Shown in pieces: positions 1 to 64,000 of a stretch of 64,000 nt of DNA. This DNA is from Schizosaccharomyces osmophilus (lineage: Eukaryota > Ascomycota > Schizosaccharomycetes > Schizosaccharomycetales > Schizosaccharomycetaceae): NCBI RefSeq assembly GCF_027921745.1, contig NC_079240.1, forward strand, positions 1,729,001-1,793,000, read 5' to 3'. Position 1 is the first letter of the stretch, and the number at the start of each line of letters is the position of its first letter. The translations under genes and the position numbers were made by a program. The notes beneath the pieces were generated by a model that was given only the letters and a program-made list of their open reading frames with translations, was not told the origin of the DNA and made no database searches.

Positions 1-68
1 AAAGTGGTTCACCAGAGGGATAGGATATACGCGGAAAATTTCCTTAATGAATTTTCACAGATTTCCAC

Positions 69-1261
69 TTATTTCTTTTGATTCAATCCCTTATAGTTCC
101 GGAGTGCATCTAGTTGAGTTTCAAGAATGCGCACTTTGTCGTGATATTCAGCTAGTTCATCGTTTAAATCATCGCGAACAACTGTAAGTTTTTCTTCTCT
201 CTCCTTAAATGTATTCTCGAGTTCTACCGACTTTTCTTCAAGCTTCTTCTGAATAAGTGCTTTTTCCTCGTTTAAGCGTTCGTAATGTGCTTTTCTAAGC
301 TTCGGTATGCCACTTTTTCTATTTATCAATTGCTCCTGACGATAGCGTTCATAAATCACTTGCTCTGTGGATTGTATTAATTCAAGCATATGATTATTTA
401 TCATGAGGTTTTTCAATTTTAAAAAGTCACCGTGATCCTCGTTTTCGATTTCTGACATTCCCCAAGGATATTTGCGACCGATTTTACCTTCATTCTCATC
501 GTTTATAGCGTCCATACTTGCAACGATTGCGAATGGGCAGGCCTGAGAAAGATCTCTCGCGATTTCGTCAGCAGAGTATACTGCTGAAGGGAAAAATAAA
601 CTAATGTTTTGAGCGTGTAGGATCTTGTTCATTTTTTCTTTAAGGCTGTCCAATTCAAATTTGGTTAAAGAGTCTGCTTTAGCGATGACCGGGATAATGT
701 TTACATGCTTCGATAGCTTTTTCATCGCTACGACGTCTAAGGGTAGCATGCCATAAGGAACTGGTTTTATGAAATATAGACAAACATGGACTCTGTTGTC
801 CTTTCTTTGCATCCTTAATGATTGTTGGTCATGTAATAGATATTTTTCATGCTGGTCATCTAAGTAGTCAGCTACTACTTCCCAGCAATCCTTGTTGTTT
901 ATAAAGTCCCCAAAGCCTACGGTATCGAGGACCGTCAGGTTAAGTCGAAAGTCATCTTCTTCAATAGTAGCTTTCGTCTTATCTATATGGACTTCCTTCT
1001 GCTTGTGCACCTTTTTGAAGTTATCAACCGACTTGGGTGGCTTTACCAAGCTAGAAAACAAATTATTGCAGAAAGTGGTTTTGCCGGTTCCCGAGCTTCC
1101 ACAAAGCATGACGGTGAAATAGCATTCTTCTTTCTTTATGAATGTCTCTCTAATGTGTTATGAAAACTTAGTATAATGATCTTTTGAATAAAATAATCTT
1201 ACCTGTCTGACGGTAAACTCGTTTGATTGAAGAGCAGTTGAGGGTTTTCTACAAGCGGCAT
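69..1261 (-). CDS. spn6: Sporulation-type septin Spn6 (two exons)
   Basis: Septin GTPase, one of the meiosis/sporulation septins that support forespore membrane growth in S. pombe (family knowledge). Exons are 1261-1203 and 1149-69, joined by a 53-nt intron with a GTAAGA donor and a TTAG acceptor. The splice restores the septin lead-in FTVMLCGSSGTGKTTF. The product is 379 aa, about the length of S. pombe Spn6. Visible motifs are the P-loop GSSGTGKT (about residues 37-44), the G3 motif DTVGFGD (about 95-101), the G4 motif AKAD (about 176-179) and a charged C-terminal coiled coil (about 290-375). An internal ATG at 1109 would delete the start of the GTPase fold, so the upstream exon is preferred. 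It is transcribed in tandem with prp45, and forkhead-type sites lie 100-140 nt upstream. Choice of Spn6 over other septins rests on neighbours. Confidence 0.93.
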
Positions 1262-1385
1262 TTTACTTATAAAATCTAATCAGTGAACGATTAAAAAAAT
1301 GAATCTTTTGTCAATTCGATCTTGGTTGATGATTGCTGGCAATTGCTAAGTTTAGTTCTGTGTAAACAGAAAATATCAAGCATAT

Positions 1386-1398
1386 GTAAACAAACAAA
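1386..1398. promoter_or_regulatory. FLEX-like forkhead (Mei4-type) element upstream of spn6
   Basis: The + strand reads GTAAACAAACAAA, a close match to the fission-yeast FLEX element bound by the meiotic forkhead factor Mei4. It lies about 125 nt upstream of the spn6 start codon, in inverted orientation. A weaker GTAAACAGAAAA copy sits at 1362-1373. S. pombe sporulation septins are induced in meiosis, so the site fits its gene. Binding is inferred. Confidence 0.55.
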
Positions 1399-1733
1399 TA
1401 GAGGTCTCATTTTGTGACTCCGGAAAACAAACTGATGTATGAAACTATCTCAAATACAAAGAAAAATAAATAAACAGGAGCGTTAAATTTGCTAATGTAG
1501 TACGTTGTCTAATACTTGGTAACTCACGAGAAAGTATTCAATCTAATGAGAGCTTCATGTTTTCGTAAATACAGAACTCTTGCATTATCTATAATTTCAC
1601 TCTTTTTTTTAACGATTGTTTGCAATTCATCAAAAATAAATCACGATTTATTATGAAATGCTCGATAAAGCCCATTAGTCCACTAGCCATAGCATATTAT
1701 ATACAAATCATTAATAAACTTCAAAAGTAAGTT

Positions 1734-3578
1734 TCATTTTTTTGAAGAGGAGACTGTATCCAAAAAATTATTAACCCCAAAAGGATCAACGTCCTTTTCA
1801 AAAACGACAGGCCCGGAGGCATCCTAAAAAGGTCAGCAAACAAGCATCATCCAAAAGCATCTATTACTGCATACCTGAGACGCTTCATCAGCTCCCTTAA
1901 ACTTTTTGGGAACTGACCCTAGCACATCATAACGATTTTCCGAAGTTATTCGCTCTAATTCCGCAGAAGCATCAATATGTCGGCCTAGAGTAGCACCTGG
2001 TCTATAAAGAGTGGATGTTGGAGCAGCCTTCCAAGGCTTGTCATATACGTTATAAGAATCTTCATCTTGAAATCCGGACCCTAAGCCTGAAGCTTGATTG
2101 AATAATCTACTGTCAACCATTGTTTCACTTGACATGGAAGGTTTTGACAAACCAAGTGCTACTCTTTCAGACACATCCCGTGGACGATCTGCACCGCTAA
2201 GCTGGGCTCTCTTTTCAGCACCCATTCTATTTAATCGAAGCTCTTTCTCGTATTGGCGTCTTCTTTCACGACGAATTTCCTCGCGTCTACGCAGTCCTTC
2301 ATCTTCTTCGTATTCAGCAACATCTGGCTCACTATTAACCGGAGATTCGGATTGGTATCGTTCATCACTACGGACGCTGGGAGAACGATCGCCGGACTGG
2401 TATTTAGGAACATGACCAGCCCTTTCTTCTCTAGCCTTCTGAGCAAGCATAAATAATCGCTGTTCCTTCTCTTCTTTTTCTTTCTCTGCCATTTTCTGAC
2501 GCATTATAGCTCGATAACGTACTTCTTCACGAGCTTGACGTTCCGCTGTAAACAAAGCTTCAGAAAACTTTGCGAATCCGTCGCTAATTTCTACATCATT
2601 TAAGCCACGTCCATCGGCAGCCAGACGCTTATCCAAAGGAATAGTATAGCCTTTGGGATTCTTCCAATTTGAAATACTCGGAGGAATTTGCCATTCCTGC
2701 TGCTCCTTTGCAGTCACCTTACGAGGAGGAGAATGCAACACTGGCACAGGTGGAGAAGGAGGACCGCGTGGTACTTTTTTATGGCGGAACTTTGGTGGCT
2801 CCATGGGATCTTGTTCTTCTGTCACGAGTTTGATGATTCTTTGCTTGCTAGGAGCTTGGCCCATCTGATTACTTGGCGTATAACGGATATATACCGGATC
2901 GTCTGGTTTCTGTACTAGAGCACTTTTAGGTTGGGACTGTGATATTTTACCAGTTACGATCTTTTCTAAAGCAGCCTTTGTCTTGTTTGCAACAAGCTGC
3001 TTTTGTTCTTCAGGTGGCTTCTCAACTGAGATTTCACCAACACCAATTCGAGCTCTCAAGGGTATTAAGTCTTGGAAACTCGATTGTACGAGCTCACCAT
3101 GCTCATGGCCTTGACGTGCAATAGCACCATAATCGACACCTCCTGACGAATTAACTTGAAGGGCAAGTGAATTTCCTGGGGCTGTATTCTGTATAATCGA
3201 TTAGCGGATGATTTTGGTGAATCTTTCTCAGAGTACATACCGTCCTCTTTTTCCCCATATCTAAAGGATATTGAGCTACATTGATTTCTGGATACCTAAT
3301 TCCTGCGTTAGTTTTGTAATTGCTTCATTTCCAGACATACGCTCCACCGTCGCCAAAATCATCTAAGGATGTTGGAATCCATCCTTTTCTATGTAAGTAA
3401 GGAGGGATTGGTTTATGAATGACCTCCTGGCTTTCCTTTTCTGGTGATTCGTCCAAAACATATGAATCTTCCTCTTCCTCGTCAGACTCAGGATTAGGTA
3501 GAACCCTTAATATGTTAGCAAGCGTAAAGAATCGATAAAAAATATATACCTAGCCAATTCACTCGATAACAGTGACAT
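1734..3578 (-). CDS. prp45: Prp45/SNW1 splicing factor (five exons)
   Basis: SNW/SKIP family component of the spliceosome (NineTeen-complex-associated, catalytic stage). Exons are 3578-3550, 3505-3341, 3295-3241, 3188-1875 and 1823-1734, giving 550 aa. Each junction restores family sequence: GDGGA|YPEINVAQYPLDMG, then KKR T|NTAPGNSLALQV, and a last exon carrying the conserved tail DPFGVNNFLD before the TGA. The SNW core holds the hallmark SISNWKNPKG followed by TIPLDKRLAADGRG. The C-terminal third is a basic/acidic helical region (residues about 280-400 rich in R, E, K) as usual for SKIP. Intron 2 shows a CTAAC branch point. It lies downstream of spn6 reading leftward and divergent from ubp22, as in S. 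pombe except that no adhesin gene intervenes. Confidence 0.95.
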
Positions 3579-4043
3579 TTTGCTCAGATCTACCAATCTC
3601 GTAGTTGCTGGTGGATATAGGCTCTGGTAAGCAATGCATCGCGTATTTTAAGTCGACCTGCCCATTCATCAGGAAGTTAATTAAGATTCTAGTTGTGTAA
3701 GGAATCTCAATAAAATCACTATATACAATGAAAGGAATCAATACTCTTTGTTTCTACAAGATTCTGCACGTAAACAAATGCTTTTGTATTATAAGCCATT
3801 CTTGGTTCTCACTAACGATTTTTACTGACATCTTCACATCTCACAAACCTGTGCACAGAAATGTAGTGCGCACCTAAAGCGAATATTACGTTGCTTTTGG
3901 GTATCCTGAAGGCGATGGGACCTTCTTCGGTCGAAAAACCGTGACCAGAGCCATTTCTCTCGTAGGCAACTCGTAACGAAATAGCCTTATCTGTTGTTTT
4001 ATGAAAAGTTTTAATTGACAAAAGGAGGACTGTAAACGTTCTC
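3579..4043. other. Divergent intergenic region prp45/ubp22
   Basis: This 465-bp stretch is the shared promoter region of prp45 (leftward) and ubp22 (rightward). It holds a forkhead-core match GTAAACAAATG at about 3770. I see no convincing gene. The minus-strand open frame across 3812-4165 overlaps the ubp22 first exons and resembles nothing I know. Confidence 0.6.
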
Positions 4044-7000
4044 ATGGTACGTCGCTTCGCTTGCAATGACTGAATGTTTACTAACGAATACATACAAACA
4101 GGCCAATGGTGAATTTGAGTTGAAATCACAGGAGACGCCTCTTGTCGATTTTGATACAAAGACAACTGAATCCGTCTCTAGTTTGAACCGACATTCTCAA
4201 ATAGGTATGATCTCACCTTGTTAATTGCATAATCGACTAATGGAGCAGAAGAAGAAACCGTGAAGGAAGAACTAGAGCTTGCTCTTCCGGATTATGACGA
4301 TGTTGCTTTTGGAGGATATTCTTGGGAAATAAAGAATTGGCATGAACTTGATAGTCGTGCTTCAAGTCGTATATTTGAAGTTGGCGGATGTCAATTTCGC
4401 ATCGTTTACTTCCCACAAGGTATTGTACCGTCTTCTGGATATGCGTCTCTCTTTTTAGAATACATACCCTCTAGAGAAGAAAAGGAAAGTCAAGATTATG
4501 GCGTGTGTTGTCAGTTCGCTTTCATTATTTCAAATGTGAAAAAACCTTCTTTACGCGTAGCAAGTTCTGCCCATTGCCGCTACTCTCCGGAAATCCAAGA
4601 TTGGGGGTTTACTCAGTTTTCCGAAACAAAACGGCTTCTTTCACGCAATTCTCCAGTTGTACCTCCTATCGTTGAAGACGGAGCACTACGCATAAATGCA
4701 TTTATTCGAATCCTTGATGATCCCACTGGTGTATTATGGCACTCGTTCAATAATTATGACTCTAAATCTATGACAGGATATGTAGGCTTAAAAAATCAGG
4801 GTGCTACTTGCTATATGAATTCTTTATTGCAGTCCCTATACATCATTGGTGCTTTCCGTAAAATCGTGTATCAAGTTCCCACAAAAAAAGAGGAATCTAA
4901 AAATGGTATTGCATATGCTCTCCAACGCTGTTTTTATAATCTTCAGTTTATGAACGAACCTGTTCCTACTACTGATTTAACAAAATCTTTCGGCTGGGAT
5001 TCCTTAGATTCTTTCATGCAGCATGATGTTCAGGAATTTAACCGAGTTTTACAGGATAATTTGGAGAGAAGCATGGAAGGTACGATGGAAAACGCATTGA
5101 AGAATCTTTTCTGTGGGAAGATGAAAAGTTACGTTGCTTGTATGAATGTTAATTATGAGTCTGCCCGCACCGAAGAGTTTTGGGATATTCAGCTAAACGT
5201 AAAAGGAATGAAAAATTTAGAGGCCTCATTCCGAGACTATATTCAGGTCGAAACTTTAGATGGTGATAACTGTTATTACGCTGATATGTATGGTTTCCAA
5301 GAAGCAAAGAAAGGTGTTATTTTCGAATCATTTCCTCCCATTTTACATCTTCAACTAAAACGATTTGAATATGACTTTGAAAGAGACATGATGATAAAAA
5401 TTAATGATCGATATGAGTTTCCACTTGAATTTAATGCGAAAGCCTTCTTAAGTCCTGAGGCTGATCAAGACCAAAATTGCGAGTACGTCCTACATGGAGT
5501 ACTCGTTCATTCTGGTGACCTCGATAATGGTCATTATTATGCACTTTTAAAGCCCCAGAAAGAGGAAAGGTGGTACAAATTTGACGATACCAGAGTAACG
5601 CCTGCGACCTTGAAGGAGGTTTTAGAAGAAAACTATGGTGGTGACTATTTCGTACATCCGCCTTTTCGACCTGCTGTTAAACTAAAGAGATTTATGAGTG
5701 CTTATATGCTTTTATATTTGCGAAAGGACAAAATCGATGAGTTAATAGCTCCAGTTCAAAAGGATGTAATTCCCAACCACTTAAAAGAAGTACTTGATGA
5801 AAATATACGCTTAGTTGACCAACAACGAAAGGAACGACTAGAAAGCCATCTCTATACCAAAATTGAAATCGTTACTCCAGATTATTTCGCCAATCACCAC
5901 GAATTTGACCTTGCAAATTTTGACAACCCAGTGGATGAAGGCGTTATGCTTCACTTTAGAATAAAGAAAGAACAAAATGTTTCGGATTTGATACCAATGG
6001 TATCTGAAGAAGTTGAGGTCCCTGCGAATCGCTTACGTCTTTGGTATATAATACGTCGACAAAATTATACCTTACGTGTAGAAGAACCTGTAAGTGAGCT
6101 AAACATTTCCATTGAAGAGGCTAAGGACAGGTGGAATTCACAAGGCTTTATCCTCCGTTTATATTTGGAGATATTACCTGAGAATCAGACGAATCATCCT
6201 CTTGTTAACGTTTCCTTTGATTCTCCTAATATATTTTTATTTATTAAATATTATGACAGAGAAAACCAAGAAATCATTGGTTGCGGAACTATTTTTGTTA
6301 TAAAAAACGATAAACTTGATTCTATTTGCCCGGAATTGTGTGAGCGCGTTGGCTTGTCGAAAGATACCCCATTACATTTATATGAGGAAATCAAGCCAGG
6401 TTATATCGAATACTTAAGATTATCTAAAACCTTTGCTGAGAACGAACTTAGTACTGGTGACATTATTTGTTTCGAAACTGGAAATTCAGATACGAAGGAT
6501 CAAGAAGATAACATATTTCCGACAGCCCCTAAATTGTATGATTTCATGGCGAACCGAGTAATTATTACTTTTCGACCAAGGTTTATTGATCAAGAAAGCA
6601 CTCTTGAATTTGAGCTTGTACTTGATCGACGCATAAAATTAATAGAGCTTTGCGAAGAACTATCCGAAAAATTAAATACAGACGCTGATCATATTCGGCT
6701 TACTACTTGCAGTCCTCTTGCGTATGCCGCTAACATGGTTGTTCCGAACAATCCAAACATTACTCTCTACGAGATAATGCATGCTTCTGAGGAAGACACT
6801 GTATCTAATATGCTTTTTTACGAGATTATGAATGTCAGTCTTTCTGATCTGGATAAAAAGCGACTCTTGCGTGTTACATGGCTTTTTGAAGGTCTTGCGA
6901 ATGCAGAGCTAATTGATGTTTATATAAATAAAGTCGGGAATGTTTCTGACGTATTTAACGCTATCTCTGAAAAATACCCAGAACTACGGGTTCCTAACCA

Positions 7001-7463
7001 AAAGGTGCGCTTGTATGAAATCTTGGAACACAAATGGTATCGAGACATAAATATGCGAGCAATGATAAGATCATTGAATCCTTTTGCAAGGATTATTGGG
7101 GAGGTTATACCTGAAGAAGAAATTAGTTTACAAGAAAATGAGCGAGTAATAGTTGTGTATCACTTCCATAAAGATGTCGCTCGAATGCATAGCATTCCTT
7201 TCAAATTTGTGATTAAGCCAGGAGAAAAATTTGCTATCACTAGACAGCGGTTGCGTTTCCGAACCATGTACCCTGACAATATTTTTTCAGTAATCAAGTT
7301 TGCAATTATTGATTTTGATAGAAATTCCGTTGTGTATTTGAATGATGACGATGTTGTTTTCGAGCTGCTTGAACAATACAATGGCACATTGGCTATGGAT
7401 AGAGCTAAAAAAGAAATTAGAAAACCTAAAATTTTAGACCGAGCGATCCAAATGAAAGGTTAG
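4044..7463 (+). CDS. ubp22: Ubiquitin-specific protease Ubp22 (USP7/Ubp15 type, three exons)
   Basis: Cysteine deubiquitinase of the USP7/HAUSP family, which removes ubiquitin from substrates. Exons are 4044-4046 (the ATG alone), 4102-4204 and 4249-7463. The joined frame gives 1106 aa, matching S. pombe Ubp22. The order is a MATH (TRAF-like) domain at about residues 60-190, the catalytic domain with Cys box NQGATCYMNSLLQSLY (Cys about 223) and His box DNGHYYALLK (His about 464), then tandem ubiquitin-like folds to the C terminus, as in USP7. Introns carry GTACGT and GTATGA donors and CTAAC/CTAAT branch points. A start at a GTG codon (4260) inside exon 3 would be non-ATG and would lose a frame-compatible N terminus. 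S. pombe has a paralogue, Ubp21. The assignment to Ubp22 rests on neighbours. Confidence 0.92.
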
Positions 7464-7731
7464 AATATGAAAATAATGCTTTTGTTGTTTGCTGCCTATA
7501 TATGAACTTCACATTAATCTCACTTTTCAAGGTATATAAATGCGCTAACTATATAAACAGCTATATTAACGTCTGTCTCATTTATAAAGAAATAAATAAG
7601 AATAATGGATTATTACTTTAATGTTAGATATCTCTAATAAGCCTTCTAAATGGGGGATTATTGATTCTAATAATAACTAAATAATAGTTGACAGTCTTAT
7701 AATGGTTTATTCGCTCTATGCATTATCTAAT
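7464..7731. other. Convergent 3' region ubp22/ccq1
   Basis: AT-rich 268-bp convergent spacer with AATAAA-like signals in both directions (for example near 7590-7605 and 7675). It presumably holds the two poly(A) sites. No gene is seen. Confidence 0.6.
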
Positions 7732-9894
7732 TCATAGAGGCGGTAAGGTCCTGTTTTTTAGTATAGCAAGAGACTCTTCAAGTGATGAAACTTTAGCAAG
7801 CAAAGCGTCAGCTCTAGCATCACTGTAAGATTTTACTTCTTCCATAACTTTTTCATTAATCGTTTTAAGTCGTTCATTTTCAGCTTGTAGTCTGGCAACT
7901 TCCTTGGTTTGCTCGCTAGCGGATGTGGAAGCACTTTGATATTGCTGCGTAATAAAATCCAAATCTTCTTTTTGAGTTTTATTAAGCTGGCTAAGTTTAT
8001 ATTTTTGTTCATTGGAATCTACGAGTTGGCCACGAACTTCGTCTTCTGGCATATTTTGAATGTATTTAAAGCCAAAATCCAATTGTTTGGATAAATGTGT
8101 AATTTGCTGTTTTAAATCAGCAACCTCATTTGACCTTTCGGAATCACTCTTCTTTCCTGTTTCCAACTTTTGATGGGATTTTTCGAGTTCGACTTTGAGT
8201 CCTCGTACTTGTTCTCGATAATCCTGTAAAGTATCTGTAAGTTTAGCTATTTGTTGTTCCAATTCATCAGCATGAGTTTGTTTTATATTTTTCACGTTGA
8301 CAGCTTCGTGCAACTCATCTTCAACCATTCGTAATCTTCTCTGCAAATACTGGACAGCGGCACCCTGTAAATCATAATTTTGTCCAAAATCAGAGGTATC
8401 TGGCCCTCGCTGCGAAGGAAATGATTTAGTTGCCGGATTCGAAAAGGAAGAAGCTACTTCCTGAGATCCTTTGGAAGGAGTTTGAGATACTTGGAAGGTG
8501 AAAAGGTTGTCATCTGGATATTTTAAGACGGTTTCATTAACACGAGAAGGGGACTCTTGAGAGGGTTTAGGTTCTGCAACGGCGAAATAAGCAAGGTCTA
8601 CTAAAGGCTGCAATGGCCAAGAGTTAGGCGAGGCTTCATTATTAATCCATTCAGCTACTTTACCTGCTGCCTCATTTGTAACATCGGCAAGGTGTACAGA
8701 CTTTGCATCAGCATCGGTAATAGCACCAGTATGCTCGGCACGGTTCGAAAACACATTAAGGTCTGCGACCTGAGCGTTTTCTTCCGTAGAGGAATTAAGA
8801 GCAGCCAACACGCCAACAATGTTGACAAGAAAGCTTGCATTATAAGAAGACTGGAAGCTTCTGATGACATGTTCCACCGAATTTATATGAAGAAGTCGAA
8901 GAATTGGACAAGGAAAATAAGAAATTGTGCTAGTAACGCCCATATAGGCATCCATGTCGTAAAATATTACAGCACCAAAACGAATATCAGAGTTGAAAAG
9001 AGTAGCCGTAAATGGGGCATGCCTTGAAGAGCATACCCAGAATGAAACGTCTGTGTTATCTTGAATTTCTATGTCTGGCGACCAAGATTGTACCAAAATC
9101 GATACTGAAGATAGCCATGTCGTGAGCAAATTACCAAGAACATCATTGGAAACAAAGCAGAAAACTGGTGTATGAAGCTTGGGTAAAACAGACTCTAAAA
9201 ATTCCTTCAAGAAAAGGAATTTAGAAGAGGCTTTGGCGTGTTCGGATATGTTTGGGACAGTGAGTGATTTATTCTCGTCTGGTTTAGCAGACGGCGAGTG
9301 TGACCCATCGCGAACCTCCTTTTCGTAAAGCCAAGGGTGTTTAGCAATCTTATGAGCTGACTGTAAAAATAAGCGAATTTTTTCTTGGATGCGCGCATCA
9401 CTTGGACCTGTGCAGAAGTGGTCGATGCAAAAAGCAAAATATTGGACAAGGCGATGCATCATTTTACGCTGGATGGGAGACATAGAGAGCCCTACGTCCA
9501 AAACGGAATATTCGGGTTTGGGAAATCCAGAGGAAGGTAACGATAGCGAATCCGAATTGGAGGACTTGTTTGTAGGGAATAGTTGCTGCGTTGAGGGGTA
9601 GTCGCCGACATCTTGCGTCAAAAAATCGTTTTCTGCCGGATCAAATTCATGGTGGAGGAAGCTCGTCTCATGTTGCTTAATTGGAGGTTGTTCACCATCC
9701 AAAGAAGAATCGAGCGACTGGTCTAACTTGCGTTTATGATTTGCTGCCTTCAAAAGCCAAGCATCTTCCAAAAATCCAGGACACTCCTCTTTGGATATCC
9801 ATTTCTTTGAGCAATTGGATGGAATAAATATTTCATATTTGGTATCACTTTCATTCACAATCGTAGAATCCATAGATTCCTGATACTCACTCAT
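7732..9894 (-). CDS. ccq1: Telomere/heterochromatin protein Ccq1
   Basis: Shelterin subunit that in S. pombe binds Tpz1, recruits telomerase through phospho-Thr93 binding of Est1, and recruits SHREC and CLRC. It is one exon of 720 aa (S. pombe protein about 735). The N terminus is unstructured and holds a TQ site at exactly T93-Q94 (context DFLTQDVG shortened by one residue: FLTQDVG), the site phosphorylated by Rad3/Tel1 in S. pombe. Residues about 140-440 fit the HDA2/HDA3-like (SHREC-type) domain. Residues about 500-715 form a long heptad-rich coiled coil (RLRMVEDELHEAVNVK onward). A second TQ lies at T102-Q103. It is divergent from srp54 and convergent with ubp22, as in S. pombe. The identification rests on domain order, the T93 site and neighbours. 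Confidence 0.93.
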   Translation of the reverse strand: MSEYQESMDSTIVNESDTKYEIFIPSNCSKKWISKEECPGFLEDAWLLKAANHKRKLDQSLDSSLDGEQPPIKQHETSFLHHEFDPAENDFLTQDVGDYPSTQQLFPTNKSSNSDSLSLPSSGFPKPEYSVLDVGLSMSPIQRKMMHRLVQYFAFCIDHFCTGPSDARIQEKIRLFLQSAHKIAKHPWLYEKEVRDGSHSPSAKPDENKSLTVPNISEHAKASSKFLFLKEFLESVLPKLHTPVFCFVSNDVLGNLLTTWLSSVSILVQSWSPDIEIQDNTDVSFWVCSSRHAPFTATLFNSDIRFGAVIFYDMDAYMGVTSTISYFPCPILRLLHINSVEHVIRSFQSSYNASFLVNIVGVLAALNSSTEENAQVADLNVFSNRAEHTGAITDADAKSVHLADVTNEAAGKVAEWINNEASPNSWPLQPLVDLAYFAVAEPKPSQESPSRVNETVLKYPDDNLFTFQVSQTPSKGSQEVASSFSNPATKSFPSQRGPDTSDFGQNYDLQGAAVQYLQRRLRMVEDELHEAVNVKNIKQTHADELEQQIAKLTDTLQDYREQVRGLKVELEKSHQKLETGKKSDSERSNEVADLKQQITHLSKQLDFGFKYIQNMPEDEVRGQLVDSNEQKYKLSQLNKTQKEDLDFITQQYQSASTSASEQTKEVARLQAENERLKTINEKVMEEVKSYSDARADALLAKVSSLEESLAILKNRTLPPL

Positions 9895-10706
9895 CGTTAT
9901 AAAAACGGCAAAAACTTGTTTGCAGTGACTCTTTAGTTCGCGAGCTCAATGTTTCAAAAACAATTAGTATTCGCTTGCTCTTGAAAAGCACCTTCTATAC
10001 ATTCAATCTATAGCACTTGCAAAACCAATGTTGTTTAGATGAAACACGCGTTCAAAAAGCGTTTGTTTGGCGTTTACTGTATCCTAACAGGAATGTTTAT
10101 CGTTTATTATCATACTGATGCGTATTCGTTAATGTTTTTACGACATAGTATTAATGGCACACTATTTTCTTGCGTTTACTTCATTCCGTTTCATTAGAGA
10201 GCAAATAGAAAGGAAGGGCTTTCTATTCAGCAATGAGCACGATTTCCATACGAAGAGAGTTTTCTTGAGAAGAAATGGAAACATATATAAAGCTTAACAT
10301 TGCCTTTTTACTGTGAACCCTTTTGTTTCTAGAGTAAGCCACTATGAGCGTTCTGTTTACTAAGGCATTTGTTTTTCTATGTTAAAAGCGATACGGTAAT
10401 AGTAATATTGCATTCTGCTTCACTATACAATAATTCACGCTATATCAGCATCGCTAAATGAAAAGATCAGGATGCAAAGAAAAACAAAAAAAACTGGGTT
10501 TTGTGAAGACTTGAATACTTGCTTTAAGGTATAGAAGGCTTTTATTCGAGGTTCGTTACCTATAGAACCTTGCTGGGCGTTCTTTGTACGATGTTAACAA
10601 AACGATGATAAGACTCAGCGTAACTTGCCAACTACCAAAAACCGAAAACGACAATTCAAACCTTTTTGTCTCTTTAAATCACCAAATATAGATTTAAATT
10701 GGCAAA
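9895..10706. other. Long divergent promoter region ccq1/srp54
   Basis: This 812-bp region has no gene I can support. It contains one ACGCGT (MluI/MBF-type) hexamer at about 10046, two forkhead-like cores (near 10070 and 10345) and AT-rich tracts. No RNA gene was recognised. Confidence 0.5.
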
Positions 10707-12576
10707 ATGGTATTCGCAGATTTAGGACGTCGTTTAAATTCTGCCCTGGGCGATTTCTCCAAGGCTACATCTGTCAATGAAGAGGTAAGTAATGTGGTTG
10801 TCGTGAAGTAGACGAGCTCTTAGGTCCTTCATCATCTTTGCTTTTTTTATATGACGAACAGTTTTCTTCTTTGAAGCAAATTCCGTGTTGAACTTGAAGC
10901 AGAATGTCATGGTGTGTGTTTATTCTTTGAACAAAACAAGTTGAGTTTACAAAGATGTATGCTCTACGCCTATTCTGTTTAGTTTTATTGCATCTCATGG
11001 TTTGATTCAGCTGTTTCTGTATATTGATTGAGTTGTCGCTGCGCTTTTTCCTTTCTTCTTTACTTCTTTGTGCAATAACTAACTAGGCTAGCTTGTCGAT
11101 AATCTTTTAAAAACTATTTGCACTGCTTTATTGGAAACGGATGTCAATGTTCGACTCGTTCAAACATTAAGGAGCAATATTAAAAAGAAAATTAATATTA
11201 GCAATCTTCCTCAAGGCATTAATGGAAAGCGAATTGTTCAAAAAACTGTCTTTGATGAGCTTTGTACTTTGGTTGATCCCCAAGTTCAAGCTTTCACACC
11301 TAAAAAGGGAAAGCCGTCGGTAATTATGATGGTTGGTCTTCAAGGTAGCGGTAAGACCACCACATGTACCAAGCTAGCCTTACAGTATCAAAGAAAAGGT
11401 CTAAAGTCTTGCTTAGTTGCTGCAGATACATTTCGTGCAGGTGCTTTTGATCAATTAAAACAGAATGCTATTAAAGCTCGTGTACCCTTTTACGGTAGCT
11501 ACACTGAAACGGATCCGGTTGTTATTGCCCAGGAAGGTGTAGAGAAATTCAAAAAAGATCGGTTTGACGTTATTATCGTGGATACCTCTGGTAGACATCA
11601 ACAAGAGAAAGAACTTTTTGCTGAAATGGTTGAAATTTCCGAAGCTATCCAACCAGATCAAACAATAATGATTCTTGATGCTAGTATTGGTCAGGCTGCT
11701 GAACCTCAAGCAAAAGCTTTTAAGGAAACTGCAAACTTTGGGGCCGTCATTATTACAAAGTTAGACGGCCACGCTAAGGGTGGTGGTGCTCTGTCTGCGG
11801 TGGCAGCAACTAATACTCCCATTGTTTTTATTGGTACTGGTGAGCACATTAATGACTTGGAGAAATTCTCCCCTCGATCGTTTATTTCCAAGCTTTTAGG
11901 AATGGGTGATTTGGAAGGTCTCATGGAACACGTCCAATCGTTAAATTTAGACAAAAAGAATATGGTTAAAAACCTTGAGCAAGGAAAGTTTACCGTTCGT
12001 GATTTTCGAGATCAGCTTGGTAACATTATGAAACTCGGACCATTAAGTAAAATGGCCAGTATGATTCCCGGTATGAGCAATATGATGCAAGGCATGAATG
12101 ATGAAGATGGAGCTATACGTATGAAAAGAATGCTTTATATTGTCGATTCAATGACTGAACAAGAACTCGATTCTGATGGTCTTACTTTTACACAGCAACC
12201 CTCTCGTGTTTTCCGTGTAGCCAAGGGCAGTGGTACCAGTGTTATTGAGGTCGAAGAAACTATATCTCAGGTTCGTATTTTTGCACAGATGGCCAAAACC
12301 ATGGGAGGGAAAGATGGTATATTGGGCAAGCTTGGTGGAAATCCAGCTGCCGGTCTCAAAAAGGATCCTCGCCAAATGGCAGCTATGCAAAAGCGTCTTC
12401 AGTCAATGGGTGGGGGTGGCATGCCAGACTTCAACCCTGGTTCAATGAACTTTGGTGATATCTCTAAAATGGCGAGTAGTTTGATGGGCGGCGGAGGTGG
12501 TGGGCCCGGAGGTTTTGATCTTAAGGGCATGATGAATCAATTGCAAGGTGCGGCAAAGCCTCCTCGGAGACGTTAA
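10707..12576 (+). CDS. srp54: Signal recognition particle GTPase Srp54 (two exons)
   Basis: SRP54 binds signal sequences and SRP RNA and uses GTP to dock ribosomes at the ER. Exons are 10707-10784 (26 codons, [20 protein letters not shown]...) and 11092-12576, giving 520 aa. The splice joins ...SVNEE to [15 protein letters not shown], the family's N-domain sequence. The G domain has the P-loop [15 protein letters not shown] and [10 protein letters not shown]. The C-terminal M domain is methionine-rich and ends in glycine/methionine repeats and a basic PPRRR tail. The acceptor is the second of two nearby AGs (CTAACTAGGCTAG); the first puts the frame into a stop. The 307-nt intron is far longer than others in this window. 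Confidence 0.96.
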
Positions 12577-12832
12577 TTCTGTTTCTGTTGTATTTTAGTA
12601 ATTTACTCTTTTGGCATTTTTACTTGTTTAAATAAATGAATATCAGCGGTAAATTTCGTTTCTTTCCTTAGACCTCAAAATATTCACAATTTACTATTTA
12701 ATTTTTATACATGAACAAAACTTTCATAAAGTAATTCTTCAGATTAACCATAACCAAAATCTTAACCGAACAATAAATAAAAGAGCGAGCTTACTTATAG
12801 TCTAAGCAATAAATAAAACTTAGGTGATCGTG

Positions 12833-15626
12833 TTAGTCCTCTTCCTCTTTGATGTTTACCTCTTCATCAGTATCAACTGTCATTGAGTGATCTTGATTTG
12901 TTGTTTCAAGATTAAAGTCATTATTAGCAGCAGGTTCTTCTTCTTTGTCTTCAGTTTCTTTGATTTCGTTCACCTCTTCTGGGCGGTCTTCATCACTTTT
13001 CGCCTCTTGTTCTTCTCTCTCACGCGCCGTTTCTTCGTTATTTCTTAACATTGTATCAAACCTTGATAGAATATTCATGCTAGCAGAATCCAGCGTTAAG
13101 CCATACTAAATATCAATAAAATGGTCTTCGAAAGTTAAATTTTTACTTACATTCTCAAACGTTTGTAATTTCCTAATGGATTTGCTAAAGTCCTCAGAAG
13201 GTAAAGTCTCAGGAATGTTTAATTTTCCAAGCAAAGAAACTATGAGTTTTCTCTCTTTTCCTAAAAGATGGTTAGTACAAATCAAGACACCACCTACTCA
13301 CCTTCGGACGCACGAGGCAAGCTTTCAAATATGTTGTTCGCCAAGTGCAAATGAATTTTTTGATTTTCTGTGGAGGAATCGCTATTAACTTTTTTCTCAA
13401 AAAGTTTTTCGTGGTCGGTCCAGTCAAGCATTTGCAAAGCAATCTGGGAAGTTGACAATTGAAGATCATCTTCATCTATATCACGATATACTTCCAGCAA
13501 ATTCAACAACGTGTCGCAAAATACCTACGAACATGTTAGAACAAGCATTACGAAATTCAATACCTCTGCAACTTTCCACTGATTTTCGGGTGATCCATAT
13601 ACATAAACTGGAAAGAAATAACCCAGCACCTGGCGCAAAGCATAGTTCTCAACAGTATTAGGTTCAAAATACTGGATTATTAAAGGCTTTAGAAACTTTT
13701 TATTGTTAGTATTGCATTGGGTATTATTTCACATACCACCTCGTCTCTATAATGAACAATTACTAAGAGCTTCGCAATTGCTTCAGCACTAAGGGTTTGG
13801 AATTCGGCCTCGTCAATGTTAAAAAGATTTTCAAGCAGCAACGACGAAAACTGCTCATCAAAATTGGAGAATCGCTCCTTGCCATGTTGGAGAAAGATAT
13901 CAGTCAAAGTTCGAAGGGCAATGATTTTTAAATTATCTGTTCCTTTTTCCAAGCAGTGTAAATATAAAGGAATATTTTCAAAGGCCAAATCACTATTTAG
14001 GAGACAAACTAAGCTCAAACATTCTAAACCTTTTTCACGGATTGGGAGATCGTGTGATTTTACAGCAGGTATAATTAAAGACTTCAGTAAATCAACGACG
14101 TATAAGTTTTCATTTAGTGGAGAAGATATATTTTCGAATAAGGCTTGTACATAAGAAAGGCACCTAATCTCATTAAATGCTTCCTTATATTCTTCGGTCT
14201 CCTCATTAGCCTCATCTTCTTCCATATTGGAGGGAAGCGGAGAAGAAGCAGCATCTTTTTCTTTTTCCTGGGGTGACTTTGGGGGAGTCTGCTCGAGCTG
14301 GGATTCCTTTGTTGGTTCAATATGGCCCTGTTCAAAAATATCAGTAATGATCTCCACCAGTAATGAGCAAAAATCGGTTTCGGTAGTACACAACTTTTTC
14401 AGTAATTCCACATGAAGAGATATTAAAGTTTCCGTAAGCAACGAAGTGGAAAGACTGTTAGTTAAACTCTTTAATAATTTACGTCTTCCAATTTCATCAG
14501 CCATATCTTGATTCAAAGCGATAAGCAATAGCTGTTCAATGATAAATGAAGCCTCCTCATAAGTAGATTTGTCTCGTAAAGCGACATATTGTTTTTCAAT
14601 GAAAAATGTTAATTGACTTACTTCAGGTATTTTTTCTGCAAGTTCTCCAAAGTTTTTCTCAGCGCAAACTTCGCTAAACGATCTAGCAAGGAGAGCAGAC
14701 TCTGCCGTTAACTCCATCCAGAACTGATCGGGGAATTCAATTTCGGTGAGCGTTTCCAAGCGAGTAGTAAAAAAGCATTTGATTGCTAAATTGGCAACCT
14801 CTGAATTTTGGACGACATCCAAACGCTCTAATAATTCCAACAAATTATTATCTGCGCTTTCTATCCACTGATACGCTAGCATATTGGCCGCTGCCTGTTG
14901 AACACTCTCATCTCTATCATTCATACCCCATTTTAAAATACGAACTCGCTTTTTGATACTGAGGTATCGAAAGTCACCGATTTTAGGAACGACTTTAGAG
15001 TAGACGCATTTTCGATTGGTAGCATCTACGTCTCTGGCACGCTCAAGAATAAACGGTAGAGTAGCTTTACTTACTTCAATATTCAGCAAAACGGCTCTTC
15101 GAACATCAGGACTAGGATCATTTTGTAATAAAAATAATAGCATATTACGAACATCGTTTTCCTCCTCTTGTGTATCTTCTTGAAGACGAGAAAGCGCGAT
15201 GACAGCCTCCAATCTTACAAATGACTCTCTGTCTACTACACGGTCAAGTAATTTCTCACGAAGGATGCTGTATATGTCATCATCAATTTCTTTCACGGAA
15301 TTGATGACTCTGGCTACGACCTGACAGCTACGAAAGCGTATCGTTTTATCTTTCGCATCTAACCCTCTTAAAGCGTGCTTTAAAACTGGTTGAGCAATGT
15401 CGGTTTCGGGATCCTTCTGTTGAAGATAATTAATGAATGTGACAATAAACCGAAGCACGCGATCAGCATTCGTGTTTCCTTTTCTCACTGTTAAAATAAT
15501 GTTTATGGATTGAAAAACATCCTGTAAGAAGGCTTCTTGAAGCCGTAAAGCGAATAATTTATTACACAGCTTTCTGTGGCTCGAAACGGAATTTTGGCTG
15601 GATGCAATGACCTGTAAAGCAGACAT
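12833..15626 (-). CDS. cnd3: Condensin HEAT subunit Cnd3 (CAP-G, five exons)
   Basis: Non-SMC HEAT-repeat subunit of condensin that binds DNA with the kleisin Cnd2 and compacts mitotic chromosomes. Exons are 15626-13737, 13695-13564, 13524-13302, 13260-13151 and 13105-12833; the sum is 875 aa, the length I recall for S. pombe Cnd3. Exon 1 holds the N-terminal HEAT array (for example RAVLLNIEVSKATLPFILER). The middle exons carry the CAP-G C-terminal domain (LRQVLGYFFPVY, then VFCDTLLNLLEVYRDIDEDD). The last exon is a strongly acidic tail rich in E and D. Introns are 39-45 nt. For exon 2 the first AG after the branch site is used; the next in-frame AG would drop three residues. It is in tandem with par1 and convergent with srp54. 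Confidence 0.95.
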
Positions 15627-16002
15627 CCTGAGTTTATAGATCCTCTAATTAATATAATAGATGTGACTGATGCTAGAAGAGCTGCTGAACAGCCCAAGTG
15701 AATGTTGGTGATATGGAGGTTTGTATTACTTAGGATGTAAACATATGAACCCGGTAATCGTCTTAGAGAGGTCATTATGTTCAACAAATCTTTTTAACTA
15801 AAAGGAATTAATTATACGAATACGAAAAAAAAAAAATATTCTAAATGAAAGATAAAGAAAAAGAAAAGAAAATCATAGTGAAACTAATTATGGTTAAATA
15901 TATGGCAGTAATAATCAGATGCAAAATTGCAGCATATTCATTAGATATAGAAAAGAAATAAGTTGTAGCATAATATGAATCATTATTAATAATGCAAAAG
16001 GC
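15627..16002. other. Spacer between par1 3' end and cnd3 5' end
   Basis: This 376-bp tandem spacer acts as the par1 3' UTR and the cnd3 promoter. It has an A10 run at about 15826 and is otherwise featureless AT-rich sequence. Confidence 0.5.
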
Positions 16003-18029
16003 CTAATCGTCTGGAGTTTCGATCGATATTTTTTTTAATTGTTCCGTAGTTGTCTGTACCGATATATTTTTCGATGCTTTCATTTTAGAGGCATTTTCAT
16101 TCGCAATAGACTCAAGGATAAGCCACCTTTCTTTCCTTTCTTGTTCTTCCTTTTCTTTTTTGTTTATCGCTTCAGAGTATTCTGTATCAACTTCGTCGAA
16201 TAAAGAAGAATTTATATCCATAAACAATTTCAAAACATTACAAACCATTGAGTTGATAACCCTGTGCAAGTTAGCTATTTGAAGAACGATAAACAAAACA
16301 ACGTGACTCCATACCTGTTCCAATGGCTTTTTGATATTTCAAAGAGAGCAGGATATATAATAGGCAAAATGACATCTACGTTTTCTTCAACCAGATGCAC
16401 AAAATAATCGTTGTTAAAGAAATATAAAGCACGCTCGGCAACTTGAAAATTTTGGCTAGATATGCAAGAAGCTAATTTATGAAATAGCGGTATTTGGACT
16501 TTTAGAAATTCAGACGGTTCCATCACTTCAACGATATCTTCCAATTCATTCAAAAATAAAACTTCTTTCCCACTATTGATCTTTGGCCAGTAGCGAAGAA
16601 GACCTAGAATGACCTACATATCGATTAGTAAATAAAAAGGTAATATTTTTTATATAAACCTACCTCTTCAGTCACGGAGGAATCTTTTTCCACAAATTGC
16701 ACGATACCATAAGCAATTTGTGGATAATAAAGGGCGAGAGATTTTGCCTTATGCATAGGGATTAAAACACGGGATAAGAAAACCTTATGTTCTTCCTTTA
16801 ATGGAAGTGCAAACCCGTTGATAATACTGCCCAGGATTTCAAGGAGTTCAGCAATTCCGCTAAACTGCTCATTCTCGTAAATATATTGAAGAAACAAATT
16901 GTTGATAGACCTTCGAATGAAAGCACGCAACGAAAGAAATTTTCCGTAAATTCTATGAAGAATGGTTTTCAAAAAATCCCTTTCACGAGGATCTTCACTG
17001 TCAAACAAAACAAGTAGTTTACGAATAAATTTTTGGTTGATATATACTTTTGCAATAGAAGTGTTGAGTGACGGGGACTCAAAAAACCTCAAAAAAAAGT
17101 CATAAACAAGATGTAAATGAGGCCATGCCACTTCTAATGCAGGTTCATCTTCTTCTAAATCCACGACTTCGCCGAGAGGGTTCGAAGGGGGTGGTAAAGG
17201 GCGAAAAACATTAACGGAGAACATATGTACAATGGAGGGATATAAAGACTCATCTATTGCTTCTTTCCGAACAGAAACCAAATCTATCAAATCTTGCAGG
17301 GCCTCGCGCTTCACCTCCTTACCATATAAATCAGTGGACGGATCATTAAAGTCAAACAAAACACAGCATTGTTCTAATTTTTCCAAGGCCAAGGAATGCC
17401 ATGCAGTGATAGGGACATCTAGAAAGTTAGTCAAACATGGACCATAAAAAGTAAGAATAGTCGTTTAAGAAAAAAAGATTAAAAGTTTTGAATATCCCTA
17501 CGACGACCGATATATGGTGCCGTATGTAAGAATACCCACAAACGACTATAGTAAACACAGCATACCTGAAAAAGAAGGAAGACGAACGAGCATTCGATTT
17601 TCAGATATGTGGTATAAAGAAGATCTTTGCTTTCGTACAGTTCGAACATTCTCTAGCAGAATCTCGTCTCTCGGAGTAGGAGTCGTATCAATTGGAACCT
17701 TTTTACTTGAATGCTTGGGGACTGAAAGATAATCATTCTGAGCACCCATAACATTGTTGGGAGATTCAACAGGCGATGACTATAGCAATGTAAGTGTTAA
17801 TTAGCTCGAGTTCAAACAGCAAGTGCTAGGTCTCTAAAGGACTTCCAGCAAAAAAAGGTATACCTCTTTAGAAGAAGATTTTGAAGATTCATGGGAAGAG
17901 GACTTTTTACTCTCTTTCTTTTTGCTAGACTTCTGTGAGTCCTGCGTTTTACCCCTAGAGAGCTAATACATTCGTCAGCATAAATTCTCCTGGAATTTTA
18001 CTCACCATTTTACTTTTAATGCCCTTCAT
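16003..18029 (-). CDS. par1: PP2A B56/B' regulatory subunit Par1 (six exons)
   Basis: B56-type regulatory subunit that targets protein phosphatase 2A, acting in septation, cell shape and meiotic cohesin protection in S. pombe. Exons are 18029-18006 (24 nt), 17962-17864, 17779-17566, 17418-16664, 16613-16315 and 16261-16003, giving 549 aa (S. pombe Par1 548). The N terminus is lysine/serine-rich. The B56 solenoid begins at [18 protein letters not shown] and runs through [16 protein letters not shown] and [18 protein letters not shown] to an acidic/basic helical end. Every intron phase closes exactly. All introns are about 45-90 nt. The N-terminal 8-residue coding exon is short but keeps frame. 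It is transcribed away from the tRNA-His at the block boundary. Confidence 0.95.
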
Positions 18030-18504
18030 TTTTATAGTAGTCGGCAAAAATCGAGGCTGATTTCCTTGCAACTTGAAAGTTAAGCTTAAATTCCGTGATG
18101 AAAGAAGCCTTTAGGATATGGTCCCAAAACAGGCTACTTAAGATGACAAAATCAATTTGTTCTTCCACGTAATTACTTCCTATTTCCTATCTTTTTGAAA
18201 GTCTATTTCGTTCTTCTTTAGTTGGTATTTACATGATGGAAGCCCGTAGTAACAAAGAATAAGAAGCCCATAATAATTGGGATGTGCGGTACGCTTCGTT
18301 ACACCTTTTACCGGTGGAACGACTTCATCTTTAACAAATAAAACTTTTAAAAAAGCAAAGCAAATATAAGACACACCCAACTTGACAGCATGAATTTTGA
18401 AATTATTTATACGATAAGTCTTTTTCCAATGGAAGGTTTCTTTACCTCTCAATTTTTTTGTTTGCTCTACATATAGTGTAAGCAATAACATCTATCAACA
18501 ACAA
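18030..18504. other. par1 upstream region up to the tRNA gene
   Basis: This 475-bp region serves as the par1 promoter. A 103-codon minus-strand open frame at 18180-18491 lacks recognisable domains and probably arises by chance. Confidence 0.45.
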
Positions 18505-18576
18505 GCTCACATGGTCCAGTGGTAAAGACTCATCCTTGTGGCGGATGCGACCCAGGTTCGATTCCTGGTGTGGGCA
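18505..18576 (+). tRNA. tRNA-His (GTG anticodon)
   Basis: A 72-nt cloverleaf. The acceptor GCTCACA pairs with TGTGGGC (one G-T pair) with discriminator A. The D arm is GTC/GAC. The anticodon stem CATCC/GGATG encloses loop TTGTGGC, so the anticodon is GTG (His). The T arm is CCAGG TTCGATT CCTGG. No intron is present. A T6 run at 18582-18587 fits a Pol III terminator. The extra 5' G of tRNA-His is added after transcription in eukaryotes. It lies at the junction between two blocks that are separate in S. pombe. Confidence 0.97.
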
Positions 18577-19337
18577 AAATATTTTTTGTTTTGCTTCTTG
18601 TGTATTCAAAATTCCTCAGTAAAGTTAATAGTTTCGTATATTCATCTATGAACTGAGGCGATGCATACGACAAACCCACAATTTTTGGGGTTAACATGAT
18701 CAGACAGAGTAGTGGTTTGCTGTTTTTCCATTAGTAAACATAAAAGTCGCTGATATAGGTTACCATGAACGTTGAGAAGAGTTTTAGATGTCTCAAAGAT
18801 TCTTTTGTTTAATAAAAGCAGTGAATTAATATCTGTTTGGCATATGTCTTCATTACATGGAAGCTTTTGATACTGTGCTTTGCATGAACACTTTTCCCAA
18901 CATCTAGAGAGGAAAATGATAACTAATGTTTGTTTATCTCTTACGTTTCGATTGAGAAGAACTGATCCTCAATCCTTCGAAACTGCATAGATTTATCCTA
19001 TTGTTGCAAAAACCGGTGTACCCTTACAAGTAACAGTTCAATCTTTGTCTTAGGGAATACGTGTATTTGCATTGTTAAGAATTATTTATTTAAAAGCTTC
19101 GTTCTTTACAATTTTTAAGAATTATCATGAGCTCAAAAGCAAATTCTCTTTCCGCACATTTAGTACTTTAGCACTCTTTTCCTTGATCAAGCTTTGTACG
19201 TAGAATGCAGAAAGCAATTAAATACATAAAAATTAACATATAAGTAAAATCGACTTAACCAGGAGAATGAGCTTCATACATATTCGTATTCCATATTGGA
19301 GATATTACCAAATATCTACCCAACTTTCTCGATGGTA

Positions 19338-19344
<7 letters not shown>

Positions 19345-19368
<24 letters not shown>
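19345..19368. repeat. A24 homopolymer
   Basis: Twenty-four consecutive A residues, the longest mononucleotide run in the window. It lies in the block junction about 375 bp upstream of rik1. It could be a nucleosome-excluding tract. Confidence 0.95.
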
Positions 19369-19403
19369 GGACTTGTTATTTTCTTTTTCTTTTATAGTAT
19401 CCT

Positions 19404-19607
19404 TTATGCAGTCATGTAAGATTTTGGATTAGAAAATATATCTAGTTCCTCTGATTCTGTGCATCTTCCCTCCCAATATGGTTTTTTTCCTAACCCTTGC
19501 ATTTCTCGTTTTGACATCGTTTTGAAGGGAATAACAAAAATTTCCCAGTATATTAGGAAAACCTTTGCATGTACATAAAAAGCAATTAATTTGGCATTCC
19601 GCTGCAT
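19404..19607 (-). CDS. Possible small protein, 67 aa, function unknown
   Basis: An ATG-initiated open frame of 67 codons with a hydrophobic N-terminal half (about residues 7-28, possible membrane segment) and a polar, charged end (GKKPYWEGRCTESEELD). The composition looks more protein-like than nearby random frames. There is no family match that I recognise and no clear intron. It could equally be chance. Confidence 0.2.
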   Translation of the reverse strand: MQRNAKLIAFYVHAKVFLIYWEIFVIPFKTMSKREMQGLGKKPYWEGRCTESEELDIFSNPKSYMTA

Positions 19608-19742
19608 AAATTGTATGTCTATAACGTATTATTCTGTTGGAGACGTGAATTGTCCTTTTGAATATTAACGATATTCCTACTGGTACATATCCCTTTTTTT
19701 CATTTTCGTAGTTATAGTTTCTGCATTTTATGGAAATTGTGC

Positions 19743-22700
19743 ATGGCGCTTTGCGTTCACTCGTTTAGATCGACAGCAATTGATACAGCGATATCGAGTC
19801 AATTCTTTTCTTCTGAAGCATCCTTGATCTTTGTACAAAATTTGAACATTAATGTTTATCGCATAACCGCTAAACGTGACTTAGATCTTTTTACAACTAT
19901 CCCTTTATGGTATGCAGTAAGGCATTTACAGACCTATCGACCACAGGGTCTTAATCGGGATTATCTTTTTGTTGTTTTACAAGATGATACATACTTTACG
20001 CTTTATTGGGATGAAGACTTTCAGAAAGTAAATATCGATCATCCTCCTCTACGGTATCGAATATCTTTTCCCTGGAGTCGTTTCACCAAAAGTCATTGTT
20101 TGGTAGACAAGAAAATGCGTATGATTTTTTTAAGTATAGATGAAGTTTTTATGCTGTGTATAAATATCTTGTCTGCTGAAGAAAGACAAAACTCTGGTTG
20201 TTCCATTAACGACGGTTTCCCCATCTCTTTTCCAGTGAACCCTATACTTGACATTTGTCTGCTAAACTATCCGAAAATTCCTACTTTAGTTGTTTTACAC
20301 AGTGAAGGTGTTGATTCGGCTATAACAGCTTTTCCTATTGACGTGGAGTCAAAGAATTTAGAAAATGGGATTCGTCTCTTCGAGTCCGTTCTACCTTCCA
20401 AAATTATCCCTTTCGGAAAACGAGGATTGCTGGTTTTGGACAGAAGAACCATCCATTGCTTTTATCGTGGTGGAGTAGTTACCATAAATTCACTGCCGAG
20501 AGTTTATAATCATTGGGTACCTCTTGAAGGTTATGATAATCATTTCATTGTTTCTGACGAAAACGGTGATTTTTATGCAATTTACTCAAGCATTTTGGCT
20601 GGGAAACTATGGAATTTGACCTTCGAAAAGTTGGATATACTACCCGTCACGTTCATTACAAGTTTAGTCTCACTCAATGATGATCTTTTATTTATTGGTA
20701 GTCATGGGAGTTGTTCAAAGCTCATATCTCTTCAAGACCTAAGTGATACTTTTACCTTACCGAACTTGGGGCCTATCCACGATATTAATATGTACTCAAG
20801 TGACCAGAGTCAAACTATGCTTGTATGTGCTGGATCTTTTAAAAATCCATCTATATTGCACTATAGGCATGCTTTATTTATGAACTTCCTTGGATTTTTT
20901 GAATGTTCTGGTATTGTTCGCGTCATGGTTCTCTCTTCGCATGTGGTTGAAAAACTGTTCATCGTCTTCGTCGATGAAACTTTGGTTTTCGATATCGATA
21001 TTAAGAAAGGCTTTCAATTGGAGCTTGTTCCTGAGCTTTCAATTAACGAAAGAACGATCGCGCTGTCGGGAACCGGGACCGACAATCAATTTATTCAGGT
21101 AACTTCAAAATCCTTGTACATTTATGATTCCATGAATTTATCAAAAGTAGTACATCTGGATAAAATTACAAATGCCACTTGTTATAAAGATTATTCTGCA
21201 ATAGTTCTGGGTGGATTAGAGCTTGTTATATTTCAAAAAGACGTCGAGATATCTCGAATCAAATTTGATAGCGAGATTAGCTGCTTAGAAATGGCCAGCG
21301 AGTCAAACATTGCTATTGGCTTTTGGTCCAAAGAGGTTCTAATCTTTAACTTTTTAATAAATCTTGATTCCGCATTTGTGTTTAAGTCCAAACTTCCTTC
21401 ACTACCTCGAAACGTTATATTGGAAAATTTCAATTCTGAAATCAGTCTTTTCCTTGTTTCATATGGCGACGGATTTTTGGTTTCATATGTCCTATCAAGA
21501 AACATTTTAGTCTTTACTGAGATGAAAAAATTGGGAACTACCCCGATAGTATTTTCTCGGTTGAATGTGCATATTGGAACATACATAATTTGTAATAATG
21601 ATCAGCCTCATATGGTTTACGGATTCAATGGAACTCTTGGATATATGCCATTAAATATGCCTGTTTCTTATGATGTCTGCCAGTTTTCGAAAGAAATAGG
21701 CACAACTGGACTCGTTGCGGTCTCGTCAAAAGGTGTTTCCTTCTTAGAAATGGATAGAAGGCCTCATTTATACGCGAATAAATTTCCTTTGAGTCATGTT
21801 CCTTTGCGTGCAGTAATATTAGACCAAATACTGTTGACCATTACTCTTCATCCGCACTCTAATAGCACAGATGGTCTAAACGAAAGATACTCATTATTAC
21901 TCTTAGACTATTCTAGCGGTAAACAATTGGAGAAATATGATTTTCCACTGTACGATCGATGTGAAGAAATTCTAAGGATAGAAAACGGAACAATAGTTGT
22001 TGCTGTTAATAATCATCAGATAGTTGATTTACTCCCGTCGAGTGGTAAGTTATTGTTGTACCGATTCATGCCAGATCTGATCGCACTTAATTGTATAAAC
22101 ACTGTTCAGCTTTCTGCTGCTGTGAGCTGTTTATCTGTGTACGAAAAGGGGTTTATTGCTTCTTTTGGGCATTTCGTTGGTTTTTTTGATATCTTAAATG
22201 AAAAAATGGGAATGAAAACTAAATTTTGTGTTGGCAATCTGATATCACAAATAATTGTTGACAGCGAACAAAATATTTTAATTGGGGACGTCGTTGGATT
22301 CATCACTGTTTTGAGACTGGAAAATTATACGTTTGTAATGTACGCAAGATACAATATTGGTGAACGTATACTTACTGCTCTTTGCTTTGAAAGAAATAAA
22401 TACGTTTTTGCATCCGATAGCGGAGTATTGCACATTGTTAGACTGGAGACTATCGCGGAGTCCGAACAAATAAATGGACAAATAAGACTTATTACAGAAG
22501 CACAATACCGGCTTCATGATAAGGTAACCCGATTTTGTTTGAATACGCTTCCCCGAAATAGTCCTTCTGATAAAATGCTAGAACCTCGTTTATATTTTGG
22601 TACAAGAAAAGGCGCGATCGGAAGTATATTTTCCTTAAATTCGAATATCAATGAATTTGACGAACTCGCGAAGAAGATACGACAGCTTGAACTCTCATAT

Positions 22701-22901
22701 CTGCCGATAATCGACTTAGAAAGCATCGAAGAAGAAAATTCTAATGAGATCCCTTTCGTGAATGGGGATATCATCACTAACACAAAAGCTTGGTCCTCGA
22801 CTCAGATTTTTCGATTGTGTCGACTTTTGGAACATGCTGAAAACCTTAATTCCCATGAGAAAGTTCGTACACTTCTGGATGAAGTACAACTTCTTTCATA
22901 A
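19743..22901 (+). CDS. rik1: Rik1, DDB1-like subunit of the CLRC H3K9 methyltransferase complex
   Basis: A beta-propeller protein of the DDB1/CPSF160 family. In S. pombe, Rik1 is the DDB1-like scaffold of the Clr4-Rik1-Cul4 complex that makes heterochromatin. Single exon, 1052 aa from the first ATG; a TTG two codons upstream is not used because the ATG aligns with the start of the DDB1 fold. The N terminus (SSQFFSSEASLIFVQNLNI) parallels the DDB1 opening propeller strand. The C terminus holds the DDB1-like stretch ILIGDVVGFITVLRLENYTF and LYFGTRKGAIGSIFSLN. Overall it is diverged from DDB1 itself. Its neighbours (amylase homologue, tif221) match the S. pombe rik1 locus, so Rik1 is preferred over Ddb1. 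A search against both would confirm. Confidence 0.85.
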   Translation: MALCVHSFRSTAIDTAISSQFFSSEASLIFVQNLNINVYRITAKRDLDLFTTIPLWYAVRHLQTYRPQGLNRDYLFVVLQDDTYFTLYWDEDFQKVNIDHPPLRYRISFPWSRFTKSHCLVDKKMRMIFLSIDEVFMLCINILSAEERQNSGCSINDGFPISFPVNPILDICLLNYPKIPTLVVLHSEGVDSAITAFPIDVESKNLENGIRLFESVLPSKIIPFGKRGLLVLDRRTIHCFYRGGVVTINSLPRVYNHWVPLEGYDNHFIVSDENGDFYAIYSSILAGKLWNLTFEKLDILPVTFITSLVSLNDDLLFIGSHGSCSKLISLQDLSDTFTLPNLGPIHDINMYSSDQSQTMLVCAGSFKNPSILHYRHALFMNFLGFFECSGIVRVMVLSSHVVEKLFIVFVDETLVFDIDIKKGFQLELVPELSINERTIALSGTGTDNQFIQVTSKSLYIYDSMNLSKVVHLDKITNATCYKDYSAIVLGGLELVIFQKDVEISRIKFDSEISCLEMASESNIAIGFWSKEVLIFNFLINLDSAFVFKSKLPSLPRNVILENFNSEISLFLVSYGDGFLVSYVLSRNILVFTEMKKLGTTPIVFSRLNVHIGTYIICNNDQPHMVYGFNGTLGYMPLNMPVSYDVCQFSKEIGTTGLVAVSSKGVSFLEMDRRPHLYANKFPLSHVPLRAVILDQILLTITLHPHSNSTDGLNERYSLLLLDYSSGKQLEKYDFPLYDRCEEILRIENGTIVVAVNNHQIVDLLPSSGKLLLYRFMPDLIALNCINTVQLSAAVSCLSVYEKGFIASFGHFVGFFDILNEKMGMKTKFCVGNLISQIIVDSEQNILIGDVVGFITVLRLENYTFVMYARYNIGERILTALCFERNKYVFASDSGVLHIVRLETIAESEQINGQIRLITEAQYRLHDKVTRFCLNTLPRNSPSDKMLEPRLYFGTRKGAIGSIFSLNSNINEFDELAKKIRQLELSYLPIIDLESIEEENSNEIPFVNGDIITNTKAWSSTQIFRLCRLLEHAENLNSHEKVRTLLDEVQLLS

Positions 22902-23101
22902 ATGGCATATTACTTCAGTATGTAATTTGTTAATCTAGGCAAGTGATGTGGAAGTCTACATTATGAATTTTAAAAAGAAGAGGGCTTCTATTTGCTAACC
23001 CATAAACAAGAATCAAGAGTTAATGATTTTGGAATATGCGTCAAAAAACCTATCTAGGTAAAGGAACTGGGAGAATTGAAGATGAAGTGACATCAAAATC
23101 A

Positions 23102-24653
23102 TTATTTACTTTCAGACGGTACTAGTAACTGTTATTGTTAGCAAACCTTTCATGAAAGCATGAAGACACATACCATTGGAAGCCCGTATTTAATTGTAAT
23201 ATTCAATTTCTTTTCGGTGGCTTGAATACGAGATTTACTGAAAGCATCCACGTATACCTGAGTCGGGTTTTGGGAGAAAGAGGACGTATCTACAATGATT
23301 GTCTTTCTTGTTTGTTTTCCGCCGTTGCATAGAATAACAAGAACTCCTGTTCTGTAAAATGCGTAGACTCTTTTATCAAGATATATTTTTTGAGAAAGTA
23401 GAGCGCAAAAATTTGGATCTTTGGCTATCAAGCTCTGTCGAAGGTGGATAAATGTTGATATACACTCAAATAAAAAGCTTGTAGTATCGTATTTGCTCAC
23501 CCACAGCCCTTCTCGATTATCAGGATCGTCACCACCGCTGAATCTCTGTTCTTGACCATAATATATCACGGGGATACCATCCGAAAAGATCGTTGCAGCA
23601 ATGGCGTTTAGCGCTAACTAATTCATGTTAATAATTTTTGTCTTCAAATATTGTTCTCAAAAAACTTTAGGTTAATTAATGACTTACAGCATTATCTTGT
23701 GTTTGAGAGAAGAACCTAGGCACATCGTGATTTTCAAGGAAGTTGCATAGTATGGTTGTATCTCTAAAATTATGTCTGATATCCAACACACCTTTCTGAT
23801 AATACTCAAACATAGGAATTCTGGGGGATGAAAACGTCTCGCGCAACTGATAGTAAAGAGGGAAATTAATGACTGAAGGCATATAGTTTTGGTAAGCTCC
23901 TGCATATTTGGGGTTACCATGGAAGATTTCACCCGTTGTGAAGATCTTTGCTGCTTTAACAAATGGAGGAAAGAAGGATTTTTCAACATGTTTGGCGGTG
24001 TCAATTCTCATACCATCAAACTTGTAGGTGCTGACCAAATCACTGATCCATTTTTGAAAAAACTTACGTACACTGGACTTTTCTGTTTTTAAATCAGGTA
24101 AATTCACACAATTGTCTCCAAGCCAGCCTGTAACAACGTCTTCTTGATTGTTATAATCCTGAATGTACTTCCAGGGGTGGAAATCATTGGCTTGATTAAA
24201 TGGATTGAACTGCGAGTAGTCAACTGCCTCCGTTCCAGGATGTACCATATGGTTGACAACGACATCGACCATACACAACATTCCACGTTTGTGAAGATTA
24301 TTAACCAAATCTTGAAGATCTTCGGAAGTGCCGAAATGACTATTGAGTTTTGTAAAGTCCTGCGTCCAATAGCCATGGTAAGGTTCTCCATAGCCTGTTT
24401 GGCCTTCGATATTCTTTACGATGGGACTAATCCATATGGCTGTGCAACCAAGTGATTGAAGATAGTCGAGTTTCCTTATGACACCCTTCCAAGTTCCTCC
24501 CAAATATGTTCTTCCTTGAGATGGATGTTCAAAGTCATCTTCATCCCTAGCAAATCGATCCGTAAGCAGTTGATATATGACTTGTTTTCTCCATGTGTCG
24601 TTGTATTCCTTTCCTTTTACAAAGGTATGTTTTTGAAAGAAGCAACAGGCCAT
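23102..24653 (-). CDS. GH13 alpha-amylase homologue (three exons)
   Basis: Glycoside hydrolase family 13 protein. Exons are 24653-23688, 23617-23174 and 23128-23102, giving 478 aa, the length I recall for the S. pombe orthologue SPCC11E10.09c. Visible: (beta/alpha)8 motifs [14 protein letters not shown] (nucleophile Asp218), GEIFHG (acid Glu242) and LENHD (Asp310). Exon 2 restores [20 protein letters not shown] with the calcium-dependent amylase-type GQEQ stretch. The last coding exon is 27 nt, ending LLVPSESK. The start MACCFFQ has no signal peptide, unlike secreted amylases, so a cytosolic role is inferred. It is convergent with rik1 and divergent from tif221. Confidence 0.93.
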
Positions 24654-25552
24654 TGTTTGCCCTGACGAAGAATGTTATGGGAGCTTTTCAAAAGAATGCA
24701 AGTGATACTGCTTTATCTTCGAAGATTGAGGTATGCCTTCAGGGAGGCAGACAAGGAAGAGGTACGAAACGCAAAGGCGATGGCTCTCAAACTATATGAG
24801 TTCTGAACTGATGAATTGTGGTTCTGTCTCTGATGGTTATCCCGTATGCTAAATACATTATTTCTGTTTACACTTTTGTTTTGTTGTTCAACATTCTCGT
24901 GAGTATAAACAAACATTGGCCTATAAGCTGCTCCAAGCAAAATGAATCAAACCGGTGAAGGATTTTAATTTATAAATATATTATTTACTTTAAAAAATGG
25001 TTCTACAAGTCTCATTTAAGGTTAGAAAACTAGTAACTAAAATTCATAATACAAACTTCCTTATTCTGTGTATTTTCATTTTAAATTTATTAACAAGTTA
25101 AACAAAAGAGACTACAGTAGAGTTGATACTAGTATGTGGATTCCGTTGAGCATGCAAGCAACGTAACCGTATTATTTATTTTAAGAATATTGTCGTACAT
25201 CCCGACCATGCACCATGACAGAAGAAAATTGTAAGTTTTCCTATTCATTTTTCTTTTGGGTTTTATTTTTGGATCTTTGAAATGCATGCTTTTTTTTTTT
25301 TTTTTTAATTTCGTTTAACGAAAATATTACTCAGTTTCTCTGTTTACTAAGGAGCTACAGGTTTACTTTGAAAATCATATATACCGAACTACAGTGTACG
25401 AGAAGAACGGAAGTTGAATTCTCTTTTGGTTTGTAAAATATATACGGCAACAAAGTTGGTAAGGACTAAAGCGATTAACGATATTGTTGCATGGTGGTAA
25501 TTTATGACAAAGGAAAATAGGGTATAGAGAAACAGGTTAACATTTACAAAAC
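24654..25552. other. Divergent region amylase homologue / tif221
   Basis: About 0.9 kb. It contains a T-rich run near 25290-25307, a forkhead-like TAAACAAACA at about 24906 and a possible spliced micro-ORF (25215-25417). No recognised gene lies here. Confidence 0.5.
25215..25417 (+). CDS. Possible spliced micro-ORF, 32 aa (or tif221 leader intron)
   Basis: ATG at 25215 opens MTEEN, followed by a consensus donor GTAAGT at 25231. A TTTAACG branch-like site and the acceptor ACTCAG end the intron at 25334. The spliced frame continues for 27 codons (begins FSLFTKELQVYFENH) to a TGA at 25415-25417. The splice signals look genuine. Whether the product is a microprotein or the region is a 5' leader/uORF of tif221 is unknown. 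Confidence 0.25.
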
Positions 25553-26744
25553 ATGGAATCGAAATCTACGGGGATCGTTCGGCATTCACAAGGGGAATTT
25601 GACATTGTAACGATTTACAAAAAGTTCTTGGAAGATGATCCTGAGATTACCATGCCGGTAGCTGCCATCGAGGCTCTTGTACAGTTATTGTCGCGTTCTC
25701 AAGGTTTGTTGAAATAGAGCGAATAGAATAGGACAGCTGACTTATTTTATAGCAAAAACAATTTCAGAGTTTATGGACATTCTACAAAGTGGATCCAATA
25801 TTTTAAAGGACGGCGTAGAAAACAATATTTCCTTGTCTGCTGGATGCGATATTTTCCAGCGTTTTGTCACACGTTCTTTACATGATGTTGGGGTATGATT
25901 AATCACCGAAAACTTTCAAGGTGTGTGTTCTTTGTGTATTAACATTACTTTCTGTAGGATTTCGAACAGTGTAAACGTCACTTGGTGGAAAACGGTAAGC
26001 TGTTTATTCAGCGTGCTCGCGCTTGTCGTCAAACCATTGCGAATTTAGGTTATCCTTTAATTCGTGATGGAAATGTTATTTTGACTCATGGTTTCTCTCG
26101 TGGTGTAGCAGCCGTCCTTTTAGCTGCTGCTAAGCGTCATGTTCGTTTCAAGGTATTTGTGACTGAATCTCGACCCAGTGGTTCTGGTTGTCTCATGGCG
26201 GACACACTCCGTAAAGCTTGCATCCCGACTTGCATGGTCCTTGACTCTGCTGTGAGTTTTACCATGAATCGCGTTGATTTGGTACTTGTGGGTGCCGAAG
26301 GCGTGGTAGAAAATGGTGGATTAATTAATCAAATTGGCACCTTCCAGCTTGCAGTATTTGCTAAGCATGCTCACAAGCCATTTTATGCCGTTGCCGAAAG
26401 GTACGTTTTTAGCTAAAGAATGTGTCAAGATCACCGAGTGCTAACCTTTTTAAAGTCATAAGTTTGTTCGTATGTTTCCACTTTCTCAATACGATATACC
26501 TTTCAGTCGACCTATTCTCGAGTTTGACGATCCCTCTCCAAAAACATTGGGTCCCATTCGCGATGTAGTGCCGACGCCATCCGATGCTATTCACAATGAA
26601 TTAATTATGAACGAAGAGCAAATTAGAAATAACCCTACGCTGGACGTTACTCCTCCGGAGTTTGTCTCAGGATTAATCACTGATTTGGGAATTATAGACT
26701 CAAAGAGCGGTGTCAGTGAAGAACTCATTAAATTGTACCTATAA
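25553..26744 (+). CDS. tif221: Translation initiation factor eIF2B alpha subunit (four exons)
   Basis: Regulatory alpha subunit of eIF2B, the guanine nucleotide exchange factor for eIF2; it senses phosphorylated eIF2-alpha. Exons are 25553-25703, 25753-25892, 25958-26400 and 26456-26744, giving 340 aa (S. pombe about 341). Motifs are [73 protein letters not shown], and [15 protein letters not shown] restored across the last splice. It ends in the family's C-terminal [15 protein letters not shown]. Exon 1 uses a GTTTGT donor. The residues before [12 protein letters not shown] are not conserved, so the exact start is less certain. Confidence 0.95.
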
Positions 26745-27123
26745 TGTTAAGGAAAAAATTCGCATTGCATGTTTATTAATCTGTTTGGGTTCTTTTTGGA
26801 TAAAATAATGGTCTTCAAAACGTTGTTGGAATTTTATACCTTTTGTGAAGTGATATACCAAAAAAGTATAGTTGCGAAAAAAAAGACAACTCTCAATTGT
26901 CGTTTTTCTTTTAGTAAACATGTACGTACATAATTCATGCCACTTTTGTTTCGACAATGGAAATTTGTCTGATGTATACGATTAATAAAAAATAGTAAAT
27001 TTATAACTACGACTTCTTTTTATGTAGTTTTTATGATACAATTCGGTTGTCTTTCAATGCAGGTGCTGCAGCGTAGACCTTGCTAGTTAGTCGACTTCCC
27101 ATATATGGGTGTCAATGTAAAAA

Positions 27124-28203
27124 ATGTCATTTAAGAGAAAAACAGCCGTACAAACAGCACCGATAGAATTGCCAAAAGGTGTCCGATTATCACCAAAGGA
27201 CGGACGCTGGATAACTAGCTCTGGTAGTACGTCGTTTGACTATTACCTTTTGGGAGGAATTCCTTTAAGGAGTCTGCTAGTCGTGGAAGAAGATTCCACT
27301 GATTATTCTTCCGTTTTATTAAAATTTTTTGCTGCAGAAGGTTTTTTACAGGATCATGCTGTTTGGCTAGGGCCTTCGATGGGCGAACCCTGGTTTCGTC
27401 AACTTCCCGCTGAAAATGAACGAGCAGCGAAAAGTGAAGGCATGAAATCATCCGGGCCATCACCTTCTTCTAACACTGCTCAACAAAATCGAATGAAAAT
27501 TGCTTGGCGATATGAGAATACTTCAAAAACCAAAGTTCCTGCCCCCGATGCAATCCCTCCAGGCTTTACTCATGCTTTTGATCTGACAAAACGTTTAACA
27601 ATTAGCTCTAATATGATGAAAGCAGTTTCGCCCTTTCCTCTTGAAATAGGCTCGAATCCTTTCATCCCTGTATTGGAAAGTCTTACCAAATTCCTAGCCT
27701 CGCTGAAGCCAGGAACTGTTTGCAGACTTGTTTTACCATCTTTGCTCTCTCCTGCATTTTATTCTATTCGTGCAACACATCCGCAGTATTTTATTCGCTT
27801 CATCCATTCCCTTTCGTCTCTCATCAAATGCACTACCTCTGTGCATATTGTTTGTATGTGCTCAGTCCCGTCAACGTTGTTTTCCAGGGACTGTGAGCAA
27901 GTGTATTGGTTAGAGTCTTTGGCCTCTGGTGTCTTCTCTTTGCATCCCTTTCCTATCACGGAAACCGTCAATGGTTTGGCCACTCAACCTCAAGGACTGT
28001 TTAGGATTCACAAGCTTCCTCTTCCCTTACCTTTTACAAATACAGATAATTCTAGCGAGGCAGGTGATCTTTCCTTTACGGTGTCTAAGAGAAGATTTAC
28101 TATTGAGCCATGGGTTCTTCCTCCACTGGACGAAGAACAGCCTGAAGCCAAACCAAGCAATAGTGACAATTCTCAGCCTTCTTTAAAATCGATAGAATTT
28201 TAG
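27124..28203 (+). CDS. elp4: Elongator subunit Elp4
   Basis: Subunit of the Elp456 RecA-like ring of Elongator, which modifies wobble uridines of tRNAs (mcm5/s2U pathway). Single exon of 359 aa (S. pombe Elp4 361). The PAXNEB-type fold starts at LPKGVRLSPKDGRWITSSG and has the degenerate nucleotide-binding region YLLGGIPLRSLLVVEED, which lacks a true GKT P-loop as in other Elp4 proteins. Further family features are QNRMKIAWRYEN, the long loop to THPQYFIRFIHSL and the C-terminal YRF-like KLPLPLPF segment. It is the middle gene of three rightward genes tif221-elp4-ynd1, as in S. pombe. Confidence 0.92.
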   Translation: MSFKRKTAVQTAPIELPKGVRLSPKDGRWITSSGSTSFDYYLLGGIPLRSLLVVEEDSTDYSSVLLKFFAAEGFLQDHAVWLGPSMGEPWFRQLPAENERAAKSEGMKSSGPSPSSNTAQQNRMKIAWRYENTSKTKVPAPDAIPPGFTHAFDLTKRLTISSNMMKAVSPFPLEIGSNPFIPVLESLTKFLASLKPGTVCRLVLPSLLSPAFYSIRATHPQYFIRFIHSLSSLIKCTTSVHIVCMCSVPSTLFSRDCEQVYWLESLASGVFSLHPFPITETVNGLATQPQGLFRIHKLPLPLPFTNTDNSSEAGDLSFTVSKRRFTIEPWVLPPLDEEQPEAKPSNSDNSQPSLKSIEF

Positions 28204-29161
28204 TGTTTTATCGGTTTAGGCTTTGACTACTTGAGGCCGATTAGCATCCATGGCTTTTTATTTTGTTTTGTGTATACGTTAAGGAATGAGGAAAGGTTTT
28301 TTTTGGTTTCTATATTTGTATAGTACGATGTTAGTTTAGTGAGTAAATGAATAAATTTCAAGATTGCTAAAGCAGGTATTTAAAATCTAACTACATTTCA
28401 GTGCATTCTTATAAATGGTTGTCTTGCCAAGTTTTTATGGACTGCTTTAATCTTTCTATATCATGTCTTTTTTTGGTAAGTATAACGAGTACCTTTTTGC
28501 TTCTCCTGATGCGTCCAATGTTTCTTTCTCACGCACGTTTTTTTTTTCTTTTTTTTTTAAAAAAAAGTACATTACTTTGGTTATTTTTGTTTTCGATAAT
28601 TATAATAAAAGTGGTGCCTAATACAATGTTGTAGAAGGTTATAACAGTGTTAAAAAAAGCTGTTACTTTGCTAAGGCAATGTAAATAAACAAATGAATTA
28701 AAAAAAAAAAAGGTGAAAATCTACTACTACTTCATGATAACAAGTGATTATGAATTTTAACATCAAATGCAAAATATAAGTTGAAAGAAAATCCTGTTAG
28801 AAGTCAGAATATGAAATGCTGGAGTTCCGCTTGCAACAAAGTAATTTCTTTGGTTATCCACCAAGATTCCATGAACGTGAATAATGCCGTTAGATTACGA
28901 CTTAAGGTTTATAAATCACAATAATATTCTTCTCATTTTCGTACCAAAACCATCTCATTTTACTATAAGACTTTCTACCATACTTCGTACTAAGTATAAC
29001 TCAATACGATGATAATTGTTGACTTCCTATGTACACCCATACGAACAAGCAGCCAACCTGTACAGATTGATTGAAATATTAAGTAACCGTTCATTTTCTA
29101 ATAAAATAAATATCGCACTTCATTAGTTAAGGGTACTGACAAATTCACTGGAAAGTTTTAA
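28204..29161. other. elp4 3' region and ynd1 upstream region
   Basis: This 958-bp stretch has no gene I can support. It holds a T10A8 palindromic tract at 28549-28566, an A12 run near 28700 and AT-rich sequence. The 78-codon hydrophobic frame at 28401-28634 is a by-product of T-rich DNA. Confidence 0.5.
28549..28566. repeat. T10A8 palindromic tract
   Basis: Ten T followed by eight A, self-complementary, about 350 bp downstream of elp4. It could form a small hairpin or act as an elp4 termination or nucleosome-free element. Confidence 0.8.
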
Positions 29162-30883
29162 ATGACACGAAGCTATGGCATTTTCATCGACGCTGGTTCG
29201 AGCGGATCACGACTTCAAATCTATTCATGGACGGTTTCTAAAGATAAACAAGACACAAATAAAGGAGCTAGTCTTCCTCTGATTGAACTTGGGGATGGTA
29301 ATGAAGGAGACTGGTCCATCAAGGTACAACCGGGCATATCCTCATTCGCCAGACGGCCAAAGGACGTGGGAGAGAAGCATATAGAAAAGCTACTTGATCA
29401 TGCCGAGAAGGTCATTCCTAAAGACAAGCATAAAAGCACTCCTGTGTTTTTAAGTGCCACAGCTGGTATGCGGCTTTTACCTCCGAAAACACAAAAAAAA
29501 ATATTGAATAATGCTTGTCATTACATAAGAGATGAATACGACTTTGCACTTCCTGATTGTGAATCCATGATTCAGGTTATCGATGGAAAAGCTGAAGGTA
29601 TGTACGGTTGGTTGGCAACGAACTATTTGCTTGGAAATCTTGATTCACCTTCTGGATCTTCAACGGGATTTTTGGATATGGGAGGTGCAAGTGCTCAAAT
29701 TGCCTTTGAAGTTCCCCCTGAAGTACAAAATGAATATGATGATAGCGTTAGCACGGTACTTCTAGGTTTGGATAATGGTAAGCAGATAGGCTATCCTCTA
29801 TTCGTTACAACCTGGCTCGGTTTCGGTACAAGTCAAGCACACAATAGATACTTGAATTCTTTGATTGAAGGAAATCGCGATTCTCCTTCCAAAACCATCG
29901 AAGAACCTTGCTCACTTCGCGGAAGACAATATTCCAAAGATGGACAATCGTTTCTGGGCACGGGAGATTTGGAACTATGCCTAAAACATACGTATACCCT
30001 TCTCAATAAAGAGGCACCCTGCTCACGAGATCCTTGTGGTTTTGACGGCATTTCAATTCCACCGATTGATTTCGTCAACCACGAGTTTGTCGGCGTCTCG
30101 GAATTTTGGTATACGACAAACGATGTATTTGACATGGGCGGAAGCTATCATTTTCCCAACTTTTACCAAAAGGTAGCTGATTACTGCGCTTCCGACTGGG
30201 AATCGATGCTTTCACGCTTACACAATCATCAATTATCTCCATCTACAGATGAAAGCAAGCTAGAAAAGCTTTGTTTTAAAGCTTCTTGGGTCTTAAATTT
30301 TCTGCATGAAGGATTCGGTTTTCCTAAAACTAATACAACTGATATTGACTACCAACAAACGGACGGGCTTGAGGTAATTCCAGCATACCATTCTCACTTC
30401 ACTAGCCTTGAAAAAATTGAACGGACCGAAATAAGCTGGACACTTGGTCAAGTTCTTTTGTACTCATCAAATCAACAATTCCTTCAAGACCCCAAATATG
30501 CGAACTATCAGTTGAATACATTTGGAAAATTAACTCCTTCCAGAGGGTTCTTCCAAAGTAATATGAATGGATATATTTCCTTCATAAGTGTTGTTCTTTT
30601 CTTATCCATCTTTGGCTTTTTGTCCTATTTGTTGACTAGCAACCCTAAGAGAAGGTCAAGGATCAAAAACCTTCTGCTTCGAGTTCGTGGTATGAAGGGT
30701 CGGTATATTGTGAACGCCCATGGAGATTACGAAGATATCGAAGATTTTGAGGATGATATGGAAATGACGAACTTCTCAAAGTCGAAGACTGCTCCTATTC
30801 GCACCACATCTAGCCATATTCTTGCTGATCATTTAGCATTAAATTTTAGTCGAGAGCGAACACCAAGATCTCCTTTACCTTAA
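29162..30883 (+). CDS. ynd1: Nucleoside diphosphatase/apyrase Ynd1 (GDA1/CD39 family)
   Basis: Golgi apyrase that hydrolyses UDP/GDP released by glycosyltransferases, keeping sugar-nucleotide antiport running. Single exon of 573 aa (S. pombe Ynd1 about 572). The apyrase conserved regions are visible: ACR1 DAGSSGSRLQIYSW (about 11-24), ACR2 SATAGMRLL (about 100-108), ACR3 IDGKAEGMYGWLATNY (about 140-155) and ACR4 GFLDMGGASAQIAFE (about 169-183). One transmembrane helix lies at about residues 477-500 (ISFISVVLFLSIFGFLSYLL), followed by a basic, then acidic cytosolic tail, the Ynd1 topology (lumenal catalytic domain, C-terminal anchor). Confidence 0.95.
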   Translation: MTRSYGIFIDAGSSGSRLQIYSWTVSKDKQDTNKGASLPLIELGDGNEGDWSIKVQPGISSFARRPKDVGEKHIEKLLDHAEKVIPKDKHKSTPVFLSATAGMRLLPPKTQKKILNNACHYIRDEYDFALPDCESMIQVIDGKAEGMYGWLATNYLLGNLDSPSGSSTGFLDMGGASAQIAFEVPPEVQNEYDDSVSTVLLGLDNGKQIGYPLFVTTWLGFGTSQAHNRYLNSLIEGNRDSPSKTIEEPCSLRGRQYSKDGQSFLGTGDLELCLKHTYTLLNKEAPCSRDPCGFDGISIPPIDFVNHEFVGVSEFWYTTNDVFDMGGSYHFPNFYQKVADYCASDWESMLSRLHNHQLSPSTDESKLEKLCFKASWVLNFLHEGFGFPKTNTTDIDYQQTDGLEVIPAYHSHFTSLEKIERTEISWTLGQVLLYSSNQQFLQDPKYANYQLNTFGKLTPSRGFFQSNMNGYISFISVVLFLSIFGFLSYLLTSNPKRRSRIKNLLLRVRGMKGRYIVNAHGDYEDIEDFEDDMEMTNFSKSKTAPIRTTSSHILADHLALNFSRERTPRSPLP

Positions 30884-31439
30884 TCTGTTCCTACCTTTGC
30901 TGCCGGCCATAAACATTCTTCCTTATTCATCCTTCATTTTAAAAAATCCGTAATACGTGCTTGCTCTACCCTGCCGACTATACATAAAGGCACTTATTCT
31001 CTTCCGTTCTTTCCACTTATTTGGCCTGTGTTTATTTATTTAATTCCTCTTCTATTTCGATAATTCTCTAATATATCATGTTTAATGCTGTCTTTTTGAA
31101 TATGATATATGTTGGATACGTTTCGATTTTTCTTTTAACACTCTCCTAATTAGCTGTGATTGTCGGCTGCATTTGAGTAGTATCTAATTGTAAATTTTTG
31201 TTTTGTCTTTAATATTATATATATTAATTTTACTCTATTTTGCTTACCTTGTATCTCCTAATTATTTTCCAATAGTTTTTAAGACATCGCTTTTTCGAGA
31301 CTTTTTTTTTTTTTTTTTCTATACGGCCTAGCCCAAAAAATAACTAAAACATATAAATGAAGAAAAAATTCGTGTTCCCTTGATACCTTAGGCCCAGGGA
31401 AGAGGACAAACAAAATAAACAGAAACAAGTCATTAAATT
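30884..31439. other. Spacer between ynd1 and the GEN1-like gene
   Basis: This 556-bp spacer has a T17 run at 31302-31318 and AATATATTA-rich sequence. In S. pombe I recall ynd1 being followed directly by the mitochondrial gene found here at 33.3 kb, so this is one edge of the extra segment. No mobile-element ends are visible. Confidence 0.5.
31302..31318. repeat. T17 homopolymer
   Basis: Seventeen T residues about 120 bp upstream of the GEN1-like gene, likely a nucleosome-free promoter tract. Confidence 0.85.
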
Positions 31440-33210
31440 ATGGGAATTCCCGGGTTATGGGACGAATTTCGAGATTGCTTTCGTGAATCAAGTATGTCAA
31501 GTTCACCTGAGAAGAATAGGAAGTTAATTTTTTTAAGATCTTATAGAAGTCTCCACGAGTTGCTGGAATGCAGAAAAACGCTGTTTGAGAATTGCTGTTG
31601 ATGCAGCAATATGGTCGGTACAGATTCAAGCTAGTCAAGGTGGTACCAATCCGGCATTAAGGACGCTATTTTATCGACTTTGTCATTTACTCGAATGGGG
31701 TATTCACGCTATCTTCGTCTTCGATGGTCCAAACAAACCTCCTTGGAAACGAAATCGCCATGTTCGACCGAAAGTCTCAGGAAACTATGAATCGATGAAG
31801 CATCTCATCCAGCTTTTTGGAATGCAAGTATGGGAAGCTCCAGGAGAAGCTGAAGCTGAGTGCGCGAAGCTTCAAAGGTTGCAACTGGTCGATTACGTCT
31901 TGACGGAAGATGTTGATGCTTTCGCTTTCGGAGCTACTAAAGTTATACGATGTAGTCCTGCGGAAAGGAAATCGTTGTTGAATGTCAGAATCTATGAAAT
32001 GGAAAAAATTTCCCAAAAACTCGACATCAATCAGCCTGGTGTTATATTGATTGGCTTGATGAGAGGAGGTGATTACCATTCAAAAGGTATAGAGCATTGT
32101 GGCCTTCAAACAGCGATCGGTGCTGCAAAACTAGGATTCGGTGATCGTTTAATTTCTTCTGATCATCTAGATACCTGGAGGTCTCAATTACAACACTGCA
32201 TTCAAGTAAATAAGTACAACACTTTTGGCTTCAAACGCCCAAATTTCATCATCGACCAGGATTTTCCTGACCCTTTAGTAAAACATTATTATACACATCC
32301 AGAAGTTTCTTCCAAAGAAACGTTGAAATTACACTTTTCGCAGTTTGATTGGTCTCAAAAACCTGATGTTAAAGCTTTGTATACTTATGCTCAAAAACGA
32401 TTTCAATGGGTGAGCCTACAAGGAAGTATCAAGTTTATAAATAACATAGCTTATCCTTTACTTGTCTTTGAACTTCTTCATTCTACTGTTATAGACTCAA
32501 ATATATACACAGCCTCTCATAAGACACGAAGAAACAAATCCACAGGCATGATATTAGAAAAACAAATTACTTTCTATCCAAACAAAATCCTGGATTGCGA
32601 ATGGCATATTAAAACGAACGTACATGATAATGAAGCAAATGCACCGTTAAAGAATCAATGGAAATCACTATTAGAAGAGAACACATCATGGATCCCTGCC
32701 TGCTTTATAAAAACTGCTAAATATGCAAGAATTTCTCAGTTTTTTGGAAGAACAAATTCTGACTTGGGACGTTTAGTCCAAAAAACCAAGAGACTATCTT
32801 TGGACCCAGAAGAAAGTCGTAATTCCATCCATGCCGAGAGGGAAAAAACAACAGTTACTAAAAAGCCAGCAGGTCTTCTTCCAACAAACTTGTTTTCGAA
32901 ACCACGCACACAATTTTCTCAAATAATACCGCAAACTACCGATGATTCTTTTACGGATGATGATCTACCAAAAATTCAGGAGATTCTTCCTAGAAGCTCT
33001 ATAAAAACAGGAAATAGAGAAGATCAAAGCCAACCCGATAGTCGTTTTAACAAAGATCTGACAGTTAAATCCAAAGGGCATCTTTCGAAAGATCAATTCA
33101 TAAAAAAAATATACATTAGAGAAAGCCTTAATGGAAGCTGGAAAGAAGATATAGGAGCAAGCGGGAGGAGGAAAATGTATGAAAATATCCCCATTATTGA
33201 CTTATCCTGA
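31440..33210 (+). CDS. GEN1/Yen1-type XPG-family structure-specific nuclease (two exons)
   Basis: Rad2/XPG-family nuclease of the GEN1 class, which resolve Holliday junctions or cut flaps. Exon 1 is 31440-31491 (MGIPGLWDEFRDCFRES); the intron has a GTATGT donor and ends at 31537 or at 31546 (both keep frame), giving 574 or 571 aa. All acidic active-site positions are present (first acceptor numbering): Asp39 (IAVDAAIW), Asp80 (VFDGPNKPPW), Glu121/Glu123 (PGEAEAEC), Asp142/Asp144 (TEDVDAFAFG), Asp196 (GGDY). A helix-hairpin-like KGIEHCGLQTAIGAAKLG follows, as in GEN1. A C-terminal region with WIPACFIKTAKY may be the GEN1 chromodomain-like fold. The N terminus and PWKRNRH region resemble filamentous-ascomycete GEN1 homologues. 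A short XPG paralogue remains possible. Confidence 0.85.
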
Positions 33211-33258
33211 GATAAATATTTTATGTGAAACGACGTACGATTTATAATGGTTGAGTTC

Positions 33259-34569
33259 TTAAGACTTCAGAAAAAACTGTAACTGATGCAACAACTTCAT
33301 CCATTTAACGCGTATCCGATTCTGACTTGAAGGATTACCTTCTTTTTTGCTATTTATTATGAAAGAAATCTCTTGAATTAGCATCTCCTTCTGTCTCTCA
33401 TTTTCTTTTGCCGACAATAATTTTTGAGAATGCAGCAAATGCTTCATCCATCTCTGACAAACTCTTTCTACTAAACCCGTCTTTTTTTTCTTTTTATAAA
33501 ATGCAATAACCTTTTGGTATATCTTCTGATAAGGAACTCGATCTCTGTTTAATAGATAATACATTCGAGAATATATATCTGGATAGCTATTGTTGGTAAT
33601 ACCGGCTGCAGATTTAAATTGGGGAGCAGCCGTCGACCAATAAATTATGTAGCACCATGCTAATTCAGAAAAACGGATCTTGTAAGTTTCTGATAGTTCC
33701 TTGCATAAATCAACGGCAGCTGGTATATCACCAAGGAATCCAAAAGCACTGGCGACCGAAAGGACAGTATGCGAAGTAGGGTATGAGGAATGATTTCTAT
33801 CAATCAAACACTCTCCTGATTTCCCTTGACCTATACCCCAAACCCTTTTGAGTAGATCGCGGATTTCCTCAATTTTTCCATCTCTTGCTAGTCCGACAAT
33901 AAGATAGTCATAAGTTGTGGAATTCGGAGCGAACCCGTTTCTTGGAAAATCGACATCTACTGCTTCTAGCATTGCAGTCGATACTGGCTCTTGGGTAGGG
34001 CTTCCCTTCCAGGCGGGACTACTAAATTTATTCAATGACCATCTGGACCCTCCATAATTTCCCAAGACACAATTCAAATAATTCAAAGTTGGGTGTATTT
34101 CGTTCTTTTTCACGGTTGTGATCACTTTATCAGCGATGGGCTCGTGTCCAATATACATAGCAATTCGTAGAATATGGGTAAAATCTCCAATGTTAAGTTG
34201 TATTCCCAGTTCATTAGCATCGTGAAGAAGTAAGTCTAGTATCTTTACAGTGGTTTTTTTTTCTCTTTCAGTCAATCTATTCCCACTGTCGAATAGCTTA
34301 AACGAACGAAGAATCAGCTGAAACTCGACAGGCTTCAACTCATTAAGACTATTGTTATTACGAAGTTTTAGGTAATTCAAAAGATATAATGAAGGAGTCA
34401 ATGGCCGAAGAAAGGTTTGTATAGGACCTGTAACAGCAGACTTGAACTTTTGGTCATCTGCATTATGCAACAGTTCCTCAAAAGAACGGACATGTAAACG
34501 TCGGACCAAAGTTAAAGGGGATAATGCTTCAAATTTTAAATTTGTATAAAGAAATCTTAACATTCGCAT
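33259..34569 (-). CDS. Mitochondrial ATPase-expression (Aep-like/PPR-type) protein homologue
   Basis: Orthologue by position of S. pombe SPCC11E10.04, annotated as a mitochondrial ATPase expression protein, thought to act on mitochondrial mRNA. 436 aa from ATG at 34569 (MRMLRFLYTN...), chosen because the next residues form a basic amphipathic presequence-like stretch (LVRRLHVRS). The open frame continues upstream without an ATG, so an unseen 5' exon joined near 34633 (acceptor TGTACAG) is possible. The body is all-helical with PPR-like units (YDYLIVGLARDGKIEEIRDLLKRVWG; SHTVLSVASAFGFLGDIPAAVDLC). Such proteins diverge fast, so function is inferred from position and fold only. Confidence 0.7.
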   Translation of the reverse strand: MRMLRFLYTNLKFEALSPLTLVRRLHVRSFEELLHNADDQKFKSAVTGPIQTFLRPLTPSLYLLNYLKLRNNNSLNELKPVEFQLILRSFKLFDSGNRLTEREKKTTVKILDLLLHDANELGIQLNIGDFTHILRIAMYIGHEPIADKVITTVKKNEIHPTLNYLNCVLGNYGGSRWSLNKFSSPAWKGSPTQEPVSTAMLEAVDVDFPRNGFAPNSTTYDYLIVGLARDGKIEEIRDLLKRVWGIGQGKSGECLIDRNHSSYPTSHTVLSVASAFGFLGDIPAAVDLCKELSETYKIRFSELAWCYIIYWSTAAPQFKSAAGITNNSYPDIYSRMYYLLNRDRVPYQKIYQKVIAFYKKKKKTGLVERVCQRWMKHLLHSQKLLSAKENERQKEMLIQEISFIINSKKEGNPSSQNRIRVKWMKLLHQLQFFLKS

Positions 34570-34951
34570 TGTTTCCCCATAACCCAACTTCAAAATGGAC
34601 AATAATGTTGTAGTAGGTAGAAGGAAGTAAGCAACCTGTACATGATAAAGTAAGCCAGAAAGCAAGAGAATATATCTGGTTTTCCAGTACGTGATATGTG
34701 AAGAGTTTTGATTTTTTAATTAATGCTTTTACTTTTAAAAAAGAAATTCCGAACGATTGAATCGAGTAATTTATTTAGAGTCAATAGTCAAATTTAAAAA
34801 ACAAAAACGAAAGGAGAATCAAGTGAAGTTTGTCAAATTTATACTAAATAATTCTATGTTTATGTCAAATTTCGACTTCAATAGTTCTCATTTTACGGTG
34901 AATAATTATAGACCTGCAATTAATAATCCTCAATTAAACAGCCTTATTCAC
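34570..34951. other. AT-rich spacer between the mitochondrial gene and dynamitin
   Basis: Very AT-rich 382-bp tandem spacer. It would hold the dynamitin poly(A) site and the promoter, or 5' exon, of the ATPase-expression homologue. No separate gene is seen. Confidence 0.5.
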
Positions 34952-36090
34952 TTATTTGCAAAATTCTTCAAGGTCAGATATGCGTTTAGAAATTGTTTGA
35001 ATTTCGTTCATGCTCTGTTCAGGAAACGAAGACGTTTCGAGATGTTTTAATAGTTGAGTCCATTGATTCAACGAATGGGTTGTGGATCCTAGTAAGCTTT
35101 CAAGGTTTTTCCAGCGGTTCATTGTTTCAGCTGTCTCCAAATGTAAGCAATGCAAAGACTTCAATCGTTTTAATAGAGCAGGTACTAGAGTTTGATATTT
35201 TTCAGCATCTTGTAGATGAACGAAAAGGAGCTCTGAAACTAAATTGTACTCTTTCTCATCTAGTAATCCAGTGGGAGCAAGGTTTGATAGCGATGAAGGA
35301 TTGCCTTCATCGCCATCATGCTTATGATCATTATTACCGGCCTTTGGCAAACGCTTCTGTATCTTATCCCAAGTTGATATTTTGTTTTCATACAACAAAG
35401 GATCCTTCTCAAACGCTTGTAGTTTCTGCAAGCAGCTTTCAATTGTCATACTCAAGGGTTCTTCTGCATCACCTACAAATCCTTCCAGCGTTGAAATTCG
35501 AGACTCCAAGTCTCCCATTTTTAATGGAATAGCAGCTTCAACACTTTGACTGCGTTCCTTTTTTGGTAGAAAATCTACAAGAGGCTGCCTACATAGTTCG
35601 CAGGTTCCTAAACTAGAATTTGGGTCAGTATTAGACGCTGGGTCTGCAGAATAGGACTTTTGAACGCTAGACATTCTTTTCATCCACAGTTTATCTAGAA
35701 AGTTTGATAAAGAATCTACTTCTTGCTTTTCTCGAGTAGATCCTGCTTCATCCCATAAATCCTGCAATTCGCGTCGAATCCGAGTCAGGCGAATGTAATA
35801 AGATTCATCAGGAACATGAAAAGCTTCATATGTAGAAGAGGATCGATCGTCATTCTTGTGGACTGTCATAGGTTTTGGTTTCCTTGCATTTTGGATAGCT
35901 TGCATGCATTCTTCGACGGAGTATTCCGTTTGAATAATTCCTTTTAGTTCACTGGATTGATAATCATCACAAACATTCTAGATCACAAGTTAAAATCTCT
36001 ATTTCTCTTTGCCTACAAGGGATTTGGTGTGCTTACTCGATTAGTTTCCGACGCGTCAGAGGGCTCAGTGAATTCAGAAGTATGATGCAT
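34952..36090 (-). CDS. mug1: Dynactin subunit, dynamitin (p50/Jnm1-like, two exons)
   Basis: Dynamitin-type subunit of dynactin, the cofactor of cytoplasmic dynein; in fission yeast this motor drives meiotic horsetail nuclear movement, which fits the meiotic up-regulation reported for the S. pombe gene. Exons are 36090-36037 (18 codons) and 35977-34952, giving 359 aa. The splice joins SDASETNR to NVCDDYQSSELKGIIQ. Predicted coiled coils run through residues about 85-115 and 180-355 (for example RISTLEGFVGDAEEPLS and LNQWTQLLKHLETSS). The dynamitin-like central motif LGTCELCRQPLVDF is present. Similarity is weak by eye; the call rests on coiled-coil layout and position beside gpi8. Confidence 0.75.
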
Positions 36091-36440
36091 ATTAACTATG
36101 CGAAATAAATTTTAATGATTATGAATAAACAGAAATTTTCCAAGGGATAGCTGAAAGTGGTTTTGATGGCAATGTCCAAGTCTGTAATGAACGCACAACA
36201 CCTACTCGGCAAAAATCTATGGGTAGGTTAAATCTCTTTTATTGTTGACATAACGTCTTGGTACATTTCATCTTCCTTTCGCTTTAGCTTTACCAAGGGA
36301 AGTTTGTTTTGATCGACTTGCATTGTTATTGTTTGCATAGTAAGTCAACAGGGCTTTCTATAGCAGAAGTATCCATACTCGTGTGTAAACGAAGTTAAAC
36401 CTGGCTTACACTTTTTCTTTTGCTTATAAATTTTCTTTCC
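36091..36440. other. Divergent region dynamitin/gpi8
   Basis: 350-bp divergent promoter region. It contains a candidate two-exon micro-ORF (36166-36398) reading towards gpi8, otherwise nothing recognised. Confidence 0.5.
36166..36398 (+). CDS. Candidate spliced microprotein, 55 aa, upstream of gpi8
   Basis: ATG at 36166 opens a 19-codon exon (MAMSKSVMNAQHLLGKNLW) ending at donor GTAGGT (36223). A pyrimidine-rich acceptor (CTTTCGCTTTAG) ends the intron at 36287. The second exon runs 36 codons (begins LYQGKFVLIDLHCY) to TAA at 36396-36398, 42 nt before the gpi8 ATG. Signals are plausible, but the product matches no family I know. It could instead be a spliced gpi8 leader with an upstream ORF. 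Confidence 0.25.
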
Positions 36441-37571
36441 ATGCATCGTTTACTCTTTCTTCTTTTCTTATGTCTCTTGATTCTTGCAACAGGAGCCGAA
36501 AGCTCTCACACGAATAACTGGGCAGTTTTAATATCTACATCTCGTTTTTGGTTTAATTATAGGCACGCTGCTAATGTTTTGGGGATCTACCGTTCAGTGA
36601 AACGGCTGGGAATTCCAGACAGTCAAATTATTCTCATGATTGCAGATGATTATGCCTGCAATTCTCGAAATCTTTTTCCGGGAACCGTTTTCGATAACGC
36701 TGATCGTGATATGGACCTATATGGAGAAGATATAGAAATTGATTACAAGGGTTATGAGGTGACTGTGGAGGCATTTGTTCGTTTATTAACTGAACGTGTA
36801 TCTGAAAATACACCAGCTAGCAAGCGACTCCTGACCAATGAGCATTCCAATATATTAATTTATATGACAGGACATGGTGGTGATGGATTTATAAAGTTTC
36901 AAGATGCTGATGAGCTCAGTTCTGAAGATTTTGCTGATGCCTTGGAGCAAATGCACCAACACAAGCGATATAATGAAATTCTATTTATGGTTGATACTTG
37001 TCAGGCAAACTCTCTGTATAAGAAGATTTACTCACCAAACATTGTTTCCATTGGTAGCAGTGAAATTGGTACTTCGTCTTACTCCCATCACGCAGACCCA
37101 GACATTGGTGTAGCAGTGATTGACCGTTTTACATTTTCAACTTTGGAGTTTTTGGAGAATCGTGTGGATATCAAAAGTAAATTGACCATTCAAGAATTAG
37201 TTGACTCTTACGATCCCGGAGCGATTCGATCTACTCCTGGGGTCGAGTCCACGTATTCGCAAAAAGGCTTGGACGAAGTTTTGATTACGGACTTCTTTGG
37301 GAATGTCCGTGATATAGAACTTCACCAGGGACCTACGAAATGGATTTTACCTGATGAACAAAATGACACTTTGTCTAGCTACACAGATTCATCCTTAGTT
37401 ACACAGTCCCCTCCTAATCTGACAAAACCGGTCAATGGAAAAAACAGAGGGAAGAGTGTTCCTTTACGTTTACATAATTACTCATTTTCAGATATCTGTT
37501 CAACAAGTCTCTTTTTGTTTATTTTGATACTCCCCTTTTGCTTGCAAATTGTTTCTAAAAAGAGACGGTGA
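36441..37571 (+). CDS. gpi8: GPI-anchor transamidase catalytic subunit Gpi8
   Basis: Caspase-like C13 cysteine protease of the ER GPI transamidase, which cuts the C-terminal signal and attaches the GPI anchor. 376 aa from the ATG at 36441; the frame extends seven codons upstream without an ATG. An N-terminal signal peptide (HRLLFLLFLCLLILATGAES) is followed by NNWAVLISTSRFWFNYRHAAN. The catalytic dyad is His145 (TGHGGDGFIKF) and Cys187 (MVDTCQA). A C-terminal membrane helix (STSLFLFILILPFCLQI) ends in a short KKRR tail. Size matches S. pombe Gpi8 (380). Confidence 0.97.
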   Translation: MHRLLFLLFLCLLILATGAESSHTNNWAVLISTSRFWFNYRHAANVLGIYRSVKRLGIPDSQIILMIADDYACNSRNLFPGTVFDNADRDMDLYGEDIEIDYKGYEVTVEAFVRLLTERVSENTPASKRLLTNEHSNILIYMTGHGGDGFIKFQDADELSSEDFADALEQMHQHKRYNEILFMVDTCQANSLYKKIYSPNIVSIGSSEIGTSSYSHHADPDIGVAVIDRFTFSTLEFLENRVDIKSKLTIQELVDSYDPGAIRSTPGVESTYSQKGLDEVLITDFFGNVRDIELHQGPTKWILPDEQNDTLSSYTDSSLVTQSPPNLTKPVNGKNRGKSVPLRLHNYSFSDICSTSLFLFILILPFCLQIVSKKRR

Positions 37572-37839
37572 ATCAGGCATTCTTGGAAGCAACAAAGGTA
37601 TAATAATTTTCATGGATGTTTGACGCAACATGATTTAAAAGTTGAAAACTGATGAATTTTTAGAGCAATGACTTAATAAATTTAAAGCGCAAAAGGAATA
37701 ATGGTATGAGTCAATAGTAGAACGTATACACAGTAATATTAACGTATTGTGTTCTAAAGTAATTAAATTAAAGGTAAAAAGTATAGACAAACAAGGCGAG
37801 AGACTTGTTAACAACAAATATAATCAAGAAGTAGTACAT

Positions 37840-39024
37840 TTAGAGTTTCTGGAGTTTGGCTATGTTGATAGCATTTTCTAGATCGGCTTTCAAATCCTCA
37901 ACATTTTCGATACCGACGCTGATACGGATCAAATCTTCAGGTAAACCGCGTTGATCACGCACCTCCTTTTTAATGGAAGCGTGACTCATGTAAGCAGGCA
38001 TACTAATTAAAGACTCAACGGAACCGAATGATACGGAGATTTCAAAAAGCTGAGTACTCTCAACAATAGTTTTCGAAAAGTCAACGCTGCCAGTATGGAC
38101 AGACATAACGGCTCCTGGTCCACGGGCAAAAGAATTAAAGATAGCAGTAGACTTACAGTTAGGGTCCAAACCAGGGAAGTTGACAGATAGACCCTTTGAT
38201 TTCAAAAATTTGGCAAGTTCGATGGCGTTTTGCTGAGCGCGTTCGACTCTAATACCCATGGTTTTGATACCACGGAGTAGAAGGAAACTTTCAAATGGAG
38301 CCAAACCAGCACCACAAGCATTGATGTTGAAGAAAACAGATTTAGCCAATTCATCACTTCTAGTTGCAATAGCGCCTCCCATTATATCGTGATGCCCGGA
38401 AAGAAACTTTGTAGCAGACTCATAAACAATATCATAACCAAAATCTAAGGGATTGCAAAGGATGGGAGAAAGCATAGTATTATCCATTACCAACACGGCA
38501 TTTTTTGCCTTTTCACGGACGATTCTGACGATGGCACGAGCATCGCAAACTTTGATGAGAGGATTTGTTGGACTTTCAACTAAAACGAGAGCAGTGTCGG
38601 GTCTCAAAGCAGCCTCAAAAGCAGCGAGATCCCTAGTATCCACATTGGAAACATGAAATCCATAATTAGCAATGTTGAGGTTGAGCAAACGATCAGAGCC
38701 ACCGTAAAGGTCATCACCAGCGACGATGTGAGATCCGGTCTTGCAGGTTTTAAGAATCATGTCCAAGGCAGACATGCCATTGCTAGTGACAAAGCAGTGC
38801 TTAGCCTTCATAAGCTTAGCCAAGTGAACTTGGAGGGCTGTACGGGTGGGATTACCAGAACGAGTATAATCAAACTTTCCCATTTCGTCTAACCTATGCT
38901 GCCTAAAAGTAGCAGATTGGTAAATAGGGACCGAAGAAGCATTGAATTGATCTTGGTTGCCTTCAACGCGAAGCAACTCGGTCTCGAGGGAGTATTTAGA
39001 ATTGAAATCCATAGTGATTGTCAT
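37840..39024 (-). CDS. str3: Cystathionine beta-lyase Str3-like (PLP, Cys/Met metabolism)
   Basis: PLP enzyme of the Cys/Met-metabolism family, cleaving cystathionine to homocysteine in methionine synthesis. 394 aa, single exon. Visible are the substrate-side FDYTRSGNPTR, the PLP ring contact region FVTSNGMSALD, DDLYGGSDRL and the Schiff-base lysine Lys206 in ESATKFLSGHHDIMGG, with VSVGIENVEDL at the end. Two near starts (Met1 and Met5) exist; the first is used. Position next to gpi8 matches S. pombe str3. It stands at the block boundary; what follows differs from S. pombe. Confidence 0.92.
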   Translation of the reverse strand: MTITMDFNSKYSLETELLRVEGNQDQFNASSVPIYQSATFRQHRLDEMGKFDYTRSGNPTRTALQVHLAKLMKAKHCFVTSNGMSALDMILKTCKTGSHIVAGDDLYGGSDRLLNLNIANYGFHVSNVDTRDLAAFEAALRPDTALVLVESPTNPLIKVCDARAIVRIVREKAKNAVLVMDNTMLSPILCNPLDFGYDIVYESATKFLSGHHDIMGGAIATRSDELAKSVFFNINACGAGLAPFESFLLLRGIKTMGIRVERAQQNAIELAKFLKSKGLSVNFPGLDPNCKSTAIFNSFARGPGAVMSVHTGSVDFSKTIVESTQLFEISVSFGSVESLISMPAYMSHASIKKEVRDQRGLPEDLIRISVGIENVEDLKADLENAINIAKLQKL

Positions 39025-39620
39025 TTATTCAAATCTTCAAGTATGGGACCGATGGAATTGAAAGCAGTAGCAAGAAAAGATGGTCAACGAGTTAAAAACC
39101 TTACCGAAGAGCTTAGCGAAAAATACAAATAATTTTTCTGCAAAAGGGGAGACTGACTATGAGAAATTAATAAACTCAATGGATTGTTAAAAAAGGTAGA
39201 CAAATGAGAGGCCTTAAATGTCTTTCGAATCTGTGAGTGGCTGTTACTTCGGAAAATGGCCTGTAAGATAAAAAAACTAGGCAAAAGCAGCACGCAAAAA
39301 ATGAAGATTGCGAATTTCTCTATTTTCGTAGTGGCAAAGGAACCGATGGATGTCTTTTTTTGAAATTTCTTCTACAACGAAGTGAAGTGGAAGAAAATGA
39401 AGATAAAGATGCTGAATGGAAGGAATTCCACCTACAATATATAGGCAAAAAAGTATACACTCAGTACTTTGGGAAAAAAATCCGTCAAGAAATCGAAGCA
39501 TAATTCAGGGGACCTCGTTTATCTAAGTCGTACGTAAACAGTCATTTTTTTTGTAGGGCCGCTACCGTGGGTTAAGCAAATTTGATAAACGAGCTCGATA
39601 AGAATATGTCCAGGGTTGTT

Positions 39621-40051
39621 TTAGCGCACAAACAAACAGGCATAGGTAGATATGTGTAAACAAAGAATAGAATCGGCATTCACATAAATAACATAAATAA
39701 CAAAAATCATAACTGCGTTTTCTGATTCAATTGAAAGAACCATCTTTCGTTCTTGGAGTCTTTCATCACCAAACGCAGTTTCAATGGTTTCAATGTTCCC
39801 ACGTTGTTGTTTCAATACCAAACGGGAGGGAAATTGGCTAACAATACCGTCTTTGTGCATGATTTTTTCTTTGTACCCCTCAAGAAGGAATAACTAAGAA
39901 GACAGAGTTGTTAAAGGGGACAGACAATGCATAACAAAAAGATAATAGAAGAAGAGTAAAAACTTGCGATTTCAATGCAAAAAGGAAGGATAAGATTCCA
40001 TGTTGACTCGGATTCTTATACAAAATCATAAGGGCTGGAACCAAGATCCAT
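39621..40051 (-). CDS. Possible two-exon gene, 100 aa, function unknown
   Basis: Exon 1 (40051-40022) reads MDLGSSPYDF and ends at a GTATAAG donor. A branch-like TTTAACA and pyrimidine-rich TCTTCTTAG end a 128-nt intron at 39894. Exon 2 (39893-39621) continues LFLLEGYKEKIMHKDG, has a charged middle (FGDERLQERKM) and a hydrophobic end (MIFVIYVIYVN). The splice keeps frame and the sequence looks protein-like. I recognise no family, and an open frame in another reading crosses the intron. Confidence 0.3.
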
Positions 40052-40197
40052 TGTGAATGGGAACACAAGGGAGTTTTTATTTAAACGTCTTGTTTTCATC
40101 GTCGTGTTTCAAAGACACCGAACCAATTCAGAGACATTGTTGCGTTGGGTCCGTTTGATTGTTTGTTTCAAATCTCTACATTTTAGCTTTCTCATTC

Positions 40198-40383
40198 ATG
40201 TCGTTTAATGAAAGAAGTTATCATGAAACAGAGGGAATGCATTCTATATCAATTCTTTCTAATAGTGTTCTATTTGGTTTAGGAGACAATGATTCAACGC
40301 GTCGCGCATATGAAAAGATCATGTTTTCTCGACTACCTTTTAATCTGCTATGCTGTATAGTGAGTTCCCCTATGCGTTGCTAA
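40198..40383 (+). CDS. Possible small protein, 61 aa, function unknown
   Basis: ATG-initiated frame starting MSFNERSYHETEGMHSIS with a polar, charged N-terminal half and a hydrophobic end (RLPFNLLCCIV). A GTGAGT at about 40360 could be a donor leading to further exons, but no convincing partner was found. It has no relative that I know. Confidence 0.25.
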   Translation: MSFNERSYHETEGMHSISILSNSVLFGLGDNDSTRRAYEKIMFSRLPFNLLCCIVSSPMRC

Positions 40384-40410
40384 ACGAAATCTCGAATTGT
40401 TTACAATATA

Positions 40411-40471
40411 GGAAAAATAAAAATTAAAAATTAAAAACTAAAAAGTAAAAGTAAAAGTAAAAAGTAAAAAG
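40411..40471. repeat. A-rich low-complexity tandem tract
   Basis: Short tandem units of the types TAAAAAT and AGTAAAA, imperfectly repeated for about 60 bp, in the block junction. It produces artefactual lysine/threonine-phenylalanine repeats in the open frames that cross it. Confidence 0.8.
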
Positions 40472-40860
40472 GTTTGAAAGATCATTGGGACACACTCTCT
40501 TGGATCCTTTTGTCCCACAAATATGTGACGGCACCGGATTGCTTTGGCAGGAACGATGGATGTGCTGCAAGTATAATTAAAGAAAAGTTTATTATGCAAA
40601 CAGCAACTGGACGCTCGTATATATTCTTTCTTCTTTTTTTTTTTTGTTCCAGTAGATGCTGAAAGCAAACGTTCCAAGCTCAAAGTTTCTTCTTTAGTTT
40701 CCTGCATTTACATGAAAAGATTGTTGTTTATTAACGCCGTGGAAGCAAGTTTGCTATTTTGGATTGCAAGCGAGCTCGAAGGAACTCAACGTATTTGACA
40801 TGAAATTGCATTCCTCTTATGAAAGACATTTCCTTGTTTATGTGAGTTCTAGTTTATACC

Positions 40861-41646
40861 ATGCAGAATGAGTTGAATCCTCTTTTACTTTCTCAAAATT
40901 CCATTCGGTTCGCTACCAGAGTTGCTATTTTCTTCATCATTCGTGATGAACTCATGGAAGCAATTACCTGGAAACATCCTGTGAAATCCGTGTGTTTAGG
41001 ACTAACAATTACTCTTCTCTATTTGCATCCTGTCTCATTTAGTGCAATTTTAACATTGATTTTTATTACAATGATGCCCATCAGCCTTACTCATGATGTG
41101 ACAACCAATTTGCGCGATTTGCAAAACTTTATGGCTTCTTATAGTTCCTCTTATGATCAATTGGTGCATTTCCGTCAAAATTATTACCATTATATCTCCC
41201 CATCCGCAATCTCTTCCGTGCTTGTAATTTCTTTAATCATCTTCCCTTTACTTGCCCTTTTGAGGATTTCCATTGACCGTTATCTACCAGTTGGGCTCTG
41301 GATTGTGCTCATCGCCTTGCATCCTCAGTTTCGAAGCTCTTTCTCCCAATGGTATTCCACGAGAAAAGACACACTTTCTTCATTACAGCTCCGAAACGAA
41401 GTCGCTCAAGTTTGGAGACATGTAGTGGAAAAAGAAGGTCAAATCACCACTTTTTATTCCCCTTCTCCGAAAGTAACCGAACCTCCACTTGTCCCTTCCC
41501 TCGAACTCATAGATCCTCCTGTTAATTATAGCTGGGCTCCCGATAGTTCCTGGACATTCCATTCTCCCAACGAATTTCGTCGGTTCGTTTACTGGAATCC
41601 ACAACCTGTCAAGCTCAAACGTACCTCATCTGTACGAACTAGTTAA
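40861..41646 (+). CDS. Pex24p/dysferlin-domain peroxisomal membrane protein (Pex28-32 family)
   Basis: Small peroxin-family protein, positional orthologue of S. pombe SPCC737.05. 261 aa, single exon. It starts NPLLLSQNSIRFATR then ELMEAITWKHP, the family's opening helix and Trp-containing motif. Two hydrophobic hairpins follow (about residues 44-75 and 120-155), typical of reticulon-like ER/peroxisome shaping proteins. The C-terminal half has the aromatic dysferlin-like segment NYSWAPDSSWTF and RRFVYWNPQPVKLKR. A role in peroxisome number or ER-peroxisome contacts is inferred from family members. Confidence 0.75.
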   Translation: MQNELNPLLLSQNSIRFATRVAIFFIIRDELMEAITWKHPVKSVCLGLTITLLYLHPVSFSAILTLIFITMMPISLTHDVTTNLRDLQNFMASYSSSYDQLVHFRQNYYHYISPSAISSVLVISLIIFPLLALLRISIDRYLPVGLWIVLIALHPQFRSSFSQWYSTRKDTLSSLQLRNEVAQVWRHVVEKEGQITTFYSPSPKVTEPPLVPSLELIDPPVNYSWAPDSSWTFHSPNEFRRFVYWNPQPVKLKRTSSVRTS

Positions 41647-42033
41647 CTTGTACATATATCCTGGCGCGTTTTCCTCAAAGAGCTTGTATACTACTCTAAT
41701 ATTTTGTTTAAGCACCCTTAAAAATCCTAATAATACACCAATCTTCTCGAAGCTCCTTTCGGTTCGGTTTTACGCAAATGGTTTTCAGAAAAGATTCATA
41801 GTTTAATGAATTCATGATTATTTCTTATGTCATGGAACACGTGTGCCTAAAGTTGAACTCCGTTTAAAAAGACACTAGAATGAATCGAATACACCACCCA
41901 AGATAAACAAGTCAAAATTAGATATATCAGTACATTAAGGTTTAAATATTAACTACATTGTAGCAATAAAACCATAAAAGATCCATGTCAGCAAATAAAG
42001 CTATCATGCGCATCCACGAAAGTTTGAGTTTCC
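41647..42033. other. Convergent 3' spacer peroxin/GCL modifier
   Basis: 387-bp convergent spacer with AATAAA-type signals on both strands. No gene is seen. Confidence 0.5.
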
Positions 42034-43090
42034 TCACATAAAACTTGCTTTCACGAAGTAACTAGAAAAAAAGGAATTAGTGTTTGCAACAAAGAAATAA
42101 TAAATCAAACATACCCTTTTCTGTGAATGACGGATGTTTTTCTAGAGAGAATTGTATATCGTACAACCCAATCCGCATGAGCCCGTGCTGGTAAATTAGG
42201 ACAGGCATGGCGTATGGCTTCCGTGATTTCGTTTTCATCAATGAATATTGGGGGATCAGAATGAAAGAAAATTTTTAAACGCTTCTGTTCCGCGTACTTT
42301 GCCAAGTCCAAGGGAAGCTTACATTCACCTCCATTATTGATTTGAGTAGATTCGGGTGAGATCTCTACATTAGGAATCAGTTTCTCCAACTCTGGGACAC
42401 CAAATTCACTGATACCTAAAGTCCCTACTTTTCCCTGACGGACTTTTCCTTCCAGGATTTTCCAAGTATCGATCCAAGATTGAATCTCTTCTTCAGGAAC
42501 CTCGTCTATGGAAGAATATACTCGCGAATCCGGAGTAACCTTTAACCCTTCTTTCGAAAATACTACATGGGGAAAAGAAGCAACCAGTGTCGAAACATTG
42601 TTGATCCCTAGCAACTGATTTAAATACAAGAATACTTGATCAGTGGTCCCACGTCTGCCGTCAAGACTATCATTTTTTCCATCCAAAAAGAACAGCTTCA
42701 CTAATATACTTCATTAGATTGAATATTCAACTCTCGTCGTCATTTCTTGTATCAAACATACCAATTATTTCATAGTCATCGGCTTTCCCATCCAGATGTT
42801 GAAGGGGATCATTTGGAGCAACAAAAATTTTAGTGTGAGCGTCTACCATGTCTCCAGCGTTATTAAGTTCTTGTAAGCTGCCATTTTCCAATGCCTTGAT
42901 CAACTATTTAAAACTTTAGTAAACCCTCAATTGTCAAACTTTTGCAAACCGTATATTTGTACACAAAAGTTTAAATCCTTCTTACCTCTAGATTTGATAC
43001 CGAACGAGAAGCGTTCCAAATTCCCGACTTTAAATTCTTAGTCACATCTCCAGTGCATAAAAGAAATTGCTTGACGTCTGAACATCCCAT
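42034..43090 (-). CDS. gcs2: Glutamate-cysteine ligase modifier subunit (aldo/keto-reductase fold, four exons)
   Basis: Non-catalytic subunit that activates glutamate-cysteine ligase, the first step of glutathione synthesis. Exons are 43090-42986, 42903-42762, 42700-42115 and 42061-42034, giving 286 aa (S. pombe SPCC737.06c about 287). GCLM-type features are the start FLLCTGDVTKNLKSG, the SWIDTWKILEGKVRQGKVGTLGISEF helix-strand, KIFFHSDPPIF and the C-terminal HADWVVRYTILSRKTSVIHRKGYFV signature, restored only by the final 28-nt exon. The last intron sits eight codons before the stop. It is in tandem with the helicase gene. Confidence 0.93.
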
Positions 43091-43694
43091 TTCTGTTTTT
43101 CAATGTACAATAGTTTCTTTTAATGAAATAAAAAGGAACCAATTGTGTAATAAATATAGTTCTCTTGTTGTTCTTCCTCAATGAATTCCAAAAAACAACA
43201 GATTTCCGAGTTTTTTTATAAACTACAGTAATGTCCGTATCCAAATGTTTAGGAACGTTAGAAAAGCCAAAAAAACAATAAAAAGAAAACTTTCGAAAGT
43301 CTACAAAGCAGAAATGTACAATGAAGAAGTATGGAAACAGATGATGGGAATTGCTTAGTTATCTAACCAAAAAGAACGGCTTTCCTTCTTTAGAGCTTAG
43401 TCATTACTTACACTTTCTGAAATTTCTCATTCAATTTTGTTTTTTATTTTTAGTTTATTTCATGTATTTTTTCATTCTATCATTGAAAGATAAACTCTAC
43501 CGTAAATAAGTAGCTTTTGAGATTTAAATAGCATTTCTAGTTCTTATTGTAGTTTCGTAAAAAATAAGAGACTTGGAACGTAAGTCCTGGTCAAGCAAGG
43601 GCGTAAAGTTTTGATAAACCTAGAATCCTATGGTTCCAAAATCGAAGGCCGCTAAGGTATTCACGAAACCCAAAGAAATATTTAGCATCTTCTA
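43091..43694. other. Spacer between helicase 3' end and GCL modifier 5' end
   Basis: 604 bp, AT-rich. A GTAAGTAATGACTAAG stretch on the minus strand near 43400-43415 resembles a splice donor but has no partner I trust; a leader intron is possible. No gene is seen. Confidence 0.45.
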
Positions 43695-45826
43695 TTATTC
43701 AAATATGGAAGGTTCAACTTCCATTACAACTGCTTCTTCTTCGAGGAAATTCATCCATCTTTGAAAAAAGTCGCTGGCCCACTTCACAGTATTTCCGTCT
43801 CCAACAACACATAATTGTCGCTTTGGTCGGGTAATTGCGACATTCAATCGCTTCTTTTCGGCCAGAAAGCCAACTTCGCGGAAATCATTACTTCTGACCA
43901 GCGAAAAAATAATGGCTTCCTTTTCTCGTCCTTGCACTCGATCTACACTGCCCATTTCAACTTCAATTCCTCGAAGCTTCAACATGCTTCGGATTAAAGC
44001 AACCTGAGCATTATATGGCGTTACAATGGCCATATCCTCTTCCTTAAGTCCAGCACTCAGTAGCTCTGAAACATGATGGCACACGATTTGCGCTTCCCAC
44101 TTGTTACTTTTACTATCTTGGTACAAGGTAGTACCCATGTCTTTATCACCATCTTCCTGATAATTACCGTCCGTGTCATAGAAGTATATGGGCGCATCCG
44201 TCAACTCGGTTTCTTCAACATATGGTAAATCCATTAGCAAACGCTTCGCTACCGCAGGTGCCGGAATAAGCTTGCCCTCATAAAATGTATTAGAAGGAAA
44301 CCTGTTGATGAGCTCGTGCATTCGATATTGGATATTCAAAAAGCGTTTTACTTTGTCTCCTTGTATTTTCAACAAACGCTCAAACATAGAAAAATAAGGG
44401 TTTTTTGTTTGCAAATTCGGTGAGAGTTGCATATGGTCTCCTGCTAAAATCGCCTTTTTCGCTCCTAAGAGTGCAATCCAACATTGCGGCTCTAAAGCCT
44501 GTGAGGCTTCATCTATAATAACCACATCAAATTTTTCATTTCTTAATTGACGCGACCCGGCACCATGTAACGTGCAAAAGACAATATCACTTGTCCTCAA
44601 ACACTCTGAAACGTTTTGCGATTCATAACGCCTATAATCTTTTCGAAGCTCTCTCACATGTTTATATATTTCCCTTCTTTCTTTTCCACTCTTAGTTTTT
44701 CTGATTTTGTTGAGTTCAATGTCAATATCTTCGCTAATACCATTAATAACTTCTCCACAATTCCCACTTCTAGACAAAAAATCCAGAGAATGATTTAAAA
44801 CACTAGGCAAGAGTCGTGCAGGATGCCCTAACCGTACCATCGGTATTCCATATTGACTAATGCGGTCGACGATATTGTCAACAGACAAATTCGAGGCACC
44901 ACTGACCAAAACTCTTTTCCCTTTCTTTACAAGTTGACGAATAATTTCGACCAGTGTATGAGTTTTACCGGTTCCAGGTGGTCCATGAATAAGAGCTAAC
45001 TCCTGAACACCCAAAGAGAAACGAACTGCTTCTTTTTGACCATCATTAAGTTCGTTATTGAAAAAGTTTAGTTCGCTAATCATATCTTCTTCAAGAGAAG
45101 TATCGGCTTCCCTTTTTCCTGTCAATGTGTAAAATAATGGCATCCGATATTCGGGCAGGTTTTTCTTCCATTCAATCATGGTATCTTTCATTCGCTCATA
45201 AGTTGTGCGATTAGCGAGTTTTACTCTATTATATAATTGATTAGTCTTACCTGCCATCAGTACCAAAAAACTTACATTGACAAGCCCTCAGCTAATGAAG
45301 GAACATCCTCTTCCGAGTTGAGAGCAATTGAAATGCTTTTCTCTTGAACTCGTGTTATAACACCTTCGGTAGAAGGGTCAGTTCCTTTGTTTTTATCAAC
45401 AGATTTTGAAGCTCGAGTATCTGACTTCCCTCCTCCTTGGCTCAATCTCACCACATCTCCTGGAGAAAACGAATTCACGGGTAAGATATCTGAATTACTA
45501 AAAGCTGGATCTCTCTCTAATTCAATTACCCTATAATTTTCAAACACTTAGCTGCAATAAAATTTGGTAAACAATATTGCCTTACGTTTTTCCACCAAAA
45601 CCCGTTCGAATAGAACTTATACGAAGATTAACTAAAGCAATTCCATTCTTTTGGAGAGTCGGCAACGAGTACTTTTTCAATAGAGTCTCGGCTTCTTCAA
45701 TTTCAACCTTTTGGATTTCTTCGATAAAGTTGAGTTCTTTTTCGGAATACTCTTCAATCTTACATTGTTTGTTAATAAAACAATGTCATGTTTATGTTGT
45801 TATATTACCCATGCTTCCTCGGACAT
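43695..45826 (-). CDS. SF1B DNA/RNA helicase, Hcs1/IGHMBP2 type (four exons)
   Basis: Upf1-like superfamily 1B helicase, orthologue of S. cerevisiae Hcs1 (DNA polymerase alpha-associated helicase A) and human IGHMBP2. Exons are 45826-45809 (six codons), 45758-45586, 45530-45276 and 45225-43695, giving 658 aa (S. pombe SPCC737.07c about 660). The N-terminal barrel reads RTGFGGKT|VIELERDPAF, then LPVNSFSPGDVVRLS. Helicase motifs are I GPPGTGKTHT, II VIIDEASQ, III LAGDHMQLSP, IV-V TPYNAQVALIRSML and SVDRVQGREKEAI, VI VAITRPKRQL. Acceptors were chosen by frame: at the second intron the third AG is needed. The first donor (GTAATA) is weak, so the first six residues are less sure. Confidence 0.92.
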
Positions 45827-46092
45827 GCTCCTTTCTTCAGTTTTCCAGTATTCCAAAACTTCTCAATCAGAGCACAAAATTTCAAGAGTTCTCTATGGAA
45901 TATATCTTTCACTGTCACGTTAAACTAACCAAATATTATGTTTCCAAGCAAGTACAGTTATTTTATACAAGTTTGCGGTCAAGTGGTGGTGACTACAAAT
46001 AACGAAATGGAAGGAAATTCAATTTTCAAATAAACGCCAGAGAATAGTAGCTGGTACAATTCAGCTTTTGCACTCTACCAACGCTCAAGGGG
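45827..46092. promoter_or_regulatory. Bidirectional promoter region helicase/mdn1
   Basis: 266-bp divergent spacer serving both genes. No clear TATA box or HomolD-type box was recognised. Open frames that cross it on the + strand are shadows of the helicase gene. Confidence 0.5.
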
Positions 46093-49000
46093 ATGGACGA
46101 GCTGATTGAGTGGGTTGTAATATACCCTCAAATTTTTGATATTTTAGAGCATATTAAATATGTTCCCACAACTCTTTTGCAGCGAATTCGCTTACATCGC
46201 TCTTGGTCAAAAGTAGACTACGATTTATGGTTTTTGTACGCGTCTGATGAAAAACGAAAGGGCTGTAAAATCGATTGCTATGGGCAATTGTACTCATATG
46301 ATGAGTTCCTTGTGCTTGAAGATCAAAGAATTGCCAAATTAAATGAGCTAGCTAAAACTCGCAGTTCTAGCGAGAACTCATACTTTTTACGACAATTGTT
46401 ATCAAATGCAAAAATAAATCATGTTCCGCTCGTTGAATTGGGTGGTGAGCTTTTCTTCCAGTTCAATGAACCTCTGCCCACCACTCTTGTGCAAACAGAA
46501 AGCGTTAAAGAAAATCTTAATCGTGTAAGTCCTTTTCTTGTAAGAAAGCAGCCTTTGCTCCTGGCTGGCCCAGAAGGCATGGGAAAGACATATTTTATAA
46601 CTCAAATTGCTGCCTTACTTGGACAAAGGATAGTTCGTATCCACCTTACGGACTCTACCGATCCTAAAATGCTAATAGGAACGTACACTTGCCCTCGTCC
46701 AGGTGAATTTGAATGGCAACCGGGTGTTTTAACCCAAGCTGTGAGACACGGAAAATGGCTTTTGTTAAGCAATATAGAAAAAGCACCTGCCGAGGTTTTA
46801 AGTATATTGTTGCCTTTGCTAGAAAAACGACAACTTGTAGTTCCCTCCCGAGGGGAAACTATTTATGCAGCAAATTCTTTCCAAGTTTTTGCAACGACTT
46901 CTTCAAACTCCACTATATTGGGACAAAGACTTTGGAAGACTATTGAGATGGTTTCTGCTCCTCATGAATGTATCGAAATTGTTTCAACAATATATCCAGA
47001 GCTTTCTTCCATTTCCCGTACCCTATTTTCTGTTTATAATGATATTTATGATCTCTTTTTAAATAGAACATTTCTTGCAGTTTCTAGGGTATATCGGCGG
47101 TTATGCCTCCGCGATTTTTACAAATTTATGAAGCGCGTTGCTTTTCTGTATAGACATTATCATGTGTCTGTTGATCATACAACAATCCCCCAAGAGCTTC
47201 AAGATGCTGTTTTTAAAGAAGCTATTGATGTATTCAGTGCTTTTATACCAAATAAACAGGGTATAGATAATGTCGTGCGTAACATTGCCATTGACTTAAA
47301 TGTATCACCTGAAAAAGCTGAGCATTTTTTCGAAACCATTCCTTCTTTCCATGATTCTGAGACTGCGGTCACGGTTGGCAGATCTAAATTGCCCAAAGTA
47401 TCTTCTAGTGGTTTCTCTAGTAGTAATCCATATGCTTTTACTTCTTCCTCTTTGTCATTGCTAGAAAAGATATCTGTTGCTGTTCAAACTAATGAACCTT
47501 TACTGCTTGTTGGTGAAACAGGTACGGGTAAAACAACTACCGTACAGCTTTTGGCTAATTTGTTGGGTCAAAGAGTCACTGTTATCAACATGTCCCAGCA
47601 AACAGAATCATCAGATATGCTTGGCGGTTATAAGCCCATAAACGTTACTACACTAGGCCTTCCTTTACATGAAGAATTCTTGAGTCTGTTTGAAACCACT
47701 TTTAGTGTAAAGAAAAACATGAAATTTTTAGCAGCAGCCTCTACTTCTGCCAGAAGATTTAGATGGAAAACCTGTTTAAAAATATGGAATGAGGCCTTAG
47801 CGCTATCTAAATCGCTTTTCTCCAGGACGCGGTCTCAGGAAAACCCTGTGAAGCGTCAAAAGAGATTGGCAAATCAACCAGCTTTAGAAAATCGTTGGAA
47901 AATGTTTAGAGAAGAAGTTGAACAATTTAGTAAAATGCTTGAAGGTGGCTCAAAAAGTTTTATGTTTTCTTTCGTTGAAGGTGCATTGGTTAAAGCTATA
48001 CGTTCAGGGCAATGGGTTTTGTTGGATGAGATAAATTTAGCATCCATGGAAACCTTAGAACCTATTGGGCAATTGTTAAATTCTTATGAACCTGGCATCT
48101 TACTAAGCGATCGTGGTGATGTTAATCCTGTTACACCTCACCCTAATTTCAGGTTATTTGGTTGTATGAATCCTTCAACGGACGTGGGCAAACGGGAGTT
48201 AGAAACTTCGCTTAGGTCCCGTTTTACAGAAATCTACGTTGAATCTCCTGATAGAAACCTTTCAGACTTATTATCAATCATAAGTAAATATATAGGAACT
48301 CTTTGTATTGGTGATGATTACGTTATTCGTGATATTGCCGAGTTATACCAGATTGCCAAACGCCTTTCTGTTGATGGTTCCCTAGTTGATGGTGCCGGAC
48401 AGAAGCCTCATTATACCATTCGTACATTGAGCAGAACACTATGCTATGTGGCAGAAATTGTACCTATTTATGGTCTTAGACGTTCCTTATATGAAGGTTT
48501 TTCTATGTCATTCTTAACTTTGCTTGATCAAAATAGTGAAAACATACTATACAAATTTATTGAACGCTATACGTTAGGAGAGATATCGGTTCAACAGAAG
48601 AATGCTATTCTTAGGCAAATTCCAAAACGACCGGACGTCGGTGATTATATCGCCTTCTGTCACTATTGGCTCAGAAAGGGTTCATTTCCTGTTAGAGATC
48701 AGGAACATTACATTGTAACTCCCTTCGTACAAAAAAATCTCCTAAATATTACTCGTGCTTGCTCGACTAGAATGTTTCCAATTTTAATACAGGGTCCTAC
48801 ATCTAGTGGTAAAACGAGCATGATCGAATACATAGCCGGTAAAACGGGTCATAAATTTGTGAGAATTAATAATCACGAACATACCGATCTTCAAGAGTAT
48901 CTCGGCTCATATGTAACGGATGACAAGGGTTCTTTGGTTTTCAGAGAAGGTATCCTCGTCGAAGCTCTTAGAAACGGTTACTGGATTGTACTTGACGAGC

Positions 49001-52000
49001 TGAACTTAGCTCCCACTGACGTTTTGGAGGCTTTGAACCGTCTTCTTGATGATAACCGTGAATTGTTCATTCCCGAAACGGAATCGCTCGTGAAACCACA
49101 TCCTGACTTTATGCTATTTGCAACCCAAAACCCGCCCGGTGTTTACGCTGGTCGTAAACACTTATCTCGCGCATTTCGAAATAGGTTTTTGGAAATTCAT
49201 TTTGACGATATTCCTGAAAATGAACTTGAAACTATTTTGCATATGCGTTGTAAAATAGCTCCGTCTTACGCTGCAAAAATTGTTCAAGTATTCCGTGAAC
49301 TTTCTCTTCGTCGCCAAAGTACCAGAATTTTTGAACAGAAAAATTCCTTTGCTACTCTTAGAGACTTGTTCCGCTGGGCTTTTCGTGATGCAGTAGGTTA
49401 TCAACAACTCGCTGAAAACGGATATATGCTCCTGGCAGAACGAGCACGCGATCCAAAAGATAAATTTGCAGTACAAGAGGTGATTGAGAAAGTGATGAAG
49501 ATCAAAATTAATACTGACAATCTGTATAATTTGGACTTTATAGACTCAATTAGGACTGATGCTAAAGTTGGTCCCCTTGATAATGTCATATGGACCGCGC
49601 CAATGATTCGGTTATTTTCCTTAGTTTGGCACTGCCTTCAAGCTAAGGAGCCTGTTTTACTAGTTGGTGATACCGGCTGCGGTAAAACCACTGTGTGTCA
49701 GGTTTTGGCTGAATGTCTCTCCAAACAATTACATATTGTCAACGCTCACCAAGATACAGAGAATGGCGATATTATTGGAGCTCAAAGACCTTTGCGTAAT
49801 CGATCTCTCATTAACAACACACTTCATATTCAACTTTCTGAGAAGTTTAATGTAGCTCAAGAGGATTACCCTGTTGAGGACTTGATCTCAAAATTTGACA
49901 GCCTTTCTCATTCAGAAAAAAATGATGACTTATCTGTTGTTATTGAAAAACACATAAAAAAGATTAACTCCTTATTTGAGTGGCACGATGGTGCCCTTGT
50001 TTCAGCAATGAAAGGTGGAGATTTTTTCTTGCTTGATGAAATTAGTCTTGCTGATGATTCTGTACTTGAAAGACTCAACAGTGTTCTTGAGATTTCGAGG
50101 ACATTAACATTAGTTGAACATAATGATGCTGCTGCTGTTTTAACTGCCGAGGATGGATTTGCATTTTTTGCGACCATGAATCCCGGAGGTGACTACGGAA
50201 AAAAGGAACTTTCTCCTGCTTTGAGAAATCGATTTACAGAAATTTGGGTACCTCCAATGACTTCGGTTGACGATATTCTTCAAATCGTAGAAGGGAAATT
50301 AATTCCTACCAAAAAACACCTTGGTGAACCATTAGTACAATACGCTCACTGGCACAGTAACGTCTACCAGAGTGGCAACATAATATCAATTAGAGATGTT
50401 TTATCGGCCGTTGATTTTATAAATTCTTCTGAGCTTAGTGACGATAAGGCCATATTATTCCATGCTGTTTCGATGGTATTTATTGACGCACTTGGTGCTA
50501 TATCCGCGGTTGGTTTTGGCAGAAATAGGAACTTACTTTTTGATGAGCGTAACAAATGTGCATCCAAATTGGGTGCACTTTGTGGAAGTGATTTTACATA
50601 CTCTGTTACCGAGAATTTAATGATAAGATTTACCGAATCTTCTTTCTATATTGGAGACTTCGATATCAAATTGGGATCTAACGTAAATCCTGACTCCACT
50701 TATAACCTCAGGACACACACTACCAAAGTTAACGCTGCTAAGGTGGTTCGTGCTCTGCAAGTTCGAAAGCCAATCCTTTTAGAAGGCAGCCCCGGTGTCG
50801 GCAAGACAAGTCTGATATCGGCTTTGGCCCGAGAGTGTGGTTATCCATTGGTTCGAATTAATCTCTCTGACCAAACTGATTTAATGGATCTTTTCGGCTC
50901 TGATGCACCTGTTAGTGGAGGTGAAGGTGGCCAGTTTGCTTGGCGTGATGCTCCGTTCTTATCTGCAATGCGTCATGGACATTGGGTTCTTCTTGATGAA
51001 TTGAATTTAGCTTCTCAAACAGTATTGGAAGGCTTAAATGCTTGTCTCGATCATCGTGGTGAAGCTTATATACCAGAACTGGACAGAGTATTCAAAGCGC
51101 ATCCAACTTTTAGAGTGTTTGCGGCACAGAATCCACAAAACCAAGGTGGTGGCAGAAAAGGACTTCCTAAATCTTTTGTTAACCGATTTACTGTAGTCTA
51201 TGTCGAGCCTTTGCTGCAAAGCGATATGCTTGAAATAGCTAGCCAAAACTATCGCCAAGTTGATGAAAACATGCGATTGCATATCATCGAGTTCATGTTC
51301 AAGCTTCAAGAGTATGTTGAGATTGATGCTTCGTTTGGAGTTAGTGGTAGCCCATGGGAGTTCAACTTACGTGACGCCATGCGTTGGTTACAGCTCTTAT
51401 CTGAAGCCGAAAAATATACATGTGTTTCTCCAGCTGAGTATTTGGAGGTTGTGGTATTGCATCGAATGCGAACAAATAATGATCGCCAACGCGTGATCAG
51501 GCTATTTGAAGAAGTGTTCGGTGTAAAATATGAACCACGCATAATTAGTTCTGAGCTAGATTCAAATGTCCTGAAAGTTGGCCATTCATTTCTGGAGAGA
51601 AGTTCACTCACTCAAGACACAGCTTTAGACGACACTAAGCTGTTGCAATCTCAATACGATGTGGTCGAGTCTATGATTACTTGCATAAACAAAAATTGGC
51701 CTTGTATTTTGGTAGGTCCTTCGGCTTCTGGTAAGACGTGCACTATTCGACTCCTTGCAGCTGTCTGTGGCGTAGATTTGAAGGAAATGGCAATTAATTC
51801 GGAAATTGACACCATGGATTTATTAGGTGAATATGAACAGGTTGATATTTCTAGAAAGATTTCTGCCTTCTTGTTGGACTTGTCCCATAATGTTCTAAAT
51901 CTTCTTATAGAGCACAGAGACCTTGAGGAAATACTTAAAGGGACATCACTTTTGAGAGTTTTACAAACCAGCTTTGTTACACTTGATGAAGGCCTCCATA

Positions 52001-55000
52001 CTTTGGAGTGGGTAATAGCCGAAATTCGATCTATTCGACATCATACCGCCATCTTTAAACACTTGCGACCATACTTCACTCTGGCAGGCAAGCTAATTAA
52101 AGAAGCGTCTGTGCCCGCAACAGGAAAATTTGAATGGATAGATGGCTATTTATTAAGAGCAGTCGAGAATGGTCACTGGTTGGTTCTCGATAACGCCAAT
52201 CTTTGCAGTCCCGCTGTGCTTGATCGTCTTAATTCTTTATTAGAATACGGCGGTACTCTGACTGTTAACGAAAGACCCACGGAATCCGGAATGCCAAAGG
52301 TCATAAAGCCTCATCCTAATTTCCGACTCTTTTTAACAGTGAACCCTTTTTATGGAGAGCTTTCAAGATCGATGAGGAATCGGGGTGTTGAAATTTATAT
52401 GTTGAACAATGGTCTAACGTCTTTGGATCATCGTCAACTTTCAGTGCTATTACCTTCCCCCATTTGCTCTGCCGTAGACGCGGGATCATCTAGCTTTTCT
52501 TTTGTCATTGACATTCATAGACGTCTAAATGAGTTTCCAACAACACTCGTATCACCATACGTAATAGCCGCTGTTGTCTTTAGCTATTTCTCGAATGATC
52601 AGTTGGATTGTCTAAAAAAACTTTCTGATGATAATAAGAAAACGCTCTCAATTGAGAAGTCACCTTATATACACGCGTTGGAACAAGCTGATTTTTCGAA
52701 TTGTCAAACTCCTAATGAGGTACTTACCTATATCAAAGCTTATGATTATCCGTTGTTATCAGCATCAATGAGCCTTGTTTCTATTATGAACGATTTCACA
52801 AATATCGCATCCTCAAATTGCGGGTCTGAAGTATTTTGGAAGGCTTATTTGTTGAACATTCTTTACGCTGCTCAATTCGACTTAAAGCATCTTAATCAAG
52901 AAGTTTATTCTTCCGTACAATCTGGCTCTATAAATACTTACGTTCTTAAAAGCGCATACGCATTCTTACATGGTGTCTCTTATTATAAAGGTGCTTTATC
53001 TTCAGTTTGGAAGCTTTTGAATGACCTAAGTGTTTACATTTACAATTCAATTGATAAATTACGTAAAGACAGTTCGTTAGCAAGTGTTGACGATCTTCAA
53101 AATTTTCTTAACTTAATTGCACTGTGGAAGAGCATGTATGAATGGACTGGTACTTTTGAGTTCGATTTCAGTAGGTTCCATTGCTATTCATTAATGCTTA
53201 AGGAATGGTCATCTAAGTTTGTCTCTGATCATAACTCAGAATATTTAGATGCCCCACATAATCTCATTAATAAATTTACTGAGGCGTTGCAGTTATCTAC
53301 TGGTGAACATATGCAAAATATTTGGTCCGAGTACCATCCGCTAGTACCCAAAACGAAGGAGCACTGGTCGTTATGGTCAAAAATTGACATTCTGTTAAAG
53401 GAATATTTGCGTGCAAATACTCCTTCTTTGGGCATGGAAGCTACAGCTTCTCATGTTGTTACTACGACTTTATCATTGCTTATGAAAGTGACTCAACAAC
53501 ATGAATCTCAGGATTTGCAGTCATATATGCAAATTTTGGAAGAAGGTGTAGTAGCACTTAAAAACTCTAAACAGGATCAGCTTCCTGAAGCATTTTATTC
53601 AACATTCAGTTGTTTGGCGGCCTCGGATCTATTAACAATATACACAGCCGATCTCAATAATTTCAGCGTTTCATCTGAAGCATTTACAAATTATGTGCGC
53701 GCTGCTCTGTATACGAGAGGCTCAATAAGTCCACTATCCGTCCTCACCAGTCTCAATTTTAATGCATCTCAAATTCCTTTTGCAATTCTTTTTGATTATG
53801 ATTTCTTTTCTTTAGTTAACGGAAAAACGTTCGATTTAATCACACGTGCCTTTGCTTCAATTGATGAACAACTGAATATGGCTTCTGTTAAAAGATACGA
53901 AGATATGCACCACACCCTAATGAGGCATATAACTGAACGTTCTAAGCACTTTACTGAAAATCCTTTAGAAAGAGCTAGTATCTTGCTGTTACAACGGATT
54001 CCGCTGCTCATAATTCCTGAAATCAAAGGTGATAGACTCTCTGCAGATGAGGAGAAAATAATAAGACCGTTGACATTACCATACGGAGAGTTGAAAGAGC
54101 AATCCGTTTTAATTGTGGATGATATTGTGTCCTACTTGGAAAGTAGTGCACGTTTCAAAACATCATACAAAAAGCATATTTTGAATGCATTAGGTTATTT
54201 GCGGCAGTCGTTGTCGACCGCTAATCATGAGAATGCCTGTAAGAATCAGGCTGCTGCTTACATCCATTTTGCGTATGGTTTGTTGCTTGCCTATGTTCCT
54301 GATAAGCCTTATGATCCAGCCCTTCTACCTTTATTATCTTCTGCAAATGGCAAGGGGGTCTTAAATTCGCTTTCTGGAGAGCTAGAAGTTGTAAAGATGA
54401 TGGAAGATAATAAGTCTGGCAAGGAAGAAAACCTACTCACCAAGTCAATTTCTTTGCGCATGGAGGAAATAAATAAGTCTATTCCGACTAGTACTGGTGT
54501 TTTCCGTTCTCTTGAAAGTAATAGTACCTCTTTGTTTGATGAATTGCGATTTTTGATGGATAACGTTGTGAATAACTCATACGCTCTCGATTTGTCATTA
54601 AAACTTATGCAAAACCCAGACAACTCGACGTTAGAGGAAGCTAAAATATTCAAATATAAATGGACTGCTTTCGTTGGAAGATTGCGTGAAGCATATTCTC
54701 AATATACTGATATATTCGAGATAGTTATTTCTTTGATTAGTTACATCATTTACGGTATTGATATGCTCGTCGCACAAGCTAGAAGGTTGCTGGACAATCG
54801 GGTCAGTGCATCCGCTTCTTTGATGTCTCACTTAGTTAGTCCTAAGAAATTATCAAAGCCGCTTTTGTTCGAAGATGTGCAGGATATTATACGGTTAACT
54901 TCTGACTTACAATTAAATGCAGCATTGAAATTTGAGGTTTTATTGTTCGCAACGGCGAAACTATGTAAGGAGAAGAATGACCTTCCTCAATCTTCGGCAG

Positions 55001-58000
55001 CCAAGTCATTCACTGTTTTGGCAAGCGAGTTTTTCGCATATCATACGAAAATTGTTCAGAAAGAGCAAGAAGAGGAAGAAGAAAAACACAGACTTTTCCG
55101 CCAGAGAGGCCTGAACCTTGAGAATAACGAATACATGCAGGTATTTATAAATTATGATGAAGAAGTTGAAGAACAACCAGAAGAGAAACTAGAAAGAACT
55201 AGATTTTCTCAGCTTCAATATGCATTTTGGACTCTTTATAAAAGCTTTTTTATTGGGACTGAAGAGACATGCTCTACCGAGCAGCTTCTAGACATTGGTT
55301 CTTATTTAATTAGAAGGTTAGGACTTTCAGATTTTGAAAAATCGATTTCCGCGGACTTCGATATAGTGGCTGCCGTTCTCTGTTTAGGTGTCAAATCTTC
55401 CAAGGATGCAGCTAACTATTGGTCACCTCCTGTCTACAACTTTTACTCTGATCCGCTCCCTTTTAAATTGATTGAAGTGCGAGAAATACTGGTAGGGTTA
55501 CAGTCACATACCAATTCGTTATTGAAATCATGGCCTGATAATTTTGTTTTGAGAGGTCTGAAAGAGGCTACCGATTTAACACTAGGTATGTCAGTTTTTA
55601 CCCCCATAGCACAAATGTTGGCCAAAATTGAGCGGCTGCATCATTTATTGTCAGAATGGGAGAAGCTTGCCAGTCGACAGTTTTCTTTAGTAAGTGACAT
55701 GGATTTAATTAAAAGTAAAATTATTGAGTGGAGACAATTTGAGCTATCGAATTGGAAGAACTTATTATTATGGGAAGAATATAAACTCGTGGAGAAAACG
55801 TATCCTCGATTATATACCATTTTGGATTTTGTGATATTGCAGCCTCATTTTCGAAAGTGTACCTTGGACAAGCTATCTTTGAACGAAATCGCCTCCGTCA
55901 TTCTGCAATTTTTTAACGGCTTGAGTGTTGGAGAATATCGTCCCTGTCTCAGTAATTTGCTTACTTTCGTAAAACATTTGGAAGTCCTGAACGAATGGGA
56001 GGGGTTATGTGCTACACTTCAGCAAATCTATTCTTACCTAAAGTTATTTGAAAACAATATAACACACTTTATAGATGTGCAGCGTGAGGATTTAGAGAAG
56101 AAAATCAAGGAAAGAATATTACTTATGAGCTGGAAAGACACCAATGTCTATGCTCTTAAAGAGAATGCCAGAAAGAGTCACATGGAGCTGTATAAGACCT
56201 TACATAAATATAGAGAGGTTCTGCGCCAACCCGTGACTCCTCATATGTCCCAAAAACTCCATTGGGAAATGTTGCTTAAACCAATAAACTTACACACAGA
56301 AACTTTGAAGGAAGAGGTGACAGTCGATTATTCTGGTTTGGCTCTTGATAATGCCGTCTATGCGAACTTGCCTGCCAGATTTTACAACACGGAATCAACT
56401 GTACAAGTGATGAAATCACTCTTGAAGTTTTCATATCCTGCTAATACTTCGTTTACACAAGCAGTTGACGAAATAGTGAATAGTGCCCATGAATTGTTTA
56501 AGCTTACGCCATCTTCAGCTAATGATGAGAATATTTCAGAAATTAAATATTTGAAGACCCGAAAACATCTGCTTATGGTAAATACTTATAAGACCCTGCA
56601 TGGCTTTGGCTTTCAATACAGGGTTAGGGCGGGTGTAGAAGAAACAATGAAATCCCTCCAAAATTTGTTTTCGAGTATACCTGCTTTCCCAAAGTCTTTT
56701 GATTTGATTGATGATCTAAACACATCACTCTCAACAGTTCTCGACTTGATCCCCAAAGTACATCGTCTACCTGGTAATCAGCATGATGACCTTACCACGC
56801 CAGAAGTGACAAGGGCTATCGGACTTTTTGATAGTGCTCTAAGTTGGTTACTTGAAGAACGTTTGAGTCTAGTTAATTTTGCTAAATCTCTGGAACGTAT
56901 CAAGTCTGCGTACCAAGGTATCGGAATAGACGAGTCTTTGAAGCTTAATTTTACCACCTCAATGTTCAAACAAGCCGATAATTTTAATTATAAGGACTTC
57001 AAAAATTATTTAACGGAATTATCGACATTGTGTTCAATTTATTCAGTGGTTCTATCTAAACATCATCAAATAATATCCAACGGTGGTTACGCATCTGTAT
57101 CAACTCGTTTGTCAGAATACAGTTCGCAGTTCGCAAGAGATATGATTGCCCATTCAAATCCTCTCTTCATGTCCGACCAACAACTTGGTTGTTTGGAGTC
57201 CACAAAGGCAACGGTAAATGAATTAGTTTGCTACAGTGAAGATCATGCCTCGTCTATGCCTGAAGCTTTGTATTGGTCAAAGTCCATAGTATCTTCTGTA
57301 AAACCCGAGTCTGCGTTTCTGGACAAGAAGATTAGCGATTTGGATATGCGTTATCCGGCCTTTGAAAAATTGACTGCTTTATTTGATCAAATACTGTCAT
57401 CAGCAGAGGAGGTTTCTAAATGTGTCAAATCCTTAGAAAGCGAAAACACTGACAGTACTCTGTATGACGAAAGTGTTTTAATCAATAAGCTTCTAGCTGC
57501 ATTTAAGCTTGACTTGTTTGTATCCAAGTTGTCCGACCTCAAGAAGTTCTTTGAAAACAAAGACTTAGATTCGGATAGTATGCGTCTTTTTATGCACTTT
57601 CTTCCTGTATGTGAACAGTACATTTTTTCAGCCGAAAAAGCTTTTACATACATTTTGGTAAAGCATGTGAAGGAATCACGAAGTTTGCATAAGATTGCTT
57701 CATTATTTTTGATGGTTGCTTCCAACGGTTTCTGTACTCCTGACATTCCTCAAGACGACGAAAATGCTCGGGAAGGCGGTGATTTGGAATCCGGCACTGG
57801 CCTTGGCTCTGGTTCTGGTGCAAAAGATATTTCCGATACCGTGAACGAAGATGACGATCTCGAAGAACTTGCAAATGAAGAGGACACTAATGAACAGGAC
57901 GAACTGGAGGAAAATTCTGAGGCTCGTGAACTAGATACAGAAATGAGTGGTGCTACTAAAGACGCACCTGCTTCCGACGTCGAAAGTAATTCAGATGATG

Positions 58001-60279
58001 AAGAAAAAGAACTTGATGAGGAGATAAATAAAGACAACGAGGGGCTATCTGAAGACCTAAATGAGAAGATGTGGGATGAGCCCAATGAAGAAGACTTGGG
58101 TGGAAATGAAGAGAAGTCTAATGAACAATCTGTTCAAAATAACACTAGCGACCTTGTTTCCAAAGAAGAGGAGAATGGTGATTCCAATGAGCTGGAAACC
58201 CCCGAAAATAATAACAAAGAAGAGGAAAGTGACAGTGATGCTCCTGGTATCGAGGATGAAGTTCAGCAAGAAGCCCCGGAAGACGCTCCGCAACAGCCGG
58301 AAAACAATGAAATCCTTGAGCTTCCAGATGACCTGAAGCTCGATGAAGGAAAAGAGGAAGAAGGCGGTGGTGACGAAGATATGCCGGAAGATGTTGAAGA
58401 TACTAAGGAAGAAGTTGAAAAAGAAAACGAAAAAGAGCAGGCTGAAGAGTTTGAAGAATATGACGCACAAGACAATATAGAGGAAGATATAAAAGAAGAG
58501 GAAGGTTTTGCTTCTCAGGATGAGGCTGTGAACGAGGAAGATCAGGCGAATGAAGTAGGTGAAGCAGAGGATGAAGGAGAAGCAGAAAATGAAGGATCTC
58601 CTGAGGACGATAAAGAACAACAAGAGAATGCGCTTGATGAAGAAGTTCCAGAAGAAAATTACAATGAGGATGCTGCAGACGAGCCCAAAGATAGCACGAG
58701 TGGACAGGATGATGCTTCTAAGTCAGCATCAGCTCAAATGGACTCTGGAGATACAGTCGATGCTGCCGATGAGGATGTTACTGACGGCGATGCTGAAGGC
58801 GCTGCTGAAAGTGGCGAGCAAGGGGCAGGTGCTACTGCTGGAGAACAAAATGATGCTGAAGCAACAACCGATCAAGAGAATAAAGCATCAGAGGAAGCAG
58901 AATCTGCAGACAGACAATATCAAAGTCTTGGTGATCAGTTACGCGAATGGCAACGAGCTCGTCAAATTCAAGAGCGTCAAACAGAAAACACTGAGAAAGA
59001 AGCTGATAGCCAGCAAAAGAATATTGACGATGCTACCGAGTTTGCTCACATAGCTGAGGAAGAAGAAGAAGATACTCAAGCTTTAGGCAACGCTGATAAA
59101 GAGCAAGTTAAAAGCCTCAATGTTAATGAAGACCAAGAAGAAGATGTGAACGCTCCTGAACCTATGGACATGGATGCTCAGCTAGACGTGAATGATAGTC
59201 AACCAAAGGAAGATCAAGAAACAAGTTTGGAGTCAAAACAAGTTTCCGAAAGTACAGATAAGTCAAGAGTTGACTATTTAAAAACCGGAAATGTAATTCA
59301 TCAACCTAGTTTTGATCAAGACTTAGAGGAGTACGACGATATTGAAGGTGCCATGGAGAATGAAGGTGTTATTACAACCACCAAAGCCCCTGCTTCCATC
59401 TCAATAGATGAGGCTCGCGTGAGTTGGCAGCAGCATGAGGAATCAACCAGGCAGCTTTCAATCGAGCTCTGTGAACAACTTCGTCTAATCTTGGAACCCA
59501 CTCTAGCAACCAAGATGCAAGGTGATTTCCGCACGGGTAAGCGTCTGAACATGAAACGGATTATTCCATACATCGCATCTCAATTTAAGAAAGACAAAAT
59601 CTGGATGCGCCGCGTAAAACCTAGTAAGCGAACGTATCAAGTTATGATTGCAATTGACGATTCTAAATCGATGAGTGAATCTAATAGTACAAAGCTTGCT
59701 TTGGAAACTTTAGCCTTAGTGACGAAATCCTTATCTTTGCTTGAAGTTGGTCAAATTGCAGTGATGAAATTTGGCGATGAGCCTGAATTACTCCATCCTT
59801 TTGACAAACCTTTCTCCTCTGAAGTTGGTGCAGACATATTCTCACACTTTTCTTTTGAGCAATCCGGAACAAATGTTTTATCTCTTACGGATGCCTCTAT
59901 GCGTCTGTTCAATTATGCTGGTACTAACCTGCAAGTGAGCAATAAGACTGATCTGAGACAGCTTGAAATTATCATTTCCGATGGTATTTGTGAAGACCAT
60001 GATACTATTCGTAGAATTCTTCGACGTGCTCAAGAAGAAAAAGTAATGATTGTTTTTGTTATTCTTGACAATGTTAACGATATGAAAAAATCGTCTGTGC
60101 TGGATATCAACAAAGTACACTACATTACAAAAGAAGATGGAACTATGGAATTGAACATTCAACCATATATTGATGAGTTTGCTTTTGAATACTACTTGGT
60201 AGTAAGGAACATAGAAGAACTTCCTCAGTTGTTATCTTCTGCCTTACGACAGTGGTTTCAACAAATGTCTAGTACTTAG
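46093..60279 (+). CDS. mdn1: Midasin Mdn1/Rea1, giant AAA+ ribosome-assembly ATPase
   Basis: Dynein-like AAA+ ATPase that removes assembly factors (via Ytm1 and Rsa4 UBL domains) from pre-60S particles. A single 14.2-kb exon encodes 4728 aa (S. pombe about 4717). Six AAA modules are seen by their P-loops: GPEGMGKT (about 157), GETGTGKT (about 474), GPTSSGKT (about 901), GDTGCGKT (about 1192), GSPGVGKT (about 1565) and GPSASGKT (about 1876). Walker B boxes such as LLDEINLA, VLDELNLA, LLDEISLA and LLDELNLA accompany them; module 6 has LVLDNANL in place of the acidic box. A helical linker spans about 2100-3880, a D/E-rich stretch about 3890-4400, and the MIDAS domain has the DxSxS motif DDSKS at about 4521. 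Confidence 0.98.
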   Translation: MDELIEWVVIYPQIFDILEHIKYVPTTLLQRIRLHRSWSKVDYDLWFLYASDEKRKGCKIDCYGQLYSYDEFLVLEDQRIAKLNELAKTRSSSENSYFLRQLLSNAKINHVPLVELGGELFFQFNEPLPTTLVQTESVKENLNRVSPFLVRKQPLLLAGPEGMGKTYFITQIAALLGQRIVRIHLTDSTDPKMLIGTYTCPRPGEFEWQPGVLTQAVRHGKWLLLSNIEKAPAEVLSILLPLLEKRQLVVPSRGETIYAANSFQVFATTSSNSTILGQRLWKTIEMVSAPHECIEIVSTIYPELSSISRTLFSVYNDIYDLFLNRTFLAVSRVYRRLCLRDFYKFMKRVAFLYRHYHVSVDHTTIPQELQDAVFKEAIDVFSAFIPNKQGIDNVVRNIAIDLNVSPEKAEHFFETIPSFHDSETAVTVGRSKLPKVSSSGFSSSNPYAFTSSSLSLLEKISVAVQTNEPLLLVGETGTGKTTTVQLLANLLGQRVTVINMSQQTESSDMLGGYKPINVTTLGLPLHEEFLSLFETTFSVKKNMKFLAAASTSARRFRWKTCLKIWNEALALSKSLFSRTRSQENPVKRQKRLANQPALENRWKMFREEVEQFSKMLEGGSKSFMFSFVEGALVKAIRSGQWVLLDEINLASMETLEPIGQLLNSYEPGILLSDRGDVNPVTPHPNFRLFGCMNPSTDVGKRELETSLRSRFTEIYVESPDRNLSDLLSIISKYIGTLCIGDDYVIRDIAELYQIAKRLSVDGSLVDGAGQKPHYTIRTLSRTLCYVAEIVPIYGLRRSLYEGFSMSFLTLLDQNSENILYKFIERYTLGEISVQQKNAILRQIPKRPDVGDYIAFCHYWLRKGSFPVRDQEHYIVTPFVQKNLLNITRACSTRMFPILIQGPTSSGKTSMIEYIAGKTGHKFVRINNHEHTDLQEYLGSYVTDDKGSLVFREGILVEALRNGYWIVLDELNLAPTDVLEALNRLLDDNRELFIPETESLVKPHPDFMLFATQNPPGVYAGRKHLSRAFRNRFLEIHFDDIPENELETILHMRCKIAPSYAAKIVQVFRELSLRRQSTRIFEQKNSFATLRDLFRWAFRDAVGYQQLAENGYMLLAERARDPKDKFAVQEVIEKVMKIKINTDNLYNLDFIDSIRTDAKVGPLDNVIWTAPMIRLFSLVWHCLQAKEPVLLVGDTGCGKTTVCQVLAECLSKQLHIVNAHQDTENGDIIGAQRPLRNRSLINNTLHIQLSEKFNVAQEDYPVEDLISKFDSLSHSEKNDDLSVVIEKHIKKINSLFEWHDGALVSAMKGGDFFLLDEISLADDSVLERLNSVLEISRTLTLVEHNDAAAVLTAEDGFAFFATMNPGGDYGKKELSPALRNRFTEIWVPPMTSVDDILQIVEGKLIPTKKHLGEPLVQYAHWHSNVYQSGNIISIRDVLSAVDFINSSELSDDKAILFHAVSMVFIDALGAISAVGFGRNRNLLFDERNKCASKLGALCGSDFTYSVTENLMIRFTESSFYIGDFDIKLGSNVNPDSTYNLRTHTTKVNAAKVVRALQVRKPILLEGSPGVGKTSLISALARECGYPLVRINLSDQTDLMDLFGSDAPVSGGEGGQFAWRDAPFLSAMRHGHWVLLDELNLASQTVLEGLNACLDHRGEAYIPELDRVFKAHPTFRVFAAQNPQNQGGGRKGLPKSFVNRFTVVYVEPLLQSDMLEIASQNYRQVDENMRLHIIEFMFKLQEYVEIDASFGVSGSPWEFNLRDAMRWLQLLSEAEKYTCVSPAEYLEVVVLHRMRTNNDRQRVIRLFEEVFGVKYEPRIISSELDSNVLKVGHSFLERSSLTQDTALDDTKLLQSQYDVVESMITCINKNWPCILVGPSASGKTCTIRLLAAVCGVDLKEMAINSEIDTMDLLGEYEQVDISRKISAFLLDLSHNVLNLLIEHRDLEEILKGTSLLRVLQTSFVTLDEGLHTLEWVIAEIRSIRHHTAIFKHLRPYFTLAGKLIKEASVPATGKFEWIDGYLLRAVENGHWLVLDNANLCSPAVLDRLNSLLEYGGTLTVNERPTESGMPKVIKPHPNFRLFLTVNPFYGELSRSMRNRGVEIYMLNNGLTSLDHRQLSVLLPSPICSAVDAGSSSFSFVIDIHRRLNEFPTTLVSPYVIAAVVFSYFSNDQLDCLKKLSDDNKKTLSIEKSPYIHALEQADFSNCQTPNEVLTYIKAYDYPLLSASMSLVSIMNDFTNIASSNCGSEVFWKAYLLNILYAAQFDLKHLNQEVYSSVQSGSINTYVLKSAYAFLHGVSYYKGALSSVWKLLNDLSVYIYNSIDKLRKDSSLASVDDLQNFLNLIALWKSMYEWTGTFEFDFSRFHCYSLMLKEWSSKFVSDHNSEYLDAPHNLINKFTEALQLSTGEHMQNIWSEYHPLVPKTKEHWSLWSKIDILLKEYLRANTPSLGMEATASHVVTTTLSLLMKVTQQHESQDLQSYMQILEEGVVALKNSKQDQLPEAFYSTFSCLAASDLLTIYTADLNNFSVSSEAFTNYVRAALYTRGSISPLSVLTSLNFNASQIPFAILFDYDFFSLVNGKTFDLITRAFASIDEQLNMASVKRYEDMHHTLMRHITERSKHFTENPLERASILLLQRIPLLIIPEIKGDRLSADEEKIIRPLTLPYGELKEQSVLIVDDIVSYLESSARFKTSYKKHILNALGYLRQSLSTANHENACKNQAAAYIHFAYGLLLAYVPDKPYDPALLPLLSSANGKGVLNSLSGELEVVKMMEDNKSGKEENLLTKSISLRMEEINKSIPTSTGVFRSLESNSTSLFDELRFLMDNVVNNSYALDLSLKLMQNPDNSTLEEAKIFKYKWTAFVGRLREAYSQYTDIFEIVISLISYIIYGIDMLVAQARRLLDNRVSASASLMSHLVSPKKLSKPLLFEDVQDIIRLTSDLQLNAALKFEVLLFATAKLCKEKNDLPQSSAAKSFTVLASEFFAYHTKIVQKEQEEEEEKHRLFRQRGLNLENNEYMQVFINYDEEVEEQPEEKLERTRFSQLQYAFWTLYKSFFIGTEETCSTEQLLDIGSYLIRRLGLSDFEKSISADFDIVAAVLCLGVKSSKDAANYWSPPVYNFYSDPLPFKLIEVREILVGLQSHTNSLLKSWPDNFVLRGLKEATDLTLGMSVFTPIAQMLAKIERLHHLLSEWEKLASRQFSLVSDMDLIKSKIIEWRQFELSNWKNLLLWEEYKLVEKTYPRLYTILDFVILQPHFRKCTLDKLSLNEIASVILQFFNGLSVGEYRPCLSNLLTFVKHLEVLNEWEGLCATLQQIYSYLKLFENNITHFIDVQREDLEKKIKERILLMSWKDTNVYALKENARKSHMELYKTLHKYREVLRQPVTPHMSQKLHWEMLLKPINLHTETLKEEVTVDYSGLALDNAVYANLPARFYNTESTVQVMKSLLKFSYPANTSFTQAVDEIVNSAHELFKLTPSSANDENISEIKYLKTRKHLLMVNTYKTLHGFGFQYRVRAGVEETMKSLQNLFSSIPAFPKSFDLIDDLNTSLSTVLDLIPKVHRLPGNQHDDLTTPEVTRAIGLFDSALSWLLEERLSLVNFAKSLERIKSAYQGIGIDESLKLNFTTSMFKQADNFNYKDFKNYLTELSTLCSIYSVVLSKHHQIISNGGYASVSTRLSEYSSQFARDMIAHSNPLFMSDQQLGCLESTKATVNELVCYSEDHASSMPEALYWSKSIVSSVKPESAFLDKKISDLDMRYPAFEKLTALFDQILSSAEEVSKCVKSLESENTDSTLYDESVLINKLLAAFKLDLFVSKLSDLKKFFENKDLDSDSMRLFMHFLPVCEQYIFSAEKAFTYILVKHVKESRSLHKIASLFLMVASNGFCTPDIPQDDENAREGGDLESGTGLGSGSGAKDISDTVNEDDDLEELANEEDTNEQDELEENSEARELDTEMSGATKDAPASDVESNSDDEEKELDEEINKDNEGLSEDLNEKMWDEPNEEDLGGNEEKSNEQSVQNNTSDLVSKEEENGDSNELETPENNNKEEESDSDAPGIEDEVQQEAPEDAPQQPENNEILELPDDLKLDEGKEEEGGGDEDMPEDVEDTKEEVEKENEKEQAEEFEEYDAQDNIEEDIKEEEGFASQDEAVNEEDQANEVGEAEDEGEAENEGSPEDDKEQQENALDEEVPEENYNEDAADEPKDSTSGQDDASKSASAQMDSGDTVDAADEDVTDGDAEGAAESGEQGAGATAGEQNDAEATTDQENKASEEAESADRQYQSLGDQLREWQRARQIQERQTENTEKEADSQQKNIDDATEFAHIAEEEEEDTQALGNADKEQVKSLNVNEDQEEDVNAPEPMDMDAQLDVNDSQPKEDQETSLESKQVSESTDKSRVDYLKTGNVIHQPSFDQDLEEYDDIEGAMENEGVITTTKAPASISIDEARVSWQQHEESTRQLSIELCEQLRLILEPTLATKMQGDFRTGKRLNMKRIIPYIASQFKKDKIWMRRVKPSKRTYQVMIAIDDSKSMSESNSTKLALETLALVTKSLSLLEVGQIAVMKFGDEPELLHPFDKPFSSEVGADIFSHFSFEQSGTNVLSLTDASMRLFNYAGTNLQVSNKTDLRQLEIIISDGICEDHDTIRRILRRAQEEKVMIVFVILDNVNDMKKSSVLDINKVHYITKEDGTMELNIQPYIDEFAFEYYLVVRNIEELPQLLSSALRQWFQQMSST

Positions 60280-60513
60280 TCAGTACGTTTCTTTTTCTTT
60301 TTTTTTTGTTTTAATATTTACCATGAAAAACGTGAACATATATTATAAAAGGATATTTTGGGTTGGTTTGGAAATTTTGGAGATTATAAGTTAATTTAAT
60401 AAATAATCGTTTTTATCATTATACATACCAGAGACGTAATCAGACTACATTGTTAGAGAACTAACTACCAATAAATTTAAACTGAAAAGAAAAAACAAAA
60501 ATAATTTAAAACC

Positions 60514-63145
60514 CTACTCAGTAGAAAACTTCTTTGAACTTGAATCTTTGTTTGCCTGCTGCAACCACATTTTCTTGTACACACCATCTTCATGCTTGAG
60601 CAAATCCTCATGCGTACCAGTTTCGACAATTTTTCCGTTGTGAATGCAAAGAATTAAATCAGCATTTGTGATAGTGGATAATCGATGGGCAATCACAATA
60701 GCGGTGCGACCAGCAGCAAGTCTGTTCAAAGAAGCTTGTATATGACGTTCTGTGTTTGTGTCAAGCGCAGAAGTAGCTTCATCCAACAAAATTATAGTTG
60801 GGTTTTTCAAAATAGCTCTAGCTACAGCCATCCGTTGTTTCTCACCACCACTGAGTTTTAGTCCTCGCTCTCCTACTCGAGAATTATATCCATCGGGGAA
60901 TTCAAGAATTCGGTCATGAATCTGAGCTGCCTTGGCGGCTTCATACACTTCTTCATCAGAAGCACCTGGTTTAGCATATTTAATGTTGTACATAACAGTA
61001 TCATTAAACAAAATGCTATCCTGAGGGACCACACCAATTGACGAACGTAAACTAGATAACGTGACATCTCGTATATCCTGGTCATCAATAGTTATAGAAC
61101 CATTATTTACATCAAAGAATCGCAAAAGAATTCTCATGATAGTAGATTTTCCACCGCCTGATTCACCTACAAGGGCTATTACTTTACCTGGCTCCGCAAC
61201 GAAGCTGACGTTTGATAAAACAGGTTTGCGAGGATCATAAGCAAAAGAAACGTTCGAAAAAGCAACTCGGCCATCCGTAACCTTCAGAGGAGTAGCATCC
61301 TCCCTTTCAAGCACGGTAGGTTGTTCTTCGAATATTTCGAGTAGTCGCTCTGCATCAATAATACTGTTCTGTAGCGAACGATACAAAGTTCCAAAAAAGT
61401 TAAGAGGCTGCTGAAGTTGCGTCATATAAGTCAAAAGAACCACAAAATCGCCAACTGTATTGTAACCAAATGACACTTTATAGGCACTTAGCAAACAAGC
61501 TACACATAAACTAGAAGTGAAGATACCACCCTGTATGATGTTCAGAACACTTAAACTGGAAAGAACCGTATTTTCTTGACGAAGATATGCATCTACAGCA
61601 TCGCCAAAACGATGATTTTCAAAATCATCAGCATCAAAGTTTTTGACAGTTTCATAATTCATGATAGCATCATTTTGGACCCCGTAACTATCGCGCCAGC
61701 TATTAACCATTTTCCTTCTTGCTTCAGTACGCCAGGAAGTGATTTTAACGGTAACGTAACAGTAGCAAAATGTCATAACGAGGACAATGAGGGAAAAATA
61801 CACGTCAAACTTGACGAAGAAATAGATGATTGCTACAGCAAGATCTGTAAGAACAGGTCCAATCTGGAATAACAGTTGCTCGACAAATGTATTCACGGAG
61901 TTTGCCTTGGTTAATGCAGCCAAAACTTCACCACCTCGTTTATTTAAATGAAAATCGTAGGACAAACCCAAAACGTGCTGTAAAGCTTTTGTGGAAAGTG
62001 CACGATAAGCATATTGTGAAACAGGAATCCACAGAAAAGAACGCAAAGAGCCAACTAAGCCCATATTTCCTTGAAGAAAGCGATAAAAAACGAATAGAAA
62101 AACTTCAAACCAGGGAACACCACTGCCGGTTTGAGAAAGCTTTTCGGTGACCACACCAAGTTGTCGAGGAGCAAGTATATTAGCTATTCTTCCGATAACT
62201 AACAAAATAACGCAAACAAAGATATGAAGCTGTAGCCTAAAGTTCTTAACGGGCCATAAGTAAGGGAAAAGTATAGCAAAAGACTTGAAATAAGCAATCC
62301 AGGAGGTATTTTTTGGGGGCTTTTTAGAGTCACTTTTCTTAGCTGCTTGTGGAAGCGCCTGGGAAGATTGATCTTGACCTAGTTCGGGATCCAGTTGGGT
62401 ACCACTTTCAAACATTCTTCGTTCTTCGTAATCCATCATGTCACGAGAAGGTTTCTTACGACGATAGGTTACATAAATGGCAAAAGCAAAAATGCATAAA
62501 AGAAGACGGGCTAGGTGATCAGCCATAAGAATACCCTGAAAGGTATCGCCAGGAATGGGTGTGAATGCAAGAAAAACGGTTTCAAAGATTGCTTCCGTTA
62601 ACCATGCATATAAAACATTGACTCTATAAGCAGAGAAAAAGGAATTAGTGTATCTTGGTAATTCAGATGTGTCTGTGCAGCTGATTAGCACAATGCCCCA
62701 AAAGAGTAGCGACAAAACAAGGCACACCACAGAAGCCTTATGGGGCCACCAGTTAGGAGTTCTCAAAGCATAGACGACTAAATTGGCGATATCAATTACC
62801 TATGTAGAATGAGTTAGTAAGTACCATAAACAAAATCAAGCCCTTCACAATTGGGTGTTAATACTATGTAATAGGTATTAACATAAAAACCCAATGTAAG
62901 TATTAAACGGACATGTGCTGAATATCCGTTATTCCCTAGCTACATACATATGTCAAAGCAAGAGCCAGAATCCACCAAGAGACGATTTTCAACGGTTCTT
63001 TACCAAAGCGGCTTTTCCTTGATAAAGGTTCAGGACCTCGTCGTTGTTGCTTGAAAGTCTTTAAAGTCCCGAGACCGAGAAAGCCAGCATATAAGCAAGC
63101 TACCTCGGCGATATTAAAATGAGGATTATCGTACCTCAAAACCAT
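60514..63145 (-). CDS. hmt1: Vacuolar phytochelatin/heavy-metal ABC transporter Hmt1 (two exons)
   Basis: ABCB6/HMT1-type half transporter that moves phytochelatins or glutathione conjugates into the vacuole for cadmium tolerance. Exons are 63145-62948 (66 codons) and 62799-60514, giving 827 aa (S. pombe Hmt1 830). The splice joins ALALTY to VIDIANLVVYALRTPNWW inside the N-terminal membrane domain (TMD0) typical of this subfamily. A six-helix ABC transmembrane domain follows (about residues 240-540). The nucleotide-binding domain has Walker A GESGGGKST, signature LSGGEKQRMAVARA and Walker B TIILLDEATSALD, with H-loop IAHRLS. The intron carries a TACTAAC branch point. Confidence 0.96.
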
Positions 63146-64000
63146 CTTTTAAACTTTAATTGTTTCTTCTTTAAAAAAAGCAATTAAAACTGATTTGAAA
63201 TCCTATGTTTTCGTCCAATTCCAAGAAATCCTATGTTTTAGTATGTTTTATATGGTTAGGTAATGATCGAGGAGAAAAAATGCCAAGCTCGTACTCAACC
63301 CACCAAGGCTTGCGCAGATTACGAAATTTGTTCATCCGCTAATTATTGCTATATATATTGTAACTACAGTTATGATTTTCACCAAAGCAAAACAGAAAGT
63401 AAAAGGCAGTCATGGTACGGTTGAACAAAAGCAAATCCTTGCATAGTGGAAACCAAGGAAATTGAGTGGATGATTACAAAGTCTTTTCTTTATTCTATTG
63501 TACTATATATGTAGGAGAAGACGTCTCTCTGAGTTTCTTAACATATATGATATTAGAAAGTGATAAAAAAAAAAGAGCCAAACTGCCATTCTGAATCTCT
63601 TGAAAACATTCTCTTAAAGATTTTTAATATCAAAACAATTAGATTCTTGCCCGAATCAACAAAAACTATCGGTTTTCATGGTTATTTCGTTTCAGGTATA
63701 TTCATCTGATATGTAAACTTGATCAGATTAATAGCTTGCATGCTACTCAAAATAGAATCAAAGAACCGCGTGCTTGACGAGAATGAAGCTGCAAAATCGC
63801 TATTAATGCATGCATTAGTTGGTAACTAGTTGTTTTTAACTCATCTTGCCGACCTTCTACTACTGCGTCGATAGCTAGAAGCGCTTCATTTCATCGTTTA
63901 GCTGATGGTGATTCAACATCAACAGGTATGAGCTACCGTTATTTTAGCTCAGACTTTAATTCAGCAGTTAAAGACTGCGGAGACAGTCGAAAATTATTGA
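63146..64000. other. Upstream of hmt1, no gene recognised to window end
   Basis: 855 bp of AT-rich sequence. No open frame, tRNA or element that I can support. A small inverted repeat (GACTG/CAGTC around 63974-63989) is not remarkable. Confidence 0.5.

Follow-up and report, generated by a model that had tools for sequence, protein, structure and literature searches.

A predicted fungal-type GEN1/Yen1-class nuclease in the fission yeast Schizosaccharomyces osmophilus

Does any fission yeast encode a Holliday-junction resolvase of the GEN1/Yen1 class? In the model organism Schizosaccharomyces pombe, Mus81-Eme1 is largely what meiosis relies on; a passage in a review suggests the missing GEN1 as the reason for this dependence (PMC6316474). 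Bailly et al. (PMC2908289) write, in the passages concerned, that fission yeast has no gene for GEN1 and that the gene was lost in 'fission yeasts'; the species in their figure legend are A. nidulans and S. pombe, the latter as sole member of its genus. The absence from S. pombe is also reported in passages of two reviews (PMC4519697, PMC6316474), so that all three papers state what an earlier note on the present DNA had put forward. That note had also proposed that a fission-yeast gene encodes a GEN1/Yen1-class nuclease, and we have analyzed this gene here within a window of 64,000 nucleotides of S. osmophilus, meaning the whole stretch of DNA under study.

The gene belongs, as had been supposed, to a relative of S. 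pombe and not to S. pombe itself. Residues 1-700 of the Midasin encoded in the same window are identical at 472 of 700 positions (67%), gap-free, to PDB entry 6or5 (4717 aa), which we take to be the S. pombe Midasin. The GC content of the window is 37.95%. A passage of the S. osmophilus genome paper gives 38.27% for this species and 108.2 million years for the split between S. pombe and S. octosporus (PMC10085805). The two GC values are close, which does not separate S. osmophilus from its close relatives S. octosporus and S. cryophilus; S. japonicus is richer in GC, and the group formed by the other three is therefore the likelier source. In our reading, the gene very probably specifies a fungal-type GEN1/Yen1 Holliday-junction resolvase, function included, which this fission yeast has retained by vertical descent; we infer its activity, dimerisation, cellular role and vertical inheritance, as well as the direction of the loss. 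As an enzyme, it belongs to a known family and has nothing unusual about it.

Gene structure and nuclease core

The coordinates proposed earlier, 31440-33210, are exact. However, this span is not one open frame, a point absent from the earlier note, since a short intron splits the gene. The features needed here are listed below, CtGEN1 being the GEN1 protein of Chaetomium thermophilum.

31440..33210, + strand: GEN1-like gene, two exons, ATG at 31440, TGA ending at 33210, about 574 aa
31440..31491, + strand: exon 1, N terminus MGIPGLWDEFRDCFRES, aligned from Met1 of CtGEN1 (6grb)
31492..31537, + strand: intron predicted from sequence, 46 nt, or 55 nt if it ends at 31546, GTATGT donor, TTAAT at 31524, TTTTTTTAAG acceptor
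31538..33210, + strand: exon 2, open frame up to and including the stop codon, encoding the larger part of the nuclease core and the C-terminal tail
31440..31761, + strand: XPG N-terminal domain (residues 1-92, span including the intron), Pfam PF00752, 26.2 bits, cut-off 22
31819..32073, + strand: XPG I-region with E121, E123, D142, D144 and D196 (residues 112-196), Pfam PF00867, E 9e-22, 77.7 bits, cut-off 24.9
32065..32151, + strand: H2TH / helix-hairpin segment GGDYHSKGIEHCGLQTAIGAAKLGFGDRL, aligned with GGDYLPDGIPGCGIKVACQAAKAGFGKEL of CtGEN1

The TTAAT at 31524 is the sole YTRAY branch-like site in the scanned stretch 31492-31546. Proteins spliced at acceptors 31537 and 31546 score 235.9 and 235.4 bits, respectively, against CtGEN1 (phmmer), and similarity thus gives no choice between the two. 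We adopted acceptor 31537, which yields a protein of 574 aa, and residues are numbered accordingly. The spliced frame contains no internal stop. Its codon score is 0.085, those of the 11 other ORFs of the window being 0.062-0.109, and its GC3 of 0.313 is the lowest of the 12 ORFs, in a range that extends up to 0.405; both GC and GC3 sit with the values of the other 11. The GEN1-like gene is real and intact.

The XPG_N and XPG_I domains lie close together, 19 residues apart according to Pfam. The complete acidic active site announced in the earlier note is indeed there: on alignment to the family, seven of the seven catalytic acids are found, namely D39, D80, E121, E123, D142, D144 and D196. 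Their human GEN1 counterparts are D30, E75, E134, E136, D155, D157 and D208, as given in a passage of PMC5039027. The motifs MGIPGLWDEF and PPWKRNRH are both present as well. As for the segment described as KGI..CG..A, it exists in the protein, but its spacing has to be corrected, KGIEHCGLQTA having three and not two residues between CG and A. The H2TH role of this helix-hairpin segment is taken from a passage of PMC4695337.

Between the beta3 acid and the first Glu of the I-region, the GEN1-like protein and CtGEN1 each have 40 residues; human GEN1 has 58 there, and human FEN1 and EXO1 have 71. The corresponding count for Rad2 (45) is void because the Rad2 chain was pieced together from two matched stretches, and that for XPG (71) comes from a chain titled XPG/FEN1 fusion. 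The helical arch of FEN1 and EXO1 is replaced in the GEN1-like protein by a short loop of CtGEN1 length. In passages of PMC4695337 and PMC5039027, the hallmarks of GEN1 are a two-metal acidic site, an H2TH motif, a lost or reduced FEN1 arch and an extra C-terminal domain, which in human GEN1 as well as in Yen1 is a chromodomain.

Family assignment

The spliced protein was compared by phmmer with 177,635 distinct PDB sequences. CtGEN1 comes out on top (6grb and 5cnq, 235 and 234 bits, E 1.2e-68), with a match that covers residues 1-336 and starts from Met1. Like the XPG_I match (E 9e-22), it lies far outside what chance would produce. The other matches are weaker, with 83 bits for Rad2, 65-67 for XPG, about 64 for FEN1 and 53 for human GEN1. 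Identities follow, with 138/335 (41.2%) for CtGEN1, 79/237 (33.3%) for Rad2, 71/216 for the XPG chain, 71/274 (25.9%) for FEN1 and 23.5% for human GEN1. CtGEN1 and human GEN1 are themselves identical at only 72 of 298 positions (24%). Among PDB sequences, the best match is CtGEN1 and not FEN1, XPG or Rad2, at 235 bits versus 83 for the next family.

In a seven-sequence tree built on 255 columns, the GEN1-like protein and CtGEN1 are grouped apart from the rest with a support of 99.9/99, whereas human GEN1 falls with XPG and Rad2 at only 57.3/43. With so weak a placement, a single clade of fungal and animal GEN1 is neither supported nor rejected by this tree, and the kinship between the two is thus taken from the literature, in a passage of PMC4270448. 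Altogether, the lead of about 150 bits that makes CtGEN1 the nearest solved relative, the equal arch length and the 99.9/99 support uphold the earlier call, and we consider it nearly certain, judging from sequence comparison, that the protein is a GEN1/Yen1-class nuclease of the fungal GEN1 type.

The idea that the gene encodes another XPG-family nuclease, of the Rad2/XPG, FEN1, EXO1 or Asteroid type, could draw on XPG_I and XPG_N being common to the whole family and on a partial match of the exon-2 protein to the NCBIfam rad2 model, but the gap of bits, the arch, the tree and the weak Asteroid score all speak against it, and we regard it as the least probable of the alternatives. The other families were rejected on scores and arch length. 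For the Asteroid type, XPG_I_2, which we take to stand for Asteroid, reaches only 17.2 bits (E 0.004, cut-off 24.2), versus 78 for XPG_I. For the Rad2/XPG type, the partial match of the exon-2 protein to TIGR00600 amounts to 112 bits versus a cut-off of 1204, and this protein of 574 aa has only 19 residues, and no long spacer, between its N and I regions. Relatives of the gene were not found in the genome-contig, viral-contig and phage collections, among which no fungal collection is known.

The comparison with known systems can be summarized as follows. CtGEN1 (PDB 5CO8/5CNQ, 6GRB), which passages of PMC4270448 and PMC4695337 describe as a demonstrated junction-selective Holliday-junction resolvase, is like the present protein in its core, the length of its arch, its H2TH segment and its acids; it differs in a diverged C-terminal region and in its host, the present one being a fission yeast, from a group reported to have lost GEN1 (PMC2908289, in part). 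Human GEN1 (PDB 5T9J) shares the family core, the acidic residues and an arch shorter than that of FEN1, but it scores below FEN1 and XPG, has the longer arch loop and is not the nearest sequence in our small tree. Rad2 from Saccharomyces cerevisiae and human XPG have the same XPG_N and XPG_I core and give the next scores; unlike the present protein, however, they possess a long N-I spacer (the I-region match of the ERCC-5 chain 9pd5 is at 762-969), and they fall outside its clade. Yen1 from S. cerevisiae belongs to the same family by the literature, the comparison with it being drawn from there and not from a direct alignment.

By analogy with CtGEN1, the core would use its H2TH motif to hold one arm of a four-way junction, and the protein would dimerise on the junction. 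Two opposite strands could then be cut symmetrically, by two-metal-ion catalysis with the seven acidic residues, and the short basic loop that stands in place of the FEN1 arch may become ordered in the dimer only. In the cell, such a resolvase could clear joint molecules beside or behind Mus81-Eme1.

The C-terminal region

Two features of the C-terminal region deserve to be described.

32518..32601, + strand: first part of a candidate chromodomain-like C-terminal module of the GEN1 type, Pfam PF18380 GEN1_C, E 0.012, 16.8 bits, below the cut-off of 26.7
33187..33207, + strand: extreme C terminus IPIIDLS, candidate SUMO-interaction motif, from sequence only

A Pfam scan of a 101-aa piece of the C-terminal region gave GEN1_C and no other family. 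This match becomes weaker with longer pieces (E 0.026 and 0.2), and GEN1_C is not listed by a Pfam scan of the full protein or of an 81-aa piece; in 14 control genomes, the GEN1_C profile gave no match. A low-confidence model of the 101-aa piece (pLDDT 49) contains three strands followed by a helix. The best Foldseek match of this model has an E of 0.11 and no chromodomain occurs among the best 50 of 854 matches, so that the model is not counted as evidence. A single-sequence AlphaFold model of the exon-2 protein was set aside (pLDDT 31). When the last 269 residues were compared with the PDB by phmmer, three chance-level matches were obtained (E 0.9 to 2.4), and CtGEN1 was not among them. A C-terminal GEN1_C domain is thus hinted at, and the evidence for it is suggestive only.

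The last residues of the protein, IPIIDLS, presumably resemble a SUMO-interaction motif (SIM). The protein contains a single S/T-P site, and no CDK consensus site is complete in it. According to a passage of PMC8986097, Yen1 binds SUMO via two working C-terminal SIMs, and a passage of PMC6316474 describes Yen1 as regulated by CDK and Cdc14, with CDK keeping it outside the nucleus. The candidate SIM would thus be a likeness to Yen1 and the lack of a CDK site a difference from it, and we weakly suggest that the SUMO arm of the regulation is kept in the GEN1-like resolvase and that the CDK arm is missing.

Locus, gene order and the history of GEN1 in fission yeasts

The neighbours of the GEN1-like gene were recognized with Pfam, and those that bear on gene order are the following.

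19737: CPSF_A protein (rik1-like), Pfam
23676: alpha-amylase, Pfam
27124: PAXNEB protein (elp4-like), Pfam
29162..30883, + strand: GDA1/CD39 nucleoside phosphatase (ynd1-like), upstream neighbour, Pfam PF01150, E 3.7e-105
33259..34665, - strand: ATP13/PPR mitochondrial protein, downstream convergent neighbour, Pfam PF12921 and PF13812, putative 5' end
34952: dynamitin-like, Pfam
36420: peptidase C13, Pfam
37840: Cys/Met PLP enzyme, Pfam
40861: Pex24p-like, Pfam
43695: AAA helicase, Pfam
46093-60279: Midasin, one uninterrupted frame, 4728 aa
60514: ABC transporter, Pfam

Only 48 bp separate the stop of the GEN1-like gene from the convergent ATP13/PPR gene. In S. pombe, passages of three papers identify rik1 as SPCC11E10.08 (PMC4065261), elp4 as SPCC11E10.06c (PMC7563549) and pair SPCC11E10.01 with YFR055W (PMC1929147). 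Between the elp4-like gene and the PLP gene, the window has five Pfam-recognised genes, versus four numbers in the serial S. pombe numbering. We assume that YFR055W encodes a PLP enzyme of the kind specified by the Cys/Met PLP gene of the window, that ynd1 is the proper name for the GDA1/CD39 neighbour, that the SPCC11E10 numbers 05c, 04, 03 and 02c stand for ynd1, the PPR gene, mug1 and gpi8, respectively, and that the window gene without an S. pombe number between elp4 and the PLP gene is GEN1. On these assumptions, the numbering leaves the GEN1 position empty, which suggests loss on the S. pombe line. The presumed S. pombe gene order fits a loss of GEN1 in place, on the basis of the Pfam-recognised genes, the numbering being no proof.

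We propose that the S. pombe line lost GEN1 once it had diverged from the group of S. octosporus, S. cryophilus and S. osmophilus. This evolutionary reading is likely, its basis being the literature and the presumed synteny, with one species covered. A fuller version of it can be put forward tentatively, and we hold it for somewhat less than an even chance: the S. octosporus group would have kept a working GEN1 at the ancestral locus, S. pombe alone (or nearly so) would have lost the gene less than ~108 million years ago, the reliance of S. pombe meiosis on Mus81-Eme1 would be derived, and the resolvase would be controlled by SUMO binding at the extreme C terminus and not by CDK/Cdc14. That crossover control differs between the species, as the earlier note suggested, is a proposal.

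One would also wonder whether S. pombe has in fact kept a relative of GEN1 at another place in its genome, the statements of absence being wrong or due to a diverged sequence. A candidate exists in the uncharacterised XPG-family protein SPAC12G12.16c named in the earlier note, a name not found in the main texts of the papers searched. Moreover, CtGEN1 and human GEN1 are so distant from each other (24% identity) that searches with the human protein could miss an S. pombe orthologue. On the other hand, Bailly et al. describe fission yeast as lacking a GEN1 gene, and the two reviews report the same for S. pombe (PMC2908289, PMC4519697, PMC6316474, each in the passages concerned). We consider a relocated orthologue unlikely, at about one chance in a handful.

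Another hypothesis is that this lineage gained GEN1 from another fungus, in which case a loss in S. pombe would be unnecessary. The good likeness to GEN1 of a filamentous fungus (41%) and the reported lack of the gene in S. pombe would agree with such a transfer. GEN1 is however widespread in Dikarya. The gene also has a short intron, uses codons like the 11 other ORFs of the window, is only 41% identical to CtGEN1 and is flanked on both sides by ordinary eukaryotic genes. A horizontal origin was rejected on codon use and neighbours and appears very improbable to us. Slightly less probable still is an intact-looking gene that is unexpressed or whose product is no longer competent as a resolvase: the divergent C-terminal region could be read in that way, but the seven acids are kept, the H2TH segment aligns and no frameshift or stop interrupts the frame, and a pseudogene was rejected on the lack of stops and the seven kept acids.

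Returning to a vertically inherited resolvase, its presence in a relative of S. pombe contradicts the plural 'fission yeasts' in the loss statement, and it would narrow that printed claim (PMC2908289, in part). No printed report of GEN1 in any fission yeast was found in the literature searched, from which subscription papers mostly fall outside. In the papers found that name S. japonicus or S. octosporus together with GEN1 or Yen1, the passages on GEN1 or Yen1 belong to reference lists or deal with budding yeast. Words beginning with nuclease or GEN1 do not occur in the main text of the JaponicusDB paper, nor do words beginning with nuclease, resolvase or XPG in that of the S. osmophilus genome paper (PMC10085805), 'endonuclease' escaping both counts. 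The database annotation of these genomes may already name the gene. A GEN1-bearing sister species makes the missing-GEN1 explanation of the Mus81-Eme1 dependence of S. pombe testable, and, if our reading is true, the GEN1-plus sister lineage would be the natural comparison for a derived dependence.

Two further observations concern the locus. The rik1-like and alpha-amylase genes are neighbours (19737-24653), the alpha-amylase gene lying between the rik1-like and elp4-like genes, unlike in the presumed S. pombe order, where alpha-amylase would be.09c and lie outside rik1; this indicates a possible local rearrangement or an error in the presumed order. At 7732-9894, a weak match to HDA2-3, a subunit of a histone deacetylase complex, was obtained below cut-off (E 0.00046), and its position beside SRP54 suggests to us that the product could be the telomere protein Ccq1.
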